Positions 1 to 32,500 of a stretch of DNA of 32,500 nt are shown here, in pieces. Origin of the DNA: Sandaracinus sp. (GTDB lineage: Bacteria; Myxococcota_A; Polyangia; Polyangiales; Houyiibacteriaceae). The notes beneath the pieces are model-generated. The model was given only the letters and a program-made list of their open reading frames with translations, was not told where the DNA came from and ran no database searches. Every line of letters begins with the position of its first letter. The first letter of the stretch is position 1. The translations under genes and the position numbers were made by a program. Location of the stretch: contig PABA01000165.1 of NCBI GenBank assembly GCA_002699025.1, forward strand, positions 1 through 32,500, given 5' to 3'.

Positions 1-560
1 CCCTGCGGTCGGGCGGCCGTCCGTGGTTCGCCCTCCCTGCGGTCGGGCGGCCGTCCGTGGTTCGCCCTCCCTGCGGTCGGGCGGCTGTCCGCGGTCCGCT
101 GTCCGCTGTCCGTGCTGGCGCTCGGCTGGTGCGGTCCATGCCGCTTCGCGGAGCTGCGGGGGAGTGGCTGCGTCGCGGAAATGCCCTCCCTGCGGTCGGG
201 CGGCTGTCCGCCGTCCGCTTTCCGCCGTCCGTGCTGGCGCTCGGCTGGTGCGGTCCATGCCGCTTCGCGGAGCTGCGTCGCGGAAATGCCCTCCCTGCGG
301 TCGGGCGGCTGTCCGCCAACCGCTTTCCGCCGTCTGTGCTGGCGCTCGGCTGCTTCGGTCCATGCCGCTTCGCGGGGCTGCGGGGGAGTGGCTGCGTCGC
401 GGAGAGGCCCTCCTTGCGGTCGGGCGGCTGTCCGCCGTCCGTGCTGGCGCTCGGCTGCTGCGGTCCATGCCGCTTCGCGGGGCTGCGGGGGAGTGGGCTG
501 GCTCGCGGTTCGCCCTCCTTGCGGTCGGGCGGCTGTCCGCAGTTCGCGGCGCGGCAGCCG
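1..560 (+). repeat. Imperfect GC-rich direct repeats, unit about 105-119 bp
   Basis: The core CTGCGGTCGGGCGG recurs near positions 5, 39, 71, 190, 296, 415 and 519. The longer units from 71 onward also share GTGCTGGCGCTCGGCT, GCGGTCCATGCCGCTTCGC and a GGGGGAGTGG block, with alternating spacing of about 119 and 105 bases. Several open frames cross the array, but their products are low-complexity Arg/Ala/Cys/Pro translations of the repeat and resemble no known protein. I therefore read the stretch as non-coding. The array runs off the left edge, so its full length is unknown. A related copy lies at 22441-22519 and an inverted copy at 627-676. Confidence 0.85.
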
Positions 561-626
561 CCGACGCCGCCCGGCCGCTCCCTCCGCGTACGCGGCCGCT
601 GCCTCGGCGTTCGACTGCCCCCCACG

Positions 627-676
627 GACAGCGGATGGCGGACGGCGGACAGCCGCCCGACCGCAGGGAGGGCGAA
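627..676 (-). repeat. Inverted copy of the left-edge repeat
   Basis: The reverse complement of this 50-base block matches 61-110 with about three mismatches. It starts just past the stop codon of the minus-strand membrane gene ending at 680. On that strand it is the first transcribed sequence after the gene, and the direct copies further on could pair with it as a very long stem. It may act as a terminator, but no U-tract is visible. Confidence 0.8.
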
Positions 677-679
677 GGC

Positions 680-1744
680 TCAGCGCAGCTTCAGCCACTT
701 GCCGCGCTCCGGGTAGAGCGGGAAGCGCCACATGCGCGAGTCGACGTAGTAGTGCATGGCCACGACGAAGGCCAAGGGCAGCTCGGCGACGCGCACGTCC
801 CGGAACGCCGCCCGCGGCGCCATGATCACGACCCCGTAGAACATCGTCAGGCCGAGGTAGAGCCAGGCCTTGCCGCTCCCGAGCCAGGCGACGAGGGCGT
901 TCAGCGGCGCCTCCGGATCGCGCGCCCGGTTGCGGTTGTGGAACCACGTCAGGCCCAGGTACTGGAGGTTGTGGTAGGCGGTCACGACCGCCACCGAGAC
1001 GATGATCTCCTCGATGACGAGGTTCGCCAGCCCGAAGGCGAAGACGACGCTGCCGAGGAGCATGGCCCGCGGGCCGAGACCGCGGCGCCCGCGCTTCCAC
1101 AGCACCGCGTGGTGCCCGAGGGCGCCGAGCACGAGCGCCACCCACACGCCGAGCACACCCATCCACACCGGGTCGGGGAGCACCGGGTGGCGGATCCACA
1201 CCTCGATGCCGCCGGCGTGGATGGTCATCAGCTCCGGATCGCGGAAGCGGACGAGGAGCGGCAGGTAGCAGATCGCGTCGAGGAAGCGCGCGTAGAAGCG
1301 CGACTCGCCCGCCGGGACGTTCCCCATCTTGCGCTCGTAGAGGCGCAGGAAGCCGTAGTGCTGGCGGACGAGGTGGTAGTAGCCCCAGTAGATCAGCGCG
1401 TCGCGCACCCAGGGGTAGACGCCGTCCGGGCTGAAGGCCATCGGGAGGCCGAGGACGGCGAGCGTGACCAGCGCGGCGACGAGATAGCGGCGCCCGTGCT
1501 TCTTCCGGTCGGTCGGGTCGAGGACCGACATGGTCCACGTCTGGAAGTTGTGGGGCATGTTGAAGAGCAGCTGGAACGCGGCGTAGACGGTCACGCCGGT
1601 CAGGAGCCCCACGGAGAAGCCGGCCCAGAGGAGGAGCGGCACGAGCACGCTGGCGGTGAAGAAGAGCGTGTCGTAGCGGCCGGAGACGATCCACGCGGGG
1701 GCCGGGAGGGCGCGGGCGGGCGCGGCGGTGGTCGTCACGGTCAC
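680..1744 (-). CDS. Histidine-rich polytopic membrane protein, function unknown
   Basis: The product is 354 residues with roughly seven hydrophobic segments (for example around residues 29-60, 88-105, 195-212 and 225-255), so an inner-membrane protein is likely. Four His-bearing motifs sit in or beside the membrane segments: MPHNFQTW, YYHLVRQHYGFLRLYERK, AYHNLQYLGLTWFHNRNR and AMHYYVDSRMWR. Such spacing is what membrane metal enzymes use (desaturase, hydroxylase or Brp/Blh-type), but I cannot place it in a named family and claim no reaction. The start is GTG, 7 bases after the SDR stop codon, so it is probably the last gene of the set ACAD-like/SDR/membrane protein and translationally coupled. 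No clear Shine-Dalgarno site precedes it. Another in-frame GTG lies two codons downstream. Confidence 0.85.
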   Translation of the reverse strand: MTVTTTAAPARALPAPAWIVSGRYDTLFFTASVLVPLLLWAGFSVGLLTGVTVYAAFQLLFNMPHNFQTWTMSVLDPTDRKKHGRRYLVAALVTLAVLGLPMAFSPDGVYPWVRDALIYWGYYHLVRQHYGFLRLYERKMGNVPAGESRFYARFLDAICYLPLLVRFRDPELMTIHAGGIEVWIRHPVLPDPVWMGVLGVWVALVLGALGHHAVLWKRGRRGLGPRAMLLGSVVFAFGLANLVIEEIIVSVAVVTAYHNLQYLGLTWFHNRNRARDPEAPLNALVAWLGSGKAWLYLGLTMFYGVVIMAPRAAFRDVRVAELPLAFVVAMHYYVDSRMWRFPLYPERGKWLKLR

Positions 1745-1751
1745 GGGCGCA

Positions 1752-2522
1752 TCACCAGTTGTTGTTGAGGTGGGCGCCGCTGGTGGCGTCGATCACCGCG
1801 CCGGTGATCGCGGCGGCGCGCGGGGAGCAGAGGAAGGCGACGACGTCGGCGACGTCCTCGGGGCGGGTGAGGGTGCGGGTGGCCGTGGCGCGCTCGAGGG
1901 TGCGGCGAGCTTCGGGGTCGCCGGCGATGCGCGCGAGGACGCGCTCGGTCTCGGCGATGCCCACGTTGCAGACGTTCGCCGTCACGCCGCGCCGCGCGTA
2001 GTCGACGGAGAGGCCGCGCGCGAGCCCCTCGAGGCCGGCCTTGTGCATGGAGTAGAGCGTGCCCCCGGCGACGCCGGCGCGCCCGGCCATGCTCCCGAAG
2101 AGGACGACGCGGCCGTAGCGCGCGACCATCATGTCGGCGACGAGGCGGCGGCAGAGGCGCGCGGCGGCCTCGAGATCGAGGGCGAGCCAGGCCTCGGCGC
2201 TGGCGTCGTCGACCGTGTGGAGCTTCTGGATGCGGTAGCGGGAGGCGGCCGCGTAGACGAGGATCGTCGGCGCCCCGTGGGCCTCGCGGAGCCGCTCGAG
2301 CGCCGCGTCGGTCGCTCCGACGTCCGTCAGGTCGGCGACCAGCCCGAGCGCCTCGGCGCCGGCCTCGCGGGCGGCGGCGCAGGTCGCCTCCACGACCTCG
2401 GGATCGCGCCCGAGCGGGGCGACGAGGGCACCCTCCCGGGCCAGCGCGAGCGTGGCCGCGCGACCCAGGCCGCGCGTGCCGCCGGCGATCAGGGCGACCC
2501 GTCCTCGGAGCTCGAGATCCAT
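1752..2522 (-). CDS. Short-chain dehydrogenase/reductase (SDR), FabG-like
   Basis: The product is 256 residues, normal for a classical SDR. It has the Rossmann cofactor motif GGTRGLGRA near residue 14, a VADLTD acidic motif after the fourth strand, a catalytic Ser in VLFGSMAGRAG, and the YSMHK catalytic Tyr/Lys pair. Classical SDRs of this type are NAD(P)-dependent oxidoreductases, often beta-ketoacyl reductases; the actual substrate is not visible. The usual NNAG motif reads YAAAS, and the protein ends in the unusual HLNNNW. The ATG at 2522 gives the expected N-terminus (MDLELRGRVALI); the longer in-frame extension is a shadow of the upstream gene. The start overlaps the end of the acyl-CoA dehydrogenase-like gene by 34 bases, which implies one operon and a shared pathway. 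Confidence 0.92.
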   Translation of the reverse strand: MDLELRGRVALIAGGTRGLGRAATLALAREGALVAPLGRDPEVVEATCAAAREAGAEALGLVADLTDVGATDAALERLREAHGAPTILVYAAASRYRIQKLHTVDDASAEAWLALDLEAAARLCRRLVADMMVARYGRVVLFGSMAGRAGVAGGTLYSMHKAGLEGLARGLSVDYARRGVTANVCNVGIAETERVLARIAGDPEARRTLERATATRTLTRPEDVADVVAFLCSPRAAAITGAVIDATSGAHLNNNW

Positions 2523-4186
2523 GGGGCGGCGTTCAGGATCGCGAAAAGGGCGCGCCCCGTCGAGCCGCGCGCGTCGTCGGCGTCCCGCAGGGCGGCGGCT
2601 TCGTCCGGCGCGCCCAGCTCCGCGAGGCGCGCCGCGACGGGCTCGGCGGCGACGCGCGCCGCGTGGGCGAAGGCGGGCCCCTCGCCGGCGAGGGGGCGGA
2701 GGGCAGCCAGGCCGTGGAGCCAGGCGGCCGCCTCCGAGAGGCGGAAGCGCACGTCCTGCGGCGCGCGCCGGCTCTCCCGGGCGCGGGACCGGACGGCGTC
2801 GGCGGCGGCCTTCCAGGGGCCCGCGAGCATGCCGGGCGGGGCCATGGCGCGGACGGCGTCGTCCTCGGCCCAGGCGTCGAAGGGGCCGCCGTGGTGGAGC
2901 GGGGGGGGGCTGCCGTCCTTCCAGGCGAGGGCGTGGCGCCAGAGCTCGTCCTGCTGGAGCGGGCTCGAGCCGTCGAAGATGGCGAGCACGGGCGCGTCGC
3001 GGCGGAGCCGGTGGAAGGGGTGCGGGCGGAAGAGGGAGCGGGCGCCGAGGAGCGTGCCGACGTCGCGGATCGAGTCCTCGAGGAGGCGCGGCGCGAGGAG
3101 CTTGGCGGCGCAGGTCCAGGCGCGGGCGGCGAGGGCGGCGCGGGCCGTGGCGCGGGCGGCGAGGCGGCCGAGGGCCCAGGCGAGCTGGAGGCGGGCGAAG
3201 ACGTCGGCGAGGAGCTGGCGGACGGCGTCGAGCTCGGCGATGGGGGCGCCGTAGAGGCGGCGCGCGCGGGCGTGGGCGAGGCCGTGGGCGAAGGTGGCGG
3301 CGTGGGCGCCGAGGGCCATGCAGGCGACGCCGCTCCGGGAGATCTCGAGGGTGCGGCGGGTGAGCGCGAAGCCGTCGCCCGGGGCGCCGAGGAGCGCCGA
3401 GGCGGGGAGGGGGGCGTCCTCGAGGCGGACGGTGTCGAGGTCGAGGCCCGGGTAGCCGCTCCAGGGGACCGGGCCGCCTGCGCGGAGGCCCGGGGTGCCG
3501 CGCGGGACGAGGAAGAGGCTCGCGCCGAAGGGGTCGCCGGCTTCGCCGGTGCGAGCGAGGACGACCAGGCGCGCGGCGCGGGAGGCGTTGTTGATGGGGC
3601 GCTTGAGGCCGCGCAGGCGGAAGGTCGCGGCGGCCTTCGCATCGGTGGGGTTGCCGCCGGCGTCGAGGGGGTTGGCGAGGGTCTCGCCGGCGAGGAGATC
3701 CGAGCCGTGGGCCCACTCGCTCAGGCCGAGGCCCGCGAGGCCGCCGGCCCGGACGGCGCCGAAGAAGTCCGCGCGCTGCGTGGCGTCGCCAGCCACCAGC
3801 ACGGGCAGGCTCCCGAGGACGACGCCGCCGAGGCAGAGCGTGAAGCCGAGGTCGTGGGCGGCGAGGCGCGCGCAGACGCGCATCAGCGTGCCCCAGTCGA
3901 GGTCGCCGCCCTGGTCCGCGGGCACGAGGGCGCGCCCGAGCGGGCCGCGGAGGAGCGCCTCGAGCTCGGCCTCCGGGAAGGCGCCGGCCGCCTCCAGGGC
4001 GTCCGTCCTCGCGGGCGGGAGCGTCTCCCGGACGAAGGCCTCGAGCGCCGCGAGCGTCGCCGCCTCGCCCGGCTCCGGCGGGTCGAGCGCCGCGTCCAGG
4101 GCGGCCGCCACCCGCAGCGGTCCGGCGCGATCGAGGGCCTCCAGCTCCACCGCTCTCTGATCGCCCGCGCGGCGCTCCGCCGTCAA
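2489..4186 (-). CDS. Acyl-CoA dehydrogenase-like flavoprotein with altered active site
   Basis: The product is 565 residues, longer than the usual 380-400 of the family. Recognisable parts are the alpha-helical N-terminal region (to about residue 140), the flavin-contact segment LGLSEWAHGSDL, the middle beta domain ending near ALLGAPGDGFALTRRTLEISR, and the C-terminal helical domain, then about 130 extra residues rich in Ala. In medium-chain acyl-CoA dehydrogenase the catalytic base lies in an EGT motif; here the matching segment reads FDGSSPLQQDEL, with Asp in place of Glu. The protein may be a slow or repurposed dehydrogenase, or a non-dehydrogenase relative. The start used is a TTG; an in-frame GTG at 4150 is a reasonable alternative. 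The gene is divergent from the GH3 gene at only 32 bases and overlaps the SDR downstream. Confidence 0.85.
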   Translation of the reverse strand: MTAERRAGDQRAVELEALDRAGPLRVAAALDAALDPPEPGEAATLAALEAFVRETLPPARTDALEAAGAFPEAELEALLRGPLGRALVPADQGGDLDWGTLMRVCARLAAHDLGFTLCLGGVVLGSLPVLVAGDATQRADFFGAVRAGGLAGLGLSEWAHGSDLLAGETLANPLDAGGNPTDAKAAATFRLRGLKRPINNASRAARLVVLARTGEAGDPFGASLFLVPRGTPGLRAGGPVPWSGYPGLDLDTVRLEDAPLPASALLGAPGDGFALTRRTLEISRSGVACMALGAHAATFAHGLAHARARRLYGAPIAELDAVRQLLADVFARLQLAWALGRLAARATARAALAARAWTCAAKLLAPRLLEDSIRDVGTLLGARSLFRPHPFHRLRRDAPVLAIFDGSSPLQQDELWRHALAWKDGSPPPLHHGGPFDAWAEDDAVRAMAPPGMLAGPWKAAADAVRSRARESRRAPQDVRFRLSEAAAWLHGLAALRPLAGEGPAFAHAARVAAEPVAARLAELGAPDEAAALRDADDARGSTGRALFAILNAAPWISSSEDGSP

Positions 4187-4218
4187 CGGCGAGGCGCCTT
4201 CCGTGGTACCCCGGAGCC

Positions 4219-5907
4219 ATGGCCGCCCCGCCGCCCGCTCTGCTCCACGCCCTCGGGCAGGCTCAGCGCACGCCGACGGCGCTCGCCTTCGCCGCCGCCG
4301 CCCTCCGCCCGGCCGCCGCCCAGCGCCGCCGCCTCGAGGCCGCCGTCGCGCTCGGCCGGGACAGCGCCTACGGGCGCGCCCACGGCCTCCGCGGCGCGAC
4401 CGATCCGAAGAGCTACGCGCGGAACGTCCCCGTCCTCACGCCCGAGGCGTTGAAGCCCTGGGTCGCGCGGCAGATGCGCGGCGAGGCGGCCGTGCTCACC
4501 ACCGAGCGCCCCGTCTACTACGTCCGCACCACCGGCTCGACGGGCACCCCCAAGCACATCCCCATCACCCCCGCCTACCAGGCCGAGTTCCAGAAGACCG
4601 TCCACGTCGCCCTCTGGCACCTCTACCGTCGCTTCCCCGCCGCCTTCATCGGCCGCGCCCTCTACTTCGTCGGCTCGAGCCAGGTCGACGTCGCCCCCGA
4701 TGGCGCCCCCATCGGCACCATGAGCGGCTACAACTTCGCCGCGCTCTCGCCCCTCGTCCGCGCCATCTACGCCTGGCCCCAGGCGCTCTTCGAGGTCGAG
4801 GACCTCGCTACCCGCAGCTACCTCGCCCTCCACCTGGCCTGCCTCGGCGAGGTCTCCCTCGTCGCCGGCATCTTCCCGGCGCCGATCGTCTACCTCCTCC
4901 GCGACCTCGAGGCGCGCGCCGGCGAGCTCGCCCGCCACCTGGGCCTCGGCGAGCTCCCGGCCTGGCTCCGGCTCACGAGCGCCGAGCGCGCCACCTTCGA
5001 GCACGGCCTCGTCCCGCGCCCCGACCTCGCCGAGCGCCTCCGGGAGGCCGAGCGCGCGCCCGTCGAGGAGAAGGTCGGCTGGGCCCTCCCGCAGCTCCGC
5101 CTCGTCTACTGCTGGACGAACGCCACCGCCGGCGCCTACCTGCCCGAGCTCCAGCGCCGCCTCGGCCCGGCCGTGGCGATCCGCGACGCCATCTACTCCG
5201 CCTGCGAGGCCTGGTGCTCGATCCCCGTCGGCGACGAGGCGCCGGGCGGGCCCTTCGCGATCACCAGCCACTACTTCGAGCTGGTGGAGGAGGCGCGCGC
5301 CGAGGCCGTGGGCGACCCGAGCGCCCTCGTCGCCGACGACTTCCGCACCGTCGACGAGGTCGAGGACGGGCGCCGCTACTACATCGTGCCGACCACCTCG
5401 GGCGGGCTCTACCGCTACTGGCTCGGCGACGTAGTGGAGATCGTCGGGCGCCACGCGCGCACGCCGCGGCTCCGCTTCGTGCGCAAGGGGGGCGCGGCGA
5501 CCAACCTCGTCGGCGAGAAGCTCGACGAGGCGCACGTCAACGCGGCGGTCGCGGCCGGCCTCGAGGCGCTCGGGCTCGAGGCGACCTTCTTCATGGTCAC
5601 GCCGCGCCCGGAGCCCGGCGAGCGGCCCGCCTACGTGCTCTGGATCGAGCTCCCCCCCGACGCGCCCGACGCCGTGCTCGGGCCGCTCGCCGAGCGGGTG
5701 GACGTGGCGCTCCAGGAGGGCTCCTTCGATCTCGGGCGCGTACGGCGCGCGGCGCAGCTCGGGCCCCTCGAGGCGCGGCGCCTCCCGCCAGGCAGCTACG
5801 CGGCGCATCGGCAGGCGAAGGTCGCGGCGGGGAGCGCCGAGTCGCAGCTCAAGGTCGCCCACCTCGGCGACGCGCTCCCGCCGGACCTCGCCGCGCGGGC
5901 TCGCTGA
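4219..5907 (+). CDS. GH3 family acyl-adenylating enzyme (auxin-responsive promoter family)
   Basis: The product is 562 residues, a normal size for GH3 proteins. GH3 enzymes belong to the adenylate-forming superfamily and usually join a carboxylic acid to an amine or amino acid through an acyl-AMP; the bacterial substrates are mostly unknown. The ATP-binding motif is at residues 104-112 (TTGSTGTPK) followed by HIPIT. The segment GGLYRYWLGDVVEI and the FVRKGGAATNLVGEKLDEAHV region match the hinge and C-terminal domain of the family. No signal peptide is present, so it is cytosolic. The ATG follows GGAG at only two bases, a tight but possible ribosome binding site. It is divergent from the acyl-CoA dehydrogenase-like gene, so the two may share a control region and possibly a pathway. 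Confidence 0.93.
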   Translation: MAAPPPALLHALGQAQRTPTALAFAAAALRPAAAQRRRLEAAVALGRDSAYGRAHGLRGATDPKSYARNVPVLTPEALKPWVARQMRGEAAVLTTERPVYYVRTTGSTGTPKHIPITPAYQAEFQKTVHVALWHLYRRFPAAFIGRALYFVGSSQVDVAPDGAPIGTMSGYNFAALSPLVRAIYAWPQALFEVEDLATRSYLALHLACLGEVSLVAGIFPAPIVYLLRDLEARAGELARHLGLGELPAWLRLTSAERATFEHGLVPRPDLAERLREAERAPVEEKVGWALPQLRLVYCWTNATAGAYLPELQRRLGPAVAIRDAIYSACEAWCSIPVGDEAPGGPFAITSHYFELVEEARAEAVGDPSALVADDFRTVDEVEDGRRYYIVPTTSGGLYRYWLGDVVEIVGRHARTPRLRFVRKGGAATNLVGEKLDEAHVNAAVAAGLEALGLEATFFMVTPRPEPGERPAYVLWIELPPDAPDAVLGPLAERVDVALQEGSFDLGRVRRAAQLGPLEARRLPPGSYAAHRQAKVAAGSAESQLKVAHLGDALPPDLAARAR

Positions 5908-5936
5908 GGCGCGGGGGCGAAGGAGGCGGCGCCACG

Positions 5937-6992
5937 TCAGAGCCCGACGGCCACCGCCTCGATGAACTCCGCGCAGCAGGCCGTCACGGCCTCGCGGCAG
6001 AGGGCGGCGCCGGCGCCGCTCGGGTCGACCTCGCAGGTCGTGCTCTCGCGCCCGTCGGAGCAGACCGCGACGCCGCCGTCTTCCGCCGTGACCGTGTAGG
6101 GCCCGCAGACGAGCTGGCAGCCGCCGGCGTCGGAGCGGAGGACCCAGTTGCTCGCGTCGAGGCAGTAGCTCGCCGCGCGGCAGGTCGCGTCCTCGCAGAT
6201 CTGCCCTTCTCCGCACTCCGAGCCGCAGGCGCCGCAGTTCTGCGCGTCGCGGACCAGGTCGGTCTCGCAACCGGGGAGGTCGTCCGTGCAGTCGCCGAAG
6301 CCGGCCTCGCAGGCGATGTCGCAGCCGTCGCCGTCCGGCGCGCAGACGGGCCGGGCGTGGGGGCCGAGCTCGGCGCCGGACGGGCAGGCGTCCCCGCAGG
6401 CGGTGCAGTCGAGGAGCGTGCCGAGCTGCGTGCAGCGCTCCGCGGCGTCGTCGCAGCGCGCCCACCCCTCGCCGCAGTCGAAGCCGCAGGCGCCGTCCTC
6501 GCACTTGGCCGTGCCTCCGGTGGGCGCCGGGCAGACGTTGCCGCAGGCGCCGCACTGGCCCGGCTCGTCGAGGGAGTCGCAGATCCCGTCCGAGTCGCAG
6601 TCCTCGGTGCCCTCCGGGCAGACCGCCCCGTCGGGGCGGGGGCGGCTCGCGTCGGGCGTGCTCATGCCCCCGTCGGACGTGTTCATGCCGCCGTCCGCCG
6701 CCCCGGCGTCGCGGACCTCGCGGCAGCTGCAGACCTCGCAGCCGTCGGGGCCGATCGCGAAGCCGTCGGGGCAGGCGATTTCGCAGGTCACCGGCTCGCA
6801 GTCGACGCCGCAGGCGCCGATGGCCGCCACCTCGATCGACGCCGCCGCCGCCGCGCAGCGGTCGGCGTAGGTCACGCCATCCATGCCGCAGACGGCGCCG
6901 CCCCCACAGAGATCCACGTCCGAGGCGCACCCGCCCGCCGCTCCGAGCAGCGTCGCGCACAGCCCCACCCACACCACCAAGCAAGCCCTCAT
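5937..6992 (-). CDS. Secreted Cys-rich protein with Kazal-like, antistasin-like and Stig1-like repeats
   Basis: The product is 351 residues. The N-terminus (MRACLVVWVGLCATLLGAAGGC) is a signal peptide, and the Cys may be a weak lipobox. Residues about 28-59 have the Kazal pattern with CGMDGVTYADRC and a closing GAC. This is followed by CEPVTCEIACPDGFAIGPDG and CEVCSC, which fits an antistasin-like domain; both folds are serine protease inhibitors in known cases. A Ser/Asp/Gly linker with repeated DGGM precedes Cys-rich modules of the type QCGACGNVC and NCGACGSEC, common in myxobacterial surface proteins. A protease-inhibiting or adhesive role outside the cell is an inference. The gene converges with GH3, with 29 bases between them. 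Confidence 0.85.
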   Translation of the reverse strand: MRACLVVWVGLCATLLGAAGGCASDVDLCGGGAVCGMDGVTYADRCAAAAASIEVAAIGACGVDCEPVTCEIACPDGFAIGPDGCEVCSCREVRDAGAADGGMNTSDGGMSTPDASRPRPDGAVCPEGTEDCDSDGICDSLDEPGQCGACGNVCPAPTGGTAKCEDGACGFDCGEGWARCDDAAERCTQLGTLLDCTACGDACPSGAELGPHARPVCAPDGDGCDIACEAGFGDCTDDLPGCETDLVRDAQNCGACGSECGEGQICEDATCRAASYCLDASNWVLRSDAGGCQLVCGPYTVTAEDGGVAVCSDGRESTTCEVDPSGAGAALCREAVTACCAEFIEAVAVGL

Positions 6993-6999
6993 GTAGAAA

Positions 7000-7029
7000 A
7001 ATCTATCAGCGACCGGCGCGGGCCCCCAA
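7000..7029 (-). promoter_or_regulatory. Candidate promoter for the Kazal-like gene, possibly leaderless
   Basis: On the minus strand TTGGGG (7024-7029) is followed after 18 bases by TAGATT (7000-7005), and then 7 bases later by the ATG of the Cys-rich gene. That distance would put transcription start on or beside the ATG, and no Shine-Dalgarno site is visible, so a leaderless mRNA is possible. The -10 overlaps the short perfect palindrome TAGAAAAATCTA (6994-7005), a possible operator. It stands out as an A/T island in GC-rich DNA. Confidence 0.45.
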
Positions 7030-7182
7030 GTCGGGTGGGGAAAGAGCCTGGCGTCGGTGGCGCCCCGCTCGGCGCGGACCTCGCCCGCGCCGGGCGCGTC
7101 CGTGCGATCGGAGTCTCAGCGTCGTCGTCGACCCGGTCCGCCCCCGGGCGCGTCCGTGGAGCGGAGCGCTCGGTCGCCGTCG

Positions 7183-7272
7183 ACCCACGCCGCGCCGCCG
7201 AGCCACGCCGCGCCGCCGAGTCAGGCCGCGCCGCCGAGCCACGCCGCGCCGCCGAGCCACGCGGCTCCGTGG
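7183..7272 (+). repeat. Tandem array of five 18-bp units
   Basis: The units AGCCACGCCGCGCCGCCG and close variants start at 7183, 7201, 7219, 7237 and 7255; the last is degraded. The array lies in the 302-base gap between the Cys-rich gene and the end of the fatty acyl-AMP ligase gene. Two CCGGGCGCGTCCGTG copies precede it near 7097 and 7144. Apart from the promoter at 7000-7029, I see nothing else in the gap. Confidence 0.8.
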
Positions 7273-7294
7273 ACCGCCGCCGGCGTCGCGCCCA

Positions 7295-9217
7295 TCATCG
7301 GTGCGTGGGGCGCCGCCGGAGGAGCCGCTGCGCCCGCGCCGCCGCGAAGCCCACACCGGAGCGCGCGAAGATGTAGGCGAGCTTCAGCTTGCTCGTCCGC
7401 CGCACCACCAGCTCGTCCCGCAGGAAGAGGTCCCGCGTCAGCGTCCGCTGCCGCTTCCCGCTCGAGGTCTTGGGCACGGTCCCCGGCGGCACGAGCACCA
7501 CCTCGTCGACGCGCAGCCCGCACTCCTCCTGCACCCGCCCGGCGATCGCCTCGGCGACCGCGGCCCGGGCGTCCTCCTCCTCGAGCTTCGTCTCGCAGAC
7601 CAGCACCAGCAGATCCTGCTGCTGGTCCTCGTCGTAGACCCCGAAGGCCACGCAGCAGCCCTTCCGCGCCCCCTCCACGCGCTCGGCCACGGCCTCCACG
7701 TCTTCCGCGTGGTAGTTCCGCCCGCGCACGATGATCAGGTCCTTCACGCGCCCGGCCACGTAGAGCTGGTCCTCCACGAAGTAGCCGAGGTCGCCGGTCC
7801 AGAGCGTCTCCCCGCGGAGCACCTCCCCGGTCGCCTCCGGCGCGTCCAGGTAGCCGCGCATCACCGAGGGCCCTTGCACCACCACGTGCCCCACCTGCCG
7901 GTCCGGCAGCGGCCGCCCCTCGGCGTCCACCACGTAGACCCGATGCCCGGGCACGGCGGCGCCGCAGCCCACGAGCACGGTCGAGCCCGGCCCCTCCGCC
8001 GGGATGGCGTGGCCGCGGGCGAGCGCCTCCCGATCGACCCGGTCGTGCTTCACGGGGCGCCCGAGCGGCGGGAAGGTGGCCGCGAGGCTGGTCTCCGCGA
8101 GCCCGTAGACCGGGAAGAAGGTCGTGTCCCGGAAGCCCGCCGGCGCGAAGCGCTCCTCGAAGGCGCGGAGCGTCTCCCAGCTCACGGGCTCGGCGCCGTT
8201 CAGGGCCACGCGCCAGCTCGAGAGGTCGAGCCCCTCGAGATCGCGCACGCGCTTGAGGCAGCGCGCGTAGCCGAAGTTCGGCGCCGGCGAGAGCGTGCCC
8301 CGGTAGTCGCCGATGGCCTTCAGCCAGCGCCGCGGGTTCAGCAGGAAGGCGCTCGGCGACATGATGACGAGCGGGAGCTTCCAGTAGGCGGCGAAGAGCA
8401 GCACGCCGATGAGGCCCATGTCGTGATAGAGGGGCAGCCAGCTCACGACCACGTCGTCGCCGCCCACGCCGAGGGCCTGGCCGATGGCCTGGATGTTCGC
8501 GCAGAGCGCCCGGTGCGTGAGCACGACGCCCTTCGGGTGGCCGGTCGAGCCCGAGGTGTACTGGATGAAGGCCGGCTCGCTCGGCTTGGCGCGGGTCGGC
8601 ACCTCGGCCGTCGCGCCCTCGGCGAGGAGCCCCTCGGTGGACCAGAGGGGGCGCTCCACCGTCGCGAGCTCGCCGATCAGGAGGCGGAGCTTGCGGGTCG
8701 TGATCACCGCCTTCACGCCGGCGTGGTCGGCGATGCGGCGGTTCTTCGCGAGGGCGATCTCCGCGCGCTCGAGCATGGAGGGCGGGTAGGTCGGCACGGG
8801 CGTCGCGCGGAGGAGCGTGAGCGCGAAGAAGCTCAGCACGAACTCCCAGCCCGTCGGCAGCACCAGCAGCACCCGGTCGCCCTGGCCGACGCCGCGGGCG
8901 GCGAGGCGGCCGGCGAGCCGCTGCGCCTCGGCGGCGAGCTCGGCCCAGCTCCGGTGCTCGGGCGCCTCGCTCTCGCGCTCCGGGAGGAGCGTCATGCCCG
9001 TCTCGTCGCCGCGCTTGAGCGCGTGGAAGAAGGCGTGCGTGAGCGTCGGGTAGATCGGCTCGAGGGGCAGCCCCGGCGGGGGCACGCTGCCCGGGCGCCG
9101 GTGCCGCGCGAGGGCCTCGAGGGCGAGCTCCGGCATGGAGACGCGGAACTCGCGCGAGGAGAGCGGATCGTCGTCCTCGGGCGGGCCGAGGTCGAGCTCG
9201 AGGCTCTTGTCGATCAC
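7295..9217 (-). CDS. Fatty acyl-AMP ligase (FAAL)
   Basis: The product is 640 residues. It has the AMP-binding P-loop YTSGSTGHPKG at residues 220-230, the SWLPLYHDMGLIG motif at 259-271 typical of FadD32-like FAALs, the TPVPTYPP segment near 139, and a C-terminal domain with GRVKDLIIVRGRNYHAEDVE and PKTSSGKRQR. FAALs activate a fatty acid as acyl-AMP and load it on an acyl carrier protein rather than on CoA. The natural acceptor is the ACP encoded two genes upstream. The GTG start overlaps the carboxyltransferase stop by 4 bases (GTGA), so the three genes are translationally coupled. Telling a FAAL from a CoA ligase rests on these motifs and on the ACP; the insertion loop was not aligned. Confidence 0.93.
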   Translation of the reverse strand: MIDKSLELDLGPPEDDDPLSSREFRVSMPELALEALARHRRPGSVPPPGLPLEPIYPTLTHAFFHALKRGDETGMTLLPERESEAPEHRSWAELAAEAQRLAGRLAARGVGQGDRVLLVLPTGWEFVLSFFALTLLRATPVPTYPPSMLERAEIALAKNRRIADHAGVKAVITTRKLRLLIGELATVERPLWSTEGLLAEGATAEVPTRAKPSEPAFIQYTSGSTGHPKGVVLTHRALCANIQAIGQALGVGGDDVVVSWLPLYHDMGLIGVLLFAAYWKLPLVIMSPSAFLLNPRRWLKAIGDYRGTLSPAPNFGYARCLKRVRDLEGLDLSSWRVALNGAEPVSWETLRAFEERFAPAGFRDTTFFPVYGLAETSLAATFPPLGRPVKHDRVDREALARGHAIPAEGPGSTVLVGCGAAVPGHRVYVVDAEGRPLPDRQVGHVVVQGPSVMRGYLDAPEATGEVLRGETLWTGDLGYFVEDQLYVAGRVKDLIIVRGRNYHAEDVEAVAERVEGARKGCCVAFGVYDEDQQQDLLVLVCETKLEEEDARAAVAEAIAGRVQEECGLRVDEVVLVPPGTVPKTSSGKRQRTLTRDLFLRDELVVRRTSKLKLAYIFARSGVGFAAARAQRLLRRRPTHR

Positions 9218-10791
9218 GGCTCCCCCTCGAGCGCGACCAGCGCCTCGCAGAGGCTCGCGCGGAGCGCCTCGGGCGGGACCACGCGGTCGACGTAGCCCTC
9301 GTGGGCGGCGGCCCAGACGTCGCCGTGGAGCGCGAGCCAGCGCGCCCGGAAGCGCTCCCGCTCGGCGTCGTGGACGGCCCGCTCGGCGTCGCCCGCGTCC
9401 TCCCCGAGCGGCGGCATCGCGAGGCGCTCGGCGGCGTCGACCCCCATGGGCGCGACCTGCGCCGTCGGCAGCGCGAGCCGGTAGTCGGCGGCGTAGCTCA
9501 GCACGTTGGCGCCGCCGTAGCTCTTGCGGAGGAGCACGGCCAGCCGGGGGCTCCGGCAGCGCCCGTAGGCGTCGAGGAGCTCGGCGCCGAAGGGGAGGAT
9601 GCCGCCCTGCTCCTGCTCCTTGCCGGGCCAGTAGCCGGGCACGTCGCAGAGGGTGACGAGGGGCAGGCCGCGCTTGGAGGCGAGGCGCACGAAGGCGCTC
9701 CCCTTCCGCGAGGCGTCGACGTCGAGGCAGCCGGCGCGGTGCTGGGGCTGGCTCGCGAGGAAGGCGACGGCGCGGCCCCCGAGGCGACCGAAGGCCGTGA
9801 GGAGGTTCCGCGCGAAGGGGGCGCCGAGCTCGAGGAGCGTGCCCCGATCGGTGAGGGCCTCGAGCACCTTGCGGGCGTCGTAGCCGCGGCGCGGGTCCGT
9901 GGGGACGATGGCGCCGACCTCGGGGGTGGGGCGCCCGGGGGCGTCGCCCGTGTCGACGCGCGCGTCGGTCAGGAGCGCCAGCGCGCGGCGGAGCCAGGCG
10001 ACGCCGGCGGCCTCGTCCTCGAGCACGGCGTGGCAGGCGCCGGTCGTCGAGGCGTGCATGGCCGGGCCGCCGAGCTCCTCGAGGCCGACCTCCTGGCCGG
10101 TCATGACGCGCGTGAGCTTGGCGCCGGTGATGAAGAGGAAGCTCTGCCCCTCGACCATGCCGACCAGATCCGTGAGCGCCGCCTGGTAGGCCGCGGCGCC
10201 GACGCCGAGGCCGCAGACGAGCGTGAGCTGGAGGCCACGGGCCCGGAGGCGGATCGTGCGATCGATGACCTCGCCGTAGGCGTCGACGGCGAAGGTGCCC
10301 TCGTCCACGCGGACCCCGTCGCAGTCCACGAGCGAGAGGACCGGGAGGTCGCGGGCGAGGGCGGCGTCGAGGAGGCGGACGAGCTTGCGGCTGGCCGCGT
10401 GGCCGAGGGCGCCGCGGAGCACGGTCGGGTCGTGGGCGTAGACGGCGACGGGGCGACCTGCGACGCGCGCGAAGCCGGCGCGGAGGCCGTCGCCGGGCGG
10501 GCGGTTCGAGGCGAGGACGTCGCTCTGGGCGGCGAAGCGATGCTTCACGTGGCGCGCGAGCTCGACGAAGCTGCCCGGGTCGACGAGGGCCTCGATGCGT
10601 CCGATGGCCGTGCCGCGGCCGAGGCGGGCCTGCCGCGCCTGGCGCGCGCGCCCGCCGCCCTCTTCGACGCGCCGCTCCTCCTCCTCGAGGCGCGCGCGCC
10701 AGGGCTCGGTGCCGGCTTCGCGGCCTCCCTCGCGGCCGCGCTCTTCGCCGCCCCCCTCCTCGCCCCCCCCTTTCTCGCCCCCTGCGCTCAT
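9214..10791 (-). CDS. Acyl-CoA carboxylase carboxyltransferase (beta) subunit-like protein
   Basis: The product is 525 residues from the ATG at 10791, which overlaps the ACP stop by 4 bases (ATGA). The family (propionyl/methylmalonyl-CoA carboxyltransferase) moves CO2 from carboxybiotin to an acyl-CoA. The N- and C-terminal crotonase-like halves are visible, with GLGVGAAAYQAALTD and FLFITGAKLTRVMTGQEV in the first half, and DVPGYWPGKEQEQGGI, RKSYGGANVLSY and LPTAQVAPMGVDAAERL in the second. The first 70 residues are a low-complexity Glu/Gly/Arg stretch, partly in place of the normal N-terminus. No biotin carboxylase or biotin carrier protein lies in the window, so those partners must come from elsewhere, or the protein may have another activity. 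Its place between ACP and FAAL suggests work on an acyl chain or its extender. Confidence 0.9.
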   Translation of the reverse strand: MSAGGEKGGGEEGGGEERGREGGREAGTEPWRARLEEEERRVEEGGGRARQARQARLGRGTAIGRIEALVDPGSFVELARHVKHRFAAQSDVLASNRPPGDGLRAGFARVAGRPVAVYAHDPTVLRGALGHAASRKLVRLLDAALARDLPVLSLVDCDGVRVDEGTFAVDAYGEVIDRTIRLRARGLQLTLVCGLGVGAAAYQAALTDLVGMVEGQSFLFITGAKLTRVMTGQEVGLEELGGPAMHASTTGACHAVLEDEAAGVAWLRRALALLTDARVDTGDAPGRPTPEVGAIVPTDPRRGYDARKVLEALTDRGTLLELGAPFARNLLTAFGRLGGRAVAFLASQPQHRAGCLDVDASRKGSAFVRLASKRGLPLVTLCDVPGYWPGKEQEQGGILPFGAELLDAYGRCRSPRLAVLLRKSYGGANVLSYAADYRLALPTAQVAPMGVDAAERLAMPPLGEDAGDAERAVHDAERERFRARWLALHGDVWAAAHEGYVDRVVPPEALRASLCEALVALEGEP

Positions 10792-11045
10792 GCCGTCGCG
10801 TCGCCGCCCTTCTTGGCGAGCACGAAGCCGGCGAGCTTGTCGACCGTGTGGAGGTCCCGGTACTCGTCGAGGTCCGCCTCGAAGTCGAAGGCCTTCTGGA
10901 GGAAGTAGACCAGGTCGACGATGTCCAGGCTGTCGAGGCCGAAGGTGCCCCGAAAGGAGGCCTCCGCCGTGACCTTCTCGGGAGGCACGCCGAAGTTCTC
11001 GTTCAGGATGTCGCGCACCGTCTTCAGGACGTCGTCGCGGGTCAA
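10788..11045 (-). CDS. Acyl carrier protein
   Basis: The product is 85 residues. The phosphopantetheine site is Ser39 in FGLDSLDIVDLVYFLQ, with the usual helix 1 (TRDDVLKTVRDILNENF) and an acidic helix II region. The TTG at 11045 is chosen because GGAGG stands 6 bases upstream and the protein then has normal ACP length; the longer frame adds an Arg-rich shadow. It is the first gene of the ACP/carboxyltransferase/FAAL operon and overlaps the next gene by 4 bases. It most likely carries the acyl chain delivered by the FAAL. The 193 bases between it and the barrel gene hold no feature I can support beyond this ribosome binding site. Confidence 0.93.
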   Translation of the reverse strand: MTRDDVLKTVRDILNENFGVPPEKVTAEASFRGTFGLDSLDIVDLVYFLQKAFDFEADLDEYRDLHTVDKLAGFVLAKKGGDATA

Positions 11046-11238
11046 AGCTCTCCTCCGGGTGGCTGGGCGTGCCCGGCGCTCGCCGGACGAGCCCCGAGGG
11101 TAGCGCAAACGCGTCGTTCGGCGGCGGTGGAGGTCGCGAGCGCGCTTCGCCATCGACGGTCGGCCGACCGGTGGCCCGGAGCGCGGCCGCCACGCGTGCT
11201 CCGCCCGCAGACGGTGCACGCGCGCTCTCGCCTGCCGG

Positions 11239-12306
11239 TCAGTACTGCGTGCCGAGCGAGAGCGCGAGCGAGAGGCCGCGGCTCTTCGTGCGCAGCCCGA
11301 GGAGGGCCGTCTCGAGCGCGGCGCCGAGGTACCAGCCTTCGGCGACGCGCAGGTCCGCCGAGAGCGACGCCGTCGTCCAGGAGGCGCCGTTGCCGAGCCC
11401 GCTCGGTGTGCTCGCCCGCGGCGCGCTCCCGAAGCCGAGCGAGTGGGCCCCGGCCAGGCTCAGCCGCGCCCCGACGCGGGGGCTCAGGGTCGCGCCGAGC
11501 GTCGCGTTCCAGAGGAGCCGATCCTCGAAGCCTTCGCCGCGCCATTGGTAGCCGAGGGCCGCGCCGAGGAAGACGCGCTCGAAGGCGGCCCCGATGTTCC
11601 ACATGCCCTGGAGGTGCCACACGCCCGCCCCGCGCCGGAGCCCGCCGACGACCGGGTAGGGCGCCCGGTCGCGCACGACCTCCTGCACCTCGCCGCTCCG
11701 GGCGAGGGGGGCGCGGGCGCTCGCCTGGAGGCTCATGGCCCAGCGGTCGCGGAGCAGCACGCGGGCGCGAAGGCCGAGGCTCGGGTCGCCGGGCGCGAGG
11801 TGGCGCGCGACGTCGCCCGAGCGCGGGTCCTCGAGGTGGAAGGTGCGCAAGAGATCGCTGCGGAAGAAGAGCGCCAGCCCGTCCGCGAGGCCGACGTCCG
11901 CGTAGGCGCCCACGAAGAGCTCGTGGTAGCGCGGCAGCTCGAGGCGGTCGCCGCTCGCGTCGTGGAAGGCGAAGCCGGCGTGCCAGCGCAGCCAAAGCTT
12001 CGCGTAGCCGTGGCCGGGCTCCGGCGTCCACGCGCTGGCCTGCGCGCCGCTCGGTACGCCCAGCGCGAGCAGCGCGAGGAGCGCGGCGGCGCAGGCGGCC
12101 GGGGAGCGCGCTCGTCGGCGCGCAGGCGGCTGCGAGGACGGCCGCCGCGGCGCGGCGCCTGGGTGGAGAGGTGGCCGGCGACCGTGCGTCCGTCGAGCGT
12201 GCGCCAGTCCCCACGGCGTCAGCTCACCGGTGGGCCGTCGAGGCGTCCGTTCACCAGGCGCCCGTTCACCAGGCACCCGTTCACCAGGCACCCGTTCACC
12301 AGGCAC
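11239..12306 (-). CDS. Probable outer-membrane beta-barrel protein, start uncertain
   Basis: The reliable part begins at a signal peptide (AACAAALLALLALGVPSGAQA, about residues 70-90 of this frame). About 265 residues of alternating hydrophobic/polar strands follow, with many aromatic girdle residues, short turns and a C-terminal Tyr (LSLALSLGTQY), as expected for a barrel that inserts through BAM. I do not recognise a named family. No ATG, and no GTG or TTG that I could find, lies between the repeat array and the signal peptide in this frame. The frame used opens at a GTG inside the 15-bp repeat array (alternatives at 12291 and 12276), giving an odd VPGER/APGER leader. The true start may be a non-standard codon, or the N-terminus may really contain the repeat. 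Confidence 0.65.
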   Translation of the reverse strand: MPGERVPGERVPGERAPGERTPRRPTGELTPWGLAHARRTHGRRPPLHPGAAPRRPSSQPPARRRARSPAACAAALLALLALGVPSGAQASAWTPEPGHGYAKLWLRWHAGFAFHDASGDRLELPRYHELFVGAYADVGLADGLALFFRSDLLRTFHLEDPRSGDVARHLAPGDPSLGLRARVLLRDRWAMSLQASARAPLARSGEVQEVVRDRAPYPVVGGLRRGAGVWHLQGMWNIGAAFERVFLGAALGYQWRGEGFEDRLLWNATLGATLSPRVGARLSLAGAHSLGFGSAPRASTPSGLGNGASWTTASLSADLRVAEGWYLGAALETALLGLRTKSRGLSLALSLGTQY

Positions 12307-12360
12307 CCGTTCACCAGGCAGCCGCTCACCAGGCGCCCGTCCACCAGGCGCCGGTTCAGC
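12241..12360 (+). repeat. Tandem array of eight 15-bp units
   Basis: Units of AGGCACCCGTTCACC and variants start every 15 bases from 12241 to 12346; the three central units (12271-12315) are identical. Because 15 is divisible by three, every frame stays open across the array and reads as pentapeptides (VPGER on the minus strand in the barrel frame). It lies upstream of, or at the very N-terminus of, the barrel gene, where copy-number change could alter expression or the leader. Confidence 0.9.
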
Positions 12361-12418
12361 CGCTCGCGGTCGCGCGGGCGACGGTCGCGCGAACGATGGG
12401 CGAGCCTGCGGCAGGCGC

Positions 12419-13228
12419 TCAGGCCTCCCGCTCGCGCCGCCTGGCGGCGGGCTCGCCGACCTCGACCTCCTCGGGCGCGGCCTCGGCTCCGGGACCGTCG
12501 ACCCGGGCGCGCGGGCCCGTGCCGCGTCGGGCCCGCTTCTTCTTCGCGCCCTTCTTCCGCCCCTCCTTCCCGTCCACGTAGCGGTTGAAGGCCGTGTCCG
12601 GGCGCTCCTGCTCCACTTCGCGCGTCGCCCGGTCCAGGCTGTCGGCCGCCTTCTCCAGGAGCAGCGTGATGCCCCGCTCGATGGCGTCCTCGAAGGCCTC
12701 CTCCGCCCGCGACATGGCGCCCTTCCGGCTCTGCCGATCGCGCTCCCGGGCGCGCTTCCGCGCCGCGCGCTCGCGCTTCTTGCGCAGCCGGATCAGCTCG
12801 CGCTGCAGGTCCTCCTCCCGGTCCCGGAAGAAGGTGCGCACGCCGTGCAGCCCGACGAAGATGCCCCAACCGATGGCCGGGAAGTGCGCCCACCAGCCGC
12901 CGCCCATGACCCAGTCGAGGAGCGCCAGGCCGCCGCTGACCACGCCCCAGGTCGCCACGTGACGCCACCAGCCCCGGCGGCGCTTCCGCGTCTTCGCCGC
13001 GACCCGCGCTTCGGCCTCCTCCAGGTCCTTCCGCTGGGCTCGCTCGGCGGCCACGGCGCGGGCCGCGTCGGCGAGGTCCTCGGGCGCGATGCCCACCTCG
13101 GCGGCGACCTCCTCGAGCTCCTCGTGGGTCAGCCCCACGCCGTCTCGCTCCTGCTGCAGCGCGCGCCGCAGGATCGCGCGGATCTCGTCGTCGCCGTATT
13201 CGCTCGAGCTCGCCACGGAAGTGCTCAC
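12419..13228 (-). CDS. 2TM domain-containing membrane protein
   Basis: The product is 269 residues from a GTG at 13228. An N-terminal acidic domain (EYGDDEIRAILRRALQQE, then LTHEELEEVAAEVGI) precedes an Arg/Lys cluster and two membrane helices at about residues 89-108 and 113-133, joined by a Trp/Gly-rich turn; this matches proteins annotated as 2TM domain-containing. The cytosolic C-terminal part is highly charged, with a predicted coiled-coil-like region (REEDLQRELIRLRKKRERAA) and a second helical region ending in a Lys/Arg tail. The function of the family is not known. No Shine-Dalgarno site is visible before the GTG. The gene is divergent from the HerA-like ATPase, with 157 bases between starts. 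Confidence 0.82.
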   Translation of the reverse strand: MSTSVASSSEYGDDEIRAILRRALQQERDGVGLTHEELEEVAAEVGIAPEDLADAARAVAAERAQRKDLEEAEARVAAKTRKRRRGWWRHVATWGVVSGGLALLDWVMGGGWWAHFPAIGWGIFVGLHGVRTFFRDREEDLQRELIRLRKKRERAARKRARERDRQSRKGAMSRAEEAFEDAIERGITLLLEKAADSLDRATREVEQERPDTAFNRYVDGKEGRKKGAKKKRARRGTGPRARVDGPGAEAAPEEVEVGEPAARRREREA

Positions 13229-13385
13229 GGGGAAACGGTCGGCGGAGGGGCCGCGCCGTTGCGTCCGTTGTAGCAAGGAACGCGGCTCGCGGGGGCGCCG
13301 CCGTACCCGCTCGCGCGGCGCTCGGCGCCCGGACCCCCGCGCCGCTCGGCGCCCGCTCCGCGGATTCTCCGGGTATCGTCGGGCC

Positions 13386-15767
13386 GTGAGCATCGAAGGC
13401 CTGCACCTCGGCGCCCGCCGGGACGACGACGCGCCCCTCGTCCTGCCGCCCGCCGCGCTCCTCCGCCACGCCATGGCGCTCGGCGCGTCCGGCTCGGGGA
13501 AGACCGTCTTCTGCAAGGCCGTCGTGGAGGAGGTGCTCCGCGCGGGGGTGCCGGCGCTCTGCGTCGACCCGCAGGGAGACCTCTGCAGCCTGCTCGAGGC
13601 CGGCGATCCGGAGGCGTGGCGCGCGCACGGCGTCGACGAGGAGGCGGCGCGGGCCTTCCTCGAGCGTGTGGACCCGGTCATCTGGACGCCCGCCTCGCAG
13701 AAGGGCGTGCCCCTCTCGGTGGACCCGGTCGATCCGGGGCTCGCGGAGCTCCCGGCCGACGAGCGCCTCCGGGCCCAGAGCCGGACCGCCGCCCGCATCG
13801 TCGGGCTGCTCGGCTGGGACCTCGACGCGGACGAGGGCGCGGGGCTCGCGGCGGTCTTCGACCGGGCCCTCGGGGACCGCATGGCCGCCGGCGTGGCGCC
13901 GCGCTTCGAGGATCTGGACGCGCAGCTCGAGGCCGGCGCCGAGGCCTACGCGCAGCTCGTCGGCAAGGGGAGCATCGAGGCCGCCCGGCGGCGGCTCGCG
14001 CGCCTCGACGTGGGCGCGCGGCGGCTGCTCTTCCACGAGGGGGTGCCGCTCGACGTGCCGCGCATGCTGGGGCTCCACGCCGAGGCGCCGCCGCACAAGA
14101 CGCGGCTGAGCGTGGTCTACCTGAACACGCTCGACGCGCAGGAGGACAAGGACTTCCTGCTCGCGAGCCTGGTGGACCGGCTCTACGCCTGGATGCTCCG
14201 GCACCCCTCGAGCGAGTTGCAGGCGCTCTTCTACGTGGACGAGGTGGCGCCCTTCCTGCCGCCGGTGCGGAAGCCCGCGTGCAAGGAGGGACTGCAGCTG
14301 CTCTTCAAGCAGGCGCGGAAGTACGGCGTGGGCTGCCTGATGGCGACGCAGAACCCGGGCGACGTCGACTACAAGGCGATGGCGCAGTTCGGGACCTGGG
14401 CGCTCGGGCGGGTGACGACGCGGCAGGACCGGCAGAAGCTGCGGCCGACGGTGCAGGGGCTGGCGCCGGACGACGCGGACGCGCTCCTCGACGGGCTGCC
14501 CGGGCAGGCGGCGGGGGAGCTCACGCTGCTCTGTCCGGACCACCTGGAGGCGCCGACGCCGATGCGCGTGCGCTGGCTCTACGGGCGCCACGAGACCTGG
14601 TCCGAGGCGCGGATCGAGGAGGCGGCGGCGGCGTTCCGGGCGCGGGAGATGGAGGCTGCCGGGCTTCGCGGAGAGGCGCTCGGTGGCGCGGCGCAGAGCG
14701 AAGAGGCGCCGGGCGGGGAAGCACCGGGTGGGAAAGCACCGGACGGGGCCGTCGAGCCGGGTGCGGCGCCGGCACGGAGCTCACGGGGCGAGGGCCCGAT
14801 CCCGGGCGCGCACGGCCACGGGGCGGACGGCGAGCCACGCGTCGCCGAGGTCGATGCGGAGTCGGCGTCCGGCGTCGAGGGGGCGGCCCCCATCCCGGCG
14901 GCGGCCCTCTCGGAAGCGGCCGAGGAGCCGGAGCCCGGGTCCGCGTCGCTCGAGACCGCGCCGACCTCCGGCGGTGGGCTCCGCGCGCGCATCGAGGCGC
15001 TCCTCGTCGAGCGGGCCAGCGCCAGCGTGGCCGAGCTGGCCGAAGCGCTCGGGGCGTCGAAGAGCGGGGTCCGCGCGGCGGCGACCGCGGCCGTGAGCGA
15101 GGGCGCGCTCCGGCGCTTCGAAGGGCAGGGCGGGGCGCGCTTCTGGCATCCGGGGAGCGGGGCGCGGCCCGACCTCGGGCTCGAGCGGAAGGTCTTCGCG
15201 CTCGCGCTCGGCGTCTCGCTCGAGGACGCGCAGGCGCACGGTGAGGCCGCCTGCCGGGGCAAGGCCTTCGGGGTGCTCGGCGAGGCGGAGCGCTTCGACC
15301 ACGCCGAGCTCGCCTACCGGCTGCTCTACAAGCTCGACTTCGAGGAGCGCCTGCCGCCGCCCTTGCTCGAGCGCCTCTTCGGGGGCGGCGCGGCCGAGGA
15401 CGAGCACCTCGGGAGCCTCTACTTCCACCCGCAGACGCTCGAGCTGGTGACCTACGCGCCGAGCCGAGGGGTGCGCTTCGGGGCGCCGACCGAGGGGGCC
15501 GCCAGCGCCGTCCGCGACTTCGACGGGCAGGCCGAGATCGTGACCGAGGCGCCCGCCGAGCTCCCGCTGGTCGAGGAGGACCTGCGCGAGCGGCGCCGCC
15601 TCGGCGAGCTCCAGGCGCACTTCGAGGAGCGCTGGGAGGCGCGGCCGACGGCGGTCTCGTTCCTCTTCGTGCCGGTCTGGACGCTCGTCCTGCGGCGCGG
15701 GAAGGGCCAGTCGTTCCGGCGCGTCACGCTCGACGGCCTGGTCGGCCGCCCCCTCCGCTGGCCCTGA
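13386..15767 (+). CDS. HerA/FtsK-like P-loop ATPase with C-terminal helix-turn-helix region
   Basis: The product is 793 residues from a GTG at 13386. The Walker A motif is GASGSGKT at residues 33-40, followed by CVDPQGDL; Walker B is LFYVDEVAPF with Asp285-Glu286; a sensor segment CLMATQNPGDVDYKA and an arginine-rich QDRQKLRP region follow. This order fits the HerA-like (DUF87/DUF853) ATPases that move DNA or protein substrates. After about residue 430 comes a low-complexity Gly/Ala/Pro/Glu linker with repeated APGG units. Next is a small helical module (ASVAELAEALGASKSGVRAA) that looks like a winged helix, and a C-terminal domain of about 200 residues I do not recognise. No NurA-type nuclease lies nearby, so a HerA-NurA repair role is not supported by the context. 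Confidence 0.85.
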   Translation: MSIEGLHLGARRDDDAPLVLPPAALLRHAMALGASGSGKTVFCKAVVEEVLRAGVPALCVDPQGDLCSLLEAGDPEAWRAHGVDEEAARAFLERVDPVIWTPASQKGVPLSVDPVDPGLAELPADERLRAQSRTAARIVGLLGWDLDADEGAGLAAVFDRALGDRMAAGVAPRFEDLDAQLEAGAEAYAQLVGKGSIEAARRRLARLDVGARRLLFHEGVPLDVPRMLGLHAEAPPHKTRLSVVYLNTLDAQEDKDFLLASLVDRLYAWMLRHPSSELQALFYVDEVAPFLPPVRKPACKEGLQLLFKQARKYGVGCLMATQNPGDVDYKAMAQFGTWALGRVTTRQDRQKLRPTVQGLAPDDADALLDGLPGQAAGELTLLCPDHLEAPTPMRVRWLYGRHETWSEARIEEAAAAFRAREMEAAGLRGEALGGAAQSEEAPGGEAPGGKAPDGAVEPGAAPARSSRGEGPIPGAHGHGADGEPRVAEVDAESASGVEGAAPIPAAALSEAAEEPEPGSASLETAPTSGGGLRARIEALLVERASASVAELAEALGASKSGVRAAATAAVSEGALRRFEGQGGARFWHPGSGARPDLGLERKVFALALGVSLEDAQAHGEAACRGKAFGVLGEAERFDHAELAYRLLYKLDFEERLPPPLLERLFGGGAAEDEHLGSLYFHPQTLELVTYAPSRGVRFGAPTEGAASAVRDFDGQAEIVTEAPAELPLVEEDLRERRRLGELQAHFEERWEARPTAVSFLFVPVWTLVLRRGKGQSFRRVTLDGLVGRPLRWP

Positions 15768-15781
15768 GCGCGGCCCCGCCA

Positions 15782-16146
15782 AGCGTCCTACGGACCCCCG
15801 GGAGAGCCCTGCAGGCGCCCCGGAAAGCGTCCTGCGGTCGCCCGGAAGGAGTCCTGCGGGCGCCCCGAAAGAGTCCTGCGGTCGCCCGGAAGGAGTCCTG
15901 CGGGCGCCCAGCGAGGAGTCCTGCGGGCGCCCGGGAGGGAGTCCTGCGGGCGCCCCGGAGGGAGTCCTGCGGACGCCCCGGAAGGAGTCCTGCGGACGCC
16001 CGGGAGGAGTCCTGCGGACGCGGCCAAAGGGGCTGTAAGTCACTGGGATGATGAGGTTTTGCGTCGCGTCGCCGGCGTCCGTCGGGGAGTCCTGCGGGCG
16101 CCCGGGAGGAGTCCTGCGGACGTCTCCGCGCGGACGTCTCCGCGCG
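15782..16146 (+). repeat. GC-rich direct repeats of about 22 bp, some 13 copies in two blocks
   Basis: The core GTCCTGCGG followed by RCGCCCGG recurs about every 21-23 bases from 15782 to 16026 (about 11 copies, the first ones degraded) and twice more at 16086-16120. A short tandem of CGGACGTCTCCGCG follows at 16118-16145. The units are contiguous with no unique spacers, so this is not CRISPR. The block fills the gap between the HerA-like gene and the small ORF. Open frames across it give only repeat-derived Arg/Pro/Ser peptides. Confidence 0.85.
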
Positions 16147-16199
16147 TGGGTCGTGACCTGGGCTTACCCCGGACGGGGGAGGTGACCGTTGCGAAAAAC

Positions 16200-16228
16200 T
16201 TGTACATCGCGTGCAACAGCCTTAATCT
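16200..16228 (+). promoter_or_regulatory. Candidate promoter of the tryptophan-rich small ORF
   Basis: TTGTAC (16200-16205) and TAATCT (16223-16228) are separated by exactly 17 bases, inside an A/T-rich island (16190-16260) in otherwise GC-rich DNA. The predicted start of transcription, about 16235, lies some 28 bases before the ATG at 16263. Confidence 0.5.
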
Positions 16229-16262
16229 GTTGGACATCTTCTCGAAACACGGAGGCCGTCTC

Positions 16263-16346
16263 ATGTCCGCACGTGAAGAGTCCGACTGGAAGCCGATCGA
16301 AAAGCCCGCGCCCTGGTGGGCGCACATTCTCCGCTGGTGGCTCTAG
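16263..16346 (+). CDS. Small ORF: 27-residue tryptophan-rich peptide
   Basis: The peptide starts MSAREESDWKPIEKPAP and ends WWAHILRWWL; five of 27 residues are Trp. The ATG is preceded at 7 bases by GGAGG, and an A/T-rich promoter candidate lies further upstream, so expression is plausible. The charged N-half and the WW/WW-bearing C-half suggest a short membrane-surface helix or a signalling or toxic peptide, but this is inference. A tryptophan leader peptide was considered, because it has two TGGTGG pairs. No trp gene follows on this strand; only a hairpin (16438-16468) and then a minus-strand gene do. The frame is open upstream, but longer versions lack a well-placed ribosome site. I recognise no homolog. 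Confidence 0.5.
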   Translation: MSAREESDWKPIEKPAPWWAHILRWWL

Positions 16347-16437
16347 CCAGCCTGCTCCCCTCTTCATCCACGCTTTTTCGATCCGCATCGACCGGACCCG
16401 CGCGCCTCGTGGCGTGACGCGGCGGTGACGGAGCCAA

Positions 16438-16468
16438 GACGGCCCACCCCATCTCGGGGCGGGCCGTC
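16438..16468 (+). terminator. Strong hairpin downstream of the small ORF
   Basis: A 13-base arm (16438-16450) pairs with 16456-16468 around a 5-base loop, with one A-C mismatch. There is no T-run, so termination is inferred from the stem strength and position about 90 bases after the small ORF. Confidence 0.5.
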
Positions 16469-16557
16469 GCCGATCCGGGAGCTCCCCGATCTCGGGCCCG
16501 CCAGCTGATGACGGCGCCCGGCCCGCCCTCGGCGCGGCGTGGCCCTGGGACGGAAGA

Positions 16558-16591
16558 GCGACGGCCCGCCCCTCGCGGAGCGGGCCGTCGC
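16558..16591 (-). terminator. Strong hairpin after the VWA lipoprotein gene
   Basis: GCGACGGCCCGC (16558-16569) pairs perfectly with 16580-16591 around a 10-base loop. It lies 24 bases past the stop of the minus-strand VWA gene. Its arms resemble those of the hairpin at 16438-16468 (shared GACGGCCC and GGGCCGTC), so the pair could serve transcription from both sides. Confidence 0.55.
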
Positions 16592-16615
16592 CCGAGTCAG
16601 GTCGCGTCTTCGCGC

Positions 16616-18889
16616 TCAGCTACCGCAGAGCGTGCGGTCTCCGGGCACCCGCACGACGACCACGCGGCTATCGGCCTCCACCACGTCGTCACCGACGACG
16701 ATCACGCGCAGGTCGAAGAGCTGGTCCTCACACGTCGCGTCCACCAGCCCGTCGTTCTGCGCGACGATCTGGAAGGTCACGAGGCACCCCGGCTCGACCC
16801 CGACGAACGAGTCGAACTCGCCGTCCGAGCCCAGCCCGCCGCCCGAGGTCAGCCGGTCGGCCACCGTCGGCAGCGTCGGGCAGGTCGCCGGGTCCGCCCG
16901 CACGGGGATGCCGCGCAGGAAGAACTCCGACTCGTCGAGCCCCGGCGTCGACTCGTCGTCCCGCGCCTCCGTGTGAAGCGTCGAGAACGACACGAACGAC
17001 GTCAGGTCCGTGATGGCGCTCGTGATCGAGTCGCCGAGCCCCGAGCCCGTGCCGTTGATCGAGTAGACCAGCGGACAGAGCTCCTGCGTCGGCTCCGGCC
17101 CCGGGCCATCCGGGTCGACCATCACCGGCGCGCGATCCGCCCCCATGAGGCCCGTGTCGCAGACGCCCCCGACGGGCTCCTTGTACGAGCCCGTCGCGAT
17201 CGAGAACGCCTCGAGCTCCGTGCGCTGGTCGCTCCCACCGCTGCCCTCGGAGGCCACGCCGATCACCTTCGCGCCGATGCCGTTCAGCGCCATCAGCGTC
17301 TCCGCGACCGTCGCGGGCGTCTGGTCCGCCGCGCTCCCGAAGTCCCCCATCGAGTAGGGGTTGCAGGTGTCGCCCATGGCGTCACCACACCAGGTCAGCC
17401 GATCGGCCGTGACCGTCGTGTCGTCCCACCGCCGGTGGAAGGTGTTGTCGGTCGCGATGACGATGACCGGCAGCCGGTCCGCGCGGAAGCCCGCGCCGCC
17501 GATGCGGCCGTGGCCGAGCGCCGCGTCGAAGCCCGCGTCCGGGTCGAAGGCCGACGCCCAGGACGCGCCGCCCGGCGCGCGGAAGCCGTTGCCGGTCGCC
17601 GCCTGGAAGAGACCCTCGATCTGGCTCTCGGGCCCGTCGTTGCCGCAGTGGAGCGGCATGTCGAGCGCGTCCACGCCGCTCGTGATGGCGCCCATGTCGG
17701 TCGTGATGCGCTGCTCGAGCTCGAAGGGCAGGTCGCGCTCGCCGTTGCAGCTCGCCGAGCCGTAGCCCGCCGTCGGGAAGTCGTCGAAGCGCGCGACGCC
17801 GAACGCCGTATCGGCGATGACGGCCCGCACGTCGGTGACCACGCTGGCCAGCGAGGCCTGGAGGTTGTCGATCTCGCCGCCCATGGACCCGGTCGTGTCG
17901 ACCAGGAAGAGCACGTCGGCGCGCTGGATGCGCGGCTCGAACTGCAGCGTGTCCGTGCGGTCCATGCCGTCGGCCGGCAGGTCGAAGGTGAAGCCGCCGC
18001 CGCCGCCGACCGAGTCGTCCGGGTCGAGCGGGTCGCTGCCGCCGGTGATCTCGACGCCGTCGCTCTCACCGTCGCCATCCGTGTCCGGATCCGTCGGGTC
18101 CGTGCCGCCGGCGACCTCGTCCGCGTCGCTCACGCCGTCGTTGTCGCTGTCCGTGTCCTGGAAGTCCGGCGTGCCGTCGCCATCGCTGTCCACGGGCGGC
18201 GTCGCGACGTTGTCGTCGCCGGCCTCGTCCGCGTCGGAGATGCCGTCGTCGTCGCTGTCCGTGTCCTCGAAGTCCGGCGTGCCGTCCCCGTCCGTGTCGC
18301 GCGGGATGTCCGACTGCTCGTCGAAGTTGCTGATCGTGTCCGAGTCGTCGTCGACCGTCGGCCGCATGCCGCAGACGCCACTGAAGCAGGCCTGGCCCGC
18401 CTCGCAGGCCGTGCCACAGCCGCCGCAGTTGTTCACGTCGGAGTCCGTGTCGACGCAGCCCCCCGAGCACTCGGTGAGCCCGCCCGGGCACTCCAGCTCG
18501 CAGCTGCCGCTGCTGCAGACCTCGCCCGTGGCGCATTCGACGCCACAGCCGCCGCAGTTGCTCGGGTCGACGCTCGTGTCGACGCACATGCCGCCGCAGT
18601 CTTCCGTGCCCACGCCACAGCTCGAGGCGCAGGTGCCCATGTTGCAGAGCTCGCCGGCCCCGCAAGCGACGTCGCAGCCGCCGCAGTTGGCCGGGTCGAA
18701 GCGCGTGTCGACGCACTCCGTGCCGCAGACCGTGAGCGACCCGCAGGCCGGGCCACCGTCCGTACCGGGCGGCGTGCCCGTGTCCGTGCCGGGCCCGGCG
18801 TCGACGGGGGTCGGCCCGTCGTCATCGCCGCAGCCCATCGCGAGCGCCGCCGTCAACGCGACGCCCATGAGAATTCGTCTCGTCATCAT
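16616..18889 (-). CDS. Surface lipoprotein with Stig1-like Cys repeats, TSP type 3 repeats and a VWA domain
   Basis: The product is 757 residues. The start MMTRR follows an AGAGAGG site about 7 bases upstream; a lipobox LAMGC ends the signal peptide, so it is lipid-anchored. Residues about 45-180 hold three to four Cys modules of the pattern DPxNCGGC (Stig1-like). Residues about 190-300 hold thrombospondin type 3 repeats (DTDGDGTPDFEDTDSDDDG and kin) that bind calcium. From about residue 325 runs a von Willebrand A domain with the metal site DTTGSM at 331-336, followed by a long Cys-containing C-terminal region. Such proteins are usually adhesins or surface scaffolds; the ligand is unknown. 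Two hairpins lie past its end, and it is divergent from the aldehyde dehydrogenase gene. Confidence 0.92.
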   Translation of the reverse strand: MMTRRILMGVALTAALAMGCGDDDGPTPVDAGPGTDTGTPPGTDGGPACGSLTVCGTECVDTRFDPANCGGCDVACGAGELCNMGTCASSCGVGTEDCGGMCVDTSVDPSNCGGCGVECATGEVCSSGSCELECPGGLTECSGGCVDTDSDVNNCGGCGTACEAGQACFSGVCGMRPTVDDDSDTISNFDEQSDIPRDTDGDGTPDFEDTDSDDDGISDADEAGDDNVATPPVDSDGDGTPDFQDTDSDNDGVSDADEVAGGTDPTDPDTDGDGESDGVEITGGSDPLDPDDSVGGGGGFTFDLPADGMDRTDTLQFEPRIQRADVLFLVDTTGSMGGEIDNLQASLASVVTDVRAVIADTAFGVARFDDFPTAGYGSASCNGERDLPFELEQRITTDMGAITSGVDALDMPLHCGNDGPESQIEGLFQAATGNGFRAPGGASWASAFDPDAGFDAALGHGRIGGAGFRADRLPVIVIATDNTFHRRWDDTTVTADRLTWCGDAMGDTCNPYSMGDFGSAADQTPATVAETLMALNGIGAKVIGVASEGSGGSDQRTELEAFSIATGSYKEPVGGVCDTGLMGADRAPVMVDPDGPGPEPTQELCPLVYSINGTGSGLGDSITSAITDLTSFVSFSTLHTEARDDESTPGLDESEFFLRGIPVRADPATCPTLPTVADRLTSGGGLGSDGEFDSFVGVEPGCLVTFQIVAQNDGLVDATCEDQLFDLRVIVVGDDVVEADSRVVVVRVPGDRTLCGS

Positions 18890-19079
18890 CCGTGTGCCTC
18901 TCTTGCGTTCCCAATCCCGGAGCGACGCTAAGTGAAGCACGCTCGGAAATCGACGGTCTCACCGCGATTCCTGTGAGCAAGCCAACGCAGACGCCCCCGA
19001 CGCCTGCCCCTACGCGGCTCTTCGCGCAGCCTTCCTTCCGGGCCGTGATGGCACGCACGCCCCCAACTCGCCGACCCCT

Positions 19080-19108
19080 ATCGACGCGCGCGTCCTGACG
19101 AGTAGAAT
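19080..19108 (+). promoter_or_regulatory. Weak candidate promoter of the aldehyde dehydrogenase gene
   Basis: TAGAAT at 19103-19108 is a good -10 match; the hexamer 17 bases upstream (ATCGAC) is a poor -35. It would give a leader of about 60 bases. The rest of the 286-base divergent gap (18890-19175) holds nothing I can name. Confidence 0.25.
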
Positions 19109-19175
19109 CCGAGGCGGCCCTCACGTTTTCGCGCCGCGCCCCCGAGCGCCGCCCCCCTTCGCCCCGGAGATCTCC

Positions 19176-20597
19176 ATGACCCTCTCTCACGTCAGCTCGG
19201 GCCCCGAGCGCCCCGAAGACGTCCTCGACGCCATCCCGGACATCGTCGCCTCCCTCCGCGAGCGCTACGAGACCGGCGTCACCCACGACCTCGACTGGCG
19301 CCTCCGCCAGCTCGACGGCATCGCCCGCTTCGTCTCGGAGCGCGAGCGCGACATCCTCGACGCCCTCCACGCCGACGTCGGCAAGCCCGAGATGGAGGCC
19401 TACGGCGCCGAGGTCTCCTACGTCGCCAACGACGTCGCGCACGTGAAGAAGCACCTCCGCGACTGGATGAAGCCGGAGAAGGTGCCGACCCCGCTCATCA
19501 CCCAGCCGGGCTCGAGCCGCATCGTCCGCGAGCCGCTCGGCGTGGTGCTGATCATCTCGCCCTGGAACTACCCCTTCCAGCTCCTCATGGCGCCCCTCGT
19601 CGGCGCCATCGCCGCCGGCAACTGCGCGCTCCTCAAGCCGTCCGAGGTCGCGCCGCACACCTCGGCCCTCTTCGCCCGCTGGCTCCCGCGCTACCTCGAC
19701 GAGAGCTGCATCCGCGTGATCGAGGGCGGCGTCCCCGAGACGACGAAGATCCTCGAGCAGCGCTTCGACCACATCTTCTACACGGGCAACGGCGTCGTCG
19801 GCCGCATCGTCATGGGCGCCGCGGCCAAGCACCTCACGCCCGTCACCCTCGAGCTCGGCGGCAAGAGCCCCTGCATCGTCGACGCGACGGCCGACCTGGA
19901 CGTGGCCGCCAAGCGCATCGTCTGGGGCAAGTTCTTCAACGCCGGCCAGACTTGCGTCGCGCCCGACTACATCCTCGTCGAGGAGTCCGTCCACGACGCG
20001 CTGCTCACGCGCCTCGCCGCGACCGTGCGCGAGTTCTACGGCGACGAGCCCCAGTCGAGCCCGGACTTCGCGCGCATCGTGAACGCGCGGCACCACGGGC
20101 GGCTGCTGAAGCTCCTCGAGCGGAGCGGCACCGTCGTCTGCGGTGGCGAGCACGACGTGGACGACCGCTACATCGCGCCGACCATCCTCAAGGACGTCCC
20201 GCACGACGCGCCGGTGATGCAGGAGGAGATCTTCGGGCCGATCCTCCCCGTGCTCTCCGTGCCGCACGTCGACGCCGCGATCACCTTCGTGAACCAGCGC
20301 CCGAAGCCGCTCGCGCTCTACTGCTTCTCGAGCAGCAAGAAGACGCAGCAGAAGGTGCAGGACCGCACGAGCAGCGGCGGCATGACCATCAACCACGTGT
20401 GGATGCACCTCGCCGTGCCCGAGCTGCCCTTCGGCGGCGTGGGCGAGAGCGGCATGGGCGCCTACCACGGCAGCCACAGCTTCGAGACCTTCTCGCACCG
20501 CAAGGCCGTGCTGAAGAAGCCGACCCAGGTGGACCCGCCGATCCTCTACCCGCCCTACACGGACGGGAAGCAGAAGTGGGTCAAGCGCCTGCTGTAG
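19176..20597 (+). CDS. Aldehyde dehydrogenase, class 3 / fatty aldehyde type
   Basis: The product is 473 residues, shorter than the 490-500 of most ALDHs and typical of the class 3 branch. It oxidises aldehydes to acids with NAD(P). Visible parts are the cofactor region IISPWNYPFQLLMAPLVGA, the general base Glu226 in LELGGKSP, the nucleophile Cys260 in FFNAGQTCVAPDY, EEIFGPILPV, and the C-terminal PFGGVGESGMG and FSHRK. Class 3 relatives act on medium/long-chain and aromatic aldehydes; the actual substrate is not visible. The ATG follows GGAG at 6 bases. There is no signal peptide, and the C-terminus (WVKRLL) has no clear membrane anchor. It stands alone between two minus-strand lipoprotein genes; a hairpin follows at 20680-20715. 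Confidence 0.95.
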   Translation: MTLSHVSSGPERPEDVLDAIPDIVASLRERYETGVTHDLDWRLRQLDGIARFVSERERDILDALHADVGKPEMEAYGAEVSYVANDVAHVKKHLRDWMKPEKVPTPLITQPGSSRIVREPLGVVLIISPWNYPFQLLMAPLVGAIAAGNCALLKPSEVAPHTSALFARWLPRYLDESCIRVIEGGVPETTKILEQRFDHIFYTGNGVVGRIVMGAAAKHLTPVTLELGGKSPCIVDATADLDVAAKRIVWGKFFNAGQTCVAPDYILVEESVHDALLTRLAATVREFYGDEPQSSPDFARIVNARHHGRLLKLLERSGTVVCGGEHDVDDRYIAPTILKDVPHDAPVMQEEIFGPILPVLSVPHVDAAITFVNQRPKPLALYCFSSSKKTQQKVQDRTSSGGMTINHVWMHLAVPELPFGGVGESGMGAYHGSHSFETFSHRKAVLKKPTQVDPPILYPPYTDGKQKWVKRLL

Positions 20598-20923
20598 AAG
20601 CTCTGCTCTCGCCCGCGAGGACGGGAGCACCGGACGCGAGCGGTTGCGCTACGCAGCAGTAGCGCCAGCTCGGCCCCGCGCCGTCGTCCTCGTGCACGAG
20701 GACGAGGACGACGGCGGCGCTCGAGCGGAGAGCGGGCGGATGGGGGCGTCGGGCTCGGGGGGTTCGCGCGGACTCGGGCAGCCTCCCGAACGACGCCCCC
20801 ACCGGCCCTCCGCCGCGTGGGGGCGTCGCGTCTCCGTCCCGAACGCGAGCGCCCGCGTTCACCGCGGCGTCGACCGGCTGGCGTTCACCGCCCGGCGTCA
20901 TCGCGGCGTCGGCCGCCCCGCCC
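20598..20923. other. Convergent intergenic region with GC-rich dyads
   Basis: Besides the strong hairpin at 20680-20715, this 326-base stretch holds GGGGGCGTCG-type arms in both orientations (near 20744, 20790 and 20820), which can pair with each other, and two GGCGTCA/GCGGCGTCG-like blocks near 20870-20915. Open frames here are low complexity. No gene is supported. Confidence 0.5.
20680..20715. terminator. Perfect 12-bp hairpin between convergent genes
   Basis: GCCGTCGTCCTC (20680-20691) pairs with GAGGACGACGGC (20704-20715) around a 12-base loop. It sits about 80 bases past the aldehyde dehydrogenase stop and 208 bases past the end of the minus-strand lipoprotein gene, so it could stop transcription from either side. 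There is no T-run. Confidence 0.55.
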
Positions 20924-22408
20924 TCACGGCCCCGGCACGAACGCCCGCAGCGACGCGCCATCCCCGAACGCGAGGTAGCTGAACATCCCCGGACAGGGCG
21001 CGTCCCCCTCCGGAAAGGCGGGCCAGCCGTGGCTGTCCACGCTCTGGTCGTCGGCCGTGAGCGGCGTCGGCCCGCGGAGCCCGCCCGGCGTGAGCACGCG
21101 CCGATCGATGCGTGAGCGGCGCCGGGCGTCCTGCTGCACGTAGACGAGCTCGAGCCCCTCCGCCCCGAAGCGGAGATCCACCGAGCCCGAGTAGCGGCCG
21201 GTCGCCCCGATGGTCTGCCCGAGCTCCGGGAGCGGGTCGCCACCCACCTCGGCCCAGGCCAGCTGCACGGCGCGCGGCGTCCCCATCGCGAAGGCCACGG
21301 CGTAGTGGCTCCCATCGGTCGTCACGGCCGCCTCGCCGCCGCCGTCCATCGGCCCGAGCTCCAGGCGACGCACGCCACCGGCCGTGACCTCGGCGAGCAT
21401 CGGGTGCCGGTCTCCCCAGGTGACGGCGAAGCCCCCGCCGGGCCGGGCGATCACGCTCTGCCCGGCGCTCCCCAGCAGGTAGCGCTCGCTCGAGAGCGCG
21501 ACCGGATCCTCGGCGAGCTCGCCGCTCTCGTCGAGCTGCGCGAAGTAGAGGCGCCGATTCCCGCCGCCCGGCTCGGAGCCCTCGAAGGCGACGCCCCAAC
21601 GCCGCGTCTCCGGGTCCCAGGCGAGGGCCGCGTGGTCGCCGTTCCAGGGGGCGGCGTCCGGGGCGACGGCGCGCTCGGGCCCGAGGGGCCGGCCGTCGAG
21701 GCCGAGGCGGAGGAAGCGCGCCTCGATGGACACGAGCGTCGGCTGCGGCCCGCGTTGGGGGCCGAAGGGGGTGGGGCGCGGCGGCATGCCGTCCGGCGGG
21801 CCGCTCCGTGCTGGCGGCGTGCGCAGCTCCGTGCGCGAGTGCTTGTAGACGAGGCCGACGACGCCGTCCCCCAGGGCGACCTGCACCAGGGCACGGGAGC
21901 TCTGCGCTGGGGTGTTCGGGAAGAGGCGGCGCGGCTGGCCGAGGGGCTCGAGGCGCGGGCCGAGGCGCTGCACGAAGAGGCGGAAGTCGCGTCCGTCGCT
22001 CTCGCGCTCGTACCAGAGCTGGAGGTAGTGCGCGCCGGTCCAGACGAGGCGCGCCATGCCCGGGTAGCCGCCGGCGTCGGGGAGATCGTGGAGCCCCGGC
22101 GGCGGACAGACGCGCGGGCCCGCGGGAGGTGAGCGGGTCACGGGCGGCGTCCCGGTTGCCGTGCGAGGGGGCGTCGCGCTCCCGTCGGTCGGCGGGCGGG
22201 CCTGGACGCGCTCGGGCAGCGGGTCCTCCTCGGCCTCGTCCGCCCCGGCCCCTTCGGCGCGGGCCTCCGGCGGGGCTTCGGAGGCCGCGGCGCGCTCGGC
22301 GCCGACCGTGGCCTCGCCCTCGCTCGCGCCCTCGGGCTCCTCGGCGGCGGGGCCGCACGCCAGCACCAGGGCGAGGAGTGGGACGAGGCGGCGCATGGGC
22401 AGCATCAT
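20924..22408 (-). CDS. Lipoprotein with propeller-like repeats, function unknown
   Basis: The product is 494 residues from the double ATG at 22408; a second good start, MRRLVPLL at 22396, gives 490. The signal peptide ends in the lipobox LVLAC. An acidic Ala/Glu/Pro linker follows to about residue 100, then about 390 residues of repeated strands of the kind GDHAALAWDPETRRWGVAF, GGGFAVTWGD and GSHYAVAFAMGTP, suggestive of a beta propeller of six or seven blades. I see no catalytic motif and no named family. The role outside the cytoplasm is unknown. It is transcribed in the same direction as the phospholipase D-like lipoprotein upstream, with 125 bases between them. Confidence 0.8.
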   Translation of the reverse strand: MMLPMRRLVPLLALVLACGPAAEEPEGASEGEATVGAERAAASEAPPEARAEGAGADEAEEDPLPERVQARPPTDGSATPPRTATGTPPVTRSPPAGPRVCPPPGLHDLPDAGGYPGMARLVWTGAHYLQLWYERESDGRDFRLFVQRLGPRLEPLGQPRRLFPNTPAQSSRALVQVALGDGVVGLVYKHSRTELRTPPARSGPPDGMPPRPTPFGPQRGPQPTLVSIEARFLRLGLDGRPLGPERAVAPDAAPWNGDHAALAWDPETRRWGVAFEGSEPGGGNRRLYFAQLDESGELAEDPVALSSERYLLGSAGQSVIARPGGGFAVTWGDRHPMLAEVTAGGVRRLELGPMDGGGEAAVTTDGSHYAVAFAMGTPRAVQLAWAEVGGDPLPELGQTIGATGRYSGSVDLRFGAEGLELVYVQQDARRRSRIDRRVLTPGGLRGPTPLTADDQSVDSHGWPAFPEGDAPCPGMFSYLAFGDGASLRAFVPGP

Positions 22409-22440
22409 GCCCGATGAGACGGCCGACCGCGCCGCGGGAT

Positions 22441-22519
22441 CCCTCCCCGCGGTCGGGATGCGATCCCCGATCCGCCGTCCGCCGTCCGTGCTGGCGCCCG
22501 GCTTCGCGGTCCATGCCCC
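22441..22519 (+). repeat. Dispersed copy of the left-edge repeat
   Basis: This block repeats the order of the array at 1-560: a CCCTCCCCGCGGTCGGG start, tandem TCCGCCGTCCG, GTCCGTGCTGGCGCCCGGCT, then GCGGTCCATGCC. It sits alone in the 125-base gap between two lipoprotein genes, about 22 kb from the array. It shows the repeat is interspersed and not local only. Confidence 0.8.
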
Positions 22520-22533
22520 CGAGCGTCGCGCGC

Positions 22534-23820
22534 TCACTCGCCGACGCGCGGCGCTTCGTACTCCCGCTCCGGGTCGACGGTCGCCGCATAGGGGCTCGCC
22601 CAGAGGTCCTCGAAGAAGGCGTCGAGGCGCGCGGCGAAGGGCGCGCCCCGGACGAGGAAGCCGGCGTTGCGGCTCTTCGTGAAGTAGTCGCCGCTCGCGT
22701 TGCTCGTGCCGACCCAGGCGAAGGCGCCGTCGACCGTCAGGTACTTCGCGTGGACCGTGCGCGCGTAGGGGATGAAGCCGCTCGCCGCCTCGGGGATGGT
22801 CGCGAAGCGCACCTCGACGTTCGGCACGCGCTGGAGCGCCTTCAGGTCCTCGACGCGGTCCGGGCGCTGCTCCCAGTGCGAGACGATCACCTCGACCCGG
22901 ACGCCGCGCCCGGCCGCCCGGCGAAGGGCCTCGTCGAAGGCGCGCCACTCGCCGCCATCGTAACCGTGGAGGTGGTAGCTCATGACCTGGAGGCGCACGC
23001 GCTCGCCCGCCCCGTCGATCGCCGCCTCGAGCCGCGGCCAGTCCCAGACCGCGCCCGGCGGGAGCCAGCCCTCCGGGCTGAAGGCGGGCGTGACCTCGAC
23101 GGGCGCGTCGCGGAAGCCGGTCGTGATCGGCCAGGCGACCTCCCGGGCGGGGAGGGCGGCGCGGGCGTCCTCGAGGGAGGCGCCGCCGGCGAGGGCCCAG
23201 TCGAGCTCGAAGAGGTCCTGCACCGCGGCGACGAGGCGCGGCTCGGTGAGCTTCAGGCCGAGCTCCTGGATGTGCTCGAGGGAGCGCCAGTCGAGGTTCT
23301 GGCTGCCGACGTAGGCGACGCGGCCGTCCACGAGGAAGAGCTTGGTGTGCTGGACGCCGCCGGCCGGGAACTCGTAGAGGCGGAGCTCGGCCGTGGGGAG
23401 AGCGGCGAGGCGATCGGGCACCTCGGGCATGCGCCCGTGAAAGCCCGCGTCGAAGACCAGGCGGAGCGTGACGCCGCGCGCGCTGGCCCGCTCGAGGGCC
23501 TCGAGGACGCGCTCGCCCGCCGAGCCCGGGGCCGTGGCGCCGTAGAAGTGGAGCAGGTCGACGCGGCGCTCGGCGCCGTCGATGAGCTCGACCCAGACGT
23601 CGCCCGCGTCCGCGATGTCCGCGTGGTCGAGGGAGGTGCCGAGCGGGAAGGACTCGACCAGGAAGAGCCCGTCCTCGTGGGGCGCAGCCTCTTCGTTCGG
23701 CGCAGGCTCAACCCGTGGGGCCGCCGCCTCCTCCCCGCCGGCCGAGGAGGTCGAGCGCTCGGGGTCGGCTTCACCGCCGCCGCAAGCGAGGAGGAGCAGC
23801 GCGAGGAGAGCGGAGCGCAT
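22534..23820 (-). CDS. Phospholipase D-like lipoprotein with two HKD motifs
   Basis: The product is 428 residues from the ATG at 23820. The signal peptide MRSALLALLLLAC ends in a lipobox, so the enzyme is exported and lipid-anchored. Two HxKxxxxD motifs form the PLD active site: His158/Lys160/Asp165 in HTKLFLVDG and His357/Lys359/Asp364 in HAKYLTVDG, each followed by the usual GSQN or GTSNAS segment. PLD superfamily members cut phosphodiester bonds in phospholipids, cardiolipin or nucleic acids; the motifs do not tell which. The longer in-frame start (23856) adds residues before the signal peptide and is not preferred. The upstream side carries a long 18-bp repeat array. Confidence 0.93.
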   Translation of the reverse strand: MRSALLALLLLACGGGEADPERSTSSAGGEEAAAPRVEPAPNEEAAPHEDGLFLVESFPLGTSLDHADIADAGDVWVELIDGAERRVDLLHFYGATAPGSAGERVLEALERASARGVTLRLVFDAGFHGRMPEVPDRLAALPTAELRLYEFPAGGVQHTKLFLVDGRVAYVGSQNLDWRSLEHIQELGLKLTEPRLVAAVQDLFELDWALAGGASLEDARAALPAREVAWPITTGFRDAPVEVTPAFSPEGWLPPGAVWDWPRLEAAIDGAGERVRLQVMSYHLHGYDGGEWRAFDEALRRAAGRGVRVEVIVSHWEQRPDRVEDLKALQRVPNVEVRFATIPEAASGFIPYARTVHAKYLTVDGAFAWVGTSNASGDYFTKSRNAGFLVRGAPFAARLDAFFEDLWASPYAATVDPEREYEAPRVGE

Positions 23821-23926
23821 CACGCCGCGGAGCGTAGTGCGCCCGGCCCCACCCATCGAGCCGGTCCCGACCCCATCCTCGTCCCGCTCCCGGTAGCCCG
23901 GCTCGGTTCCTCGCGCGCAGGCACCA

Positions 23927-24212
23927 TGGCTGGCGCTGAAACTGTGGCTCGCGCTGAAGCTGCGGCTCGCGCTCGCGCTCTGGCTGGTGCTGAAGCTGTG
24001 GCTGGCGCTGAAGCTGTGGCTGGCGCTCTGGCTGGCGCTGAAGCTGTGGCTGGCGCTGAAGCTGTGGCTGGCGCTGAAGCTGACGCTGTGGCTCGCGCTC
24101 GCGCTGACGCTGTGGCTGGCGCTGAAGCTGCGGCTGGCGCTGAAGCTGCGGCTGGCGCTGAAGCTGCGGCTGGCGCTGAAGCTGTGGCTGGCGCTGAAGC
24201 TGCGTCTCGCGC
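23927..24212. repeat. 18-bp tandem repeat array
   Basis: Units of GCTGAAGCTGTGGCTGGC and six-base variants (GCTCGC, GCTGCG, GCTGAC) fill about 285 bases in the 453-base gap between two minus-strand lipoprotein genes. The period is a multiple of three, so frames stay open on both strands. They read as Ala-Gly-Ala-Glu or Leu-Lys-Leu-Trp-Leu-Ala on the plus strand and Gln-Arg-Gln-Pro on the minus strand. None has a convincing start site plus unique sequence, so I call it non-coding. The flanks (23821-23926 and 24213-24273) hold nothing recognisable. Confidence 0.85.
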
Positions 24213-24273
24213 CGTCGCTCGCGCAGACTCCGTCGCTCGCGCACCCGCTCCCGACGCCAGCGCCGAGCTCTCC

Positions 24274-25338
24274 TCAGCGCGCCGACGCCCCCCAGTACCC
24301 CGCCCGCGGCACCGCCCGCACCAGCTCCACCGCCGGCGCCTCCACGTCCACGCGCAGCACCTTCCCCGTGCACGTCAGCCCGTAGAGCGTGTCCCCCTGC
24401 GGCGCGAGCCCGTAGATGCACCGCTCACTCAGCCGTCCGAGCAGCCGCGCCTCGCCGCGCACCAGGCTCACCTCCACCAGCGCGTCCGGCTCGAGCCGCG
24501 CCGCCTCGAGCCGCCGCACGGTCACGAAGAGCCGCCCCTCGAAGAAGGCCACGTCCCCGCTCGAGCGCCACCCGTCCGGCAACACGCCGACGGTCTCGAC
24601 CGCGCCGCTCGCCTCCATCCGATAGAGCGCCCGCAGCCCCGAGGCGTAGAGCGATCCGTCCGGGCCCACGTCGAGGCCCGAGAGGCGCTCCCCCGCCGGC
24701 GCCTCGGCCACCACCTCGCGCGCGTTCGTCCTCGGGTCGATCTCGAAGAGCTGCCGCCCGTCGACCGCGTAGAGCGTGCGGTCCGGGTGGAGCGCCAGGT
24801 CCTCGAGCTCGAGCCCCGTCACCGCCCCCACCGTGCGCGTCTCCCCGCTCGGCAGGTCGAGCTCGTAGACCCACTGCCCCTGCGACGCCAGCGCCGTCGT
24901 GACGCAGCCCCGCGCCGGGTCGCAGCGGCGGCTCACCGGGCAGGCCGCGTCGTCCGGCTCCGCCGTGCAGCTCATCGTGGCCTCGTCGCAGCCGTCGATC
25001 GTGCACGCCACGCCGTCGCCCCCGCAGGGCCGCTCCCCGGGCACGCAGCCGCGGAGCGTGCAGCGCTCGACGCCGTTGCACCAGAGGCCGTCCTCGCAGA
25101 GGTCGTTCCGCGTCTCCCGCTCGCAGACGCCGCGCCGGCAGCGGTCCCGCGTGCAGGGCACGCCGTCGTCGCAGTCGCGGTCCCGCAGGCACTCGGGCCC
25201 CACCGCCGCGTCGACCTCGGGCCCGGCGTCCCGCCCCGGCCCCTCGGGCACGCCGAGCCCCGTGCGCGATCCGCACGCTGCCGCGAGCGCGAAGAGGAGG
25301 GCCGTCAGCGCGCCGGCAAGCGAGGACGGGGAGGGCAT
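24274..25338 (-). CDS. Cys-rich lipoprotein with C-terminal propeller-like region
   Basis: The product is 354 residues. The signal peptide ends in a lipobox (LAAAC at about residue 22). Residues about 48-145 hold disulfide-rich modules with the pattern CDDGVPCTRDRC and CNGVERCTLRGC, frequent in myxobacterial surface proteins. From about 150 on come repeated strands of the type LEDLALHPDRTLYAVDG, LSGLDVGPDGSLYASG and VAFFEGRLFVTV, resembling NHL/SMP-30 propeller blades. A ligand-binding or scaffold role at the cell surface is an inference. There is no obvious ribosome site before the ATG. Nothing is seen in the 125 bases between it and the end of asnS. Confidence 0.85.
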   Translation of the reverse strand: MPSPSSLAGALTALLFALAAACGSRTGLGVPEGPGRDAGPEVDAAVGPECLRDRDCDDGVPCTRDRCRRGVCERETRNDLCEDGLWCNGVERCTLRGCVPGERPCGGDGVACTIDGCDEATMSCTAEPDDAACPVSRRCDPARGCVTTALASQGQWVYELDLPSGETRTVGAVTGLELEDLALHPDRTLYAVDGRQLFEIDPRTNAREVVAEAPAGERLSGLDVGPDGSLYASGLRALYRMEASGAVETVGVLPDGWRSSGDVAFFEGRLFVTVRRLEAARLEPDALVEVSLVRGEARLLGRLSERCIYGLAPQGDTLYGLTCTGKVLRVDVEAPAVELVRAVPRAGYWGASAR

Positions 25339-25463
25339 CGTCGGCCGAAGGTAGCGTCAGCGCGCGCGGTCGACGAGCCGCCGCGCGCCTCGCCGTGAGC
25401 GAGGGGGAAGGGCCAGGCGCCCGCCGCTGCCTGGCTCGGCCGCGCACGCGGAGCTGGAGGCCG

Positions 25464-26864
<1,401 letters not shown>

Positions 26865-26979
26865 GGGGGCGGGGTTAGCACGCCTTCCCCGAGGCGCGAA
26901 GCCCGCGCGTGCCCGCGCCGCCCCCAGGCCCCCGATCCCCCGCCCGCAGCGGCCGATCCGGCGATCGTGCACCTCGCCC

Positions 26980-27008
26980 TTGACAGCCCCCGGCCACCGA
27001 TTCATGTT
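26980..27008 (+). promoter_or_regulatory. Promoter of tRNA-Asn
   Basis: A perfect -35 TTGACA (26980-26985) is followed after 17 bases by CATGTT (27003-27008). Transcription would start near 27015, a few bases before the mature tRNA. Confidence 0.7.
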
Positions 27009-27019
27009 CCGCAACCCAT

Positions 27020-27589
<570 letters not shown>

Positions 27590-27757
27590 GGGAACAGCTC
27601 GCTCTCGTCGAATCGCACGGATCTCTACGCCTTCGGCATCATCTTCTACGAATCGCCCGCCGGAAAGGTCCCCTTCGGCGGCGAATCCTACGGGGCCATC
27701 GCCATCGAGATCGGGACGACCACCCCGATCCCCACCGTCGCCTCGCACACAACGTCG
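27590..27757 (+). pseudogene. Fragment of a Ser/Thr protein kinase domain
   Basis: In one frame the translation reads NRTDLYAFGIIFYESPAGKV then PFGGESYGAIAIEI, which matches subdomain IX onward of bacterial (Hanks-type) Ser/Thr kinases (compare RSDLYxLGVxLYEALxGxxPF). The preceding 200 residues of the same frame show no Gly-rich loop, no catalytic HRD and no DFG, and the frame runs on into the convergent LysR gene before a stop at 27832. About 50 residues of a kinase of perhaps 280 or more are left, so it cannot be active. Confidence 0.7.
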
Positions 27758-27784
27758 GGCGTCAAGCGCGTCTCGTGGTCGTCG

Positions 27785-28720
27785 TCAGCTAACGCCAGCG
27801 CCCATGAGCCGCGGGCAGTCGCCGGAGAGTGATGGCAGGCTTCGCACGAGCCACTGACCGGCGGGCCCGGGTGGGGAGCCCCGCCGAGTGATCACGTAGA
27901 GGGGCACGAGCAGTGGCTCGGCCCCCCACTCGTCGAGAGTGAGCCTGACGAGGCGGCGGCGCTCGAGATCCTCCTGGACCATGTCGATCGGCAAGTTCCC
28001 CCAACCGAGTCCGGCGCGGACGAGCTCGAGCTTGGTCGACGCGTCGGCGACGAGCCACGTTGCATCGGAGACGACACCGTGGTTGTCGGCTGCCGTCGCC
28101 ACGCGTTGGCTGATCACGATCTGCACATGACTCCGCGCGTCAGCGTGCGAGATCGACCGGCCAATGGTTGCAAGTGGATGCTCGGGTGCCGCCACGGGCA
28201 CCATCGCGACGTGGGCTAGGAAGCGCCGTTCGAGCCCAGCCGCGTCAGATCCCACAGGCCCTGAGATGCCGATCTGGCAACTTCGATCGAGTACCACCGC
28301 GGCGACGTCGTCCAGGACCTCGGTCTGGACTCGCAGCGAGACGGTTGGGTACTGGTCCCGTAGTGCTTTCGCCGAGGCGATCAGCAGCCCCGATGGGCAG
28401 ATCGTGTCCACGGCGAGGCGCAGCTGAAGCTCCAGACCCTGGCCGACGTTCGCGGCACGCGCGCCAAGGACGGATACATCGTCGAGGACCTTCCGCGCGT
28501 CGGAGAGCAAGGTTCTGCCCACCTCGGTCAGCGCCGGCCGGTGGCCAGAGCGATCGAAGAGTTGCAGACCCAGAAGGCTCTCCAAGTTGGCGACGCCCGA
28601 GCTCACCGCAGACTGGGCGCGATGCAGTTGACGGCCCGCCGCTGAGAAGCTCCCCTGCTCGGCCACAGAGATGAACAGCCGGAGCTGATCGAGGGTCACG
28701 CTGTCGAGGCTGGCGCGCAT
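27785..28720 (-). CDS. LysR family transcriptional regulator
   Basis: The product is 311 residues, normal for the family. The N-terminal winged helix is clear (LDQLRLFISVAEQGSFSAAG, then QSAVSSGVANLESLLGLQLF), followed by the periplasmic-binding-like effector domain (LRLAVDTICPSGLLIASAKA to the C-terminus). LysR proteins usually control a divergent target and themselves by binding T-N11-A dyads and sensing a small molecule; the ligand cannot be read here. The ATG at 28720 has a very good ribosome site (AAGGAG, five bases upstream). The divergent NmrA-type gene is the natural target. Base composition is less GC-rich than in the left 26 kb. Confidence 0.95.
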   Translation of the reverse strand: MRASLDSVTLDQLRLFISVAEQGSFSAAGRQLHRAQSAVSSGVANLESLLGLQLFDRSGHRPALTEVGRTLLSDARKVLDDVSVLGARAANVGQGLELQLRLAVDTICPSGLLIASAKALRDQYPTVSLRVQTEVLDDVAAVVLDRSCQIGISGPVGSDAAGLERRFLAHVAMVPVAAPEHPLATIGRSISHADARSHVQIVISQRVATAADNHGVVSDATWLVADASTKLELVRAGLGWGNLPIDMVQEDLERRRLVRLTLDEWGAEPLLVPLYVITRRGSPPGPAGQWLVRSLPSLSGDCPRLMGAGVS

Positions 28721-28740
28721 CTATCTCCTTTTACGGAAGT

Positions 28741-28786
28741 GTCTATCCAAAGTTTATCGGTTTTCAAGATAACAGAGGGCGTCTAT
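28741..28786. promoter_or_regulatory. Candidate LysR operator region
   Basis: In the A/T-rich divergent gap a dyad TTATC-N9-GATAA lies at 28754-28772, close to the classical LysR box. Two GTCTAT copies at 28741-28746 and 28781-28786 are spaced exactly 40 bases, about four helical turns, which would place two dimers on the same DNA face. Promoter hexamers cannot be assigned with certainty. Confidence 0.5.
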
Positions 28787-28889
28787 TCTTCACAAGTCTG
28801 ATGCCGCTGCGGCGCTCGCCGCGTCGGCGTCATCGCCTCGCCCACGAGGATCAATCACGCCCGACCAACTGCAAACGAAGGAGACAGAG

Positions 28890-29783
28890 ATGACCAAAGA
28901 CAACACCCTACTCGTGACCGGGGCCTCCGGACAGCTCGGACGTCGCGTTGTCGAGCTGCTCCTGGAGGCTGGCACCCACAAGGTTATCGCGGCGACCCGC
29001 AGCCCTGACAAGCTCGCCGACCTCGCTGAGCGCGGTGTCGAAGTCCGCAAGGCCGACTTCGACCAGGCCCCCGGGGATCTCGCCGAAGCGTTCGCTGGAG
29101 CGCAGCGGATCCTGCTCGTGAGTACAGACGCCGTCGGGCGCCCGGGGCATCGATATGCGCAACACCAGCGGGCCATTGACGCTGCCGGCCGAGCCGGCGT
29201 GAGTCACCTCGTCTACACCTCGCTGACGCACCCGGTTAGAGATTCTCCGGTGCTGATTGCGCCCGACCATGTGCAGACCGAAGAGGCTCTCGAGGTGAGC
29301 GGTCTGGGCTACACCGCGCTTCGCAACAACCTCTACGCAGACATCCTCCTGATGAGCCTGCCGGGCGCTATCGCCTCAGGGAGCCTCTTCGCTGCAGCCG
29401 AAGATGGCGGAGCGGCGTACGTGACCCGTGAAGACTGCGCACGTGCGGCGGCCGCGACCCTCGCGTCCGACTTTGATGGCAAGCGTCAGATTGAGATCAC
29501 CGGCCCCGACGTCGTGACCTACGGGGAGCTGGCTTCGATCGCTAGCGAGCTCACGGGGAAAGAGGTCGCATACATCCCCGTCGATGAGGAGTCCCTGGTG
29601 GCTGGGATGACCGCGCATGGCCTGCCCGAGCCCTTGGCGCGGCTGATGGCCTCCTTCGACACCGGGATCAAGCGGGGGCTGTTCGGACCTGCGACAGGTG
29701 CGGTCGAGGAGCTGACCGGGCGGCCGCCGACAAGTGTCAGGGCCTTCTTGGAGGCGAACAAGGCGGCGCTGTCGCCGGCCTGA
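28890..29783 (+). CDS. NmrA-type NAD(P)-binding reductase, QorB/YtfG-like
   Basis: The product is 297 residues. The Rossmann motif TGASGQLGRR is at residues 10-19, with ATRSPDKLADL after strand 2 (cofactor choice region), and DHVQTEEALEVSGLGYTALR then NNLYAD typical of the NmrA/atypical SDR group. The closest characterised type is the E. coli NAD(P)H:quinone oxidoreductase YtfG (QorB), but NmrA-like proteins also include redox sensors without activity; the classical YxxxK pair is absent. A good ribosome site (AAGGAG, 6 bases) precedes the ATG. It is divergent from the LysR regulator and followed by two oxidoreductases, suggesting an inducible redox module. Confidence 0.92.
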   Translation: MTKDNTLLVTGASGQLGRRVVELLLEAGTHKVIAATRSPDKLADLAERGVEVRKADFDQAPGDLAEAFAGAQRILLVSTDAVGRPGHRYAQHQRAIDAAGRAGVSHLVYTSLTHPVRDSPVLIAPDHVQTEEALEVSGLGYTALRNNLYADILLMSLPGAIASGSLFAAAEDGGAAYVTREDCARAAAATLASDFDGKRQIEITGPDVVTYGELASIASELTGKEVAYIPVDEESLVAGMTAHGLPEPLARLMASFDTGIKRGLFGPATGAVEELTGRPPTSVRAFLEANKAALSPA

Positions 29784-29883
29784 CGCTCCCTACCTACGAC
29801 GATAATCGTTGAGCCGAGGTCACCAGTGCTCTCCGTGCTGGAGCCCGACTGGCTTCTTCCCCTCCATCACCTCGGAGACCGGT

Positions 29884-30921
29884 TTGGAGATCGGCCTATT
29901 CACATTCGCCGAGTGCGGCGAGAGCGTCCTTCGAAAGGCCGCTGTCTCGCCCTCCCTGCGGCTGCGCAACCTCGTCGAAGAGATCACCCTCGCGGATCAA
30001 GTCGGACTCGACTGGTTCGGTGTCGGTGAGCATCATCGCGCAGACTACGCTGTCTCCTCTCCTGCGATGGCCCTGGCCGCTGCAGCGACGCAGACAGATC
30101 AAATTCGCCTGTCCAGCGCAGTTACGATCCTCGGATCGTCAAGTCCCGTACGGGTGTTTCAGGACTTTGCAATGCTCGACAATCTCAGCGTCGGGAGGGC
30201 TGAGGTCATGGTTGGAAGGGGCGCCTTCGTAGAGTCGTTCCCGCTGGTCGGGCTGGAGATGAGTGACTACGAGTCGCTCTTCTCGGAGAAGCTCGAGCTG
30301 CTGATGGAGCTCAATAGACCCGAGCTGCTCGCGTGGCCTGGTGGACGGCACACTCCACCCATTCAGGGGTGTCGGGCATTTCCGCGTCCCGTCCAAAGGG
30401 AGCTGCCGGTCTGGATAGGTTCAGGCGGCACACCTAGCTCGGTGATGCGAGCCGCCAAGCTTGGTCTACCACTCGCGATCGGGATCATCGGTGGCGATAC
30501 CGGGCGCTTTCAGCCCCTCTTCCAAGCCTACAGGCATGGATGGAACGAAGCTGGGCACGACCCATCGTCCTTTCAAGTCGCGATGACGGTCCACGGGTTC
30601 GTCGCCGCGACAGATCAACGGGCTGCCGACATCTACAGTGGGCCACACAACGAGGTGATGACCCGTCTTGGCGCCGAGCGCGGCTGGCCTCCGGCGACGC
30701 GACAGGGGTTTGACGCCCAGACTGGCCCGACCGGCGCTTTCTTCGTAGGTAGCCCGAACGCGCTCGTAGAAAAGATCCTCGCACATCGTGAGAACTTTGG
30801 GATCACCCGCATCGCCCTGCAGATGGGGGTGGGAATCATTGAGCATCGCGACATGCTCGATGCTATCGAGCTGCTAGGGACGAAGGTAGCACCGGAGGTG
30901 CGGCGCCATGCGGAACGATGA
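29884..30921 (+). CDS. LLM class flavin-dependent oxidoreductase
   Basis: The product is 345 residues from a TTG at 29884. The longer frame starts at 29809, but GGAG stands six bases before the TTG, and the family usually begins at M-E-(I/L)-G-x-(F/Y)-T-F, exactly as here (LEIGLFTFAE). Luciferase-like enzymes bind FMN or F420 and oxidise small substrates. Seen are EEITLADQVGLDWFGVGEHH, the strand motif IRLSSAVTILGSSSPVRVFQ, GRAEVMVGRG and WIGSGGTPSS. The substrate is not visible. It overlaps the next gene by 14 bases and follows the NmrA-type gene by 100 bases, so it is part of the same transcription direction. Confidence 0.92.
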   Translation: MEIGLFTFAECGESVLRKAAVSPSLRLRNLVEEITLADQVGLDWFGVGEHHRADYAVSSPAMALAAAATQTDQIRLSSAVTILGSSSPVRVFQDFAMLDNLSVGRAEVMVGRGAFVESFPLVGLEMSDYESLFSEKLELLMELNRPELLAWPGGRHTPPIQGCRAFPRPVQRELPVWIGSGGTPSSVMRAAKLGLPLAIGIIGGDTGRFQPLFQAYRHGWNEAGHDPSSFQVAMTVHGFVAATDQRAADIYSGPHNEVMTRLGAERGWPPATRQGFDAQTGPTGAFFVGSPNALVEKILAHRENFGITRIALQMGVGIIEHRDMLDAIELLGTKVAPEVRRHAER

Positions 30922-31870
30922 TGAGCGGAGCCCGACGGAGCATGACGACCAACTGACCCGCCGGGAGTTCTCCATCGCACTCGGCGCCGCGGCTGCAAGC
31001 GCGGCGTTAGCTGGACTTACTGGCTGCGAATCGAGACAAGGAGGCGACATGAGACCCGAGACGAAAGCGAGCAGCCTCGTCCCGACCCTCTTCATCCCAC
31101 ACGGTGGCGGTCCGTGTTTCTTTATGGACTGGACGATGGGGCCGGCGGACACCTGGGCTCGAATGGCCCAGTGGTTACGGGAGCTTGGACGAGAGTTCGA
31201 GCACGTCAAAGCGATCGTTGTGATTTCCGCCCATTGGGAGGAGCCGAGTGTAACGATCCAGACGAGGGCGCAACCCGATCTGCTCTTCGACTACTACGGC
31301 TTCCCGCCCCACACGTATGAGCTGCAATGGCCAGCGCCGGGTTCTCCCACGCTCGCTCGCCGGATCGCCGAGCTGCTCGCCGGCCGGGGCGTCGCCACCG
31401 CCGAGGCGCCGACCCGGGGCTTCGACCACGGCGTCTTCGTCCCTCTCAAGGTCGCATTCCCCGATGCGCAAATCCCCACCCTGCAGATCTCACTCAAGAA
31501 GGGGCTCGACCCGCAATTTCACTTGGAGCTCGGTGAGGCTCTCGCTCCACTGCGCCACGAGGGGGTGCTCATCGTGGGCAGTGGCATGAGCTTCCACAAC
31601 ATGCGGGCCATGATGGCCGGGGGAGGACGGGCCTCCGCGGCGCGCGAGTTCGACGAGCGCCTGACGTCCGTCTGCTGTGACGCCCCAGACGCATGTCGAG
31701 GGCAGCTGCTCCGCTGGCAGACGCTCCCACACGCTCGCTACTGCCACCCTCGCGAAGAGCACTTGCTGCCGTTGATGGTGGTCGCCGGCGCCGCTGCCGG
31801 AGACCGGGGGCGGAGAATTTTTAGCGATCGGGTGATGGGGGTCGAGGTCTCGGCGTTTCAGTTCGGCTAG
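30908..31870 (+). CDS. DODA-type extradiol dioxygenase (LigB family) with Tat lipoprotein signal
   Basis: The product is 320 residues. The domain from about residue 58 has the expected metal and active-site residues: FIPHGGGP, VISAHWE, GFDHGVFVPL and HPREEHLLPL. This is the 4,5-DOPA dioxygenase (YgiD) branch, which opens catechol-type rings; its substrate here is unknown. Residues 17-40 form a twin-arginine signal (TRREFS) with a lipobox (GLTGC, Cys40), unusual for this mostly cytosolic family. An internal ATG at 31049 (residue 48) has an even better ribosome site (AAGGAGG, 4 bases), so an exported and a cytosolic form may both be made. It overlaps the flavin oxidoreductase by 14 bases. Confidence 0.92.
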   Translation: MRNDDERSPTEHDDQLTRREFSIALGAAAASAALAGLTGCESRQGGDMRPETKASSLVPTLFIPHGGGPCFFMDWTMGPADTWARMAQWLRELGREFEHVKAIVVISAHWEEPSVTIQTRAQPDLLFDYYGFPPHTYELQWPAPGSPTLARRIAELLAGRGVATAEAPTRGFDHGVFVPLKVAFPDAQIPTLQISLKKGLDPQFHLELGEALAPLRHEGVLIVGSGMSFHNMRAMMAGGGRASAAREFDERLTSVCCDAPDACRGQLLRWQTLPHARYCHPREEHLLPLMVVAGAAAGDRGRRIFSDRVMGVEVSAFQFG

Positions 31871-31918
31871 GACGGCTCCCGGAGGTGTTGCGCGCTCGGG
31901 AGCGTGGTGGAGATCCAG

Positions 31919-32500
31919 TCAGAAGCGGAATCCCATCTTCGCGAGCGCGGCCAGATCAGCGTGCGCATACGCTGTCATGAAGGCCCGCATCATCTGGTCA
32001 AAGGGGAGATCGGCATACATGCCGTGGAACCGGATCACCTCGGCATGGGCCGCTCCGTCCAGCGTCGTCGTCGGAAAGAGCGCGTCGCGTTCGCCGTCGA
32101 AGTCGACCCGTCGATATCGCTTCCGCGCGACAACGTCGGGAGACAAGCTGGCGTCGGCCAATCGCCAGCTACCGTTGAGGTAGATCGCGTTGAGCCCGTG
32201 GTGGAACATCGTATCGGTTCCCATCGCGTCGACGATCCGCGTCGGTAGCGTGTGGTCCTTGAGGTCGCACAGCACGAGCGCCGCGGGTATCCGAACTGCG
32301 CGCAACAGCGCACCGAGCAGGATTGCCTTCTGCACGCAGAAGCCTGTCCCGTCGGCCAGGACGCGGTTCGCACGGTACTCCTCAGGCGTGAGCTTCGCTC
32401 GGAACTCATACTGGACCGCATCGCGGACGTGCTCGAAGAGCCGCACCGCCTGCTGCACGGCCGTGCCTTCGCCGCAAACGCGGTGAGCGAGCGTCTCGAC
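31919..32500 (-). CDS. Transglutaminase-like domain protein, partial (N-terminus beyond right edge)
   Basis: The frame stays open to the edge of the window; its visible start GTG at 32458 is internal, since ETLAHRVCGEGTAVQQAVRL precedes and continues the domain. About 193 residues are seen. The catalytic Cys lies in GTGFCVQKAILLGALLRA, followed by His in HHGLNAIYLNG and Asp in SWRLADAS, the Cys-His-Asp order of bacterial transglutaminase/protease-like folds. Such domains cut or cross-link amide bonds, but many bacterial ones have unknown targets. It converges on the dioxygenase gene, with 48 bases between stops. Confidence 0.88.
   Translation of the reverse strand, partial: VETLAHRVCGEGTAVQQAVRLFEHVRDAVQYEFRAKLTPEEYRANRVLADGTGFCVQKAILLGALLRAVRIPAALVLCDLKDHTLPTRIVDAMGTDTMFHHGLNAIYLNGSWRLADASLSPDVVARKRYRRVDFDGERDALFPTTTLDGAAHAEVIRFHGMYADLPFDQMMRAFMTAYAHADLAALAKMGFRF

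Follow-up and report, generated by a model that had tools for sequence, protein, structure and literature searches.

An acyl carrier protein, carboxyltransferase and fatty acyl-AMP ligase operon in Sandaracinus sp. belongs to a conserved gene set for a predicted acyl pathway

The three-gene operon at positions 7295-11045 of a 32,500-nucleotide stretch of Sandaracinus sp. DNA (hereafter the window) belongs, together with a block of genes to its left, to one conserved set of about a dozen genes; that the set constitutes a single pathway is well supported. This undescribed set comprises two ligase/carrier pairs, a dedicated carboxyltransferase (CT), two KASIII ketosynthases, a GH3 protein and an orphan histidine-rich membrane protein, a combination matched by no described pathway that we found in open-access papers. 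The set probably joins two fatty-acid-like chains and attaches them to an amine.

The three-gene operon and the identity of its ligase

The operon comprises the following genes:

7295..9217, minus strand: FAAL, fatty acyl-AMP ligase (predicted); GTG start, 640 aa; AMP-binding domain 240 bits
9214..10791, minus strand: CT, biotin-type acyl carboxyltransferase (beta subunit-like) with a remodelled acyl site; ATG start, 525 aa
10788..11045, minus strand: ACP1, free-standing acyl carrier protein; TTG start, 85 aa; PF00550 (PP-binding) 38.5 bits

The reading frames and junctions are as an earlier note on this DNA had described them: the ACP comes first, preceded by a GGAGGAG ribosome-binding site, and the three genes are joined by 4-base overlaps on the minus strand (GTGA at 9214-9217 and ATGA at 10788-10791). 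Seven relatives within the class, as well as one genome outside it, keep the order ACP-CT-FAAL, and both overlaps are found again in one relative (G007) and in G402, a genome of another class; the operon is thus not a product of chance. ACP1 carries a DSL phosphopantetheine site, with the serine of GxDSLD invariant across 10 orthologs, and would be loaded by the FAAL.

The ligase is predicted to be a FAAL that passes acyl-AMP to holo-ACP rather than to CoA. In a comparison with the PDB its nearest solved structures are FAALs (3pbk, 7r7g, 3kxw and FadD32), and the best 18 matches are all FAALs or FAAL-like loading, PKS or NRPS proteins, followed by 4-coumarate CoA ligase at 110 bits. Among NCBIfam models, those for FAALs score from 448 bits (PRK09192, fatty acyl-AMP ligase, under its cut-off of 600) down to 206, compared to 182 for the CoA ligase PRK06187; PRK07768, a CoA ligase by name, scores 398 bits. 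The distance from YGLAE to the next conserved motif is 48-54 residues in eight FAAL orthologs, as against 25-27 in five sequences of a second AMP ligase of the set (AMP ligase 2, below), and the protein aligns with the solved FAAL 3pbk throughout the insertion region. The insertion loop on which the earlier note had made the assignment depend is therefore present, as some 22 extra residues, with at least 21 residues after YGLAE that are absent from AMP ligase 2, and this FAAL-specific insertion rules out a CoA ligase.

The CT matches PF01039 (Carboxyl_trans) over residues 56-522 with 346 bits, and both glycine-rich oxyanion regions, GLxVGAA and YGGAxV, are conserved. It shares 51-66% identity with orthologs in eight other genomes of the class, as opposed to about 40% with PCC-like paralogs. 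Alignment reveals a 4-residue deletion and a valine where PccB has its specificity aspartate. By score the CT sides with propionyl-CoA-type subunits (313 bits) and not with long-chain AccD4 (237 bits), so its substrate could be a small acyl group. It is not the housekeeping propionyl-CoA carboxylase: a separate PCC-like CT is encoded elsewhere in the genome, and the cluster CT forms a distinct group. Five loci with a BC domain, all outside the cluster, provide candidates within the genome for a biotin carboxylase partner.

Linkage and co-occurrence of the wider gene set

The left block (680-5907) is present as previously described and contains four genes:

680..1744, minus strand: membrane protein of no known family; conserved His 65, 124, 211, 212, 258 and 331
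1752..2522, minus strand: SDR, probable beta-ketoacyl reductase; PF13561 124 bits
2489..4150 (GTG start) or to 4186 (TTG start), minus strand: ACAD-like flavoprotein; PF00441 73.5 bits
4219..5907, plus strand: GH3-family acyl-amide synthetase; PF03321 152, PF23571 57.8 and PF23572 40.4 bits

All three GH3 domains are found in the GH3 protein, which shares 46-65% identity with its orthologs in six further class genomes and 53% with the one in G402; the next best matches reach 34-36%. The SDR gene overlaps the ACAD-like gene by 34 bases, and its Ser-Tyr-Lys residues, together with a C-terminal HL(N/H)N(L/N/G)W motif, are kept in eight orthologs. In all seven ACAD-like orthologs of the cluster the catalytic glutamate of (Y)EGT is replaced by aspartate (FDGSS/FDGSA); the protein has the ACAD fold, but ordinary dehydrogenation is doubtful. 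In G186 the corresponding slot is filled by a different, unrelated and canonical ACAD with glutamate (IYEGT). The membrane protein has no relative in Pfam, NCBIfam or the PDB. A Foldseek search of the PDB with its AlphaFold model (pLDDT 81, built from a 9-sequence alignment) gave no match with E < 0.6, and the matches from VIA-align (Z 5-7.5 only, mostly rhodopsins) are of the strength that helical bundles would be expected to give, and no function can be assigned from them; the gene neighbours of its distant homologs offered no clear functional clue. A Cys-rich protein is encoded at 5937-6992; the relatives have nothing corresponding next to their genes, and it was left out of the set.

The relatives also carry two KASIII ketosynthases, AMP ligase 2 with its own carrier protein (ACP2), a hexapeptide acyltransferase, and an exporter of the MFS or MacAB/Lol type. 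In the window genome AMP ligase 2, KASIII-A, ACP2, KASIII-B and the hexapeptide acyltransferase lie on contig C170, apart from the contig of the trio. C170 and C176 both start in the same minisatellite; this sequence has 83 matches in the genome, and adjacency of the two contigs cannot be claimed. KASIII-B of the window genome is 73% identical to its counterpart in G007 and scores 279 bits against the KASIII model, above the cut-off of 249; KASIII-A scores 139.6 bits, below it. The Cys-His-Asn triad is intact in nine KASIII-A and ten KASIII-B sequences (the KASIII-A frame is broken in G238), as is the carrier serine of ACP2.

Of 317 genomes of the class, nine carry an orthologous CT. Orthologs of the membrane protein (at least 55% identity) occur in exactly eight of the 317, all of them CT-bearing: 8/9 versus 0/308 (Fisher p 4e-15; by genus 1e-8). 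KASIII-A gives the same counts (p 4e-15; by genus 7e-11), and GH3 occurs in 6/9 versus 1/308 (p 4e-10; by genus 1e-8); the genus-level values rest on six CT-bearing genera. A scan of genome contigs with exact short motifs returned one true ortholog, the G007 record, such motifs missing divergent orthologs.

Physical linkage points in the same direction. Six relatives have the trio on the same contig as the membrane protein and SDR genes, and the complete set lies on a single contig in G266, G263 and G186 (the last with its different ACAD). In G237 a single contig carries everything except AMP ligase 2; in G238 GH3 is missing from the contig as well, which ends at the expected GH3 position. In G007 the trio and the KASIII module lie ~35 kb from the left block on the same contig. 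In G237, G238 and G240 no AMP ligase 2 was found next to the cluster, so the second loading step may differ in these genomes. Most of the core set recurs in the second class: in G402 the trio and a run of KASIII-A, AMP ligase 2 (recognised there from its position and a weak match), ACP2 and KASIII-B are 10 kb apart on one contig, with GH3 elsewhere. No ortholog of the membrane protein was found in G402, so this protein is not universal to the set.

Together these data lend good support to the earlier note's proposal of a single acyl pathway shared by the trio and the left block; the trio is not generally conserved without the block, since eight of nine CT genomes also carry the membrane protein. 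The note envisaged a small pathway free of polyketide synthase; the set is larger and does include ketosynthases: the two KASIIIs, the second ligase/carrier pair and the hexapeptide acyltransferase had been missed.

A proposed pathway and its alternatives

Our leading reading, which we hold tentatively, is that the trio and left block are one half of a biosynthetic set, the C170 module being the other, and that discrete enzymes condense two chains. Beside the linkage, co-occurrence, gene content and intact catalytic motifs that were observed, the substrates, order of steps and product given here are those that we infer. The FAAL would load a fatty acid on ACP1, and the CT, working with a biotin carboxylase encoded outside the cluster, would carboxylate the alpha carbon of this chain as acyl-ACP or acyl-CoA. 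AMP ligase 2 would load a second acid on ACP2. A KASIII holding one chain on its cysteine would then condense it with the carboxylated chain, with loss of CO2, to give an alpha-substituted beta-keto acyl thioester. The SDR would reduce the ketone, and the ACAD-like and His-rich membrane proteins would modify the chain. GH3 would couple the chain to an amine or amino acid through an amide bond, in keeping with the N-acyl ornithine made by the GH3 of another bacterial pathway (PMC12493201); the hexapeptide protein would perhaps add a further acyl group, and the product may be exported by the MFS or MacAB/Lol-type transporter present in relatives. Strict co-occurrence of the genes opens this hypothesis to test by experiment; if the mechanism is true, small separate enzymes can perform a mycolate-style condensation, and a new lipid class awaits isolation. 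A more specific version, type II (discrete-enzyme) mycolic-acid condensation outside the Actinobacteria, in which GH3 amidates an alpha-branched beta-hydroxy acid and the amide is exported, is unlikely to hold in full; were it true, bacteria would make a class of envelope or secreted lipids that has not been described.

Aminomalonyl-ACP for zwittermicin is made by discrete ligase/ACP/ACAD/dehydrogenase sets, and with this precedent AMP ligase 2, ACP2, the ACAD-like protein and the SDR might instead produce an uncommon extender on an ACP, for example aminomalonyl- or hydroxymalonyl-ACP. A KASIII would join the extender to the FAAL-loaded fatty acid, yielding a sphingoid-like alpha-amino (or hydroxy) beta-keto lipid, with the CT supplying a malonyl or carboxyacyl unit. 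AMP ligase 2 scores nearly as high against amino-acid adenylation domains (165 bits) as against CoA ligases (189 bits), and the ACAD-like protein is nearest, if weakly, to odd ACADs that include the carrier-protein dehydrogenases RedW and PigA. Yet the ACAD-like gene adjoins AMP ligase 2 in no locus, G186 has a different ACAD, and we consider this route improbable. KASIII enzymes are also capable of plain acyl transfer, and a similarly low probability attaches to a pathway that makes no new C-C bonds, in which the KASIIIs would transfer acyl groups, the CT would do no more than supply malonyl-CoA, and an acylated amino lipid would be assembled by the FAAL, GH3 and hexapeptide proteins. The divergence of KASIII-A, a weak match of the hexapeptide protein to the Pls/PosA terminal region and the synthesis of N-acyl ornithine by the GH3 of another bacterial pathway (PMC12493201) would fit. 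However, both KASIIIs retain Cys-His-Asn, the decarboxylative condensation set, KASIII-B exceeds the general KASIII cut-off, and the supply of malonyl-CoA would not require a dedicated CT that shares an operon with ACP and FAAL.

A last reading is ordinary lipid housekeeping: each protein comes from a large common family, and a CoA ligase, an ACP and a subunit of propionyl-CoA carboxylase could lie together by chance, with an unrelated left block. We regard this as extremely improbable: the CT's ortholog group is set apart by a clear gap in identity and is patchy in its distribution (9/317 genomes), the genome has a PCC-like CT of its own elsewhere, and strict co-occurrence and conserved order over two classes contradict it. 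Chance neighbours are ruled out by linkage and co-occurrence.

Comparison with known systems

The discrete ligase and ACP recall the cispentacin set (2-oxoglutaryl-ACP ligase AmcH and ACP AmcB); in this comparison, confined to ligase and ACP, AMP ligase 2 reaches 122-146 bits, far under the AmcH cut-off of 370. For nocuolin A of cyanobacteria, a review describes FAAL-loaded carriers feeding a ketosynthase that turns two fatty acyl chains into a beta-keto acid (PMC11837247), much as we propose here. The noc cluster is a PKS/NRPS hybrid (PMC5333925), whereas the loci of our set contain no PKS or NRPS gene; in the portions of the two accounts compared here neither a CT nor a GH3 is mentioned, both of which our set has.

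A bacterial GH3 in a lipid setting is known from the planctomycete OlsH/OlsI ornithine lipid pathway, where OlsH uses ATP to turn a free fatty acid into an N-acyl amino acid (PMC12493201). The window GH3 is not a lyso-ornithine lipid synthetase of the OlsH type (51 bits against a cut-off of 620), and its surroundings showed no OlsI or OlsG partner; the set thus offers a pathway setting for a bacterial GH3 outside the ornithine-lipid pathway.

In the mycolate locus of Corynebacteriales, accD4-pks13-fadD32, FAAL, carrier sites and acyl carboxyltransferase are encoded together, as in the window cluster; one chain becomes an acyl-AMP and passes to a carrier, a carboxyl group is put on the other, and Claisen condensation and ketone reduction follow (PMC2625445). 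The GH3, ACAD-like, hexapeptide and membrane proteins are absent from that description as far as it extends (PMC2625445), and the window CT is nearer to PccB than to the mycolate AccD4. No Pks13-like type I polyketide synthase (ACP-KS-AT-ACP-TE) was found in the window or in the relatives' loci, which have two KASIIIs instead. With its discrete ACPs and KASIII enzymes and its second ligase/ACP pair, the set differs from the mycolate locus in organisation, and its nearest analogue is the mycobacterial FadD32-Pks13-AccD4 system, minus Pks13.

Gene layout in the window

The window covers the whole of contig C176 in a genome of 9.24 Mb and 238 contigs. The ACP/carboxyltransferase/FAAL trio flagged by the earlier note is real: three minus-strand genes with ATGA and GTGA junctions. 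Four further genes form a block to its left.

10788-11045, minus strand: ACP (ACP1)
9214-10791, minus strand: carboxyltransferase (CT)
7295-9217, minus strand: FAAL
680-1744, left of trio: membrane protein
1752-2522, left of trio: SDR (start from alignment with relatives)
2489-4150 or 4186, left of trio: ACAD-like protein
4219-5907, left of trio, read divergently: GH3

A Cys-rich protein between the two blocks (5937-6992) has no counterpart in the relatives' loci. At the far end of the window (27000-32500) GC is down to 0.62-0.66 from about 0.75. The drop comes directly past tRNA-Asn (27020-27093), next to which lies a tRNA synthetase gene of class II (D, K, N type; 25464-26864), and the segment resembles an island integrated at a tRNA gene.

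The top solved-structure matches of the FAAL are FAALs. From YGLAE to the next conserved motif it has 48 residues, against 25-27 in the AMP ligase 2 of the cluster, and the extra stretch is present in all eight FAALs compared (48-54 residues). The earlier suggestion that a protein lacking this insertion would be a CoA ligase therefore does not apply.

Co-occurrence across the class and the remaining genes

We surveyed 317 genomes of the class, one sample of species; the relatives' genomes are mostly drafts, with genes called by a simple purpose-made codon-usage caller. A CT ortholog occurs in nine (identity 51-66%; propionyl-CoA carboxylase-like paralogs, about 40%). The membrane protein (at least 55%; next best 33%) and the ketosynthase KASIII-A are each found in eight genomes, all among the nine CT carriers, and GH3 (at least 46%; next best 34-35%) in seven, six of them CT carriers.

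Association with CT (Fisher), by genome and by genus
Membrane protein: 4e-15; 1e-8
KASIII-A: 4e-15; 7e-11
GH3: 4e-10; 1e-8

The genus-level figures are the fairer, because related genomes are not independent. The sole CT carrier without the membrane protein is 83% complete, with its cluster on a 7.6 kb contig; another contig, in G238, stops at the gene that in the sister genome G237 comes before GH3. A trio conserved without the left block, which according to the earlier note would undo a larger pathway, is thus not what the 317 genomes hold. Trio and left block, with the further genes described next, very probably constitute one pathway.

Further genes in the relatives' loci encode another AMP ligase (AMP ligase 2), another small ACP (ACP2), a pair of KASIII ketosynthases and a membrane acyltransferase with hexapeptide repeats. 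In G266 and G263 all elements share a single contig, which also encodes an exporter of the LolD/LolCE/HlyD type and an MFS transporter. Inside the G266 cluster lies a gene at the cut-off of the MntA antitoxin model, plus a small neighbour (L049:13668-14506), and an AbiEii-like gene flanks the cluster at locus L052. G186 has all biosynthetic elements and an MFS gene on one 26.7 kb contig, with a different ACAD: the slot adjoining SDR (L048:2936-4675) holds a canonical ACAD with an IYEGT motif (26% identity), not the Asp-type ortholog, an apparent gene replacement within the cluster. G007 (JAEPMI010000001.1, labelled Deltaproteobacteria, where the earlier note speaks of Myxococcota) keeps trio and KASIII module together, and some 35 kb of that contig separate them from GH3, ACAD, SDR and membrane protein; only there does a CrtI/carotenoid-isomerase-like flavoprotein lie directly upstream of KASIII-A (L031:3273-4877). 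In G402, outside the class, the trio and the KASIII-A/ligase/ACP2/KASIII-B run are 10 kb apart, the ligase being identified from position and a weak match only; GH3 is on another contig, and no membrane-protein ortholog was found in that genome.

In the window's own genome the second half of the gene set sits on another contig, C170.

393-1802: AMP ligase 2
1790-2824: KASIII-A
4286-4513: ACP2
4510-5514: KASIII-B (73% to G007)
5428-6267: hexapeptide protein

The same minisatellite (unit about 110-120 bases) opens both C170 (1-215) and the window (1-540), and probably breaks the assembly. Because a 101-base probe from it matches 83 places on dozens of contigs, frequently as tandem copies and in some cases where a contig ends, the two contigs may or may not be neighbours.

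Catalytic features and proposed chemistry

Cys-His-Asn is kept in KASIII-A (nine sequences) and KASIII-B (ten), as are Ser-Tyr-Lys in SDR and the carrier serine in ACP1 and ACP2. The G238 KASIII-A (L051:12447-13486) is out of frame, with only 157 aa open between intact neighbours: either decay or an assembly error. CT keeps both oxyanion regions; beside the acyl site four residues of PCC-like enzymes are missing, and Val replaces an Asp of PccB, the residue that sets acyl-chain choice in the S. coelicolor enzyme. No biotin carboxylase lies within the cluster; five BC-domain loci elsewhere in the genome would fit a sharing of subunits.

ACAD-like orthologs carry Asp at the usual catalytic Glu position (the unrelated G186 ACAD retains Glu), so that ordinary dehydrogenation is doubtful. 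The membrane protein has no relative in Pfam, NCBIfam or PDB and no clear fold match; its conserved histidines hint at a possible metal-dependent membrane enzyme. Homologs of about 30% identity occur apart from the cluster in other class genomes (L094:8704-9798, L065, L066), one distant homolog adjoining a cytochrome c-like gene; together they make up a so far undescribed family of membrane proteins.

A decarboxylative condensation of two acyl chains loaded separately requires just what the set offers: a pair of ligases, each with its carrier, a CT of its own and KASIIIs whose triads are complete. On this ground we tentatively propose that two such chains would be so joined. The same genes could instead serve an unusual extender-unit pathway, which we consider unlikely, or acyl transfer in which no new C–C bond is formed, which seems to us improbable.

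Comparison with known systems

GH3 enzymes make acyl amides via acyl-AMP. One bacterial GH3 produces N-acyl ornithine (PMC12493201); the cluster GH3 is far from the model of that enzyme, scoring 51 bits against a cut-off of 620. For the proposed condensation, nocuolin offers a precedent, a FAAL-fed ketosynthase coupling two fatty acyl chains (PMC11837247). In mycobacteria FadD32, AccD4 and Pks13 condense two acyl chains, the ketone being reduced afterwards (PMC2625445). Membership in that system is ruled out because the Pks13-like synthase that defines it is absent here; the present set would be its counterpart, made of separate enzymes.
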